From positions 10,803,426-10,867,425 of the forward strand of contig JAJEKV010000036.1 of assembly GCA_021234155.1 (NCBI GenBank): 64,000 nucleotides of DNA. Reading direction: 5' to 3'. Positions 1 through 64,000 of this stretch are shown piece by piece; position 1 is the first letter of the stretch; every line of letters starts with the position of its first letter. This DNA comes from Isoetes taiwanensis. Taxonomy: Eukaryota; Streptophyta; Lycopodiopsida; Isoetales; Isoetaceae. The translations under genes were made by a program, and so were the position numbers. Under the pieces are notes generated by a model, which searched no databases, was not told where the DNA came from, and saw only the letters and a list, made by a program, of their open reading frames with translations.

Positions 1-112
1 GCTGATCCTGGCGATCTTCTTTGGACCGGTGATCTTTGATCTTCTTGGCCCGCGTCGATCCCTCTGCGATCATCTTTGGACCGGTGATCTTTGGTCATCT
101 TTGCACTTCCAT
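1..112 (-). CDS. N-terminal part of the histone H3-like protein, copy A (runs off the window)
   Basis: This matches the start of the H3-like gene seen complete at 4856-5584. The ATG at 110-112 corresponds to the ATG at 5582-5584. What follows is a decayed version of the glutamine/aspartate-rich tail repeat. Compared with copy B, the repeat is altered at many CTG triplets and the frame is broken. The histone-fold part lies beyond the left edge. The call is by homology to copy B only. Confidence 0.55.
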
Positions 113-868
113 AGTCTGCGGTTCTTCCTCCCCCACCACCGCCAAACGTTTGAGAATGCAATAGTGGTCCCAACGCCCGAGGCGAGGAGATAGCTGATTC
201 ATGAGCCACCGGGCACCATGGCCCTAGTCAACCGCCAAAGCACGGCGTGTGTAGACCCGTGGTTTTCAACACGTAATCCGCTCATTACACAAGAACTGGA
301 ATGGCCATGACTCCGTCTTGGGACATGGATGACATCAACTGGGCCACCTGACGTATGACCCGGCGACTTCCTCCAATGTCTCCGCTCGGGGGTGGGGAAC
401 GGCAGTCGGTACTTGTTGGATCGAGTGTGTCCATTTGCTACCACAATCTGATCATCGAATGGAATATTGTGGCGGGCGGTGGCGTCCACGGAAAACTCCT
501 TCCCCAACAACCTTACCGGCTTCGGCAAAGGTGACCCGACTAGGAAGCGGGTCGGGTTTTGAAATATTCGTCCACACTATTATTAATAGTGTGGGCGACA
601 TTTCCAAGGGTTTGCCCGAAGTCTTACAGAAGGACAACCTCCTCTACGCCCATCTGGCTGGCTTGTGATGGGAATAAGCGCCTGCGCCCTCTGGATTGGA
701 ATAGAAGTCTCGGCTGGCCGCTAGTAATGACCTCATCAACGATTCGGGCTTCGTCAAAAGCCTCATTTTGTGGGATTTGAGCTAGCGCCTTCCATGGACT
801 TGAGCGGATTTTAGGAAGGACAAGAAATTCAATTAAGCAATATTGTCTGTCCCGATCCCATAAACCCC
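113..868 (-). other. Leader between H3-like gene and palindrome array, copy A
   Basis: This segment is shared with 5585-6365. On the minus strand it has several overlapping short open frames, for example 199-528, whose apparent peptides differ between copies because of small insertions and deletions. It may be a broken upstream exon of the H3-like gene or a 5' untranslated leader. I see no recognisable domain. A short AT-rich palindromic patch (near 580-595) is present in both copies. Confidence 0.5.
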
Positions 869-869
869 T

Positions 870-1190
870 AGACTGAAAAATGTTCTGGTAGCCACGGTGC
901 GAAATCGGGCGATCCGAAAATGCCGACATCTGTTTTAAGCACCGTAGCCCGCGGTGCGAAAATAAGGCGATCCAGCTGCAGACAACCTGTTTTTCGCACC
1001 GTAGCCCGCGGTCTTGTCATCAGGCGATCAAAAAATGCCGACATCTGTTTTTCGCGCACCGTAGCCCGCGGTCGCGAAATAGGGTAGTCCAAAATTGCCG
1101 ACCCTTTGTTTTCGCGACCGTAGCCACGGTCTTGAAATCGCCCATCAAAAACTGCTGACATCCTGTTTTCGCACTGTAGCCACCATTAAA
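870..1190. repeat. Palindrome array 1, copy A
   Basis: About six units spaced roughly 55-62 bp each carry a variant of the palindrome ACCGTAGCCACGGT, usually extended outward by GC and then AAA/TTT. Several copies read ACCGTAGCCCGCGGT, which disturbs the symmetry. Spacers contain a recurring block like GATCAAAAACTGCCGACATC. The array lies downstream of the acidic-protein gene and upstream of the H3-like gene, as read on the minus strand. Confidence 0.85.
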
Positions 1191-1362
1191 GAATACCTAA
1201 CATATACATCTAACAAGGATTTATTGCTCACATTGAATTCTAACAATTAATGAATATCATAAATGAACATTCATACAAAAGCAATTTCGTCATATGAAAA
1301 CAATTGATACATTATAGAAAAGACAATTTATAGAAAAGACATTATATTAATACATAAGTTTT

Positions 1363-2854
1363 TTAAGTACATTTCCTTTTCTTGGCATCAGGGCCTGTAG
1401 TACCCGAATCAAAATCTTCTAAGTCCTCTTCTTTTACTCCAGCCCCAATTGCATCTAACAGATACAATATGTCAGGGTCCTTCTGTGCACAGGACAAGCG
1501 CAGTGTTTCCTTGTCCGCTCCACCCAAGCCTAGAGCTGCTTTATTTGCAAGGACAGAGTACATTTTGAAGCCCCCGAAGACATACATTGCGATAGCCCTA
1601 TCTACTGCTACCACTCGATCATAGTTTGAGGCTAGGGGCACGTGGTTGCCAGCTAATGACAGAGCCTTAAGCTTGAGGACCTCCTGTACTCCAGATGGAC
1701 TATATTTATTGTGAAACACAATAATTTCCCCCTTGTGAAGGTAGCCCATATAATGTGCAATACTGGCGTCCCTACCTAGGGTGACTCTCTGATGCCTTGC
1801 CCGCGAAGTCATCAATAAATAACTCCTGCATAAAAGAAACATCAGATTCAAGAAGAAATAGAAAATGAAACCAGATAAATACCTCTCTTTTGTCCCGTTC
1901 GACAACAGCTGGGTTTGTTATTTTGAAAGAGGACTTCGACAGCTCACGTTCTATGAATTCAGAAGCAGTGTTTGAAGAGCTAGCAGCTTCAAATTTGACA
2001 TCTTTCACTGCTTCATACCCTGCTTCAGCTTGCTGCATGACAATTTCAAATGCATCCTCTGGAGGTATTGAGGATCCATCATAAGTCACAGCCTCCATCA
2101 TTTGTTTGGGGACATCAGTCTCAAAGTCTATAAGTCCTCCCAGGCCTACAACATGGGCATATATCTGGCCCAATATCTCGTCTTCTCTCAACCCTGTCAC
2201 TTCAGATATGTCCGGCAGCAACAAGTATGGTTTCCCACCTACATGGATGGGATATGCTTCTGATAGCCCCCAAGTAGATAACTTTTTCTCGGAGACCTCC
2301 TCTTCCATAACCTCGATCTCCTCATTTTCCAGTACGAGCTTCTCTTCCTCAGGATCTATCGGCTCCTCTACTGGTGAGGCGGGGCGTTCTGTTTCAGCGA
2401 CCTGTGCACTTGAAGAAGAACTGGCATCTTTGCTTGGCTTAGTGTAAATCATGTATGTGTTGAACATGATATCTAGGCCGAAAAAACTTTCCTTCCCCTC
2501 TTGCCTGCACAGTTCTGCAGGTAATTTCTTCAAGAACCTTCTAATTCGGTCATGATCAGGTTTCGGAAACATCTTAAGAAAAGCTTGGATGCTTAGTGAA
2601 GGCAAACCAGATCCACGGGACATGGTTTCCGCGTCGGGACCAGCTCCAGCCATGAAGCTATGAAGGATGCCGCCATATGCATCAAGAAACTTTGTTACAC
2701 TCTCGCCATAATGTCTACGCCAGGCAAAATTATTATACACGGTGGTTGCATCCACTGGCTCCTCTAGCTCCTCCTCGAACTCTTCGGATGCTTCGGCGAA
2801 AATCCCGTTCTTTCTCCACTATTTTGTCATACCATGCGCTAAAACAGCTCCCAT
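1363..2854 (-). CDS. Unrecognised acidic protein with C-terminal KKRK motif, copy A (frameshifted)
   Basis: I do not recognise the family. The likely start is the ATG at 2852-2854, by comparison with 8344-8346. The product would be about 480 residues. It has an acidic N-terminal patch (EEFEEELEEP), a globular stretch, a Ser/Glu-rich linker (about 100 residues in), a second globular stretch containing LLLPDISEVTGLREDEILGQ, and a C-terminal part ending in DAKKRKCT, which could be a nuclear signal. A 57-bp segment at 1826-1882 has GT-AG ends and may be an intron, although it is also open in frame. Two one-base shifts break the frame: near 2795 and near 1805 (the latter absent from copy B). It lies between two palindrome arrays. 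The breaks may be real decay or consensus errors. Confidence 0.6.
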
Positions 2855-2949
2855 GCCTTATCGACCCGCTATTTGCCATTCTCGTGGAGCAAATACCTCG
2901 ATTTATGACACTTAGAATGTGAGCGCTTTGTAGCGGCTTGATTTGCAAT

Positions 2950-3345
2950 AGAGACTAAGAACGTGGCAACGATGCGAAAATAACACTTCCTTAATTTATG
3001 CTATGCACAAATTAGCGACCGTGGCTACGGTCGCGAAAACAAGACTTCGATAACTTATTCTATTCACAATTTTCGCACCGTGGCTACGGTCTGCGAAAAA
3101 TACCCATTCCATTTTTATTACATTGCATATTTTCGCCCCGCGTGGCTACGGTCGCGAAAACAACACTTCAATATCTTATTGTATGTATAACTTCGCCGCG
3201 TGGCTGCACCGAAGTCGCGAATATACCCCTTTCGTTTTTATGCTATGCACATTTTCGGACCAGGTGGCTACGGTGCGAAAATGGCCCTTCCATATTTTAT
3301 GAGAGCCACAATTTCCAAGACCGTAAGTACGGTTGTGAAAACACA
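2950..3345. repeat. Palindrome array 2, copy A
   Basis: Six units spaced about 59-62 bp carry ACCGTGGCTACGGT, the reverse complement of the array 1 core, usually within CGCACC...GGTGCG. The units sit near 3018, 3077, 3137, 3197, 3259 and 3320. The last unit reads ACCGTAAGTACGGT in this copy and is also the most diverged in copy B. Spacers are AT-rich and differ from those of arrays 1 and 3. The array lies between the BAH gene and the acidic-protein gene. Confidence 0.88.
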
Positions 3346-3593
3346 TCCACAATCGAGTTGTACATAACATGGCTACTTTAAGTCTTATATCCCAATGAAA
3401 GCAAATGTTTGCAATTAATATACAATAGATCTCCGGTTAACAATCACTTATAATATTAGATAGATTCATATCTGACGATATGACTTTGGGTGGCATGCAT
3501 GACCCCAATTTATAGCATTCTTCTCTCAAGGCTTTCCCACCTTCCGCCATCTATCATGAAATGAAAGAAGTTTAAGTCTGTCTCAAACTCCAA

Positions 3594-3957
3594 TTACCGC
3601 CGAACATCGAATAGAGACCACTCGCTCTCCGCTCTCAGACTTTTGAACAGCTGATTATCCTTATGAATGTTCAAGTCTATGACAACGGAATGAGTGCCAT
3701 CATTGTCATCTTGTTCGACAGGAATCCAGACGTACTTTCTTCCTTCACGGACATTTCGCCATCTCCTATACTTAAAAGTGACATACAGAGTTTGCTTCCG
3801 AATGCAATATCTGAACCGAACCGTGTCTCGACTTATCCTGCATTCAGTACATTCAGCTCCATCGTGAAGTCGAGCACTCCAACCTTCAAGAAATACACTA
3901 TCTAAAAAACTATCCGCCGACTGTTGAACTGTAAACATCTTCAAGGTCTTCTTTACA
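3594..3957 (-). pseudogene. 3' part of BAH-domain protein gene, copy A (5'-truncated)
   Basis: The frame of about 116 residues at 3594-3944 matches the C-terminus of the gene at 9071-10134 and ends at the same stop. Similarity stops at about 3957, so the BAH domain, first exon and promoter are missing and unrelated DNA follows. The C-terminal frame is intact here and shows that the break near 9390 in copy B is a one-base shift. With no promoter or start codon it is unlikely to be expressed as such. Confidence 0.75.
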
Positions 3958-4009
3958 TCCCTAAATCAATACTCAGAATGTATATACGCTATATACGTAC
4001 ATTATATAC

Positions 4010-4378
4010 ATGTGTATTTTGTACATTATGCTCGTATGTATAACCAATAATGCTGCTACAGTGCATGTCAATAATTTTGTTCGATATAAGTACGGTTTCA
4101 CTCAATGCAGAAGGCGTCCATTTGCTATGTCTCTGCCTCCTCGTCCCGAAGATATGGACTCCATTACTTGCACTATGACATATAATGATCTTTATAGATG
4201 TTCTCATAGGGGTATCCCCCTTGATCCCTGGCTGGAAGGAGTAGCAGAGGGCCGAAATCGTTCTTCCGGAGGGTTTTATCGTGTTGTTATCCACCTTTGG
4301 AAGGGTTCCAGAGCGTGGCGTCTATGAGATTAATCGCATCACTCAACTACCTTTCAATGATGATCCCGATCGCGAATA
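4010..4378 (+). pseudogene. Unrecognised C-terminal coding fragment
   Basis: A plus-strand frame at 4010-4327 can be continued, after one base shift near 4290, to a stop at 4376-4378. The second part contains GVYEINRITQLPFNDD, which looks like real coding sequence. It sits in the gap between truncated copy A and the third palindrome array, opposite in strand to the unit genes, and has no counterpart in copy B. It may be the last exon of a gene broken by the rearrangement. Function unknown. Confidence 0.35.
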
Positions 4379-4380
4379 AG

Positions 4381-4515
4381 CTTCTTCATTCATGTATGCT
4401 ATGCCTCTTATATGAGTTCTATGTACATGCTATGCCTCTTATATGAGTTATAAGTATGTAACCATAAGTGATACATGTGATCCGTCTATTCATTCAAGAT
4501 TCTCTTAGCAATGTG
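4381..4515. repeat. Short direct repeat
   Basis: The segment ATGCTATGCCTCTTATATGA occurs twice in direct orientation, about 35 bp apart, just before palindrome array 3. No gene is visible. Confidence 0.55.
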
Positions 4516-4519
4516 TGGA

Positions 4520-4722
4520 ATAGTGCGTTTTCGCACCGTAGTCACGCGGTCGTTGGTTATTCCCTCAAAAACTTTGGAACCACTATTTTTTATTGCCGTG
4601 GCCCGCGTTAAATAGACCTTCCCAAAGAATGTGGAATCGTCATTTTCACACCGTGGCGACGGTGCGAAATAGACCTTCCCACAGAATGTGGAATAGTCAT
4701 TTTCGCACCGTGGCCACGGTCA
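4520..4722. repeat. Palindrome array 3
   Basis: Four units carry variants of the same palindrome, for example ACCGTGGCCACGGT at the last unit. The spacers (AATAGACCTTCCCACAGAAT and similar) are distinct from those of arrays 1 and 2. It lies immediately downstream of the H3-like gene as read on the minus strand, so each gene of the unit is followed by such an array. Several palindromes are imperfect. Confidence 0.82.
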
Positions 4723-4855
4723 ACACTAGTAAATAAATGCAAATTACCCCAATAAATAGAATAGCAAATAATTACTGGATAAATATAAAACACTCATCAC
4801 GATAAATACTAAAACACTCATATATTAAGAAACAAAAAGTGTTACAAAAAGGATG

Positions 4856-5584
4856 CTAAGGGAGGTATCCACGGAAGTATCTAGCTAAGGCATAATTGTT
4901 GCCCTCGCCATGATGCTGCGTCCTCTGTGCACCTACAATGGACATTTGTCCTCAAAGAGGCTAATTAGATGAGCCTCTGCTGCCTCTTGCAGTATGTCCA
5001 AGGCCTCTGCCTGGATTCTATTCACCTCCTCCTCCACCATCGGGACGAAGTCTGGTGCTCTGTCCCTCCTCCTCCTCCTTGATTCCTTCCTCCTCTCAAT
5101 AATTTCCTGCATCTCAAACCTGACCATTCTAGCGAAGGCAAGCTTGGGAATCAGAGGCTGGGTGCGTGCCTGCCAGTACCTAATCTCCCTCAAAGCCTGA
5201 GTGCCAGGAGGAGCACCCTTCATCTTCTCAGGGCCACCATATCTAACACTAGGCTCCCCTTCCTTAGGCTTCCGCTTATTACCAAGCTTATCAGTCTCCT
5301 TGCCTGCATCTCTCTCAGCTTGTCTCGCACTAGGAACAAGCCTAGGAGGCTTTGCTTGCTCTCAGTTTCTTCGCACGGATTTCAGCTTTTTTCGGGGGCT
5401 TCCTAGTACCTGTTCCACTCGAACTAGGGTTCCCGGGATCAACATGCTGGTCCACCTGATGATGATCTTGCTGGGGCGGCTGATCCTGCTGATCTTGCTG
5501 GACCAGCTGATGCTGATCTTGCTGGCCCGTCTGATCCTGCTGATCATGCTGGACCAGCTGATGCTGGTCATGCTGCACTTCCAT
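4856..5584 (-). CDS. Divergent histone H3, CENH3-like, with Q/D-rich tail and loop-1 insertion
   Basis: The histone fold is clear. PGTQALREIRYWQ matches the H3 alpha-N helix (PGTVALREIRRYQ), PLIPKLAFARMVR matches alpha-1, AEALDILQEAAEAHL matches alpha-2, LFED leads into loop 2, and ALARYFRG near the end matches the alpha-C segment (QLARRIRG). The AEAL...LQEAAE form and a long loop 1 favour CENH3 over canonical H3. Between alpha-1 and alpha-2 (about 5020-5103) there are some 20 extra residues including RRRRRDR, which is unusual. The N-terminal tail from the ATG at 5582-5584 is about 45 residues of Q/D/H-rich repeat, then a basic segment (TRKPPKKAEIRAKK). Two one-base frame breaks are needed, near 5348 and near 4933. 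It could be a decaying gene, or intact with consensus errors. It would act in chromatin, possibly at centromeres. Confidence 0.75.
5440..5584 (-). repeat. Coding tandem repeat in the H3-like tail
   Basis: Imperfect copies of a roughly 24-48 bp block built on CTGATCCTGCTGATCTTGCT (plus strand) encode repeats such as QHDQQDQ and QQDQHQLV on the minus strand. The period is a multiple of three, so repeat gain or loss would keep the frame. The complementary strand gives a leucine-rich frame that I treat as a shadow. Confidence 0.7.
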
Positions 5585-6365
5585 AGTCTGCAGTTCTTCC
5601 TCCCCCCCACCACTGCCAAACGTTTGGGAATGCAATAGTGGTCCCAACGTCTGAGACGAGGAGATAGCTTCGATTCATGAGCCACCGGGCACCATGGCCC
5701 TAGTCAACCGCCAAAGCACTGGCCGTGTGTAGACCCGGTGGTTTTCAACACGTAATCCAGCTCATTACACAAGAATCGGAATGGCCATGACTCGTGCGGA
5801 CATGGATGACATCAACCTGGGCCACACGACGTATGACCCGACGACTTCCTCCAATGTCTCCGCTCCAGGGGTGGGGAACGGCAGGCTGGCTGTTGGATCG
5901 GGTGAGTGTCCATCGCTACCACAATCTGATCATCCGAACTGGAATATTGTGGCATGACGGTGGCGTCCAATGGAAAACTCCTTCCCCAACAACCTTACCG
6001 GCCGGCAAGGTGACCCGACTAGGAAGCACGGTCGGGTTTTTCGAAATATTCGGCCCACACTATTATTAATAGTGTGGGACGACATTTCCAAGGGTTTGCC
6101 CGGTCTTACGTAAGGACAACCTCCTCTACGCCCATCTGGCGGGCTTGTGATGGGAATAAGCGCCTCGCCCTCTGTGGATCGGAATAGAAGTCTCGGCCGC
6201 GCTAGTAATGACCTCATCAACATTCTCCGGGCGCCGTCAAGCCCTCATTTTGTGGGATTTCGAGCTAGCGCCTTCCATGGACTTGAGCGGATTTTAGGAA
6301 GGACAAGAAATTCAATTAAGCAATATTGTTCCGTCCCATCCCATAAACCCCTAGACTGAAAAAAA
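5585..6365 (-). other. Leader between palindrome array and H3-like gene, copy B
   Basis: This is the counterpart of 113-868, lying upstream of the H3-like gene on the minus strand. Short minus-strand frames such as 5930-6223 differ from those of copy A. I cannot identify an exon with confidence. It may hold the promoter and 5' leader of the H3-like gene. Confidence 0.45.
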
Positions 6366-6680
6366 ATGTTCGGTAGCCACGGTGCGAAATCGGGCGATCC
6401 GAAACCGCCGACATCTGTTTTAAGCACCGTAGCCCGCGGTGCGAAATAGGGCAGTCCAGAATCGCTACCAGAGCGCTGCTTTTTTTCTACCGTAGCCACG
6501 GTCGAAATCGGCGATCAAAAACTGCCGACATCTGTTTTTTTGACCGTAGCCCGCGGTGCAAAAAAAAGGGTAGTCCAAAATTGCCGATCGCTTTGTTTTA
6601 CCGCATCAGAGCCCGCGGTCTAAATCGCCAAATCAAAAAATGGCGACATCCCGTTTTTTTACGCCTTTGTAGCCACCATT
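6366..6680. repeat. Palindrome array 1, copy B
   Basis: About six units at roughly 58-60 bp spacing carry ACCGTAGCCACGGT variants near 6371, 6426, 6489, 6543, 6604 and 6665. The last two are strongly decayed. The array is homologous to 870-1190. Confidence 0.85.
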
Positions 6681-6855
6681 AAAGAATACCTAACATATAC
6701 ATCTAACAAGGATTTATTGCTCACATTGAATTCTAACAATTAATGAATATCATAAATGAACATTCATACAAAAGCAATTTCGTCATATGAAAACAATTGA
6801 TACATTATAGAAAAGACAATTTATAGAAAAGACATTATATTAATACATAAGTTTT

Positions 6856-8346
6856 TTAAGTACATTTCCTTTTCTTGGCATCAGGGCCTGTAGTACCCGA
6901 ATCAAAATCTTCTAAGTCCTCTTCTTTTACTCCAGCCCCAATTGCATCTAACAGGATACAATATGTCGTGGTCCTTCATTACGCACGGACAAGCTGCAGA
7001 TGTTTCCTTGTCCGCTCCACCCAAGCCTAGAGCTGCTTTATTTGCAAGGGCCAGAGTACATTTTGAAGCCCCCGAAGACATACATTATGATAGCCCTATC
7101 TCTTTGCTACCACTTTCGATCATAGTTTGAGGCTAGGGGCACGTGGTTGCCGACTAATGACATGAGCCTTAAGCTTGAGGACCTCCCCGTACTCGGATGG
7201 ACTATATTTATTGTGAAACACAATAATTTCCCCCTTGTGAAGGTAGCCCATATAATGTGCAATACTGGCGTCCCTACCTAGGGTGACTCTCTGATGCCTT
7301 GCACAGAAGTCATCAATAAATAACTCCTGCATAAAAGAAACATCGATTCAAGAAGAAATAGAAAATGAAACCGGATAAATACCTCTCTTTTGTCCCGCTC
7401 GACAACAAATTGGGTTTGTTATTTTGAAAGAGGACTTGACGACTCACGTTCTATGAATTCGAAGCGGTGTTTGAAGAGCTAGCAGACTTCAAATTTGACA
7501 TCTTTCACTGCTTCATACCCTGCTTCAGCTTGCTGCATGACAATTTCAAATGCATCCTCCGGAGGTATTGAGGATCCATCATAAGTCACAAAGCTCCATC
7601 ATTTGTTTGGGGACATCAGTCTCAAAGTCTATAAGTCCTCCCGGGCCTACAACATGGGCATATATCTGGCCCAATATCTCGTCTTCTCTCAACCCTGTCA
7701 CTTCAGATATGTCCGGCAGCAACAAGTATGGTTTCCCACCTACATGGATGGGATATGCTTCTGATAGCCCCCAAGTAGATAACTTTTTCTCGGAGACCTC
7801 CTCTTCCATAACCTCGATCTCCTCATTTTCCAAAGACTGAGCTTCTCTTCCTCGGGATCTATCGGCTCCTCTCGGTGAGGCGGGGCGTTCTGTTTCAGCG
7901 ACCTGTGCACTTGAAGAAGAACTGGCATCTTTGCTTGGCTTAGTGTAAATCATGTATGTGTTGAACATGATATCTAGGCCGAAAAAACTTTCCTTCCCCT
8001 CTTGCCCTTGCGATTATTTGTAATTTCTTCAAGAACCTTCTAATTCGGTCATGATCGGGTTTGGAAACATCTTAAGAAAAGCTTGGATGCTTAGTGAAGG
8101 CAAACCCGATCCACGGGACATGGTTTCACGTCGGGACCAGCTCCACCATGAAGCTATGAAGGATGCCGCCATATGCATCGATAAACCTGTTACACTCTGC
8201 CATAATGTCCACGCCAGCAAAATTATTATACACGTTGGTTGCATCCATTTGGCTCCTCTAGCTCCTCCTCGAACTCTTGGGATGCTTCGACGAAAATCCC
8301 GTTCTTTCTCCACTATTTTGTCATACCATGCGCTAACAGCTCCCAT
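6856..8346 (-). CDS. Unrecognised acidic protein with C-terminal KKRK motif, copy B (frameshifted)
   Basis: This is the second copy of the gene at 1363-2854. The ATG at 8344-8346 begins MGAVSAWYDKIVEKERDF, and the open frame then breaks in the acidic patch. Further breaks lie near 8225, 8000, 7880, 7590, 7470 and 7150. The possible intron is at 7327-7382 and is one base shorter than in copy A. At the splice junction copy B keeps the frame (ELFIDDFCARHQRVTLGRD) where copy A is shifted. The two copies are therefore broken in different places. No family is recognised; the acidic segments and terminal basic cluster suggest a nuclear protein. Confidence 0.6.
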
Positions 8347-8449
8347 GCCTTATCGACCCGCTATTTGCCATTCTCGTGCGGCGCCCTCGATTTATGACAC
8401 TTAGAATGTGAGCTTTTGTAGCGACTTGATTTGCAATAGAGACTAAGAA

Positions 8450-8815
8450 CGTGGCAACGATGCTTGAAAATAACACTTCCTTAATTTATGCTATGCACAA
8501 ATTCGCACCGTGGCTACGGTGCGAAAACAAGACTTCGATAACTTATTCTATTCACAATTTCGCACCGTGGCTACGGTGCGAAAATACCCATTCCATTTTT
8601 TATTACGTGCATATTTTTCGCACCGGTAGCTCACGGTCGCGAAAAACAACACTTCAATATCTTATTGTATGTATAACCGCACCGCATACGGTGCGGAATA
8701 TACCCCTTTCGCTTTTTTATGCTATGCACATTTTCAAGATCGTGGCTACGGTGCGAAAATGGCCCCTTCCATATTTTATGAGAGCCACAATTTCAAGACC
8801 GTAAGTGCGGTGTGA
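8450..8815. repeat. Palindrome array 2, copy B
   Basis: Six units lie at 57-60 bp spacing, with cores near 8507, 8564, 8622, 8681, 8739 and 8798. The first two are perfect ACCGTGGCTACGGT inside CGCACC...GGTGCG. The array lies downstream of the BAH gene and upstream of the acidic-protein gene. Confidence 0.9.
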
Positions 8816-9070
8816 AAACACATCCACAATCAGAGTTGTACATAACATGGCTACTTTAAGTCTTATATCCCAATGAAAGCAAATGTTTGCAATTAATATA
8901 CAATATAGATCTCCAGTTAACAATCACTTATAATATTAGATAGATTCATATACAGATATGACTTTGGGTGGCATGCATGACCCCAATTTATAGCATTCTT
9001 CTCTGCGCTTTCCCACCTTCTGGCCATCTATCATGAAATGGAAGAAGTTTAAGTCTGTCTCAAACTCCAA

Positions 9071-10134
9071 TTACCGCCGAACATCGAATAGAGACCACTC
9101 GCTCTCCGCTCTCAGACTTTTGAACAGCTGATTATCCTTATGAATGTTCAAGTCTATGACAACGGAATGAGTGCCATCATTGTCATCTTGTTCGACAGGA
9201 ATCGGACGATACTTTCTTCCTTCACGGACATTTCGCCATCTCCTATACTTAAAAGTGACATCTGAGTTTGCTTCCTAATGCAATATCTGAACCGAACCGT
9301 GTCTCGACTTATCCCGCATTGATTCACATTCATTCCATCCATCGTGAAGTCGAGCACTCCAACCTTCAAGAAATACACTATCTAAAAACTATCCGCCCGA
9401 TTTGTTGAACTGTAAACATCTTCAAGGTCTTCTTTACATTGTCGGCGCTCTTGAATATGGCAATGAACAGATCAATTCCTAAATTTATCTTCACATGCCC
9501 GTAGACTCCTCCCTTCTCCTTCAATGCCGTGAACATTTCCAATAAGATAGAAGTGGCATCCGAGAGGCCCGCGAGATAAATCGAGCAAAGTTTGGGCAAT
9601 GGAAGCTCAGTTAGCTTGGATCTTCGTGGAGAGTATTCATACCTCCAGAACCATATACCCCTTTCTCTGAGCTGTACTGGTGTGCTACCTTCAAACAACA
9701 AGCAGCCCATATCTTGGTGAAAGCAATGGAAAACACTGCTTATCGAGTGTGAAGAGACAGTGTTCTCCACATCAGATATACACAAACCTGAGAGAATAGG
9801 AATGAACTGGATAAGTAACTGAACTAATTTGAATATGAATTGCATAGAATTACATACTCACAATTTGCTTCTAACCGTGGGAAAGTTCGTCGCTTGCTTA
9901 TTTTTTCTTTTGCCATATCTGTTGGAGTGTATACATGCCTTACTTGTACAAATATCTCTTTGCCTGATCGAAATCCGACCACCAAAGCCTTCCAATGTGC
10001 AGAAACATCATTTCTCCTGCATCTTTTGACTCGCCATTCACCTCGTGATTGCGGGGTTGGAGTGTAACAAAGCTCCCGGTCGACACCACGAAGCTTTCAA
10101 ACTCATTTTCGACTGTGATAGAGCTTATAGCCAT
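9071..10134 (-). CDS. BAH-domain chromatin protein with unrecognised C-terminus (frameshifted)
   Basis: The start is the ATG at 10132-10134, just below a promoter-like segment. The first roughly 110 residues read as a BAH domain: SFVVSTGSFVTLQP at the first strand, then IGRLWWSDF, then EIFVQVRHVYTPTDM (the typical V-R-x-x-Y-x-P-x-D block), then ANCLCISDVENTVSSHSI (the typical LSDxxDTVPxxxI block). One base shift at a CAGG near 9955 joins the first two parts. An intron at 9788-9861 (GTGAGT...CTCAG) has matching phase on both sides. The C-terminal 230 residues are unrecognised; the frame breaks near 9390 but is intact in copy A. BAH domains bind nucleosomes or histone tails, as in ORC1 and silencing proteins. 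Its neighbours encode an H3-like histone and an acidic protein, consistent with a joint chromatin role. Confidence 0.65.
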
Positions 10135-10149
10135 CTAGTCAAAGAATTC

Positions 10150-10520
10150 AAATCAGAATGTGGAGCGGAATCGAAATACTAGGAAAGGCTACGCGATTTT
10201 ACCTTGATCGAAGTTTTTCTGTGGTCGAAACTCCCTTTAGCGCAGGTCGAAGCAGTTCCCGAGTGAACCGAAGCTCCCTTGACGCGAGCAATCGATCTTC
10301 GCGCAAACTCTGTTGTGGAAAACACCTGAGCGGGAATTGAGGGCGGGAACTAACGGTTATAATTGCCACGTGTGTAATCTGACACCCGAAGCTAGAGGCA
10401 CGGATATTACCGAAGCTACGTGCAGTCGACACCTGGAAAGGCGAAACCAAGGCTCGGTAAAAAAGTTCTGTACAAGCTCGGCTCCCCATTGGCCGCGAGC
10501 TCTTTGACGTGGCATCGAGT
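10150..10520 (-). promoter_or_regulatory. Promoter region of the BAH gene with cell-cycle-type sites
   Basis: This GC-richer segment lies directly upstream of the BAH gene start. It contains two E2F-like sites, GAGCGGGAATT (10329-10337 region) and GGGCGGGAAC (10341-10350). They are followed at once by CTAACGGTTA (10350-10359), which fits the plant MSA element recognised by three-repeat MYB factors at G2/M. A G-box core CCACGTGT lies at 10367-10374, a CCAAT-type box CCCATTGG near 10485 and TGACGTGG near 10506. Together these suggest S or G2/M expression, as for histone and mitotic genes. Activity is inferred. Confidence 0.55.
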
Positions 10521-10548
10521 AAGGGCCCTTATTTGATCTCAAAAAAAC

Positions 10549-11739
10549 TCTAATGCATCATAACATAACATGTGTAACAACAACAAATAACAGCAACAAA
10601 AGGGGAATCCTACCCAAGGCTCAGACTCATGGGGGCTCGACTGACGGCTTGGGTCTCCAGAAGTCAATGCAGACCGAATTCATGGCAAATGGATTGGGCT
10701 GGCATAAGAACATGGCAATTGGGTAGTCCACTCCATCCGCTCCTCTCGTGCACACTTTGCAGAGTAGGTTAAAAAGTCTTGGGACCGGACCGTAGCCTGC
10801 CGGGTGCATAGCCAAAAGGGCTACTGCTAGGTTGCATCTCTCCAGTCCCGATGAGGCAGGAGGAGAGTCACCTCCTTTCCAGAGGCATGCATACCCATCA
10901 CAGGCAGCTAGAGGGCCACTACCCGTATTCGGCTTGAACCCATTGAAGGTGACGCATCACCCCAAGAGGTGTCGAGCTCATGCCTTGCCCACACGCAGTG
11001 GCAAACCATTAAGCCTAGCCCGCTTAGATCCCTGGTAGGCTTTACACACCAGAGGGATCAATCAGTAATGGGACAAGTCCCCCTTATTCCACCGGTCGCC
11101 CCGCCACCCACAACCAGGCGGGCTCTTGTACACACGGGCCGCATTAATTGGGAATTAATGAGGTTATCTATGATCATCTGCTACTGAAGGCTTCAGGGTC
11201 TCTACCCCCCTTCCCACGTACACAAGAGAGCATAGAATGGAACATCATCATCATCAAAGAATTGAAATACTGAATAAGATCTAGTCTATCTTACCTAAAC
11301 ATACAAGGTTAGGTTACCTAATCCTTGGCTTGCTCCAACTCCTCGAATCGCGTCCATGCCTTCGTTCTTGCTGAACACGGCTGCTCCTGAGGAATCTAAT
11401 GTGCAAAGGTGGCTCAGCGACGCCTGGCAATGTGGAATGGCAGCTTGCCTTGGCGGAATGGCTCAGGGAAGCCAAAATGCGAAAATGGAAAAAAGTTTAG
11501 GGTTTTCCCTTTTATTCCTTATACATGAACTTTTAGGGTTAGGTTAGAAGGGACCAAATGGGGTATTGCGACTTGGCAAGGGGTTTAATTGCATATGTTT
11601 AATATATATGTGCAACATACGAGGTTGCCCCCTAGGCGCAACTCTTTACGGCTCTCAAGTACTTGTCGTGGTGACATGTACGTGTGACGTGGCAGTATAA
11701 TATACGTATTCGGACCGTATGTTATGCTGGAACGTCACA
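10549..11739 (-). repeat. 3' LTR of the Gypsy element (distally truncated)
   Basis: This matches 19744-19979 plus 21579-22635 in direct orientation. On the minus strand it begins TGTGACGTTCC at 11739. The roughly 210 bp at the other end, present at 19534-19744, are missing. It also serves as the empty-site reference for the Copia insertion, because it reads straight through GGGACCGGACCGTAG. Confidence 0.85.
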
Positions 11740-11757
11740 ATCTCCCCACCTTGAATT
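11740..11757 (-). other. Polypurine tract
   Basis: On the minus strand the purine-rich run AAGGTGGGGAGAT directly precedes the TGTGACG start of the 3' LTR, as expected for plus-strand priming. Confidence 0.7.
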
Positions 11758-12960
11758 GATGTTGTCCTCAGCATCACGCGTCTCCCCACCTTGGAAACCT
11801 GCATAGCCTGCAATACATTTGATGCATATAATTTTAGAACACAATTACCCCAAGGTAATATTTAGGTTTAATTTTTATAATCACATCACTTGTTCTTTTA
11901 CAACACAATTACCCCAAGGTAATATTTAGGTTTAATTTTTATAATCACATCACTTGTTCTATAACATACTATAGTGATCTTTCAACCCTTACATTATCAT
12001 TTAACATTCACAAAATTTTATGGTTTGCACACTTATTATTAACACAGTTTAAAATTCTATAATTTAAAGTGCATATGGTCTCTTTGCAACACATTATGAC
12101 AAACAAATATGTGTTGCAAGTCTTCGCAGTGCGACCCTCCTGTCCCTTAGATCATTCTATTGGTCTGCCGGTCCAACACTACGTTAATACACATTTATTT
12201 ATTATAAGGATGGTTATTAGGGAACCACCCTTTTAATTACAATTAATTTAACCACATGGATGCAAGACTAATCTCCCGGCGCAGGAAGAGGATGCTTCTT
12301 CCATCGTGGCCGTGGAGACAGCGCCCTATAATGCCTAGGATGATGTCTAATGCCTACTCCTCTCGTCGCCCTTGGCGTGGAGGCTGGCTTCCTCCCCGAA
12401 GTGGGCGTAGACTAGAGGTGCTTTCCTATCGATGCATGATCCTATATGATCCTATATCGATGCAGGTCCGACACTACGTCAGTATACATTTAATTATTTT
12501 AAAGTTGGTTGTTAGGGAACCACCCATTAATTACAATTTATATGGAAGCAAAGCTAATCTCCCGGCGTAGGAAGATTATGTTTCTTCCATCTTGGCCGTG
12601 GAGACAGCCCCCTATCATGCCTAAGATGATCATTCATGCCTATACCTTTAGTTGCCTTTGGCGTGAAGGGTGGCATCCTTCCCGTATTTGGGTGTGAAGG
12701 ATGGCGTCATTCCCGTAGTAGGCATTGACTAGAGGTGCTTTCCTATCAATGCATGCCTGAATGACCTCTTATCTCTCAAGCTCGTCTACTTCCGTGGCAT
12801 CAGAAGTAGACATTTAATCTACCTTCCACTCACCTATCGGTTCGGTGTTAACTACTTCGGTGACGAGTCGACCCTTGCATTGCTCCATGAGTTGTGGGTA
12901 CTGCTTCTCAAGATCTATTTGTAGTACCCACATAGCGTCTTCCACTGATAAGTGTCCATT
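11758..12960. repeat. Gene-free stretch with two tandem duplications
   Basis: A 64-bp unit beginning ACACAATTACCCCAAGG occurs at 11839 and again at 11903. A unit of about 305 bp starts near 12167 and again near 12470; both copies contain AATCTCCCGGCG and GCCGTGGAGACAGC. The part from about 12780 to 12960 on the minus strand could be the decayed chromodomain-like end of the Gypsy polyprotein. Confidence 0.7.
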
Positions 12961-12963
12961 TCA

Positions 12964-13296
12964 CTAGGTATTGTTGAATTGAGATCTTCTTGTCTTCTTA
13001 TAGGATCTGTCAAGAAGAACCTCTGGAACAATCTCAAGTTGATTGTCCATCATTTCCAGTAACTCTGGTGTCTCCAATACTTTCTCTGGATTAGGAATGT
13101 GCCTCTTTAGGAGACTTACATGGAAAACTCTATGGATCTTCAAGTGTGCTGGCAAGTCCAACTTATAGGATTGGTTACCTACTCTTTTGGTTATCCTGAG
13201 TGGTCCAGCCCACCTTGGAGCAAGCTTCTTGCAATTGTCGATGCAGAGCTTCAGCCAAACTTTGTCCCCTAATCGCTGATGCAGAGCTTCAGCCAA
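12964..13296 (-). pseudogene. Ty3/Gypsy integrase C-terminal segment
   Basis: The 110-residue frame contains GDKVWL, LAPRWAGPLRITKRVG and IHRVFHVSLLKRH, the hallmark of the integrase C-terminal GPY/F-type module in plant Gypsy elements. The rest of integrase, RNase H and reverse transcriptase are not readable upstream. A 35-bp direct duplication near 13235-13310 repeats the CAGAGCTTCAGCCAAACTTT segment. Confidence 0.85.
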
Positions 13297-16200
13297 ACTT
13301 TGTCCCCTAATCGCCGATGCAGAGCTTCTTCTGCCAGCTTCTTGCTTCTAGAAGATATCCTCGTACTTCCTCCACCAACTGTTGCATGTCGACTAGCATC
13401 TGTTAACGTCTAAAATAAGCATTACAGTCTTGGACCCCTGCATGATCCCTGCTGGACTTCCCTTAATGCATGCAATTATATTAATTACCTTACGGTAATA
13501 CTTTTATATTAACATTATAGTAGTATTGGATATATTGCTTCCAATAGTATTATATTTAACTAACTGTTATATGATAACTTTACGGCCTTTAAGATATGTC
13601 ATCATACAATTATCGAGGCAATACTTATTTTGAAAAGTATTTTAGTTATTTATCATATGGCTAGGGTTTATATCATCGAATCCAAGTGTTGAGCGTGTGA
13701 CTCTCACTCGCTACTTGGTTGGTGATGTATCAACCTTACATGTATATACTTTATAGTTGCTATACTTATGAAAAGATAGACAAATTCTTATTATATTTGT
13801 CAGGACCCTATGAAGGTTTACTTAAATGCCTTTGGAAGGAATTACATCCTTGCGAAGATTTAACTAAGATTTTATGTAATTATTATCTTATTTTATCTCA
13901 ATACTAAGATATCTACACAAGACAAAACTATCTATGCAGTTATTAAGAATTTATCAACAAGACATTAAAGCTTATGATACATGCCCTCATAGAGTGCTAT
14001 CGATGCCCTGCATAATAGTATACTTAAGATTATATAATTTATGTGGTTATAAGGGGTTCACAACCCTGAATAATTTAATTAAGGGCTAGGCTACTAGCTC
14101 ATTCCTAGGTGTGAATGCTTTCTCCATGATGCATCTATCTACACTTAGATGCAAAGCCTCTCCCGACCTTGATTGTCGCACCCACTAAGGCTAGAATACA
14201 TCTCCCCATTGAGCCGGTGTCGACTAATTTGGAGACGACTTGGTCATTGCATTGCTTCCATTGATTCGCTCCCCCACTTTGGTGCAGTTGGCTACCGCGT
14301 CAATCTTGCATGCTGAAGGACACATGGACATTAAGCATCTATCCATCTTATGCTCTATCTGCTTTGGCTACTTGCGGAACAAACTCTATTCTAAGGGTCG
14401 ATTAATTTGATGGCGATTCAACCCCTAAGATGTAGGTAGGTTCAGTCCTAAGATTCAGCCCCAACTTTCTTCATAAGAAAATGGTCCTACACTTCAATGT
14501 ATCATATCCCCTCAATTGATGTTGTCATAACATCTCAGCTATTCTATCTACCTTAAGAGGTTATATGATTCTATCTAATGCATTAATTCACTAGCCTTAG
14601 CTAACATATTTAACCGTCTATGATGGGTGCAACCATCATGTTTAACATATCTATCCCTAAGCGATGAGTTATTGAATTATTTAGAACAATTCTAAACTGC
14701 ATTTTATCATCATGACAATTCCATTTGTCTCAAAAGACTATGTGATTAACATACTTCTTATTTTTAGATGTACCTTTCATGTATTATTCACAATTTTATA
14801 TTCTAGATATCCCCCTTTCTTAGTTATTTACTCTCTTGGGATATTCCTTTCAATTGAATTGATGTCATCATAACAAGTTGGTCGGACTTGTTAGATTACT
14901 TCTTTTCATTCGATTGGATTATTCCTTGGAGGTACTAGCTTTATACATGGTCAACAATTATCCTAGTAATGATTCCTTCTTAGCGAGGTGATCAATCTCA
15001 CCAAGTGGTTTCAATATGTTAGATGTCTGTTAACAATCGTGTATAACTTTAGTTACTCCTATGCATTTCCTTCCCAATCGTTGACGCTTAGCTCAACTTG
15101 GGGCAATCCTTTCACGAGAACATCTGGAAATGCCTTCCAATCCCATTTGGATGACGTCATCCATAAGCCTATCATATTCGACTATATGATCGTAGCTCCT
15201 CAATCTTGCTAGCAGCTCATCCACTCGCTGCCTCCTTGAGGGTAACGTTCTTCGAGTTGCTCGAGACTCCGGGCTCCTCCTCGATGTAGAAGTCAACTTT
15301 CTTCATAAGAGACTTCCCATTGCTGGTGGTTTTGATGGCATGGTTGACCACTTGAACCCTATTATGTTACTTCCCAAAAGCTTGAAGGTGGTTTCATTGA
15401 CAAACATCCTCCACGTTGAATTCTTCATCTCGACGGCGAAAGGATGCCTCTGGATTCGATATTGTTGTGCCAACTCCATCCTTCGAGTCCTATAGCATGT
15501 TGACAGACAAGTGTTGAGGATGTTGCTCGCTTCACGCCTTCCAATTGTCTGACATCTCTTTTCTTTGATCTGTTACATTGTGAGAGGGAAGGAATAACAA
15601 GGGAAATTATGCATGCGAGGCATATAGCTTACACTATTATGATTACAAATACTATTAAAGCTATTAGGTCCCCTTGGTGTCTCCCCTCGAGGTGCACACG
15701 TACTCCATGGCATTGTTGTCGATGTTCCTCCTAGTGCGCTGGTGTTGAAGATCTATATCCTCTTATTTGTACGTCAGCTCGTGCTCGATTGGTAGACTCT
15801 TTGATATGTTTGAGCTCTCCAACGTCTATTGGCTGCGGCACAACTTGCTTCTGCTTCACATGCTAACTAAGGATGTGACGGTCGTTGATGCTTCGGCGTT
15901 CCTGTGGCTAGACTCGTAAGGAGTTGTTCTCTTCATCAGTTGCCTTTCGAATCGTCGATCCTTGGGTTCGCGAAGTTGCATGCGAGTTGTCGTAGCTTGG
16001 TGAGGTTTCTAGCTGATTCGTCTATTCTTTGGCTCGGTTCTCCTAGTCGCTTCTCCATCGAGCTTCTCATCTTACCTGTTTGATCTCCTCAATGTGATGT
16101 CTTAGACGTTGTCATGTTCTACGGTGCTATGCTGCCTTCTGGTCTTGTGGTAATTTCTAGTTGCACTTGATGACGCTCCACAGTTTTGAACCTCATGTTG

Positions 16201-17300
16201 ATTGCTAGCACTTCTCCATCCTCCTGTTTGTGGCCTTTGTCCCTCAATACATGTGCATCTTTCTGGCGAGTAAAGCCTCATGACTCTCCTCCGTGATCAG
16301 TTTGCTGTCGGGGATGATGTATCCTTATATCTGCGTAGCTGACCCTTGAGTTGAAGAACTTACTGCCCTAGATCTACTCTTGTCCTTGAATAGGCTGGCT
16401 ATTGTCTTGAACTCTCTTTTTGCGGAAGGTGCTTTAGTTATTATCCTTGTCATTAAGGTGTTGAATGCTTCTATCTTGGGCGTTGAGGTCCCTCGTGTTA
16501 AAGATAACTTTGGCTTCTTGTCTTCTAATTGTTGGTAGGAGTACTTGATGAAGCCGTCACTTAGTTGTTGATTGAGCATAGTCATAACCCGTCGTTGTGA
16601 AGCCTTTCTTAAGTGTATCTCCATCTGGCATGCATGTTACAAACCATATAAGGCAGGATTATGGTCGTCGAGAGGTTGCCTCCTCAATTAGCTCGTTGAT
16701 GTGGGGTCGTCCCGAAGAATTCCTCGACGTCTGTCGGCTTGAGGTCATGGCCGCAGTTTTTGAAGATGTCTGGTCGTTCCTCCTTCTGTTGTTGAGGACA
16801 CTCATGTCATTAGTGTTGCTCCTGCCACAAGAGGTAGAGTTGCATCCCAAAGATGTCGTCGTGCAAGCCTAGATAGTGCAGCGTTAAGGATCTTGACATG
16901 ACTGGCGTTATCTCTCATCTTGACATTGTGTTGGACGAGCGATCTTCTACTTGAGGCTGCTTCTCGAAGTGTCTGGAGTCGAAGCTTGGCTTGGGCTCTG
17001 GTCGTCTCTCTCTTATACTTGCTCTTCCATTCGAACACTTGCTCTTGGCTATAGCTGTGATTCTTTGCTTCATCCTTTGGCAGTCAAAGCGATGGAGTTT
17101 TTGATGCGAACACTAAACCCTAAGACATGCCCTAATTTTGTACTATGTGTGAGCATCCGATACTTATGATAGACATATATATATAATTATATTGGGATTT
17201 TAATTCATCCACTTTTTTAATTTATAGAAGAGGCTATGCTTAAATGTTTATACTTCTTTAGGATTTCCCTCCTCCAATCGCGTTTGATTCTTCGGTTTTG
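13297..17300. other. Internal region of Gypsy element, no intact gene
   Basis: About 4 kb with no long frame. The part at 13395-14990 is AT-rich and unlike its flanks; it begins TGTTAACGTC and may be a separate insertion, but I cannot find its other end. Minus-strand fragments at 15093-15296, 16325-16624 and 16802-17038 have plausible gag-like composition (basic, charged) but no recognised motif. Confidence 0.4.
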
Positions 17301-17309
17301 TCGCATATT

Positions 17310-17795
17310 CCTCGTTCTACGTGCGCCCTGGGCATTTCCAAAACTTTTGAGAATGCTTCTCGCGCACTGTGTGAGTGGTGGACCCATGTTGACCTAGCTA
17401 GATGCATAATTGAAGTAATCTGATAGCTCAGGGTAGCTTAGAGCTTGAATTTAAGCTAGGAATGTATGTTCTAACACTAAGAAACTGTTTATAGAACTAA
17501 AGTTAAAGCAAAACAGGAGTGACTACTCACAGAGTGTGCCAAGAGCATTTCCAAAAGTTTTGAGAATGGCTCTCGTGCACTGTGTGAGTGTTGGGCCACT
17601 GATCTATGTCTAGACTTGTCCCAATGTAGAAACTAAGGGCACATACCACTTTAACTCTGCGAAATAAGTAGGATTTGGCCTTCATATCAATTTTTTAGAG
17701 TCATCTAGGACCTAAACAGGTGGTGACCACTCACAGAGTGCGCCCATGGCATTTCCAAAAAGTTTGAAAGTGCTTCTCGCGCATTGTGTGAGGGG
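17310..17795. repeat. Three dispersed copies of an inverted-repeat motif
   Basis: Near 17318, 17527 and 17730, at roughly 205-bp spacing, the same block recurs: GCATTTCCAAAA...TTTGAGAATGCTTCT followed by GCGCACTGTGTGAG. The second and third copies begin with CTCACAGAGTG, which is nearly the reverse complement of the closing GCACTGTGTGAG, so each block could fold as a stem-loop. Confidence 0.7.
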
Positions 17796-17799
17796 TTAA

Positions 17800-19520
17800 A
17801 ACTTTGAACCTTCATAACTTGAGATATACAGCTCCAAATCACCATTTGTTGCAATAGGACCATTAAACAGTCTAGAATCCATTTATAATCTCAACTTAGA
17901 CTAAAAATATTATACTCCACCTCAAAATGACCAAAATAGCTCAAACCCTAATTTTTTTCTTCCAAACTAGGGTTTGTTTAAATAGAAGCAATAGCTTTTG
18001 GAGTACGAGGTTAAAGCCACAAAAGAGCAAGGAGCATGACTTTCTGAAGACATTGAAGACCCAAGTGACGTACTGACAAAAGAAGGGAGGAGAGTGAAAA
18101 GACAAACCCAAGAGAGGAAGCACTACGGCAAACACCTCTACAAACGAAGCGAGTAGTACAGGGCACAACTGGCTTATCAACAACCTTCATCGAATGGAAG
18201 ACATATGTTAATCATCTGCATGAAGAACCTTCTTGACTGTCAAGCACCGGACTGCCACATCCACGAGCTCACAGCAGAAAGAAGATCTCAACACCTTCAC
18301 CGACTCGACGCACGCGAGTTCAAAATGGAAGAATGCAAGGAAACATAAAGGTGCAAGAGTATGTCGAACGAGGAAGCCTAGATTAGCATCACGAGTTAGG
18401 GTTAAAGAGTATAATCTTCCTTCGAACCGACAATTCATAGCGACACAGGAGCGCAAACGAACCAGAGGAAAGACCTGTGACGATCTCGCAGCCAAGCCGC
18501 TCAAGTGGATGTCAAGCAACATCAACAAAAGGTACAACAACGCTAGACAACTGCAGAACACCCAAGTCCAGCCATGACGAGCTCCCAGCTTCCTTGCCCT
18601 AGTAAGAATACAATAATGACTTCATCAATTTCAAAAATAGGGGATCATGATGGAGGAAGGAGAGGAGACACATAACAGGGGAGGAACATCTCCGACTTGA
18701 AGGCATATATCAGCATTAGGGGCAAGATCAAGGAGGAGGATAGTCGGTACGAATAAGAGTCCCAGATCCAAAAATGCCTGCAAACCCAAAGAAGGATGAT
18801 TCCAATGCCTGAGTCAAGTAGTTCAAGACTCGAGTGGACCCGACCCAAAGGATGGAGGAGCCGACCTAGCCAACAACCACAAATCACTCAAAGGCAACTC
18901 GGAGGAGCGATGGCATGTGCAATGGAGACGACCACATTTCTAGGCATAGGGGAGGCATCTCGCAATGAAGCAAAGTCCAAGCAACAGGAGTCGCACTCAA
19001 AAATTCAACCGGCTGAGAAATGACACTGTCTACCTGACGATCGCTATCTCAGAGCTTTGAAAGCATACAAGAATGCCCGACTGCAACAACCAGTGATCGT
19101 ACTCAAACGATCAATGGCACTACACATCTTCAACCTTGTAAAGACACACGACATGTAGGAACGTTGAGCAGTCACGACACTCTACATGACAGGTAAACAC
19201 ATTAAGGAGGGGCATTTTCAACTCAAGGGTTCACATCGAGGAACGTTCTCCGCGACTTGGGATAACGACCTCGGATCACACACGAAGGTCAACTATAATC
19301 GCAACTGTGAGGGCTCACTTCCTGATGGCCATAATTTCTCAGGGTTTCTACTATTTCTTCCTAACTTAACATTATTCTACTTTATTGTTCTAAGGATTGG
19401 AATTTTTTTTTCCAATTTTCGAGGTTCATGCTTGGGATTTCAACTCCAAGACTGAAGATCTAGACTGTTAGTACTACTAGGAAAATGGCCAGTGCTCGAT
19501 CCTGGTCCTCCAAGATCAAT
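17800..19520. other. Internal region of Gypsy element near the primer site, no recognised gene
   Basis: There are scattered plus-strand frames (18233-18577, 18796-19023, 19186-19455) with charged composition but no recognised domain, and no clear gag on the minus strand. The segment may hold the decayed leader or gag region, or an older insertion. Confidence 0.35.
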
Positions 19521-19533
19521 GCTCTGATACCAC
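19521..19533 (-). other. Primer-binding site (initiator Met tRNA type)
   Basis: On the minus strand GTGGTATCAGAGC directly follows the LTR end. TGGTATCAGAGC is the usual plant LTR element primer site complementary to the 3' end of initiator Met tRNA. It fixes the element's orientation as minus. Confidence 0.85.
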
Positions 19534-19979
19534 TGTGGCGTCCCCTACTTCTAGAAGTCGGAGTTCATCTCCCTGGCAGCCAAACTGGCAGGGGCTGACG
19601 CCAATCCCAGGAGCTGGGCCAGTGAGGAAGAGTGGATGGGTCGTTTGCCCCGTCTTCCTTCGGGACTGTCCTAGCTGCAGAAGCGTAAATAAACATGAGC
19701 ACATGACATCAATACATCAACAAAGTCACCTCAAAGGGTGAACACATCATAACATAACATGTGTAACAACAACATAAATAACAGCAACAAAATGGGAATC
19801 CTATCCAAGGCTCAGACTGATGGGGGATCGACTGACGGTTTGGGTCTCCAGAAGTCAATGCAGACCGAATTCATGGCAAATGGATTGGGCTGGCATAAGA
19901 ACATGGCTATTGGGTAGTCCACTCCATCCGCCCCTCCCGTGCACACTTTGCAGAGTAGGTTGAAAAGTCTTGGGACCGG

Positions 19980-20291
19980 TGTCAAGGTTGCACCAAGAAA
20001 GGGAAAGAAGGGGATGCACATCAATATCCGAGAGCGAAGCTCCCAAAACAAAGGCAAAATGGAATTGTGTTAAACGTAAGTATGAATACAAGATATAAAA
20101 AGGGGCAGTAGATAATAACTGCTCCCGTTACCAACCACACCTAATTATGCCGTAACTAATTAAGGCAAGTGGATGTGCTAGTGTAGGTGCTGATGAAGTG
20201 CTGATTCAGCACATAGTCAGCACCTCTGTGCGGCGTGCTGTCAGTGCTGTCAAGCAGCAAGATGGTGATCTCGATATCATATATCTCGACA
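19980..20291 (-). repeat. Copia LTR, full copy
   Basis: On the minus strand it begins TGTCGAGATATATG at 20291 and ends CAACCTTGACA at 19980, giving 312 bp with TG...CA ends. The first roughly 31 bp of the same LTR also form the right end of the insertion (about 21548-21578). Confidence 0.75.
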
Positions 20292-20645
20292 CTCCTCCTT
20301 GATGATGGCCTTACATATGGCAGCAATAGTGATGCTTTTTCATTGCCTTACATATCGCAAAATCATCACTATTGCTGCCATATGTAAGGCCATCATATAT
20401 GATATCGAGATCACCATCTTGCTGCTTGACAGCACTGACAGCACGCCGCACAGAGGTGCTGACTATGTGCTGAATCAGCACTTCATCAGCACCTACACTA
20501 GCACATCCACTTGCCTTAATTAGTTACGGCATAATTAGGTGTGGTTGGTAACGGGAGCAGTTATTATCTACTGCCCCTTTTTATATCTTGTATTCATACT
20601 TACGTTTAACACAATTCCATTCTGCCTTTGTTTTGGGAGCTTGCG
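20036..20645. repeat. Large inverted repeat (hairpin) made of two opposed LTR copies
   Basis: The segment from about 20036 to 20330 is repeated as its reverse complement from about 20362 to 20645, starting with AAGCTCCCAAAACAAAGGC and its complement. The arms are near identical over about 250 bp with a short central loop. A transcript would form a long double-stranded stem. Confidence 0.85.
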
Positions 20646-21547
20646 TTTGTAGACCCATTTGTTACCAATGACCTTCCTATCATGCGGAAGAGGAACCAAA
20701 TCCCAAATAGAATCCATTTCGTGGTCCATTGCCTACTGTCAATGAGGTGCAGCAGCACATGAAATAGCTTCACGATAGCTGGTGGGTTCACTGATAATAG
20801 CAGCACCACAAAACTCCATAATGCTGGGCATAATTTTAGCATAGAAAGCAAACCTTTGAGGAGGAAAACGCTTCCTTTTTCCTCGACCAAGTTCTTCTCC
20901 AACTCCTCCTTGATCAGGATGATCAAAATCACCTCCTGGATCAGATGGTTCAAGATCTCCTCCTTGATTGGGAAACAGGGGTGCTGTAAGCACTGCAGGT
21001 GCTGGGACCGCTGCAGGTGCTGGAACTGCTGCAGGTGCTGGAATATCAGAAACTGAGTCCGATGGATTGGACGTTATGGCGTCATTTATCAAGAAATTCC
21101 ACATTAGGAGTTTTTGAACCTTGCTGAAATGCCGAAACATCTTCATGAAAAATAACATCGCGACTAACACAAAGCTTCTTGGTATCCGGATCAATCAGCC
21201 TATAACCATGCTTGCACTGGTCAGAGAAACCCACAAAAATCATTTTCTTGTTGGCATGCTCAAGTTTCTTGCGATTAGCTTTTGGAATAAGCATAAAGGC
21301 AGCACATCCAAAGACACGCAAGCGAGACAAATTTGGCTTTATGCCCAGTGAAAGTTTGTCATTAAGAAATGCTGTTTTGACATCTGTTTGATGAACCTTA
21401 AGATTATAATAAGCAGCAAATGCAAGAAGAATGCTAATGTCATCATTTTGACCACTGGAGAAAATGTTTCCAAGTAACCAATGCCATATTGCTGGCTGAA
21501 ACCCTGTGCAACCAAGCGTGCTTTGTAGCTGTTGATGGTGCCATCAG
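20645..21547 (-). pseudogene. Permuted Copia pol fragment (RT - integrase end - linker - RT)
   Basis: Minus-strand order is abnormal. First comes the reverse-transcriptase piece [18 protein letters not shown]...ETFSPVVK...DVKTAFLND (21547-21350). Then comes the integrase C-terminus SRLRVFGCAAFMLIPKANRK (about 21330-21250), then the proline/alanine-rich linker with repeated AAVPAP, then the start of reverse transcriptase DSIWDLVPLPHDRKVIGNKW (about 20715-20650). In a normal element the last piece would precede the first, so the segment reads as circularly permuted. Confidence 0.82.
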
Positions 21548-22929
21548 GATGGTGATCTCGATATCATATATCTCGACAACCGGACCGTAGCCTGCCGGGT
21601 GCATAGCCAAAAGGGCTACTGCTGGGTTGCATCTCCCCAGTCCCAATGAGGCAGGAGGAGAGTCACCTCCCCTCCAGAGGCATGCATGCCCATCACAGGC
21701 GGCTAGAGGGCCACTGCCCGTATTCGACTTGAACCCCATTGAAGGTGACGCATCACCCAAGAGGTGTCGAGCTCATGCCTTACGCTTAAGCCTAGCCCGC
21801 TTAGATCCCCGGTAGGCTTTACACATCAGAGGGATCAATCAGTGATGGGACAAGTCCCCCTTATTCCACCGGTCTAGCCCCATCACCCACAACTAGGCGG
21901 GCTCTTGTACACGGGCCGCATTAATTGGGAATTAATAAGGTTATCTATGATCATCTGCTACTGAAGGCTTCAGAGTCTCTACCCCCCTTCCCACATACAC
22001 AAGAGAGCATAGAATGGAACATCATCATCATCAAAGAACTGAAATACTGAATAAGATCTAATCTATCTTACCTAAACATACAAGATTAGGTTCTTTTGTT
22101 ACGGCTGGTGATCTTAGGATCTACAAGGCTGCTAAAACTGATCTAACATACTATCCTAGCTCATTGCCGGGCTAAGAGTCGGCTTTGCACAACAGAATCG
22201 CAGTTTACCTAATCCTTGGCTTGCTCCAACTCCTCGAATCGCATCCATGCCTTCGTTCTTGCTGAACACGGCTGCTCCTGAGGAATCTAATGTGCAAAGA
22301 CAGCTCAGCGGTGCCTGGCAATGCAGAATGGCAGCTTGCCTTGGCCGGAATGGCTCGGGGAAGCCAAAATGCGAAAATCGAAAAAGGTTTAGGGTTTTCC
22401 CTTTTGTTCCTTATACATGAACTTTTAAAGTTAGGTTAGAAGGGACCAAACTGGGTATTGCCACTTGGCAAGGGGTTTAATTGCATATTTTTGTTTAATA
22501 TACATGTGCAATATACGAGGTTGCCCCTAAGGCGCAACTCTTTACGGCTCTCAAGTACTTGTCATGGTGACATGTACGTGTGACGTGGCAGTATAATATA
22601 CGTATTCGAACCGTATATTATGCTAGAACGTCACAATCTCCCCACCTCGTGACTGCAGTGCCTAATCACCATAGCATGCACAGTAGCCAGGTATCTCCTT
22701 ATTCAAACACTGGTGGTCTTTGTATTCACATCACAATTGGCTAAGCGTGCATTGCCCCTTCTGGTCCAACCTCTTCATCTACTGAATTCACTTCTTCCAT
22801 CAAGGTCTCCCTGATGTATTGGAATTCTGTGGCACCTAAAGGATGCAAAGAACATTGCTAGCAAGGTTGAAAACCTTGTGCCTCATGCTGTCAACCTCAA
22901 CATGCTGCATGTTTTGAAGGACCTCATCC

Positions 22930-23710
22930 TCTCGGCCATCCTCATTCTTCCGTGTCCTCATCACAATCCTCATCACTCACATATTGGGGATTGCTTACAA
23001 CATGCTGTTGAACATGGCCTTCTTGCTGAATTGGTACAAATGCACTGTTGTTAGCAGGAGCCACAACTTTGTGCAATCGACGGGGTAAATTGCTGTGGCC
23101 CGGAACTCGGGCTTCTACTTGCCCCTCATCAACATCCACTCAGCTACCTTTTGAAGGCTGCCTTGAATGGAGCAAAGCATGCCACATCAAGTGGCTGGAG
23201 CTTGTCAGATGTGTGGGGTGGGAGAAGTGCAAAATGAAAACCATAATCTTTTGCAGCTAATATGACATCCAACTCCACGTGGCTGCTATGACCATCCAAG
23301 AATATCAAGTGTGGATTTTCCCAATCATGACTTAAAGAGCTCAATGGTCATATGTGCATGTTGTTGCACTGCCTGAACTGGCCTTTCTTCACATCTGCGT
23401 ATGTAATCTGCCTTCATTTGTTTACTCTTAAAGATGTATAAGGGGTATTCTGTAGCCCTCGCCATTCACACAGACCAGAATTATGACCCACTCTCTTGAG
23501 TTCATGACAACCTTGTTGACATGTTTCAAGCCATTAACCTTACCTGCATGTATCCCAGTCCAGCATTCCAAATTAGAAAAGGGAAATGCAAACACATCAT
23601 AGATGGCCTTGAGGCCATTGTAGAACATGTCCAGGTTTGTTTGGTTCATGTCAAGTGCCCTAGCCCTCTCTAATCTCTCTAATGTCTGGGCGCTCCTCAA
23701 AGTTATCTTG
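22930..23710 (-). pseudogene. Pogo-type DDE transposase remnant 1
   Basis: Minus-strand frames 23428-23700 and 23144-23344 together give the core of a DDE_1 (pogo/Tigger-like) transposase. LIFLDGHSSHVELDVILAAK contains the catalytic Asp with the GHxSH motif, and ALLPPHTSDKLQPLDVACF is the diagnostic P-P-H-T-S...LQPLDV block. The first catalytic region is upstream and weak. A tail frame at 22942-23139 is acidic (SDEDCDEDTEE). Frame breaks lie near 23350 and 23140. It acted in cut-and-paste transposition and is now inactive. Confidence 0.8.
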
Positions 23711-24530
23711 TGGTGCCTCTATTTGAAGAGCGAGCTATCTTGTGGTTACTTTATTTGAAGAGCTTCCACTTACCTGTTGTATTTATCTCCCCAGCATTGG
23801 CCATTTGGGCTGCTTTGGCTTTGACTGCACTTAAGGTGACCCCATACCTGAGTTTGCCCTCTCAAGAGCCCAAGAAACGAGCTCATCTTCTTATTTGGGA
23901 GTTAGGACGTGAAGGTGCTTCTTCTCTCTATGGGGTAATTCTCCCATACTCAGCTATCCTGGATCTCCTAGAGGCCTCTCTCGTTCAAATTTCACCTTCA
24001 CTAACGTCATTCAGGATGTTCTCCATATGTTGTTTGTTGTTCGGTCCACTAAGCTCCCTTCGATGGAGGAGTCTGCATAGCCATGATCTTCTAGGGAGTT
24101 CGTTTTGTCCTCCTCCCTAACGTCTTTGCATTAACCCTCTTGGTGTTGGCAGGGGCTCGGACTCGAATGGGCATGGCATTGCCATACTACCACCTATTCT
24201 ATCTATTCGATCTGGTCTGCGCCATCAAAGTGCATCAAGCTCTCAAAGTTCTTGGTATGGTATTACAAGGGCCAATTTTGATTCAAACCAATTTGAACAA
24301 TGAATCCACTACCCTACTCCCGATTGAATGTCCTACAACACAGTCGGATATTGGAGTGCTGATCCTAATTCAAGCTTCCCTGATAAGAGCCTTCAATTCC
24401 TGTCCTCCCAAGCTTTGCAACAACACAGTCGGATATTGGAGTGCTGATCCTAATTCAAGCTTCCCTGATAAGAGCCTTCTATTCCTGTCCTCCCAAGCTT
24501 TCCCTTAATAGCCTAGCGCCCAGCTCTCTG
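23710..24530 (+). other. Unrecognised open frames and an 85-bp tandem duplication
   Basis: A plus-strand frame of 136 residues (23710-24120) is hydrophobic and has no recognised motif. An 85-bp unit starting ACAACACAGTCGG occurs at 24335 and again at 24420 with almost no change. I do not claim a gene here. Confidence 0.5.
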
Positions 24531-25135
24531 AATTCCAAGAACACTTTATTATCCGATGCCTATACAAAGTAGGGCAACTTAACAAATAACACCAAATACA
24601 TATCTATTTTAACTACTAACTAAACTTGTAGTACTTTAGTAGTTCCAAATTTTTTTCCTTCACAACAAGCGCCATTAGAAGGCAAGCCCTATCAAAGCAT
24701 AATTTCTTCAATGAGCTTAACATTTCAACAGCTCAAATATTATAACAGAGCAAATCAGCAGGACAACCAATACGCATCACATTCCGATATCATTAACTTC
24801 ACCTGTCGAAAAAGTTCAATATAATATAATCACATTTCCTTACCTACCACTGATGTACCTAGACCACTTTATGCATGCAGGTGCCGAGGGACATCGCATT
24901 AAACAGCACAAAATAAAGTACAAACCCACAGCCTGCTTCATCACCTGTCCTCAGCATCCTACCGGGTTTTAACTTTGACAACTTTATTACAAGATAGCAA
25001 TTTGTAAATCCTAGATACTCATAGTATATCCAAACGATTTAACTTCAAAAAACCCACAATACTACACTCTGCTGTGAAGATGGCTATACGTTTAGCAAAG
25101 CTTGTACCGCACAACTAAAAGAGCAGCCTGCCAAA
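24531..25135. other. 3' flank of the acidic host gene
   Basis: No gene visible. AT-rich sequence probably includes the 3' untranslated region of the gene ending at 25136. Confidence 0.5.
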
Positions 25136-26928
25136 TTACCGAGCAGGCTGCTGATTGTAATGGCTCTTCTCTTTCTTTTTAGCAGCAGCAAGTTTTGCAG
25201 CTCTAGCAGCAGCCTCAGCTGCAACAGCTTTCGCAGCTCCATCGCCTTCCTTAGAAGACTTTTTCTTCTTGAGAGTTGCAAGCTTTTTTAACACTTCTTT
25301 TGGGTCTGCAGGTTGAGCGGGACTTTCTTCTTCCTCTCCATTTTGTTCCTCTTTCTGTAAAACACCAACGACCAATGAGGTACCATCCTTGTTCTCCTTA
25401 AAGGACTTCTCCTTCTTTGCTTTTCGCCGTTTCGAGCTTTTGCTTTCTGTAAGATCACCCTGTTCAACATCGCCATTAGCTTCATGTGGAACTGCTTTAT
25501 TGTGATTGACCAACTCTGCTTTGTTATCGTTAGCTGATTCTGCATGAGGTTCAATAACGATCAGCTCCCATATAAGGCATCGAACTCTAACACCAAAGTT
25601 CACCATTCAAGCAAAACAATAGTTGAAATGAGATGAATACAAACACTGTTGCAACTACAAACCAGCGGCTGTAAATACCATTAAAAAAAAAAGTTGGCAT
25701 GCAAGAGATGCAACCACAAACTAAATGCCATACAAACAAATGAAAAGAAGTCGGCATGTACCATTCTCAGGCTTTGCGAGTCCTAATTCTGCAAGAACTG
25801 CCTCAAGCTCTGCCAATTCTTTCTTTTTAAGCTCTTTTTTGGAAAGCTGCCTATCTGGCTCTCGAACTACAGGAGTTGAGGGAACAGATGATTTGCTCCC
25901 AGTCTCAACAGTGACCGATGCATCATCAGTCTCAGGTTCCTCGTCGAGTTCATCCTCTGGTTCTTCAACCTCATCTTCACCTTCAGTCTCCTGCACATAA
26001 GAGTAAGACTGAGGAATTCCATCTCATTTAACAGAACACCTGGATATACATCCTCAGAGAGGACAGCATTGAGGTAGTTATTGCTTCAAGAAACTACTTG
26101 TTCAAAACCCTAGTACAATCGAATGAAAAAGAAAGGTTTTAATACATAAATGGATATAGATAAATTACTAGTTTCTAATACATGGGTATAGATAAATTGC
26201 TTCGTTCTATTGCATGGATGGATATAAATAAATGAATTCTATAAATTTGCGTAAGGACTGCAGAAGCTATAACTTCATCTATGGTTTTAAATGTTCACCC
26301 ACTATTGAACCAGAATCTGAGGTTGAGATGATAAATTAGGAGACTACCAGGTTGAGATAGCAAATTAGGAGATTACACGCTACTTTAGTAGCAATAAAAA
26401 TGCCGCAAGCAAGATGGCTAAGGAGATAGCAAGCTGGCAAAGCCACAGCAGCAAGTACAGACTCATCCTGTTGGTAAACCAAGGGGCCCAAGATTTTTAA
26501 CAGAATTCGTAAGGCTAAAAACTAAAATCCCTAAACCGCCATGAATAACATAAAACTGAAAATCTATGTAAAACCCAGAGGCAACAACAGAATCAAAATC
26601 TTACATCTCCCTGGCTCAAAACGCTCTTGATGGCATCACCAGTATCATCTTCCTCCTCTTGTTGGGCAGCCGCTGCTTTCCCCCAAGTTGTAGGCAGAGG
26701 CTCGGTGGTAGCATAATAATCATCATCGTCATCAACATCAGCCCAAGATTTAACCGTGACAGGCTTTGGGGCCCAGATTTGCGGGGGCTCGACAGTTTTA
26801 GCACTACCTTCCTTGCCGCTCTTATCCTTATCAGTTTTCTTCTTTCGGCGACGGCTTTCCAACGCAGCAAATATGTTGGTGCTCGTCAGCGGCAATCCAT
26901 TGTCCTTCTTGTATCCACCTCCGACCAT
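25136..26928 (-). CDS. Conserved acidic/lysine-rich nuclear-type protein, three coding exons
   Basis: The coding sequence is complement(join(25136..25539, 25762..25990, 26605..26928)), giving 318 residues. Start is ATG at 26926-26928. Introns have GT-AG ends (GTAAGA at 26604, GTACAT at 25761) and phases fit. Exon 1 encodes NIFAALESRRRKKKTDKDK, then PQIWAPKPVTVKSWADVDDD with an aspartate run, then YYATTEPLPTTWGK. Exon 2 is mostly Glu/Asp followed by SKKELKKKELAELEAVLAEL, a likely coiled coil. Exon 3 is lysine-rich and alanine-rich, with KKLATLKKKKSSKE. I recall similar plant proteins of unknown function but cannot name one. Low complexity and basic clusters suggest a nuclear or nucleolar place. 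All frames are open, so it is probably active. Confidence 0.82.
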
Positions 26929-27200
26929 CCTAGCTCCTAAGCACCCCAAGTCGTCTCTCAATCCGGCGGAAGCTCTGAATTCGCTGCCCTAGGACCCGAT
27001 AGGTGGGCATACAGGGTTCTGGGAACCCTAAAAATGGATTGAAGCTCTGGCGATGGAGAAGGGATCTGCGAAATCCGGTGTGCCCTCCTCGATCCGAGGC
27101 GGCGACGCAGGGCCTGGGTGCGTCGTGACCTAAAAACACAACACCACACCAAATACAGCAACAAACGAGAAATAAACTACAAGACGCAACTAACAGACCC
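26929..27200 (-). promoter_or_regulatory. 5' untranslated and promoter region of the acidic host gene
   Basis: A GC-richer stretch upstream of the start codon with short open frames, falling off into AT-rich DNA after 27150. Probably the 5' leader and promoter. No decisive motif. Confidence 0.4.
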
Positions 27201-30200
27201 TACTCTTTAACTACGCCATTTACCCATTTAGTTACCGGTCTGTTATCTCTCTCTCACTTGGCACGTGGCATTCCATGCCCATGTGTTCGACCCAGACCTT
27301 TATCCATTTCGGATTGGTATTTGATGCTCATTTGAGATTTGCCCATCCATAGTTCCCTTGGCACCTGATATCCATAGTTCCCTTGGTAAGATTCACCACC
27401 ATTCTCTTCCTATTCCTTCTTTGTGGCAGCCAATTAGTCGTCGACTCGTCGTGCCCCATCTTCTAATCATATTTTGCCATGTAGCATTGATTCATTTCCA
27501 TGGATCTTCATCTATTTTTTGCTCACATTCTTGGCTTCAACCGTTGGGTTTGCAACACGCAGCACAGAATGGAACACTAATAGTCTTCCAGACAAGGAAG
27601 GTCAAGTAAATGACATTTGCTCAAAGGATATGTTTTGGAGCACGAGATCAATGTTATCACTTTTGGTAGATGCAAGATATAAAGGTTGTGCAACACGTAT
27701 CTGGAGAAGTCTCATGGCAAAGCACGCTATTGAAGACTCGTGGCTTTTAAAAGTCTAATGGTCAATTTTTTGTGATGGATATTTTTTGTCTTGGTCACTT
27801 CTGGTTCTAAGGAGTGTTGAACACACACGCTTTCCACCACTAGCAAGAGAGCATATTCACGTTGAAAGAGGCCCTCCAGCTATAGTTTGCATAAAAACAA
27901 TAATGACCTGAAGCATCTGGCTTTATCCTGCTTTATAGATAAATCCTGCTTGACTATCTGGATCATTAGCCCTGAGCATATGATGAAATATACCAAGGAT
28001 CAAGCAATCTAGGCCATTGGCATAAAACCCTAATTTCAAAATACCAAACGTCTAAATATACTAGAAAATCCTAATTCCTATGCCAAAAGTTTGCATGGTT
28101 GACCCTAGATTTGTGTACAGATCAAATTTTTACACAAAAATATCAAAATATATATTGCGTGGTTTCCAAAGACATGCATATTGTGTATAATATATAAAGC
28201 ATGGTGAAATGTGAATACATACATGGTTTATAATGTACTGCATGGTAGCCAAAAAAGAACCATGGGTATGATGGCCAAACCGACTTCTATCGCAAAATCT
28301 CAAGAACATTGGCAATGCACACTTCATCAACAAGACTTATGAAGGTAATTGCTCAATCAATACAACACCCTCCAGGAATTGAACTTAGATAAATCTATTG
28401 GGTGCAACTGGAGGTCCACACTTTTTTCTCCGGGAAACACCTACTAAAATAGAGATACACACAAATATTCTCAATTTAAACAAGCATGTAAGCTTGTGCA
28501 TTTCTTTGAAGAGTGCAAAGCATCGTAAAAAATAGCACTGTAGCTCCAATCTCCAATCAAACTCAAACATTTCAGCAACCTTGGCATAGTTTATAACAAG
28601 AAAGTAGCAAGCAAAAGAACATAAGAGCTTACCAATTTTTGCATTTACAACCTCTAAACTGTGACCATGAAGACAAATGCATACTCTAAGCTTAAGGATT
28701 GACTTCCAGAAGTAGTCCAACAAGTAGGAAATATCAAATTCAGACAAAATTTGCATGCTTTATATGCGTGTATATTAGTGGACTAGCAATTGCAAATAAC
28801 ATAAAACAAACATTATGAAATTCATAAAAATATATAAAAGTCTGGGTTGTAAGCATATCTCCAACGTTCTAGAATAAGGTGCTACCGCACAGAGGGTTGC
28901 CCTCATGGAAGTGGCATTAAAAGGACAAGGGTAAAATAATGCCAACAACTTCATTTGCGGGCATAGTTTTGTGAAGACACTCTTGACTCCAATCAACGAG
29001 ATAGGGATGCCTTGGATGGGAACTTAACATCACAAGCAAAGGGTAATGTAGATACTTTTTGCCATATTGTATCATTATCTACTAATATGGCCAGAGAATT
29101 TTCACATAAGTGTTAAAAGAACAAATCGATTGCTATACTCACTCTACAGTAGTTAGCAGCTTTATCCATTGATAGTTGCTTTCATGAATGACAAAGCTTC
29201 ACTTACTGGTTTCTTCTTGCCCCAGTGTTCCTGCCCTCATTCTAGCCCTACTATCGCAGGTCAAATACTCACCCGGCGAACAGAGGTCGCTTCTGATTAT
29301 GTGATACAGCAACAACATTGCAAATGGCATGGGAGTATTACAAAAATATAACCACCCTAATTGTCAAAAAGACACATGAAAAGGTATCATAGAAGTCAAT
29401 TCAATTAGAGGGCAGTATCACTCTTGTCGTATGAAGATGAACAATCTAGCATCATATCATTGATATACATATGAATGATAAAAGCTAATATAGTAACTGA
29501 TCAAGTGGAGTTAGAACACCACGAATGCTGAAGAATTTTGAAATCCTAAGGCAATGCTCCATACTCATAAACAAGATATGAAAGCACAAACCTCGTTAAT
29601 GAGTCTTCGTAGCTCATACATGCCTTGTGCCATGAAAAAAGCAGTTGTTTCAACCTTGCAAAAAAGGCTGCCCCAAAGTGGAATTTGCATGTTGTACTTC
29701 ATTGTAACATAAGCAAGAATAACGGTAGATGAAATTCAAAAGGAATTTGAAGGGAGTATCCAGTTTTATGTAACGAGCTTGCAAGGGATGGATTCGTCAG
29801 AATGGAATAACTTGGATTCAAAATGGAGAGATCTGCTTATCTATTTTTACTATGTGATGTGAGCTCCAGCTTTTCTTCTACAGTTTACCTTCTGCATGCA
29901 TGCAGCCACCCAAACTGCCTGTACTCCACGATTCACATGGCTTTTCTCATGGAAAGTTGCCTATAGTCAATCTCATACATCCTTTTAGCCTGTTGCTAAA
30001 ATCTGGACCTTCCATCCAGTACATATGCAGCATATTCTATTCTCACCCCCTCCAGCCCTAGGGTTTGCCCTTCATGCAACCTAAAAATGTCCTCTTGATC
30101 TACGAAACTTCATTATATTTGAATGGAATTAGCTAAAAAAAGGGAAATTACTCTAGCACATGATAAAGGATAAGTCGTGAATACAATAGAGATTATAAAA

Positions 30201-30770
30201 TCTAGCACAATGAAATTTTGGGCTGTGAGCATATTTTCAAACATTCTAGAGAAACGTCCTCTTGAGCTGAGAAACTCTGCAAGGTAGCCTAGATTATACG
30301 AAACTAAAGCGAATGGTCTAAATGAAATTAGCTAGATAAAAATTACTCTACCACAAGATAAAGTGGATTAATGCAGTCCTAATAGAATCCAGAAAGAATA
30401 AGCTCAGCAAAAAGGGAGCTTTAATTGCTGATTAACGAGAAAATCCTTTAGGATGGGAGCTCCAACTTCAAAATACCTTGAAGAACCAAAGCATGCAACA
30501 TTTCACACTAGCGTTGACTATGGCCAGCATCCGAATCTTGCATAAATCCAATGGAGAAAGCAAAGAGGAAAAAAGAATTTTGTGGTACCCTGAGTCCTCT
30601 GCAAGAGAAACACGTTTGCTGCCATGCCATATTTCAGACCTTCCAAAATGCAATTAAAATATTCAATGCCCAATTTTGCCCTAATCAAAATAACAAAGGG
30701 TGGTGTACTACCCTAAAAATGCATGCAAATACTATAAGATTTTGGTGCAAATTTGGCCCAAAATAGTAAC
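27200..30770. other. Gene-free AT-rich stretch
   Basis: About 3.5 kb with no frame longer than about 120 residues and no recognised motif. A 22-bp direct repeat around 27345-27395 contains ATCCATAGTTCCCTTGG. I see nothing else that can be supported. Confidence 0.5.
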
Positions 30771-30774
30771 TCTA

Positions 30775-31439
30775 TCAAACCATTGAAAAACATATGGTCA
30801 GTCTAAAACGTTTCCAGATTAGAGCCACCTCCTTCTCTGCTTCTAGATATGTTGCAATCTTGGTGAGTTCTATTTCATTCAATTTTATGCAAACTTCAAT
30901 CTCACCATTAGTTAATTCAACTGTTAAGTCATAATATTTGACAAGAAATTGTGAGAGACCAACTAGGCCAAGCCAAAGATTATTGCGTTCATTCATCCCA
31001 ACTATATCACAACAATCCTTGCCATTCTTATCCTTTATGGCTATGGCAGGTCCAACACATTCAACGTGGTGCATCTCTCCTAATATGGCATACATCTAGT
31101 AACCCTTGTATTTTCAGCGATTTGTGGACGTGGAGCAAATACTTTTTTGTGCCCATTCTTTTTAACACTTCGTGGAATGGCTTGAATAGAGAACGATAAC
31201 CAAGCCTACTAATGCCTACATCATCACAAATAGTCTGCACATGCTTCTAGCTTCTTGTATATCTCTCCTAGTACCATTTTCAATGCCATCTTCTTTAGAG
31301 AAGAGTTGTAAGGCTGACGAACCATGTCCAATATCTCCTTGTTTGTCGCTAGGTTCTTCACTACATAACCAAGATTGCTTCTATTTTTGCCACATCTTGA
31401 TTGGCCTTTGCTAGTGTTGTAAACACACCTTGTGGCCAT
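30775..31439 (-). pseudogene. Unrecognised broken coding region
   Basis: Minus-strand frames 31224-31439 and 30775-31095, with a shifted piece between them (YRSLFKPFHEVLKRMGTKKY near 31190-31130), look like one decayed coding sequence. It has charged helical stretches (KKMALKMVLGEIYKKLEACA). I do not recognise it; a transposase fragment or a decayed host gene are both possible. Confidence 0.35.
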
Positions 31440-31721
31440 GACCCTGCGTCTGAATGCACCTGATCCAAACTTCAGTTCCTATATCAGTCGAAAGCTTTTC
31501 TTCCTCTCTCTCAAGCCAAAAGGTGTCTTTTTCAAATTCTTTAACCTACACTGAAGACCAAAGTTTCCTCTTTCAAGCTTTTAGATCTTTTCCTGTAGCT
31601 TTCCTATTACTAATTTGGACTTGTCCACTTCGTATCTTAGAGAGATTTCTTACCACTCAACGGATCCAATGGATATAAACTTCCATCCACCCAGATGTCG
31701 ACACTTTTTGAGCCTATACGG

Positions 31722-33560
31722 AAGGAAGGAAGGAAGGAAGGTACTTTTATCGTCCACGGAGACCAATCGGTCTATGGGACCCAATACAAAAACGCCAGAC
31801 AAGCGGATTCTTGCCGGATTAAAAACCCCTCGCCCGAAGGGTTTTCGAGGGAAAAACCGTGGCGACAATCACCTGTGACAAACTGCGTACTAATCATATA
31901 AAATGCGAAACATCCCAATATATACACCATGCACCACCCCCCTAGTGCCTAGTCACGGACAGCCGGTGGGGGCAAATGTGACCTCGCAGTCCAGTTACCT
32001 CTGGATGTATGACCCCGGTGGCACGCATCTTGGCGGTGTGTTCATCGGCAAATGCAAGGGCACGTCCGGCCGCATACTAAGGGAGGCGTATCGGCCCGGA
32101 TCCGACCGAACACCGGGCAACTCCGAAAGTGTGAGACTCATCCTCAATGGCACCCGTTTGACAAAGACGAGACAGAGTCTGGCGGCGGGGCTCCCAATCC
32201 ACCCGCCCGCCTCGATCACGAAGATGGTGGGCACCGTATGAATGGAGGCAATGAGTCTGCTTTTTCGGGGGCGGTTTGGGCAGTAGAGTAAATTTGGGCC
32301 CCGCTAACACTCTGGTTGATGTGCTCCTTGTAATGGGCCATTTTGACCTGCTCTAGAGCAATGGGGTCCCGCTTGCCAAGGAAACAAGCATCTAGGTACT
32401 CCCGCGTGCTGCCACGATCGGCCCATTGCGCCCGGTTATGCGCATCATTGCTCACCGCGTTCCATCTGGCGAACCAGCGATCTCTCTTACCCCTCCAACA
32501 GGCCCTAAGCCGCTGCGGACTCATGGCCCGCGATTGTAAGCCAGTCGCGGGGCCGAGCATCACCCATAGTAACCACTTTACGAAAATAGGCGATGTGTCT
32601 ATCAAAAAATTTGCCCGGGGCGGCAAGAATCCGATTTCTGCAGCCGAGAATCGATGATAGGGGATGAAGGTTTCACCCAAGTGCGTGCCAAAATGCCTTC
32701 ACTTTGCTCCAAGTCATTCCGTGTCGCCAAAGAGGCGGCCGGGCCCCAAACCTCGACCCCGTCTGAAGGGCCCAGGCTCGACCGGTGCGAAACGGATGTG
32801 ACTGATGGCCCCAATCATATAGCTCGCCTGTGGACTTGTTCTCGCATGGCATAAAGCGCTTTCCAACCTGGCACCACCAGAAGCGGATAGACGCCCCCAA
32901 CAGAGGCGAGGAGGGAACTCCACCCCTAGGTACTTGTAGGTGGGCGTGGCGTCCACGTGCCGCCCCCGATATGTGAGTGCGGGAGGCATGGGGTGACGCG
33001 GAAGAGGATATGAGAACCACCACGTCTTGGCCAGTTGACGCTACATGTCTCAGAGCGACAAAATGTGTCTAGGGCATCCGTGAGATCGCATAGCTTCGGG
33101 GTGTGGGCCGGCCCGCCAACATCGTCCCGATAGATGAGTGGCGGATGACCTGGGTGCAAAAGCCGTATGCCATCCCCCATGCTCGCATAAGCCAGGGGCT
33201 CTAACCGACAATGTAGAGGCCAAAAGTGTTGGCGAGGGGGGCAACCTGCGCCGGACCCGATACTATCGGGTGAATGCTTGGCCCGCCGGGCCGCATCCTC
33301 GCCAAAACAACTCTCATACAACCTCAGCCTATATGGCATTCTCGCAAAAGGCGGCGGGGAGCCCCAGTTGACGCAGTCTAGCCCACAGCTTTTCCCGGGG
33401 GACCGTATCAAAAGCCTTTGCGAAGTCCACAAAGCAGCGCGACATGTTGAGGTCTAAGTTCTTATTTTTTAGACCTCGCTTTTTGCGATTGAAGACTGGA
33501 GCATATGCATGAGTCAGTTGGATTTTTATCCACACATCATTTGGAGCTTCCATACTGCAT
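31722..33560 (-). mobile_element. Decayed GC-rich LINE, 5'-truncated
   Basis: On the minus strand the element starts inside reverse transcriptase (FVDFAKAFDTVPREKLWARL, near 33460-33400) and shows a shifted YRDD-type catalytic block near 33140. It continues through TYKYLGVEF near 32950 to a cysteine-poor 3' region. It ends in a 3' untranslated block with CGAAGGGTTTTCGAGGG (31830 region) and a GGAA-type simple repeat at 31727-31743. Many frame breaks and stops. The GC content is clearly higher than in the flanks. Confidence 0.78.
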
Positions 33561-34560
33561 GGATCACATGGCGCGAAATTGAGGTGTACAATTTGTATGC
33601 CCTATACCAATTTGCGTCATGTGAGCCGACTTTCCGTACAAACCCTGTTCTTGAAATTTGCAACGTGCATATGAAAATCAAAAAGTCAATTCTTTTACAA
33701 TCCATGCTTTTATACATTAAGCAAAGTCAAATTTCGAATTGTAGGGGGTGTGAAGCCTGTATTGGGATGAACTAAAGATCCTGGTTTATGAACTTAAGGC
33801 GCATCGCCTCGAAATGAAAGTGGGATATAAAGCTTGAACCTACACATTCAAATCTTGAATTGTAGAGGGCGGGAAACATGTATAGGCATGGCCTCTAAAT
33901 GAAAATGGCACAAGATCAGAATAGAAGATGAGCGCACTTGGTATCTGACAAACCAAAATAGACATCGTCATCACTGGTCAGTATGCTTTGATGCAAGTGG
34001 TTTTTCAAGCGCCACATGTTTTATCTGTTTGTCTGACAACCAACAAAATTAAAGGCGGATCGAGCCATAAATGTGCGATCCCCCCATTTTGAGGGAATAT
34101 TCCAAGTAAATCTATTATTATGAGAGTTTGGTATCCTAACATGGCATGGAAAAAAAGGAGCGAAAATATGACATGGAATGGGTGATAGGAGGCCATTTTG
34201 AGATTCCAAATCCGCTCTAATGGAGGTCTGCACAATCTATTGAAGTGAAATAATTCCATTAACCTTCTACCTTTTACACTACCCTTGAGAAGTCTTATGA
34301 TAATCCGAATTTACATTCCACAAGAATCTAAAGCTGTGATGAAATAGGAGTCCAAGCCAGCAGCAGAGCATGTATGAAAATTTTGGCAAGGAAAGGTGAT
34401 AGAAATATCACTCAAACTGTCCAAAAAAATACATAATGGTTGACTGCTTTATGTTGTGTCAATGTAGCAGGTAAAAAAATTCCAAATCTTTATGTATTTA
34501 AGGGCATGAAGCTTAGGAACTTACTTGCAGGCTGTGAACCAGGTGCAGTCATGTTCTACC
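33561..34560. other. Gene-free stretch
   Basis: No supported gene. AT-rich DNA between the LINE and the second pogo-type remnant, possibly including the decayed 5' part of the latter. Confidence 0.45.
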
Positions 34561-34561
34561 A

Positions 34562-35040
34562 GAAAAAAGCATGAATAATGCATGACCTATTTGATGCATG
34601 GCTTGAGCATTTCAGGAATAATGTTCCAGGAGGGATCAATGTTGCTTAGGCCACACTTGCTTATATATGATGGGCATGGATCACATGTCAATCTCAAACT
34701 AATTCACTATGCAGAGGAGATTGGCCTTTATATACTTTTGTTGCCACCACATACATCTCACAAGCTTCAACTATTAGATGTTTCTTGCTTTAGTCCCATG
34801 AAGGGTGCATTTAGAGATCTTAGATCACATTACATGCGTTCTAATGATAAATAGGAGCCTTCAAAAGTAGACATAGCTACATTAGTATCAAAATCTCTTG
34901 TTGCTGCATTGATTCCTAAAAACATTATTGCAGGTTTTGATACAACAGAAATATAGCCTTTTAAATTTACGGGCTGTTGTGCCTGATAATTTAATAGTGC
35001 AAGACAGTGAAAGTGATAATAAAGATGTTGAGCGTGAGGA
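34562..35040 (+). pseudogene. Pogo-type DDE transposase remnant 2, left part
   Basis: The plus-strand frame 34582-34854 contains LLIYDGHGSHVNLKLIHYAE and ILLLPPHTSHKLQLLDVSCF, the catalytic Asp and P-P-H-T-S...LDV blocks of a DDE_1 (pogo-like) transposase. An interrupted continuation (SLVAALIPKNIIAGFDTTEI) follows after a stop. At 35040 it is cut by the Gypsy element and resumes at 41062. Confidence 0.8.
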
Positions 35041-35950
35041 TGTTACAGCACACAAATTTTTCCTTAAGAACAATCTTTGCCGCGTATTAACGCCGACTAG
35101 CTTCCACCCTCACCTTGGATCCCGGATCCCCCTCGCTAATCACACTGGTTGCTGCTATGCAAAGTTCCCAGAGCAATCCAGATTCTTTCAATGAATCCTC
35201 TCGGGTCAGCACCAACTGGTTCTTCACCCAAATCAATCCTTGGCAGTAGCAATCTATCTTAGGATCACCAGCACGGCCTTAGGCTGCAAATCCGACCCTA
35301 TGGGTCAATCCTTGAATCAAACAGAGATCAATCACAGCAGAAACGGCTTCCAATTTCATTAACCCGGTTTCTGTACCCCAGCCTATTTCTTCCTCTAGGC
35401 TTTATAATCTGCTAACTTGAGTTAACTAGCAGTCCTGTCAGACCAAAACCGGCCAGATTAGGCCTTGATTCGATCTGATTCCATGCTTTGGAGCTCAATT
35501 AGAGATCTGGCATCCAGATTTCATCCACGAACTAGTTTCCTTCTGTTCTAAGACCTATCCAATATTTCGATGCCATGTGTCCCTTTAATATTTATTTAAA
35601 ACCATAGCTAACATTGCATTCATATATTTTAATAACATTGGCCCCTAGTAAGTTATATTAACATTAATATAACTTTGCCAACCATGCACCCATATGAATC
35701 TCTTGCCCGCAACCCCGCTAGCTCTTTTCGCACTAATACTTAGTGATATTAGTGCCTCGCCTAGCAACCCATTACCCGTTGCTTGGCCATTATTACCATT
35801 TACCCCGCATCCCGTCACCATAGACTGGTTACAATCAACACAGCCCATTAAATCACAACTGCCCGGCAATCGCGACCAACAGTACCCCCGTGCTCATGGA
35901 CGTCCGTCAAGGGCCCGATTCCAGCTATGCCCTTGGGAGCACCTGTAACA
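35041..35950 (-). repeat. 3' LTR of the 6-kb Gypsy element
   Basis: A 910-bp direct repeat of 40152-41061. By eye roughly one base in 20-25 differs, plus small indels such as the AGCAATCTATCTT stretch near 35250. The insertion is therefore not very recent. Confidence 0.92.
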
Positions 35951-35968
35951 TTCCACCCCCTCTTTTTG
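35951..35968 (-). other. Polypurine tract
   Basis: On the minus strand AAAAAGAGGGGGTGGAA directly precedes the TGTTACAG start of the 3' LTR. Confidence 0.82.
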
Positions 35969-35978
35969 GACCTTGTCC

Positions 35979-36353
35979 TCAAGGTTGATCCTTCAGATGA
36001 GGGAACTGCTGCATAAATTCCTCCGTCTCCCAGGTGGCATCCTCAAGAGACTGGTCCTGCCACTGAACCAGATGTTCTACCACATCCCTATTGTGCAGTT
36101 GCCGAACTCTTTTATCTAGAAGACGTTCTGGCGTTACAGAGGAGTTTAAGACGATCGGTATACTTTGCGGACTAACCACATTAGCGGTATCTAGTATAGC
36201 CCTCTTCAGCTGACTTACATGAAACACAGAATGGATCCCTACTTCCTGTGGTAAGTTCAACTCGTATGCTATTTCCCCCATCCTTTTAGTAATCCTAAAA
36301 GGCCCAGCATACCGCGGAGTAAGTTTAGGCACCCGACCTTTGTTAAAGGCCAT
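35979..36353 (-). pseudogene. Gypsy integrase C-terminus and chromodomain-like end
   Basis: The frame begins with PKLTPRYAGPFRITKRMG and IHSVFHVSQLKRA, the GPY/F-type integrase end. It finishes with VVEHLVQWQDQSLEDATWE, which matches the core of a chromodomain (xYLVKWxGxxxxxxTWE). This places the element among chromodomain-bearing Ty3/Gypsy lineages, where the chromodomain guides integration to marked chromatin. Confidence 0.85.
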
Positions 36354-36460
36354 AATGTGTTCATTCTTAATGCCGAAGGATAAACGACCCGTAAGAAAAC
36401 ATAATCACCTTTCGCATAAGAGATATCACGTCTGGACGCTCGTGCCCTATCTTGAGCTTT

Positions 36461-37390
36461 TCACAACGCTTGCTTGCATTGCCGCAGGATTGCATCCATG
36501 TCATGGAGCATGTGTACTGCAACTTCGGTTCTAAGGTACTTATGCATACCAGAATAAGCTCTTAAGTTTTGGCCCATCATAGCCACAAAGGGAGTCATTC
36601 GAATTCCCGTGTGATGACTATTATTATAAGCGAACTCTAGATAGGGTAGATAATCTTCCCACCTAGACTGCTTCTCTTGGACAAAACTTCGCAACATGTT
36701 CTCTAAGATCATGTTAATGCGCTCAGTTTGCCCGTCCGCCTGTGGATGGTTTCCGCTACTCATGTACAATCGGATCCTCGATCCTTTCATGAGATCTCTC
36801 TAAAAGTGACCCGTGAACTTAGTGTCCCGATCACTTACAATGGACAAGGAAAGTCCGAAGGTTGGAAATATGTGCTGCATATAGGCAACTGTTACGTCAT
36901 GCCCCGTAGCCTCCCCTTTTAATGCTATAAACTTAGTATACTTGGTCAGCCGATCCACTACGACCAAAATTTGAGTATGTTGCCTAGCAGTTCTAGGTAA
37001 TGCGACTATAAAGTCCATACTCACGCTTTCCCAGCGTTCATTTGATATAGGGAGAGGCTGTAACAATCCCGGAGTTTTCCCATGATCTGCCTTCACCGCT
37101 TGACACACCAAGCAGTGACTTACCAAGTCCTTGACTTGATCTTGCAGCTCTGGCCAGTAGTAGAACCTTTTAACCAACTCATACGTCTTCCATTCACCTC
37201 CATGCCCAGCTTGTGGAGTGTCATGGTGCTCACGTAGAATTGACTCCCTAAGGTCCCCACTCGAAGGAACATAAATCCTTCCCTTATAAAAATGCAAACC
37301 CTCTTGCTCAGTCCATAGCTCCCCGAGCTTGACCATCGCCGAATCTTGCTGATCCTCAGGATATGCCCTTGATCCTTTGTATAAGATCAC
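36461..37390 (-). pseudogene. Gypsy integrase, zinc-binding and catalytic core
   Basis: Two frames (36800-37390 and 36461-36790) cover the domain. The H-H-C-C zinc motif is seen as REHHDTPQAGHGG...SHCLVCQ. Catalytic Asp residues occur in SMDFIVALP and SDRDTKFTGHF, and the Glu in HPQADGQTERIN. A frame break near 36795 separates the second Asp from the Glu. The domain joins cDNA to host DNA; here it is inactive. Confidence 0.9.
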
Positions 37391-38012
37391 TTGCCAAAGT
37401 CGTCAAGATATTTATATGCTTAACCCTTGATAATGCATCGGCAACTGGATTATTTTTGCCCGGCGTATGCTCAAAGGAAAAATGGAACTCATGGAGGAAG
37501 TCTAGCCACGTAGCCTGTCTCGGGCTAATTTCGGCTTGACTTTGCAAGAACCTCAATAGTTTATGGTCAGTATAGACGATAAACTTGCGCGGCTCTTGGC
37601 TCGTCCCACTACGCAAGTAGTGCCTCCACGTCTTTAACGCATGCACAATGGCTAGCAACTCTTGCTCATAAGTTGCATAATTCCTTTCCGCATGACTTAG
37701 TTTCCGACTTTCATAAGCCACTACGTGATCTTGCTGCATCAATACTGCACCTACTGCTTGCTCGCAAGCGTCAGTATAGACCTCGAATGCCTGATTCAAA
37801 TTCGGCACTTTTAGCACTAGCAAATCCTTAATGCGCTGAAATGCCTCTTGTTGCTCTCTCCCCCACACAAAATCGTAATCTTTTTTCAAAAGATCAGTAA
37901 GAGGAGCAACAATTTTAGAAAATTTAGGTACAAATTTACGGTAGTACGTGGCTAACCCTAGAAAACTGCATAACTCTGAAACATTTTCCGGCGGGAGCCA
38001 TTGCTGTACCAC
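37356..38012 (-). pseudogene. Gypsy RT connection and RNase H
   Basis: The open frame has the connection block FLGLATYYRKFVPKFSKI and the RNase H acidic residues in FEVYTDACEQAVGAVL, NYATYEQELLAIVHAL, IVYTDHKLLRFL and VADALSRV. It is followed by the start of integrase in an overlapping frame. Coding sequence is well preserved over 218 residues. Confidence 0.9.
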
Positions 38013-38801
38013 TTTACCTTGGTGGGATCTGGGGACACACCGTCTACAGACAGGATAAGTCCTAAATAGGCCACTCGCTGCTTAAAGAATTCAAATTTGG
38101 AAATCTTGGCATAGAGCTTGTGGTCCCGCAAAATTCGAAGAATGTGTTCCAAATGAGCGAAATGTTCTTCAACAGTTTGCGAATAGATGAGAATATCATC
38201 CAAATGCTCAGAGAACACTTGATTCATTAGCCGCATAAATGTTGCGGGCGCATTCGTAAGCCCAAACGGCATAAGTTCTGAATGCGGTTTTAGGTTCGTC
38301 GGCTTCTCGAATCCTAATCTGATGATATCCACTGCGGAGGTCAATCTTGGTAAACCATTTGGCTCCGCCAAGATGATCCAGAATATCATCAACCCGGGGT
38401 AAAGGATATCTATCATTTACAGTTGCCTTGTTAAGTGCCCGGTAATCTATGCATATCCGCATAGTACCGTCCTTTTTCTTAACAAGCAAAACGGGACTCA
38501 CAAAAGGTGATTTACTTGGTCGTACAAAACCTTTGCTTAACAATTCTCTCACTTGCTTTTTAACCTCTTCAAGTTCTAGAGGACTTAATCGGTAGGGAGC
38601 ACGTGCCATGGGCTTGACCCCTGGTTCAAGTACAATTTCATGCTCAACTCCCCGAGAAGGTGGCAACTCTTCTGGGAACACGTCTTTAAATCTTTCCACA
38701 AGATTTTGTAATTCTTGATTTACATCTGAACCTAGTTCAATGTTTACATCCATAGAATTACAAGACCTAACAATGTCATCATCAGGCATGATATCCATCA
38801 A
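37958..38801 (-). pseudogene. Gypsy reverse transcriptase (frameshifted, with small deletion)
   Basis: Frames 38208-38801 and 37958-38416 give [20 protein letters not shown], the [20 protein letters not shown] block, [13 protein letters not shown] and [12 protein letters not shown]. The catalytic pair is in EHLDDILIYS. The stretch between VFSE and LDDILIYS is shorter than normal, so a few residues before the catalytic Asp pair are lost. One frame break lies near 38280. Confidence 0.9.
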
Positions 38802-39518
38802 GAAAAAAAAACTATCTTCTTACATTTAATTCCCAATTGCATTCTTTTCTAAACACAGACTTGTAAGAGTCCTAAGAATATAACCCAAGTGCCCTTAAAT
38901 TGCCCAAGGCAATTCCATGGCTTAAACCTTTAAAGGTTTATATGACTTAGAATTATTCCCTACATTTACTTAGAAAAGTCGAAGAAGCAACTTTCCCATT
39001 AAATAGCATTATCTATTTCTTCAAAAGAATTTGGTTCACTAAGTCGACCCCGACGCTTAGCCAAAATTCCTATAGTTTTAATCCTTTTTCATACGACCTT
39101 GACTAGGTGCGGACTAGGATTAGTTATAAGATGTCAAGATATTCCAATATCTTTCCCATCTTATAAGTTTTGTATATTATCAAAATATACTTACCCAAAT
39201 TCTAATTGCACCTATTGCATTATAACCTTAAAATTGAGATATATATATAAAAAAAAACATACCTTACTATAGTTCCTTGAACCAATTCGGATACTTACAT
39301 CCAACAGTTTTCTAACTGTCTATTACTTGCGCCTACAAGTAATAAAAGAAATTTATCTAAGTAGCAAAGTCAATTTTGCTATTAGTTTTTCCTTCTCGAG
39401 AACTTCAGTATAGTTCCCAATCAAGCCCCTGAGGTACCTTGATTAAATGTTAGAACAATTTCTTACATCATGTCCTCTTTTCCCACAACCCAAACAAGGT
39501 TTATCTGTATTAACCTTG
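38802..39518 (-). other. Decayed gag-protease region of the Gypsy element
   Basis: No readable frame. AT-rich DNA with many stops. The protease motif (DSGA/DTGA) is not found, so this part is either deleted or beyond recognition. Confidence 0.5.
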
Positions 39519-39899
39519 TTAATACCATCTTTTTCCATAGAGCCACCAAGAACTGGAATTGTGCCCATTAAAACTACTCGAACAACCCGGTTGTTCTTCG
39601 TCTTTTAGGCTAAACCTTCTGCTTGGTTGACTGCATATGAAAGCATAGAATACTGCTGTATCCAAATCCCTTGGATGCAGTCTCTTAAGCTTCATTTTAA
39701 GTGCAGAGTCATTTATGCCACGCATAAAATAAAAAAGCTGACTTTCATCATCTAGAGGCTGAACAATTGCAAGCAGCTTCCGAAGCTCTTGCTCATAGGT
39801 TCTTAATTCCCAGTTTGTTGCAAATTGACGATAAGCCATAAGTTCATTCAAGCAGTCAAAACTTCCTTGGAAAGGGACTTGTGAAGAAATACCCTTCAT
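39519..39899 (-). pseudogene. Gypsy gag fragment
   Basis: The 126-residue frame has a retrotransposon gag pattern: FDCLNELMAYRQF, TYEQELRKLLAIVQPLDDES, LFYFMRGINDSALKMKLKRL. No zinc knuckle is seen within it. The gag start and capsid N-terminus are not recognisable. Confidence 0.7.
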
Positions 39900-40138
39900 A
39901 TCTTCTTCAAATACTTCAGCAATTAAACTGCATTACTTAATAACTAGTTTATTGACTTCTTGTTCAATGGACGCCATCTTCCGTTGAAGATATGCTAAGT
40001 TTTCAGCCAGCTCTTGGACTGAAACACTCTCAAGTTCACGCTTCTCCACTTCCCAAGTGGTTTGGAAGACAGAACTTTTCTCGTCCATTTCTGCCATCAA
40101 AGTCTAGATTTTCCCAGAAAACTAGATTCACAGCTACA

Positions 40139-40151
40139 GCTCTGATACCAC
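40139..40151 (-). other. Primer-binding site (initiator Met tRNA type)
   Basis: On the minus strand GTGGTATCAGAGC directly follows the 5' LTR end CTGTAACA, setting the element's direction. Confidence 0.88.
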
Positions 40152-41061
40152 TGTTACAGCACAAACTTTTTTCCTTGAGAACAATATTTGCCGCGTATTA
40201 ACGCCGACTAGCTTCCACCCTCACCTTGGATCCCGGATCCCCCTCGCTAATCACGCTGGTTGCTGCTATGCAAAGTTCCCACAGCAATCCGGATTCTTTC
40301 AATGAATCCTCCTGGGTCAGCACCAACCGGTTCTTCACCCAAATCAATCCTTGGCATTAGCAGGATCACCAGCACAACCTTAGGCTGCAAATCCGACCCT
40401 ATGGGTCAATCCTTGAATCAAACAGAGATCAATCACAGCAGAATCGGCTTCCAATTTCATTAACCCAGTTTCTGTACCTCAGCCTATTTCTTCCTCTAAG
40501 CTTTATAATCTGCTAACTTGAGTTAACTAGCAGTCCTGTCAGACCAAAACCGGCCAGATTAGCCTTGATTCGATCTGATTCCATGCTCTGGAGCTCAACT
40601 TAGAGATCTGGCATCCGGATTTCATCCAGGAACTCGTTTTCTTCTGTTCTATATCAGACTTAAGACTCATCCAATATTTCGATGCCATGTGTCCCTTTAA
40701 TGTTTATTTAAAACCGTAGCTAATATTGCATTCATATATTTTAATAATATTGGCCCCTAGTAAGTTATATTAACATTAATATAACTTTGCCAACTATGCA
40801 CCCATATGAATCTCTTGCCCGCAACCCCGCTAGCTCTTTCCGCACTAATACTTAGTGATATTAGTGCCCCGCCTAGCAACCCATTACCCGTTGCTTGGCC
40901 ATTATTACCATTTACCCCACTTCCCGTCACCGTAGACTGGTTACAGTCAACACGGCCCATTAAATCACAACTGCCCGGCAATCGCGACCAACAGTACCCC
41001 GTGCTCATGGACGTCCGTCAAGGGCCCGATTCCGGCGATGCCCTTAGGAGCACCTGTAACA
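40152..41061 (-). repeat. 5' LTR of the 6-kb Gypsy element
   Basis: A 910-bp LTR matching 35041-35950, with TGTTACAG and CTGTAACA at its ends. Confidence 0.92.
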
Positions 41062-42345
41062 GAGGCTGGGGAAACTATTGATCTTGCAAATGCTACAAAT
41101 TGTAAGCAACACATGTTTTACTTGCTTGCTTTAATTACTGAGAAATTAACATTTATTGTGTTTTTTTAAAGCCTACACATTATTGACGAGAATGTTAGCA
41201 ATTCTATTGCTAGAGAGAATGCTAGTAATATAATTGTTGCAGGTAAGTTGTATCATGATGAAGACATTGCTAATGTAGCTAATGGTGATGTCCAACAAGT
41301 GGTTGCTGGCAATTCTGATATAAGGCAGGTGGCTGTTGGTAACTCTGCTGTAAGTACGTGCCATCTAAATCTCATAGAAGCAAGTTACCAAAAGAACTTG
41401 CTAACAAATTAATGATGACTTCGGGGAGATGATTAGGGCTAAGTTGGAAGAGCAAAAGAGGCAATTGGAGGCTAATAGAATTAGGTAAGAGAAACAAGTT
41501 AAAAAGAGGAGAAGTCAAGTGGAGAGAAGGAAACAAAAGAAGCAACGTGCAAGAAAAGGTTAGAGTTAAAGCTCTCAAGGATGCAGAAAAACAGGTAGAA
41601 AAACTTTAAGAAGCTAATGCAGCTAAAATGAGATTTATCCTCTTCAATACAAATAGTAGGACCAAGCTTTCTGCTAATCATATTTTTAGGCAGCCTAGGC
41701 CATTGATAAATGTGCAAATTGCTGCCAGATCTAAAGTTAAAGCAAGGTTGAAATATAGGAGGAAAACTTATGCAAATGCCACAAATATGCAACTGGTAAT
41801 GTAAGAAATATGGCAGATAATCCTGTAATTATTGCCAACAATGACAATGCAGTTGAGGGACAAGAGAAAGATGTAGCCATTCCAAATTGTGATGCCAACA
41901 ATGAAATTGAAAGAGAAGAGAATGATGTAGGCATTAACCATTATGATGCCTTTGTGGATTATAGTCAAGAGCCTGATAACAATGATGAATTGACCTGCCT
42001 ACCTTGTAGTTTCAAAGACCCACATTTGCTCGCAGGGTCTGAGATGTAGGAAGAAGAAAGAAAGGTCTGCAGCACATAAAATGTTTGAGAACACTAATGA
42101 TTACTGGACTGAACATGATGGTTATCATGGCAGGAGTAATGGATACGGTGGCAATTCTTTTTGCAACAATGGAGATATAGATAGCTCAACATCTGAAACT
42201 CCAGCAAAGAGAATAAAGCGTATGGGTGATGTTTATAGAGCACAGGCACTTCAACACCTCAAAACACTTGGGATGTTTCTGAGTACCATACGAGCAATGC
42301 TTGAATGCTTAGATATGATTTTGTTGGAAATTCCAATCTTGTGAA
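41062..42345 (+). pseudogene. Pogo-type DDE transposase remnant 2, right part
   Basis: The continuation of 34562-35040 after the Gypsy insertion. Broken plus-strand frames include a basic stretch (LKDAEKQVEKL, NHIFRQPRPLINVQIAARSK) of the kind found at the C-terminus of pogo-like transposases. They are followed by acidic frames at 41810-42049 and 42081-42344, the latter with PAKRIKRMGDVYRAQALQHL. Multiple stops are present. Confidence 0.55.
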
Positions 42346-42947
42346 GACTTGGTGTTATTGATAATGTAATTCTGTTATTGTTTGTTGCAGAAATGCAAAT
42401 CTGATTTATGATTAATGTAAGGTGCAATGTGTAATTTAATGTGTAATTTTCTCATTCTACAGTTGCAATTTCTTTATTTCTCTAAATCCATCTTTGGTCC
42501 ACAAGTGGTGAAACTCTAAACCTAACCAATTCCATAGCTTTCATGGACAGTCCGCCCATTCCCCACTTTGCAGGCAGAGATGCATGGAGATAGCCATTTA
42601 TGGTTACAAGGATCAATGCCCTTCATCCCAAGACCAAACAGATTTTGTAGCCGATCTTAGAAAAGATCCAGGCAAAAATTTCTCCCAGAATTACACCCTT
42701 TCTGCAACTAAAGACAACACTTGGCAAATTTTCAAAAGAGAGTATACAAAATAACAAACTGCTACAAACTGGAACTCAATGCAACCCCAGAAGAATGCCC
42801 TTAAAATTCGACATAGAAGAAAATTGACCATTAAAACATATGCGGTGTTTTCACGTCATTCCATAATGTGAATACAAAAAAAATTAATCCCGTAAAAAGC
42901 AAAACAGAGCTCCATTACAAGTACGATGGAAATTATGCAAAAAGAGC
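42346..42947. other. 3' flank of eL29
   Basis: No gene. Probably contains the 3' untranslated region and terminator of eL29 (minus strand). Confidence 0.5.
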
Positions 42948-43232
42948 TCATTCTTCGTCTCCTGAGGCAGAATCAGCACCATTCGGCTTGTTATGCTTCC
43001 TCGCATAGCGCTGGTTTCTCAAGAACTTGGGGTCCATCTAGAGACAAAGAACCAAGGCAGAGCTCAAATTCAAATAGCACCTACATATTGACAAGCTAAA
43101 CAAGAGATGACTAAAAATTGACAAACATACCCCTCTTCTCGGGGTATACTTTTGCTTCTTAGGCCTCTTGATTCCATTCCGGTGAGCCTTATGGGACTGA
43201 TTATGAGCGGTATGATTCTTAGACTTGGCCAT
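42948..43232 (-). CDS. RPL29: 60S ribosomal protein eL29
   Basis: The coding sequence is complement(join(42948..43037, 43131..43232)), 63 residues. Exon 1 starts [20 protein letters not shown] and continues [14 protein letters not shown]. Exon 2 gives [17 protein letters not shown], then an acidic end ASGDEE. The intron has GTATG...CTAG ends. The length and sequence match the small basic eukaryotic eL29 of the large ribosomal subunit closely. Nothing is broken, so it is likely an expressed housekeeping gene. A further intron in the 5' leader is possible but not shown. Confidence 0.96.
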
Positions 43233-44280
43233 GTCTGCTGGATTCACAGAAAAGTGCAAAGGGTTTAAATGAAATGCCGATCAAACATGCGTGCAGGGAT
43301 GCAAACAAAACAAAGAAACGGAAGAGGGCGCCATAGCCATACCTCGAAGCCGCCGCGTACAGAACCGCCGCACTTCCCCGCAGTTAGGTTTAAAACCCTA
43401 ATCCTTAGGTGTACTTATGGCCTTGCATAGGGCTCGTTCACACCCAGACGGCCGGATTTTGATTTTGTGCATTTGACACCACAATATTTGTTTCTTTGCA
43501 GGAATATGCTGGAAGATTCCAATATTGGGTTAATTGCCACGTCTTCGACCTTAGGCTATATGGCGTAAACATGGCCGGTTTGGCGGAGCGGCGCCGCCCC
43601 CCTTTCCTCTCTGTTTTCTCTAAGCAGGCAGCGATGGGCTCCCCTTCCCTCTGTTTTTTCTATGCAGGCGGCGATGGGCGCCCGACGGCTTCTCTCCCCT
43701 CTGTTTTTCTATCGCACCCGACTTAGGAGTGGTGCCGCACGTTATGGTGGCCGGGATCTTCCACTGCGACTCTCTTCCGTTGCTTCAATTGCCGGATCTA
43801 GCTATGGTTGTGGCGGAAGAAATAAGCTACAGCTTCATAAACAGAAGAAATGGTCAGTTTGCAGATTAAGGAACAAATTTGTGCAGAGTTTTCTTCCTTG
43901 CTTGCAGAGTTTTCTTGCTTTTGCTTGTATAAGAACCCACTGAATCTTCAAATCTTGTATAAAACCCATCAATCACGAAAACAGAGTCGATTCATCAATC
44001 AATCCATCGGTAAACCCAATCAAAACAGAAAGCAAAATGTACGGAAATTTAAGCCTAGTGTTGATTCGTCTCAGAGTAATCTGGAGGGGGAATTCATTCC
44101 GCCCTCGCGGGGCCAGGCGCGACAGCCTCGGCGACTTTCGCGCCGCCAGCTCGTCACCTCGGTGGGCGGCGCCGCCGAGGTTCCCCACGGCTAATGCCCC
44201 TCCCGTAGATTACGTAGTACATGGAGTATCTGGAACTAGAGAAAATAGGGTTAGCAAATTGGACCTCTAAAAACCACATT
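43233..44280. promoter_or_regulatory. eL29 promoter region and GC-rich flank
   Basis: The eL29 leader and promoter probably lie at 43240-43450. Beyond it, 43570-43720 holds three imperfect copies of a block with CCCTCTGTTTT...GCAGGCGGCGATGGGC. A GC-rich plus-strand frame (44037-44270) has no recognised motif; a divergent transcript is possible but unsupported. Confidence 0.4.
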
Positions 44281-44641
44281 TTGGTTTCTGAAACCTTTAT
44301 TATTGCCTTTAGAGACGGACCGCGAAGCTATCTGTACAAGAAGACCACTAGCTTCAACTTAAACTTGACGATTTGAAGTAAGGTTAGCTGCCATGGGAAC
44401 ATAGCCTTATTAGCACTGACTTTGAAGTTTTTGAGTCGAGGGCATCGAATGGATCTAGGGCTGAGTTGTTTGGTGCTACATGTATATGAGGTGCTTGATC
44501 AAGTTGTTTAAGAACGCAAAGTAAGAGTGTTCAGCAGGGTAAAGTAATGGTGTTCAATAGAATCTTTATCATTCAAGAAGTGCTTAAAAAGGCCAAGCAT
44601 TGCTCTTAACTTTACTGTGGCACCATTTTTTATTTATTTTT

Positions 44642-44858
44642 ATTAGCACTTTTGCACAAATACGCATCCGGGGTTTCAAGCCTTTTGAGGCTATCCACAT
44701 TGTAGCCAGCTGGGTTTTTTTAGCACGTGGATAATGTTTGAACCCTTTTTATTAGCACTTTTGCACAAACACGCGTCAGGGGTTTCAAGCCTTTTGAGGC
44801 TATCCACGTTGTAGCCAGTTGGATTTTTTTAGCACGTGGATAATATTTGAACCATTGG
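44642..44858. repeat. 109-bp tandem duplication
   Basis: Two units starting ATTAGCACTTTTGCACAAA at 44642 and 44751. Each contains the inverted pair CAAGCCTTTTGAGGCT and TTTTTAGCACGTGGATAAT, with a few substitutions between units. Confidence 0.88.
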
Positions 44859-44859
44859 G

Positions 44860-47040
44860 ATTACATCTATGCCCGTGGAAATTAAGAAAATTCCAGTCTG
44901 TTATGGAAGCAGAAGGGTATCTCCGATAGGGTTGCTTTCGTTTCGCTCTGCTGCGTTTTGAGCAGGGCTTCTGAATATTAGGATGTTGTTTTTTATATTG
45001 AGCCATTCTAATTCAACATCTTGTTGTTATTCCTTCCATTAAGGGTCTTCTCATTCTCGGTTTTTGGTTATCCGCACAACGAGAAGTTATAAAAGAGAAG
45101 AGCTGGACACTTCAAAGTTGGAACAGAGCCAATGCCAACTCTGGGATTTGGGTTATGATGATGTAGATCAAGCCAAGTATGTATTTTATGCATAAACATT
45201 CTGATGAGCCTGGCTTTCTATGTTCAAAGGAAATGTTTAAGTATTGTTTATGTTTTTGCAACATTCTGATACGATTTTTCCTCCAAGGTTTAGGGTTCGG
45301 CTAGCCCTTTCTTGAGCAGGCTTTCACCAGATTTTCACACCTTGGAGAATGAATATCTCTGTATTCGCGTTGCCAGCCTTCTTTTTGTCGTTAACTCTTG
45401 TTCTGCAAGCAAGAATGATGTTATATTTGAAAAGAAAAGCTTGAAAATTTTGGTCACGAATTTAAAGCAGGGAGATCTATGATCTGAGAAAGGGTAAACC
45501 TCTAGCATATTTTAGTTATTCTGCTAAATAGATTATCATCTAAATGGATCCTGCTGCATAATAAAATTGTTTTACAGACAATACTATTTAGTGGATAGGT
45601 TGTCTGCTAGAGCTGGTTTTGGGATGAACCCGACCTGACGTTACCAGCAAAAATTACCAGTTGTTATGGTTCTAATTCGTTGATAATACATTTAAGAGGC
45701 ATGTTAAATTGCACAACAGAAAGGTTTTATATTATATACAAAGCAAGATATCAAGTAAATTTATAGCTGCCTTGTGCTTTAATGTATGTACTTTTGTGAT
45801 TCCGGTTTCTTCAATTACAGATCATTCCTTTGCATCCCAGAGTCATTGACATATTAGAGAAAATGCCTGGTCTGTTACTAACATTCAAATGCATAGTCTG
45901 GTCTGTTACTAACATTCAAATGCATAGTCTGGTCTGCCACTAATATAGTGGTGCCAAAACTTGATTTTCAATGTCACTATGCATGCGGTCTTCTTTTATC
46001 TGCATATCCTTGCTCGAGATATGCACATAGCACATCTTGACATCTTAGAATGTTAAGTTTGCATCCCTTAATGCACCCATTCCTGCTGCTTGGCCAACAA
46101 CCACGTGGGTAATGCAACTTCTGGTTTATGCATGATATTTCACTTCCAAAGACATTCAAATAAGAAACCTGAGTTTTCCATTGCCAAATTGCAGTTGATT
46201 TTGCAATGGAAAGCAATGGGAACCATATGATTAACATGGTTCCATGCTGATTATGATTATACCTTGGTATTTTTGCCTTATACGAGTCATTTTTAACAAT
46301 GTCAATATTGCAGCCATTGATATTCGTAGGCCATTCTTTGGAAGGCACCATGTTTTTTCTACACCATGATTAGGGTGAGAAGGTAATTGTGCATCATTCC
46401 TTATAGAACTGTTAGCAAAGCTAGAGTCCTCTGCTTATTTGCTCGTCATACTTTGTAATATTAGGTGAAAAAATCCACCTTCAAATTTATTAGTTTCATT
46501 CAAAGGTCTGTGGATCTCGGTCTGAGTCTGTGTCTATACAATTCTGATATGTTATTTTAGCTTGCAATATAGCTGGTGCACACAGTTCCTTTTTATAGGT
46601 GTGTTAGATGTTAGTAATGCATAAAGTGCAATGGAGGTGGTCTCTATGTTATTCTTGAATTATGTATTTAAATATGTAGATTTTAGATGTTATCTGAGTT
46701 TGTGATAGCACTGTCTTAACTACAGCATAGACATGTGCTTCATGTATATGCAATTTACGACAATCTATATACAAGATATGCTTCATTGACAATTCAGTAT
46801 TTAATGCCAAGATGTTTTATTCTAGGTACAAAAGAACGTTTTAGATCTTTGTTTTCTTTTTCAAGGACGAATAAAAAGTTTATTAATCAGCAAGAATAAG
46901 TACAAAATAAATATTTCTCATCTAGTTGTGTAAGCACAAGAGGGTGCTGCTGGAACACGAGCCTGCAACACCATGTGCTTGTTCCATACTAGGGCATAAA
47001 TGTAATTTGATATGGTAGTACAAATATGAGGTCCCAAAGG
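44860..47040. other. Gene-free stretch with a 31-bp tandem repeat
   Basis: No gene supported. At 45867-45939 a 31-bp unit, starting CTGGTCTGTTACTAACATTC, occurs two and a half times. Confidence 0.6.
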
Positions 47041-47044
47041 AATA

Positions 47045-48130
47045 CTTTTAAATGAATGAATGTATTTATATTGTCCACGAAGACTGATTGGCCTATGGGA
47101 TTAAAGAAAGGAGAACAACAAGCATATTATTGTCATGATTAAAAATTCCCTGCCCCGAAGGATTTTCGAGGGAAAACCTTGGCAGTTACTAAGAAAATAG
47201 TACCATCAGAGGCCTAGCCCATTTGAGCAGCTCTCCCTACATGCCGTCCAAATCTGCCTCCTTGCCATTGGCAAGACGCTGTAAGCCCTTGGTGACCTCT
47301 GCCTCTGTAATGACTAGTGTTGAACTCATCTGTGGGGTATTGCTATTGCAAGACCCAAGTGGATCATAAAGCTGCTGTAAGTATTGTACCCATTGCTTTG
47401 AAGTGATGTTCCCTGCAGGCCGCAAAGTCTTGTTCAATACATTTTGCCAGAATGTCCTGGGATCCAAGAGATAAAATAGTTTTTGCTGTGTACCTGGCTT
47501 TCTTTCCCTTGAGAAAAGTGCGGTATTGTCTGATAGTAGGTGGGCGCAAGGCGGGTTAGTGACCTATCAAAGCCAACGTTTAAGCTCCCTGCATTTGTCA
47601 TCAAACCACTGGTTGTGAGAAAAGGTTGTAGCTCCCAAGGACCTCTTGAGCGACTTCTCCCAAAACATTGGTTCAACAGCCGTCATAAGCACATTGATTA
47701 ACTGGGCAGTCTTCTGATGTAGCATGGAAGGTTGCAATATTCCTTCTAGGTTAGCTTCGACCATCTGGGCATGGTTCTCTGCAAGGTCATAATCCTTGCG
47801 TAGCCACTGCATGCAGGGTCTTGGAGCGATGGGCATTCGAGCAATTTGTCAATCTACCTGTAGGAAGAGGGGTTGGTGGTCAGAATCCACTTCTTTATTT
47901 CTACTCTCTGTACCCATGCGAAGGTGGGTAAGCAGATGCATATCTTGATCTGCACATAACCCATGATACTGAAGCCCTCCCCTTATTTTCTTTTATGACT
48001 TCAGCATTTTTCGTTCGAGAAATCCACATCTTGCCCGAGATCAATGTGGCCTCCCCCCTCCCCCAGGGCGACAACGGGGAATGTTTTTAATTTGGGCCAA
48101 TTCTTGCCTATGGGATTACTATTGCATTGA
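47045..48130 (-). mobile_element. Internally deleted LINE remnant
   Basis: The minus strand shows the region before reverse transcriptase: FWEKSLKRSLGATTFSHNQW (about 47680), then WVQYLQQLYDPLGS and EAEVTKGLQRLANGKEADLD (47240-47400). It then jumps straight into a 3' block with CGAAGGATTTTCGAGGG (47155 region) and ends in an AATG simple repeat at 47052-47066. The 3' block matches that of the LINE at 31722-33560, so both belong to one family. The reverse transcriptase itself is absent. Confidence 0.72.
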
Positions 48131-48835
48131 AGTAAGGTCATGGTCCACATACAGGGAGGCCCCCTTCAACCGCTTGCCATGATGCAATATAGCTCCTCGT
48201 GAATGCGTCCACAACTATAAATGTGACAATACATCTGTAGCCGGAGCATTGAGTACCATGTCGGGTTGCTGTAGCAACGTGCATATGTGTATGAAATGTC
48301 ATATGGGAGAGGACCAGCGTCTGGAGGCGTCCAATGAGGTTCTCCCCTGCTTCCTTTGGTAGGTCATGAACCATGACATTATGGCTCCCTCGGGGCAATG
48401 TTGGCTGCCTCGGCAGGTGCTGATGTATGTGAAGTGCGGGCTGTGGTGGCACAGGCCTCACGATGGAGCAGCAGTTTCTGTCTGGATTGGCCTCGCTCGA
48501 GCATATGAATACGAGCATGAGCAAAATCCGCAGCATGTGAAGTAGCCTCTTCCCCCCGAGGTCGAGAGCTCAGCTCTTGCTGGAGCAATTTCTGCCTTGT
48601 AATTTTATGCATGCACAGCTGTAGTTTCTCATGAGACGTAGCTCTGTATATCTACATCCGAGCAACATAGCTATGCTCCAACATCTATAGCCTGGAGGTA
48701 ACCACAGTATCCATTGTTAATGAGGTTGCCTAAAAAATGCTGACTTTGTTCTGTAGAACCTGAAGCTGCCCAACAGATCCTCTTATGTGCAGCAGCCATA
48801 TTATTCAGAACGCATCATCTAAAAAGAAATCCTGA
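48131..48835. other. Unassigned stretch
   Basis: Minus-strand frames 48138-48536 and 48379-48612 are of unclear origin, possibly 5' LINE sequence. No motif recognised. Confidence 0.35.
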
Positions 48836-49200
48836 TTAAGTTGTAGAAACGAACTCAGCTGAAATATCCTTCACCCTCTCCGCAAATGCCTCATCAAACA
48901 TTTTATATTTCGATGATAATAAAGTGAAAACCAATCTAGAATAGTCTGGGGATCTTTGATCTTTGGGATTAGCGAGATTGCATCTATATTCAAAGTTTTG
49001 TCCAAGGCAGTACTGATGGAAGTCACAAAAAATGTCAAATACATCTAGCTTCAACCACTCACAATATTCTTGAAAGAACTTAACTGGTATACCATCCAAC
49101 CTTAGGCAGTCCCCTTTTTAAGTTCAAAAACTGCCGAACCCAGATCAACCGCAGTTATATCAGCACTACTGATAGATGTTGCTCTTTAAAAATGATGGAA
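48836..49200 (-). pseudogene. Fragment of a different LINE (start of reverse transcriptase)
   Basis: The minus strand reads AVFELKKGDCLRLDGIPVKF, matching the conserved LINE block ending in K-x-x-G-x-DGIPxEFF. It continues with CEWLKLDVFDIFCDFHQYCL. The sequence is unlike the LINE at 47045-48130, so it is a separate family. Confidence 0.65.
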
Positions 49201-52200
49201 GAGATCCTAGACAGAACTGTATCTCGCATTTTTGACTAAAAGGACAGATGTCTCTCAGCAAATGCCTGAAAGTGATTATGCAGATGCTACTTGAGATCTG
49301 CTGGCTATGAGAATAATGAGCCATCTGACAGTTGTAATTATGACATGGTTGTTGCGACCCGCTTAGCTACACAAAAGATGAATCCAGTACAATGATCTCC
49401 ATCACAAAACCATTGCAAACCTGCTTTAGTCTTTGTCTATTGGATTTGTTCCTCCTCCAAAGGTTGAATTTATGCTAGTATGTCATGCTCATGAACACCC
49501 GAAAGAAGACGTTGCAAGAAAGGATAAGATCCTGATATAAGGTATCCAGCAAAGCACAATCTGTTGTTGCAGACTGTCGGCCCGACTTTTCGCAAAAGAT
49601 TTGATCGCTGCGAGTGCATCCATTATGCCAGCCGTCCTTCGACTTCGGTTAACGGCAACTGTCTAAATGCCCCTACAAACTTCTTAGAAGTCTGCGTCCT
49701 TCAAACATTTTACATTCAAATGAAAGCACATCCGTCTCGAACGGCGCTGCAGCAGAGGTTTGTCTGAATGGAATTGTGGATGATGATCTGAAACTGAGTT
49801 GTCTCTAAGGCAAGATCGAAAAAGACCCAGAAATGCCAAAACTGCATCTGCATTTCCCGTAAGCCCTATCCAACCGAGAACTTGCACGATTTCCACCAAT
49901 CTGACTATTGCACCAAGTGAAAGCACGGTGCAACAAGCATGCACTGTTGCACCAAGTCATACAGAAGACGGTGCAACAGTCTCTTCAACTGAGAGACGGC
50001 AGATGCAATGGAATAGCCTCTTCAAACATGTCAGCCCACTAAAGTGGTGAGAAACGACCATAATGGAAACTAATGGGAGGAGAAGTGACCCACGAATCAT
50101 GGTGCAATGGATGCTAGGACACTCCAGAATTAACGCCTTTTGCTATCTTTCGGGGTTGGCAAAAAGCAGATGGATGCTTAGACAGCGGATGGACACCTCG
50201 ACAATGAACATCCATGTAGAGGAAACTTGCCATCTCCCTTGCTCCACCCTTTATGGAACAAAATTAGAGCTAGGGTTAAGACTCTTCAGGTGTTGGAAGC
50301 ACTAAAGGTCACCCAAGGTGCATGCACAAGTCGCACGTTGTGTTGCACTTGGGTTAGTTCCATGTTGGACACCTTCTTACCTCTATGTTAAAAATTTAAG
50401 GGTTAAATGATAGTGTTTAAGATTACATATCCAGACTGTATCAAGACGACCCGGTCGGACTCACATATGCATAGACATACATGAGGCAAGGAACGTATTT
50501 TGTTACTTTGAAGTGAGGGAATCTAAACACGAAAAAACATCAAAGGTATGTGATTCTGTGTTGTGATACCTAAATCAAAAGCCTTCTCACACCACCTAGG
50601 TCCTTAAGCAATGCTGGTTTCATCCTTAATGGAGTGCAAAGACCTGGTGGGATTTGTATTCTAGACTACAAAATAAGCATGTATCACAAATGTTTTGCCC
50701 AAAAGAAGTGAGGGAAGTTGGTACTAAAATTAAGCGCATAATGTTAAGATGAGTGTCTTGACAAACACGCTGTTTTGTTGATGTGGCTAGAATTAATCTC
50801 TAACATGGTAGAACTTTCGTCTAAATGTGTTAAGTTTACTAGTTGTGGGAGATTTCATCCTTTATCTAATGGGTGTATAAACTAGACTAACTAGTCTAAA
50901 AAGGCTTAATATTTCTTTTCAAAGTCTGATATCGCCACTAAAAGTGTTGCCCCAAGTGATGCTGCTAGAAATCTGCGTTTCTAAGGTTGGTGTGACGGGC
51001 CTGGCCAGTTAACCTTTATGGTAACTGGAGATCCCATCAATCTCGACCATTGGATCTACTTAAGCTTAAAAACTTAAGAAATTAACTCATGCATCTGCAA
51101 CAATAACACTTAGGTAAAGAATTTAATCTTTGTACATATTCTAAGGTTCCAAACATGTACTTGCCCATTACTCAGCAATATCCCCGCACACTATGAATGA
51201 TCTTAATAATTGTAACTTCAAGCCCATATATAATAATAATAATAATAGTAATAATAATCAAGTTTATTGAATAGCAATCCACACACTTCCACTCGCCTTT
51301 TCAGGAAGCTTGGCTACTTTCCCGAGCATCTCACACCTCTGCTTACACCATCAACCACGGGGGGTTAGTCACATGGACTAAGTGGGGATCGGGGATCTAG
51401 GATATATCTTAAAACAATCACCACAAAGCCTTAACTTAGAACAATAACTTAGCCTTACCGTAGCCTCGCCCCTGCAACCTAGGTTACTTAGTCCAACAAG
51501 CATAATCACAATGCATAATTACACCAAGCATGACCATTGCAACTTAATTCCAACATTAAAAACACATGTACAATAACCAAGCAATCATAGCATCAACATT
51601 GCAACCAATATTCCTCTGGGTCTGAGCAAGGTCAACTCGGCTGATCAGGCCAGTGACATAGAGGCGGGGTAACCACGTGTGTACACACCCATCCACGCTG
51701 CGTCCAGCATTGGAGGACCACTTAACTGTGCATGACGTTGTACCATATGGTACCAACGCCCGATGTTCAAATAATACCATAGCATCAGTGCAATAACCAT
51801 GAAGTCTAGACCATCGCACCTAGACTCCGGCCCCAGAGGTCTATATCAAAGAATTGTACTACACATAGATCACAATACTATGAATTCCACCCAATATCAA
51901 TTAGGCACATTTCCATATCAAATTTACCTTAGAAATTCCATAATTTACACCTCATGCGACAAAGGAAATCCTCATATAAACATTACTATCTCTACCATGC
52001 AACATGCAATGCCCTAAGTGCTTAAGCAAAATACAACCTTCACTAATATCTTATTACTTTTAACTAGATCAACTTCCTTCAAATTACTACTTATAACCTT
52101 AATGACGGTGGCTTCCATAACCCCTTAACTAGTTTATTGAATTGGTTAATATGCTCGCTATCCATTAACCATGCATGCCTATTCTATTCTATTCATGACC

Positions 52201-55200
52201 ATGCTCATATGATTTAACTCCAAGTTTATACTACGTTCAAAGCAATCATTATTAAATCAACACAGCTATACAAACACTAGAAAACCCCAGGTGTAAGGCT
52301 TGATCCCCACCTGGAATCCCGCTTGCTTCCTCTGTGCTCCTAGCAACGCTCCCAGATCTCTGCACACAACTCGCTCCTTCAACAATCCATCTGCAATCTA
52401 TCTCCTTCCGAATGCTTCACCATCACATAAAAGACTTCTTTCCCCATGGAAAACTCCTTCCCCCTAAGAAATCAAGAATAATATTGTTGCACTTATATAA
52501 CCTAGCAATGCCCTTGCATGCATGCATGCATACACTGCATGCATGGACACATTGCATGCATGTATTCCTAGCACATAATCATTTATTTTACCTTGAAAAT
52601 GCACTCTTATATAATGGCAACGTTACTTACATCTTAATGTTGGTGCTAGGTTGCTAGGTCCGTTACAGTTGGTGGGAGCTGGTAAAGACATCGCAAGATG
52701 ACTTAAGTTTAAGTGCGTTTTGGCTCAACTAGAACTGGGATTGACAACCTCCCAATCTTGCCAAACACCTGTCTTGTTGAGCGTGGTTATGAATTCTATC
52801 AATAGAGTCCCTAACTTGATAATACTTATAGAAAGCGCTTAGCTTGTCCACTAGTTCTGGAGGATTTCATCTCCCTAACTTGATAATACTTTCGTGTGAA
52901 ATGCACTTAGCTTTCCCAATATGAATTTATCAAGCCAATTAGGCCCTCACGCCTCTACGGCAAAATAATACAAAAGTTTGAGTAAAATCAAAAGCGCTGT
53001 ATATATCAAAGTTATGCATTAAATTATACAATTAAATTATACAATTCATTTATGTCTGCCCCCCCAATGTTCCTTCCAAACATCCCGAATGTAAGTAAGT
53101 GATGATACTGCAAAAAGATCTCATAAATTGTTTAGGCCTACCTCTATACCATACTTGTGGAGGATCCCTAACTTGATAATACTTCTGTCTTGAATACGCT
53201 TAGTTGACATCGTTTATCTAGGATAAACTAATCTAACTATTCTAAAAAATGCTAGTAACTGAACATGTGTAAAAACAATGTCGACCAAGATGCAGTTTTC
53301 TTTTGATTGTCCGTACTCCGTAGTACTTTATGTGAATTTTCTTGCACGTAAGCAAGACCTCCGTAGATTTCAATCAAATGATGTACTTATCAGTTCTTCA
53401 AGCCATAGGAAGAACCGCAGTATAAATATGCAAAACACTTATAATGCCTCACTTACGATCTCCCATGCATGCACGATATCTAGGAATCTTTGATACCATG
53501 GAAAGGCTACAGCTGGTAAATTGCTTCTACAATCAATCATTTCCTCTTGACAACTTGTATGCACAATATCCAGATCCTCCAATACCGTGGCCAAGGAAGA
53601 TTGAACCATCCCATTCTTTGATATTGCTACAACTGGTTGTTTTTGCAATCAACCTTTTTCCTGCTGGAAAAGCAACATACAAATACATTATTTGTAACCT
53701 CTGGGTTTGATATTGCCCCTTTTTTTATTTTTTTTGAGAACTATATCATAGAAATCGTGCACAATTATAGTACCATAGCAATATTAATATGCAAAAGAAA
53801 TCGATTTTGTTGCATCTCTTAAAACTCAAGGAGCTTATATTCACTCACCCCCTTGAATTCTGAATCCTTTACAGGATTTGCATCCAAAGGCCTAAAAATC
53901 CCTACCTCCTCAAATGCTGCCACTCTACAAATATGAAAGTAAATATTGTAAAGAAAACTTTCAAGGCAAGGCCCCAAGGCTACAGTTCCTTCCAAACGTT
54001 TCTCGGAGAAAAGACAACTTCAAAGAAAAACAATGGTCATAGCGTTTGAATCAATAAAGGAATCAGAAGTATGCGACAAGTCTGTGATCATTAATTCAGA
54101 TCCCTGATGCGAGAAGCAAAACTATTCTTTCAGAGATAGAGTGGCTCATGGATTCGATTAAAGAGGTTAATGGCCTTCTAGATAGCAATTGATCATGTGC
54201 CGAATGCTTGGTCCCAGTCTTCCCTTGGGAAAAATGACAATCCATGTATTAGCAAAAGCCACCGGCAACGTAGAATATTCTACCATATCACCTAGCTTGT
54301 ACATGTGTGTGATACACCTGTTCCTATGGAAGCTTTGAGAGTTAATGCCAGCCCATCATCATTAGAATTGATGTAGTTATATGGATTGCTATCATTTATG
54401 TTACTACCTTCATCCATGTTTGCTTCACCTTTGCTTCATCTTCAGCCAAGCTGTGCTCTAGGTAGGGTGATGTAGGCATATTTTGATTTGTTCTCATGGC
54501 ATAATACGTGTCATCACGAAGCTACAAACACCAGAAAAAGGAATGCCCAAATCCAAGGAAAACTTCAGCATTATACTCCAAATATACCACAAAATATCTC
54601 CATTATTGAATCTCAGCCATTGGAACAAAGAATGGTCGCAAATATCTCAAAGTCCCATCCTAGGCAATTGAAATAAGCAGAAGGGAGCTAGATTGACTGG
54701 AAAGGGAAATAGATGCAAGGAACTAGTGAGAACTACCACTGTGGCTAAATAGCAGTCTTTTCAGTCCCACATGCTGATTTTACTTTCCATCCTATACTAT
54801 ATTTTATACATAAAAAGGTGAAATATCAGATCACAAGAATGAAAGAACGAGAGGAAGAAAGCAGTGTCTTGCATGCACATGGAACGCCACTTTGGAAACA
54901 CACAAGAGGTCAGATGAAAGTTCCTTGGTTGGCATATGTTTCTTCAAAAACCTTGGCTAATAAGGTTTGACACACTGTTTTTCTAAGATAGTTAAACTAG
55001 TCAGCTCGTTGGGTTTCTTAGTAGATAGAATTCCATCATTTCAACACATTTAGCAGCACCTAACATTGAGTTGAACCAGCAGCAAATCAATTTATCTGAC
55101 ATGATTTGCAGCAGCTTCACTTCTCAAATACATGCTAAACCCTGAGCTCTCCCACAAAGAGAAGGCCGTATTTGAATATTTGTCTAAATATTTCAACTGA

Positions 55201-55255
55201 TGAAGAGATAGCTACTTGAATATTAACTGTTTGGTAAAGTCTTTGACATAAAACT
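49201..55255. repeat. Gene-free stretch with simple and diverged repeats
   Basis: No gene is supported over 6 kb. It contains a TAA-type simple repeat (51228-51258), a TGCATGCA-rich patch (52512-52562), and four related blocks containing CCTAACTTGATAATACTT or its variants (near 52800, 52870, 53166, and a weaker one near 50800). These suggest an old dispersed or tandem repeat. Confidence 0.5.
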
Positions 55256-55261
55256 AACAAA

Positions 55262-56836
55262 ATGGGCAGATGCAAATGATATCAGGGCAAGAGGCCAAGC
55301 AGGCTTTCGCGCAGGATATGGGACGCTTGATCATTTGATCACATTAAGAGCTTTAGTAGAGGAGGCCAAGTCTAAGAATAAAGCTTTAATTTGCTGCTTC
55401 ATTGATTTCGCAAAGGCCTTTGATACTGTGCCAAGGCAGAAACTAATGGACAGATTGATAGGTCTTGGGGTGCCAAAAGAGTGGGTCATAGCGGTTGGAA
55501 GGCTTTATCAAAATGTACAAGGAAGAGTGAGAACTCCAATCGGAATGACAGAGGCAATATCCAGTGATGTAGGCGTGAAGCAAGGCTGCCCACTGTCACC
55601 TACCTTATTTGGTTTGTATGTGGACCAACTTGAGAGCTTCCTCCGATCTACTGGTTGCATATTTCCCCGATTGTATCAGGAATTGGTAGTGCTATTGCTT
55701 TTTGCCGATGACCTTTTGCTATCTGCATACACACAAGAAGACATGCACACTCAATTGGCAGCACTTGCTGATTTTTGCAATCAGTTTGGCCTAACAGTTA
55801 ACTTGAATAAGACAAAAATTGTATGCTTTGGAAGAATGGAGGTTGATGTGACATACCAAGGGGAACGGATAGAACAGACCAACTCATACAAATACTTGGG
55901 CCATACGATTTATACTGGAAGGAGATCTTGGACCCAAGGTGTTGACTACCGTATTTCAGCCGCATGGAAGGCTTTTTACATGATGCTCAATCACGGAAGA
56001 CAAGCAAGTGTGCGCTCATGGACAATCTGGAAACGCTTGTTCGATGCATTAGTAATGCCAGTAGCCTTATACGCTGTTGAACTATGGGGGCCTTCTTTGC
56101 CAAAGGGGAAGTGGAATGCATTAGAGCAGATACAAAAAAACTTGCTGCACATGGTTCTCAAGGTCAAAAGGTCAGTACCATATGAGGTCTTGTTACTAGA
56201 GAGTGGAGCATATCCGTTGGAAATCCAAGGTGTATGGCAAACTGTTCGCTATTTAAATAGAAAAGCAGAAGGTACATCATTAGTAAGTGTGGCAATCAAG
56301 GTGTCAGCTGAATTGGGGGAAAGAGGGAAAACAAGTTGGCATAAAGATATCCATAGATGGCTGTCACGTTTGCACCTTACCATGGCTGATTTTGGGAAGG
56401 CATTTAAAGAGAAGGCATTTGAGCGGTATGTTCAGTTTTGTGTGAAAAAGAAAGTTGAATATTATTTGGCAGATTTTAATCCTGAAGCAAAACATGGCAT
56501 ACAATTATACCTTCGACATAAGGATATGCACCCAGGGATGATACGGGGGATTGCTCGGATGCGCATGAGCTCACATCATCTCATGATTGAAAGAGGGAGG
56601 TGGTTTGGTCTTCCTAGGGAAGCAAGGGTATGTGGATGCGGGCAAGACATAGAAACAGAATTGCATGCTATATTTCACTGCCCCCGGTTTGAGGCACTTC
56701 GGGCAAGGTATTCTCAGGTAAACTGGAGTACTGAGACTTTGGTGACTCTTTTCCAAAAATTTTCCACAATATGTCAAGTGGCAAAATTTATCAGAGAACT
56801 TCTTGCGAGCGTGGAGCTTAATGAAGTACATTAGAT
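55262..56836 (+). pseudogene. LINE reverse transcriptase and C-terminal zinc region, long open frame, 5'-truncated
   Basis: The frame is open from 55262 to the stop at 56834 (over 520 residues) but lacks a start and all upstream domains. Motifs in order: GQAGFRAGYGTLDHL, CCFIDFAKAFDTVPRQKLM, GVKQGCPLSPTLFGLYVDQL, LLLFADDLLLSA with the catalytic Asp pair, and SYKYLGHTIY. It ends with CGCGQDIETELHAIFHCPRF, a C-x-C...H-x-x-x-x-C zinc module. No stop or frameshift in this part means a recent 5'-truncated insertion. Confidence 0.92.
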
Positions 56837-56934
56837 GATTTCAAAAGAAGCAATGATGTAATACAGTAAAGTTTGTCCCATGACCTATGGGTCTTTGTTG
56901 GACGTAAATAAATTATTATTATTATTATTATTAA
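55262..56934 (+). mobile_element. 5'-truncated LINE insertion
   Basis: The element ends after GGTCTTTGTTGGACGTAAAT with an ATT simple repeat (56911-56933). This tail resembles the ends of the other two LINEs (CCTATGGG / CCATAGGCC blocks), so all three may be related. I could not find a clear target-site duplication. Confidence 0.82.
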
Positions 56935-58833
56935 CCTTCGAAATGATTGCTTATGTGTTTGTGTCACACAGCAATTTTTTCTTTTGGAAACTAGTATTCC
57001 CTTAAATCGGGGCACTCTATTTCTATTGTAGATCTTTCTTCACATTATTTATTTACTCTGGTCCTCCTTAACTGTGAAGATAAAGTCATCTCTGCCTCCA
57101 TTGGACCTTTTGGGCTGAGGCTCTCTTTTTCTTTAAGAATGTTCCTTTCTTTTTTGAGATTGAACACATTTGTGGTCATAATACTTCATGAGCTGCTAAA
57201 TGTTGGATCTTTAAAAGCCAGGTCTTATTGTTTTGGAAGAGTCCTTAGAACTTATTATAGAGAGTCTAAATGAGCTTATCCTCCAGATTTAAGTTCTATT
57301 CCTGGTTTTGTCTAATTTAATTAATGTTGAAGAGGATGACACTCTATCAGGTCTCATAAACCCTATGGATCTTTAGTAGACATTTGTAATTCTTGCTTTC
57401 ACTTGATCAAAAGCTCATGCCGCAAATCGATCAAAATCGCATGCCCCAATTCAGCAGGCTTTAAACCCATTCCATGCATCATGCAAGAAAACCCCCAGAC
57501 TTAAGGACAACCTGGCAGGCTTCACATTACAACTGATCTTGCACGATGTGACAAGCCTTGCGTTGCTTGCAGAGAGAGCTGTTCACTTGATATGCTTGCT
57601 GAATCTATAAATATTCCTCCACAATTCAAGTTTGATCAGACATTGCTTGCCACAGAGAAGCGTAACTCAAATCATTGGGTTAGATTTTGCTTCTTATGGT
57701 ACAGGTTAGAACTTGGGTGAATAGTAAAGAAGCGGCATCAACAACAATTTCCAGCCTATCCAAAGGGTTTACCCACTGTCACTAATTTGATGATCATAGA
57801 GTATAGATGCATGCTACACTTTAGCAGGTTTCAACTCTTCTATAAACTCACCAATGTTAGAACCACCAACTGCCAGATTTCAAAATCCAAGCTCACCAGC
57901 TACATGGCTGTGCATCCTCAACAGGATTTGTGAACTTAAGCGCTGTTCTAATAAGGATTTGTGAATAAGGATTTGTGTCCTTATTGATACCTTTCCCTTT
58001 ATATGGTTTGAGAGGACACCAAGCAAGAAGAGATGCTGGAAATTGCACAAAAGTATGTTTAACGTCACCAGAGACAGTTACTCCAGGGTTTATCTTAACC
58101 TTCAGACAAATCCCATTGCACGTCCAAGTGATATCAAAACTCTTAATTCATTACAAGCACACTACCTTCAGCTGTAGCTCTATATCCAATCCTGACTAAT
58201 TATCACTGGCTCTGGCAGGTTGGGCAATCAAGAACGTCTAGGTCATGTGTGCAGCTTGGACAACAAACCAAAGCAATAGAAAATATCTTCCTCATTCAAA
58301 AAACAAATGAAATAATTTCAAGGAAATGTCCAATGAAATTAAACCCTGGACCTCAAAACCTGCTGTAGCCAATCAACCTTCAAAAGCATTCAACATGTTT
58401 CCACGCTCTTAACTGCCTTACTGTTCTCTTTTCCTTAAAGACCCATGGTAGAGTAGATGCTATCACAAAGCATGACCAGCTACAAACCCCGTTTGGGCAA
58501 GATTCCAGGAATATTTTACAAATATACCACAAAATCTTCTCCAGATATACCACAGACTATTCTCCCGTATCACATTTCAGCCGTCAAATCCAAGAATTAC
58601 TCGGCCCAATAAAAAAAACTGAAAAGTAGATAGATTAACCAGAAAGGAAAATAAAGGCAAGAAATCAGTATGGCCAATTCTCAGTTTTGTTAGTTCCACA
58701 TTTCTGGATTTAGTTTTTGTTTCCCAGCCTGTGCTACATAACAATGTGAAATATATACCATGATGGTGGAATGTAAACAAGGCAAAAGAAACAAAATCAC
58801 TGAATAAATCCACTCCATACATACCATAAGTAT
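56935..58833. other. Gene-free stretch
   Basis: No supported gene. The last few hundred bases before 58834 are probably the 3' untranslated region of IMP dehydrogenase. Confidence 0.5.
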
Positions 58834-61313
<2,480 letters not shown>

Positions 61314-61740
61314 ATCTGTATCTATATATGTGCCAGTTTTGGTCTTCTTTTTTGAGCCGTCCAAAACCTCAGCTTGGAAAAGCCTTTAATTTCTTACGGT
61401 CCACAGACTTTTAGGGTTCGATAAGCCGCGAAAATGATTTCCCGTGTTCTAACTTGAAGCTTTTCTTGAACATTATGTTCTATGTTTTATACGAATTTGG
61501 ATACTGCAAATCATGCACGATTTAGGTACATTGTAATTTGATTAATATAGTTCACCGGGACATCCGATATTGGATCATATTGGATCGATACAGAGAAGAT
61601 TATCATATTGGATCGATACAGAGAAGATTAGTGTGGCCCTTGCATAAGGATGACACGCATAAATCTAGAATTGAATCCATGAAGTTTGAAGCTTGCATTC
61701 GTTATTTGAATATAATTAGTGTTTTTAAGCGATTGCATAC
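61314..61740. promoter_or_regulatory. IMPDH upstream region
   Basis: An in-frame stop lies just upstream of the IMPDH start at about 61387, so no further N-terminal extension is possible without another exon. An 18-bp direct duplication around TTGGATCGATACAGAGAAGATTA lies near 61580-61630. No decisive promoter motif. Confidence 0.45.
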
Positions 61741-62070
61741 TCGGACAGCGATGATTCAATTAGTGAGATTTCAGATGAAAATGACAATGAGTATGACATT
61801 CATGACGTTGTGGGCTGCAGCACATCCTCCTCATCGGAGGAGGAAACGGAGGAAAATATTACCAATGTTGGCAGTCCAAGTGCCCATATTACCTCGAGTA
61901 TGACTCCCAACCAAGATCCCTAGCAACTTGCACAGGAATTGGCCGCTTTTTACCCAGACCCAGTGCAATGGCTTCGTGCTAGGTCTGGGAATGGTTACGC
62001 ATTCAACCAGTCTGCATATGGGTTGATGAGGTTGTGCTTAATGCAACACTATGTTCCCATGCCATCAGAA
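61741..62070 (+). pseudogene. Acidic Ser/Glu-rich coding fragment with a splice donor
   Basis: The plus-strand frame reads SDSDDSISEISDENDNEYD, then a serine/glutamate run. There is one in-frame TAG near 61920, then it continues QELAAFYPDPVQWLRARSGN to PMPSE and a GTAAGT donor near 62069. The coding look and the donor suggest an exon of a gene now interrupted by one stop. The family is not recognised. The next exon is not found, and the MULE remnant follows on the other strand. Confidence 0.4.
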
Positions 62071-62285
62071 GTAAGTGCTGCTGATCCCCACGTGCCCTTG
62101 AAAATTGTTCTTCCATGGAGCAATTATTGTTTTGGCTTTCTCATAATTCATAGTCAATATTACGATAATTAACTCACGATATTATTTTCTACGGTTCAAT
62201 ATGACAACCTTTTTTTCCCAAATAATATCTCGATTTCCTTTCCAAAAATATTTCAATCCTTCAACTTTATCACGTAGTACCTCAT
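62071..62285. other. Short gene-free interval
   Basis: AT-rich interval between the acidic fragment and the MULE remnant. Nothing recognised. Confidence 0.4.
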
Positions 62286-63560
62286 AGGAGGCGAATGAAT
62301 AAGTGATTGAGCACCTGCATGCTTCGTTGGATATGAGCGTGTACTATAACGTCCAAACTCAGCTGAAGAGAAGACAAGTGGTAAGACTGTGTCATCCCAC
62401 AAACAGACATATTATATGTGGTATACATACCAAGACTCCATCTTTCTAGGCAGCGAGTCAAGATTGTGCCTCCAGCTGGCAGAGTCTCATCTGGAAAGCC
62501 TAAGAGATGAGACGCGAGTGTGTACATCCTTATATTAACTTTGCATTGCAAGGTTTGGATCTTCAATACCCTCCAGTGAAACTCCATGTAGTTTGTGGTG
62601 TCAATGTTTGCGTGGTTGAACATTCATTTATGTCTTTGCCATTTACCATCCCATGTTGCCCCATTGAGCCAGTTATTATTCAAGTACCTACATCGTATTA
62701 CACCCTAGTTGCAAATGCCCGATTCACACAATTAATACTTGTCGTGCACTCACCCTTGTATGACTTGGTTATGTTCGTAATTCTGTTGAAATTCTGCCAA
62801 ACGAAGATGGTACGCTTGGGACAAAGGCTCGGTCATCAAATTTGATAGCTTCAACGCCACATCTCTCTTTAGCACCTCCTCGCTCAGATGTGGCAGTAGA
62901 TATCTTTGCCATGCATGCTTCGCATGGAGCCAACATGCAAGAACATTGCCTGCAACCTGCTTTTACAAGCACGAGTGTCGTTTTCATCTAGAGACACAAA
63001 AAAAAAAACACTTCCATTATACCTGCTCACCATCTTCCCAGCAATATTGGTCCGCTTCGACGACCTCAGTGATGGCACGTCTCTCACAACCGTCCATGTC
63101 GATCGTGATTGACCTCAGCCTAATTGTACCCATGCATTCAAAGACAAGTCGGATCGCTATCTTCAAGGCATGACGCCGGTGCCCCTCGTCGGCCTCTACG
63201 CTGCAGAGCATGTAGAACACTGGGAACCCCACTCCCCCAGTGATGGGTCAATTGCTCCGTACAATGGAAACTTCCATAAGTTTGTGCCAAACGTAGAATC
63301 CATGGCCCAACCACCACCACCGCTCCACCTTATAGCAGCCTCCAACGTCTTATCATCTTGGATGACTAAGATCCATGGATGCATCATCGGGTCCAGGGCA
63401 TTAGGCTTCCATGTCTGGTGGAAAATTACCTTTCCAGATGCTTTCCAATCGTCTATGCCATTCTCAAGACCCTGCCAGACGACAGAGGGACTGAGATACA
63501 TGCAACACATGAGAATGCGGTAGTGCGATTGCCCATCTCCTCTTGCTGTGTGCAAGCACC
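62286..63560 (-). pseudogene. MULE-type transposase remnant (ZSWIM-like)
   Basis: Minus-strand pieces in several frames line up as one protein. WAMDSTFGTNLWKFPLYGAI holds the first catalytic Asp, and FPVFYMLCSVEADEGHRRHA follows. TIDMDGCERRAITEVV holds the second acidic site. VLACWLHAKHAWQRYLLPHL is the C-W-x-H-x-x-x-A-W block usual in this family. NHANIDTTNYMEFHWRVLKI is the later TTN-x-x-E-x-x-W-R-x-LK block. Frame breaks lie near 63235 (G-run), 63015 and 62640. The C-terminal SWIM zinc motif is not seen. It once carried out cut-and-paste transposition. Confidence 0.75.
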
Positions 63561-64000
63561 TGATCGCAGGAGACTACTTCCTTGCAAGCCGTCACCCCAT
63601 GTTGTACAATGAGTTATATCCCAATCGACAATTCATTCCACCCATGCCTCCACGGCCGCCTACACCAGCAAGCGACGCGAATGTTCTAATACCGCTGCTA
63701 CATGAATGGGATGCATTGCTCATGGCTGAACACCAAACAGTACAAGTGAGTTTGCACAATGCAGGTGGTCTTGTTCTAGCAGAGGTGTGTGAAATGGTGA
63801 CAAAGGTCCGCAGACAGATCCGATATCACAGAGATGCAGCTGGCCCCCCCATGCAAATATTCCATGGCGGATACGACAGACAACAACAACATGCTCGCGC
63901 AGGAGTTCACACGTGGCGTGCATCACATGTTGCAGCGAGGGGTGGAAGGGCAAGGAGTCGCACAGAGCTCTAATAGGACATCCTTAATTAGGTCCATTAA
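63561..64000. other. Right edge, possibly the 5' part of the MULE remnant
   Basis: A plus-strand frame (63548-63973) is open but has no recognised motif, and I regard it as a probable shadow of the minus-strand transposase upstream region. Nothing more can be supported. Confidence 0.35.

Follow-up and report, generated by a model that had tools for sequence, protein, structure and literature searches.

A histone H3 fusion and an acidic protein in a DNA transposon and a Ty3-type retrotransposon of Isoetes taiwanensis

A tandem cassette of three chromatin-type genes in the quillwort Isoetes taiwanensis raises the question of whether these genes belong to the host, to a centromere or to a selfish element, and of what they may do together. 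The window, i.e. the whole stretch of 64,000 nucleotides that was analysed, displays the direct repeat of 5.5 kb described in the original prediction, its positions 1-3958 aligning to 5479-9439 in direct orientation (4,047 columns, 91.2% identity, period of ∼5.48 kb). All three genes are encoded by the minus strand, and their order is the one predicted. The layout of a gene followed by a palindrome array is also confirmed, the arrays (five TRF rows in the window) being located between the genes with a period of ∼57 bp. The features of the window are as follows.

1..10555, minus strand: transposon, share within the window (10,555 bp), running leftwards out of the window to C1041:10795509
10524..10555, minus strand: 5′ terminal inverted repeat, CATTAGAGTTTTTTTGAG...GGGCC, 32 bp; seven copies compared at that end
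8930..10134, minus strand: BAH-like gene, two exons, as ORF pieces with approximate limits; frame broken in the window copy
8450..8800, no strand: palindrome array after the BAH-like gene (TRF row 8450-8779)
6859..8350, minus strand: acidic gene, copy B, its frames broken; counterpart of copy A in the repeat of 91% identity
6373..6680, no strand: palindrome array after the acidic gene, copy B (TRF row 6373-6563)
5690..6330, minus strand: N-terminal extension region of the H3-like protein, approximate limits; open in C930 and others, broken in the window
4936..5674, minus strand: H3-like protein with Gln-rich linker, basic tail and histone core (core 4936-5361)
4500..4722, no strand: palindrome array after the H3-like gene (TRF row 4610-4720)
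3500..3965, minus strand: BAH-like gene, truncated second copy at the duplication junction 3958/3959
2962..3340, no strand: palindrome array, copy A, separating the BAH-like gene from the acidic gene (TRF row 2962-3184)
1366..2818, minus strand: acidic gene, copy A, ending ...KKRKCT; first open piece of 348 aa with a pI of 4.6, second part continuing in a different frame
888..1181, no strand: palindrome array after the acidic gene, copy A (TRF row 888-1181)

The cassette as the inner part of a DNA transposon

The 5.5-kb cassette is the inner part of a dispersed DNA transposon with terminal inverted repeats (TIRs), which has many copies in the genome. The whole element spans G000:C1041:10795509-10813980 (18,472 bp) with both ends located, the far end carrying an inverted copy of the TIR with one mismatch to the 5′ TIR. 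The TIR begins with CATTAG; intact ends read CATTAGAG, and one reads CATTATAG. The flanks of the window element match a paralogous empty site. Both ends were found for seven complete elements, six of which measure 12.6-14.7 kb, the window element alone reaching ∼18.5 kb. A complete family member of ∼13 kb carries a transposase gene on the opposite strand and five forward genes. These are, in order, the BAH-like gene, the acidic gene, the H3-like gene with its additional N-terminal domain, and a pair of paralogues; arrays of a single palindrome separate them. Comparison with the copy L014 reveals the two units of the window to be a duplication of one inner segment (L014 ∼2834-8218), joined at window 3958/3959. 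The repeated unit is thus not the element itself, as had been predicted, but a duplicated inner segment of a larger transposon. A target-site duplication was absent from the three elements whose empty sites were compared, and in none of the seven do the two sides share three or more bases.

The family is dispersed over many contigs, with at least 116-150 scored matches per gene (at least 122 for the acidic gene). The predicted joint gene set is upheld in part: the three genes are linked elsewhere with their order kept and the H3 match persists in Pfam, but the BAH match is lost there. Among the best 66 of 150 H3 matches, the acidic gene lies upstream on the same strand in at least 36 and downstream in at least one, and the BAH-like gene lies upstream in at least 28 and, among the matches listed, downstream in none. 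These figures are lower bounds, the count having taken 99 of the 122 acidic rows, without the 47% subfamily and certain pieces, and the first 96 of the 150 BAH-like rows. In a related subfamily (L022-L024), acidic and BAH-like genes are present but an H3 gene was not seen, suggesting that H3 is dispensable for those elements.

The TIRs, the dispersed copies, the paralogous empty sites and the linked transposase gene bear out the proposal of a selfish element. The ends, the empty sites and the dispersed copies rule out the competing proposal of a fast-evolving host cluster. A host chromatin gene cluster or an assembly artefact would fit the 5.48-kb duplication, seen in one of the seven complete elements (the window insertion), and an assembly from noisy long reads. 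As a reading of the family, however, it is refuted by the TIRs, the empty sites and the copies dispersed in kept order, and it is exceedingly improbable. The published Isoetes assembly is Nanopore-based, and sequencing noise is therefore a possible source of the several broken frames in copy B of the window. The third helix of H3 is out of frame in copy B and in frame in copy A, and the core of the first H3 copy lies just left of the window (L009).

Transposase and forward genes

The linked transposase (∼900 aa) is conserved, with a mean pN/pS of 0.24 between subfamilies (9 pairs, pS saturated), and it has no match to a Pfam transposase family. Its candidate layout, D...D...CxxC...HxxxxH...E, bears a faint resemblance to RAG1; the candidate acidic residues are D423, D514 and E796 in the numbering of L033. 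Around the last Glu, the alignment to RAG1 has E of 0.4-0.67, and RAG1 makes up six of the seven PDB sequences at E<1, none of the six falling below 0.4 and the best row (0.15) being an unrelated chain. While the candidate layout is like that of RAG1/Transib, the CATTAG start of the TIR, the absence of a 5-bp duplication, which is the length of the Transib target-site duplication, and the absence of a significant whole-domain match are unlike it. CACTA/En-Spm elements have TIRs starting with CACTA or CACTG and target-site duplications of 2-3 bp; the Isoetes element does not fit this group, as the ends read CATTAGAG and no duplication was seen in the elements compared. Nor does it fit MULE/VANDAL elements, characterized by a MULE transposase domain and a ∼9-bp duplication, in view of the missing MULE Pfam match and target-site duplication. 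Elements of PHIS (Spy group) resemble the Isoetes element in having no target-site duplication, but the Harbinger-type DDE Pfam match was not found in the latter.

The H3-like histone of the original prediction is substantiated by a match to PF00125 (E 8.4e-11, 42.6 bits against a cutoff of 26.4), and the window protein also matches nucleosome H3 chains, from E 3.8e-10. Its single-sequence model is poor (mean pLDDT 67.7, pTM 0.27, three helices), and a fold search with it returned nothing at E≤0.001, a nucleosome histone being the second of three weak rows. The N-terminal extension is an ORF of 199 aa in C930. Other elements have ORFs related to it; the window has none listed of ≥70 aa. The dN/dS of the transposon H3 is 0.33 (118 pairs), a value for which dN is lowered by copies drawn partly from the top matches to H3 queries, some copies having been dropped for coverage; four of the 21 transposon loci yielded no H3 row. 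Within the family, dN/dS values of 0.68 for the H3 N-domain, 0.64 for the fourth gene and 0.61 for the acidic gene reflect weak constraint, and that of the BAH-like gene is 0.36 (63 pairs). Between subfamilies, where pS is saturated, mean pN/pS is 0.39 for the acidic gene (9 pairs) and 0.30 for the BAH-like gene (6 pairs).

If the H3-like protein were a CENH3, the element could build centromeres. Loop 1 of its core is, as aligned, ∼23 residues longer than that of canonical H3, and a longer loop 1 is a CENH3 trait, the CENH3 used here having 2 extra residues at that place. The core is nevertheless about equally far from both, with 50/106 identities to canonical H3 and 47/108 to one Arabidopsis CENH3, and a tree including this one CENH3 leaves it unplaced, with a long-branch warning. 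A genome search with canonical H3 was swamped by element copies. The spread of copies over many contigs and the canonical-like H3 of the retrotransposon described below further oppose the centromere-drive system that had been proposed; it finds no support and is very improbable.

The predicted BAH domain was not confirmed by Pfam, PF01426 being unmatched in the exon pieces, in two exon-joined proteins and in all four alignment members. Relatives have one open second exon of up to ∼311 aa. The profile of the gene scores 19.7 against four BAH domains of solved structures, as compared to a maximum of 17.3 in 100 column shuffles, and HHalign assigns the match a probability of only 3%. This weak profile match without Pfam makes the label 'BAH-like', and with it the identity of the first gene as a BAH protein judged from sequence, tentative. 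When the BAH-like alignment was run as a profile against the PDB, no BAH chain was among the matches; the best row is a designed pentatricopeptide protein (E 2.2e-4), which matches the part behind the BAH-like region, with no single stretch passing alone.

A second family with H3 and an acidic protein

A second, larger family, reached via H3, is a Ty3-type LTR retrotransposon that encodes an H3 fusion together with a protein homologous to the acidic one. In one element (L044 with L047), LTRs 95.3% alike lie around the H3 gene, with the PBS TGGTATCAGAG at the LTR edge, and the gag matches Ty3_capsid (E 8.1e-15) and Retrotrans_gag (E 1.9e-13). Two of the H3 fusions match PF00125 (E 2.6e-41 and 4.5e-42), and the core is canonical-like with 88/106 identities (∼83%). 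Among 135 H3 and 150 acidic places, 36 H3-acidic pairs occur within 10 kb as compared to 0.24 expected, and all 36 are on the same strand with the acidic gene downstream. L048, which repeats L045, does not enter the counts. The acidic gene thus follows H3 in the retrotransposon, whereas it precedes H3 in the transposon.

To examine the homology of the acidic proteins, an HMM was built from the transposon protein and run on 53 ORFs of the retrotransposons together with 1,060 shuffled decoys. Ranks 1-4 are acidic ORFs representing all three retrotransposons (E 1.7e-5, 0.0073, 0.083 and 0.21; best decoy 2.7). Taken singly, three of the four matches are weak. HHalign of the two families gives a probability of 36% (P 3.7e-4); BLASTP between them is not significant (best E 0.56), and the L044 acidic protein has no tBLASTn match in the window at 1e-3. 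The claim of homology rests on the HMM search with decoys. The single-sequence structure prediction of the acidic protein is poor (mean pLDDT 35.3). No homologues of the H3 N-domain of the transposon, the two paralogous genes or the BAH-like protein were found among the retrotransposon ORFs, where decoys scored equal or better. With the H3 fusion and acidic homologue in the retrotransposon, two unrelated element classes share a module of H3 plus acidic partner. Occurrence of the same gene-type pair in class I and class II elements further suggests that this pair, and not the transposition machinery, is the functional unit.

The retrotransposon H3 core has a median dN/dS of 0.019 (135 unsaturated pairs, median dS 0.50) and a pN/pS of 0.09 between 75 saturated pairs; as for the transposon H3, the partial choice of copies from top matches lowers dN. 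This constraint, the extra N-terminal part on H3 and the partner protein common to two unrelated element classes argue against a host H3 acquired by chance and amplified with no role for the element, a reading which is quite improbable. The persistence of subfamily L022-L024 without a seen H3 gene and the weak constraint on several transposon genes within the family would agree with such a passenger. A precedent also exists in fungal hAT transposons that carry an H3 sequence, present in hundreds of copies, and make 8-bp target-site duplications, the P. fijiensis copies being RIP-inactivated and Pyrenophora tritici-repentis having many potentially active H3 copies (PMC6710886). The Isoetes element is likewise a DNA transposon in which an H3 sequence has multiplied into the hundreds; it differs in having no hAT match, no duplication and an H3 fused to another part, and it adds the shared partner protein and the second element class.

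Proposed function and its meaning

Most likely, we infer, the module provides chromatin specific to the elements and shields them against silencing. The best explanation, with a probability of roughly 0.4, is that the H3/acidic pair of the TIR transposon and the Ty3-type retrotransposon builds element nucleosomes that resist silencing. The two proteins would be a variant histone and its loading partner, which would assemble nucleosomes on element DNA. The canonical K4 and K27 contexts occur in none of 21 retrotransposon tails, and KKPHR (K36) in one. Nucleosomes lacking K4 and K27 contexts, and mostly K36, would resist host silencing, and this resistance would keep the element expressed. Twenty of the 21 tails have an altered K9-like context, the exception (L066) being a truncated tail, and the loss of silencing marks is therefore incomplete. 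Also speaking against this reading are the weak constraint on the acidic gene, the H3 N-domain and the fourth gene of the transposon, the L022-L024 elements in which H3 was not seen, the weakness of three of the four acidic matches, and the gene order, which is not the same in the two families.

In the DNA transposon, the palindrome arrays may serve as addresses recruiting the complex, with the BAH-like or the acidic protein as a possible mediator, by analogy with the use of motif arrays by VANC. The C930 stretch has 20 palindromes, all of them within the element; they form five groups, one following each forward gene, with a spacing of mostly 57 bp. In the window, 12 of the 13 are within the element. 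It is possible that the transposon marks its own copies in this manner, as had been proposed. The four examined retrotransposon pieces have no palindromes; such addressing therefore cannot be general. A broader formulation is rather unlikely to hold in full, namely that a self-chromatinisation module (an H3 variant with replaced tail and a dedicated acidic partner) is common to two unrelated classes in a lycophyte, that its element-specific nucleosomes are unreadable by host silencing, and that the DNA transposon represents a new transposase superfamily with a RAG1-like layout and no target-site duplication.

Alternatively, the histone fusion and acidic protein could act in transposition itself. 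Histones of some viruses coat DNA, and the two proteins could similarly coat element DNA, or tether the integration complex to nucleosomes via the N-terminal domain. The fusion of the H3 core to a further N-terminal part in both families, the location of the module upstream of gag in the retrotransposon and its occurrence in two classes, which fits a general step, are consistent with such packaging or targeting. On the other hand, no motif common to the seven transposon insertion sites was seen by eye, none of the retrotransposon ORFs is detectably homologous to the N-terminal part of the transposon H3, and coating leaves the palindrome arrays unexplained; this role is unlikely.

The reading of element nucleosomes that resist silencing can be compared with three further systems. 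VANDAL MULE elements with VANC anti-silencing proteins (PMC5735166) are also plant DNA transposons with accessory genes, short-motif repeats in their own noncoding regions and a proposed sequence-specific escape from silencing. The Isoetes element differs in encoding a histone, in having neither a MULE Pfam domain nor a target-site duplication, and in its motif, a palindrome with mostly 57-bp spacing; anti-silencing is here a proposal. Orchid Ty3/Gypsy elements with an extra domain, e.g. an AlkB-type m6A demethylase (PMC9289625), are similarly plant Ty3-type LTR elements in which a conserved accessory gene may work against control by the host; in the Isoetes retrotransposon the accessory genes encode an H3 fusion plus an acidic protein, with homologues in a DNA transposon. 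Fungal DNA transposons encoding a TET/JBP dioxygenase (PMC12730594) share a transposon-encoded factor acting on an epigenetic mark, but that factor is an enzyme while the Isoetes factor is a histone, and the host kingdoms differ.

The published anti-silencing factors compared here, VANC, AlkB and TET/JBP, target DNA or RNA methylation; if the proposal is true, an element-made nucleosome component would be a different escape route from silencing, and histone biology would gain a large set of naturally occurring H3 variants subject to selection. In the making of the published Isoetes repeat library, repeats with BLASTx matches to plant proteins were discarded, a filter that could hide H3-carrying families, and annotation may be affected. 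Mobile DNA in the quillwort, a member of an ancient land-plant lineage, may build its own chromatin.

Limits and insertion of the DNA transposon

The three genes of the window and their palindrome arrays are present as first described, in a direct repeat of 91% identity (positions 1-3958 versus 5479-9439). The 5.5-kb unit, taken in the original prediction as a possible element, is instead the inner part of a larger one; the sequence common to the genomic copies starts sharply at window position 10555 and extends leftwards beyond the window start. The first 32 bases (CATTAGAGTTTTTTTGAGGTCAAATAAGGGCC) recur inverted at the far end (contig C1041, position 10795509), forming terminal inverted repeats (TIRs) with one mismatch, at the near end, and the total length is 18,472 bp. 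The six other elements for which both ends were located range from 12,583 to 14,656 bp; the ends gave 7 pairs out of 41 five-prime and 40 three-prime ends, from genome searches in which 40 candidates out of 488 and 40 out of 335 were scored. The extra length of the window element relative to the copy at locus L014 is a tandem duplication of one inner segment, with its junction at window 3958/3959. At locus L019, the 3' end recurs inverted on the 5' side (1453-2426, element orientation), and this element is apparently a rearranged or nested copy.

The window element lies inside a repeat. The sister copy of this repeat, 9 kb away, is an empty site: when the two flanks are joined, they can be aligned to window 19595-19896, and 0 bases are gained or lost at the junction. 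For two more elements, the genome contains paralogous empty sites that match in length. Of 11 matches for the second element, two extend over 159 or all 160 join bases at 95-99% identity and three additional matches cross the junction over 118 bases; for the third, all 160 join bases are covered by 35 of the 40 matches listed (912 candidates). The target-site duplication that had been sought was absent from the flanks, the bases next to the insertion agreeing at two positions in one, at one position in three and at none in three of seven elements. It is concluded that the transposon inserts without target-site duplication, as the empty sites show for three elements. The suggestion of a selfish element is borne out by a cassette belonging to a transposon with TIRs, dispersed copies and empty sites.

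The repeat around the transposon (window 10610-10763 and 19809-19954) is 79-81% identical over ~150 bp, in inverted orientation, to the inside of the LTR of the retrotransposon at locus L044, and the transposon may have landed in an LTR related to it. Elsewhere in the window, a 606-bp stretch (20037-20642) matches its own reverse complement at 91%. Direct repeats of 93% (35041-35950 and 40152-41061) surround Ty3-type pol pieces recognized by eye (36800-38819), and 35041-41061 is probably an ordinary LTR retrotransposon. Also judged by eye, a 535-aa open frame at 55227-56834 resembles a LINE-type reverse transcriptase, and an open frame at 60186-61385 resembles IMP dehydrogenase and is likely a host gene.

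Gene content, linkage and transposase

The element on contig C930 carries, from its 5' end, a BAH-like gene in two exons, the acidic gene, the H3 fusion and a pair of genes that share ~41% identity.

Paralogous genes of the C930 element
L028/L029, 5942-5343 and 4620-3970, reverse: paralogous genes, family unassigned, between H3 and transposase

The assignment of the first protein to the BAH family is tentative: the expected residues are present by eye, with no Pfam match and a weak profile score (19.7 versus a shuffle maximum of 17.3). The H3-like protein begins with an acidic part of ~200 aa (pI 4.05), followed by a Gln-rich linker, a basic tail and a histone core in which one loop is ~23 residues longer than the canonical one; the frame of its third helix is intact in copy A, one of the two window units, and in some others (9 of 17 rows, one pattern).

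Genome searches returned, as lower bounds, at least 150 matches to the H3-like protein (150 of 2,195 candidates scored), at least 122 to the acidic protein (116 of 2,432), at least 150 to the BAH-like exon (150 of 1,624) and at least 149 to the transposase (148 of 2,321). The gene order is kept elsewhere in the genome: when the 66 best H3 matches were compared with 99 acidic and 96 BAH-like places, an acidic match lay upstream on the same strand in 36 and downstream in 1, and a BAH-like match upstream in 28 and downstream in 0; both partners occurred at 20 and neither at 22.

In a related subfamily (L022-L024), the acidic protein of which is 47-49% identical, the BAH-like and acidic genes are accompanied by others, including the paralogous pair, but the 10 kb covered showed no H3 gene. 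The sequence following its acidic gene can be aligned with the one that follows H3 in the copy at L011. Downstream parts of these divergent copies resemble those of the H3-bearing family by up to 96%, and the elements therefore look mosaic.

The transposase gene is a long open frame on the other strand, within the 3' part of the element, that encodes 797 aa in the C930 element, 902 aa in L033 and 644-684 aa in others. Four alignable relatives, 52-66% identical to the first, share invariant candidate residues D423, D514, C535/C538, H607/H612, H771, H776 and E796 (L033 numbering), and 9 of 10 pairs compared between subfamilies, at saturation, give a pN/pS of 0.24. Pfam gave no transposase match among the transposase proteins tried. 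In a profile search of PDB sequences, RAG1 accounts for 6 of the 7 sequences at E<1 (E 0.4-0.67), aligned over the stretch bearing HxxxxH and the last Glu, and the lowest E value (0.15) belongs to an unrelated GGA3 chain. RAG1 has zinc-binding histidines and a catalytic Glu at such spacing. The resemblance may be treated as a lead, not as membership.

Histone H3 and the acidic protein in a retrotransposon family

Querying the genome with canonical H3 (150 of 9,101 candidates scored) recovered 15 near-identical host genes (98-99%) and at least 135 further places that are 71-86% identical to the query, many of which fall in open frames of 420-500 aa. Long stretches around three of these places show them to be members of one family.

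Features of the H3-bearing retrotransposon
L044:1454 to L047 (contig C1018, 19363454-19374739): complete LTR retrotransposon, LTRs of ~1.6 kb with 95.3% identity, Ty3-type gag
L044:3603-5033: H3 fusion, 477 aa, upstream of gag

A primer site of the tRNA-Met type adjoins the left LTR edge, and three ORFs lie between this LTR and gag, namely the H3 fusion, an acidic protein and one more. The same set of three is present at L045 and L046, and places related to this element are very many. Its acidic protein has at least 150 matches (150 of 6,181 candidates scored), 87-100% identical and most in open frames. When the 135 H3 places were set against the 150 acidic ones, 36 pairs were no more than 10 kb apart (0.24 expected), all on the same strand with the acidic gene downstream.

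In a search with an HMM of the transposon acidic protein, acidic ORFs of all three retrotransposons came out ahead of the 1,060 shuffled decoys, with E values of 1.7e-5, 0.0073, 0.083 and 0.21 as against 2.7 for the best decoy. The case for homology is made by the four top places all being the right ORFs, the value of 1.7e-5 alone being strong singly. The other transposon proteins tested had no counterparts among the retrotransposon ORFs. This profile comparison shows a predicted acidic partner shared across the two element classes; the gene order is reversed between the families, which therefore do not reflect transfer of one intact block.

Selection, palindromes and proposed role

Since copies were in part chosen as best matches, dN/dS values are biased to low dN. 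With this bias, dN/dS is 0.019 (up to 0.163) for the H3 core of the retrotransposon, at a median dS of 0.50 over 135 unsaturated pairs from 21 copies, and 0.177 for the tail (115 pairs); saturated core pairs (n=75) have a pN/pS of 0.09. For the transposon, the dN/dS values are 0.33 for H3 (118 pairs), 0.36 for BAH-like (63), 0.61 for acidic (26), 0.68 for the H3 N-domain (10) and 0.64 for the fourth gene (24). The elements have moved in the past, their genes are linked and the histone has been under selection. Passive capture appears improbable. Among the 21 retrotransposon tails, the canonical K4 context occurs in 0, K27 in 0 and KKPHR in 1, and an altered K9-like context is found in 20, the exception (L066) being a truncated tail.

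In the 13.3-kb C930 stretch, ACCGTRGCYACGGT occurs at 20 places with at most two mismatches. Every one of them lies within the element; most are spaced 57 bp apart, and they form five groups, one behind each of the five forward genes. The window has 13 such places, 12 of them inside the element; a search with the 18-base palindrome found 5 matches, none of them outside the element (0.01 expected), and the four retrotransposon pieces contain none. An isolated core match outside the transposon lies at window 53584. A packaging or targeting role is rather unlikely, though less so than capture.

Some viruses have histones. Among the sources listed, the nearest cases are fungal hAT elements that carry H3 (PMC6710886), VANC systems (PMC5735166), an orchid Gypsy element with AlkB (PMC9289625) and fungal TET/JBP transposons (PMC12730594). 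No plant element encoding a histone was found among the matches listed in open-access PMC, and six phrases for element-encoded histones returned no paper there. A word search of a 2026 review on how plant elements capture genes (PMC13317346) found no 'histone' in its text. Repeats with BLASTx matches to plant proteins were reportedly removed from the Isoetes taiwanensis repeat library (PMC8566536).

The reading preferred here, held tentatively at a probability of about 0.4, is that H3 and the acidic protein would act as a pair, that the palindromes may be addresses for their complex, and that the outcome would be chromatin poorly read by host silencing.
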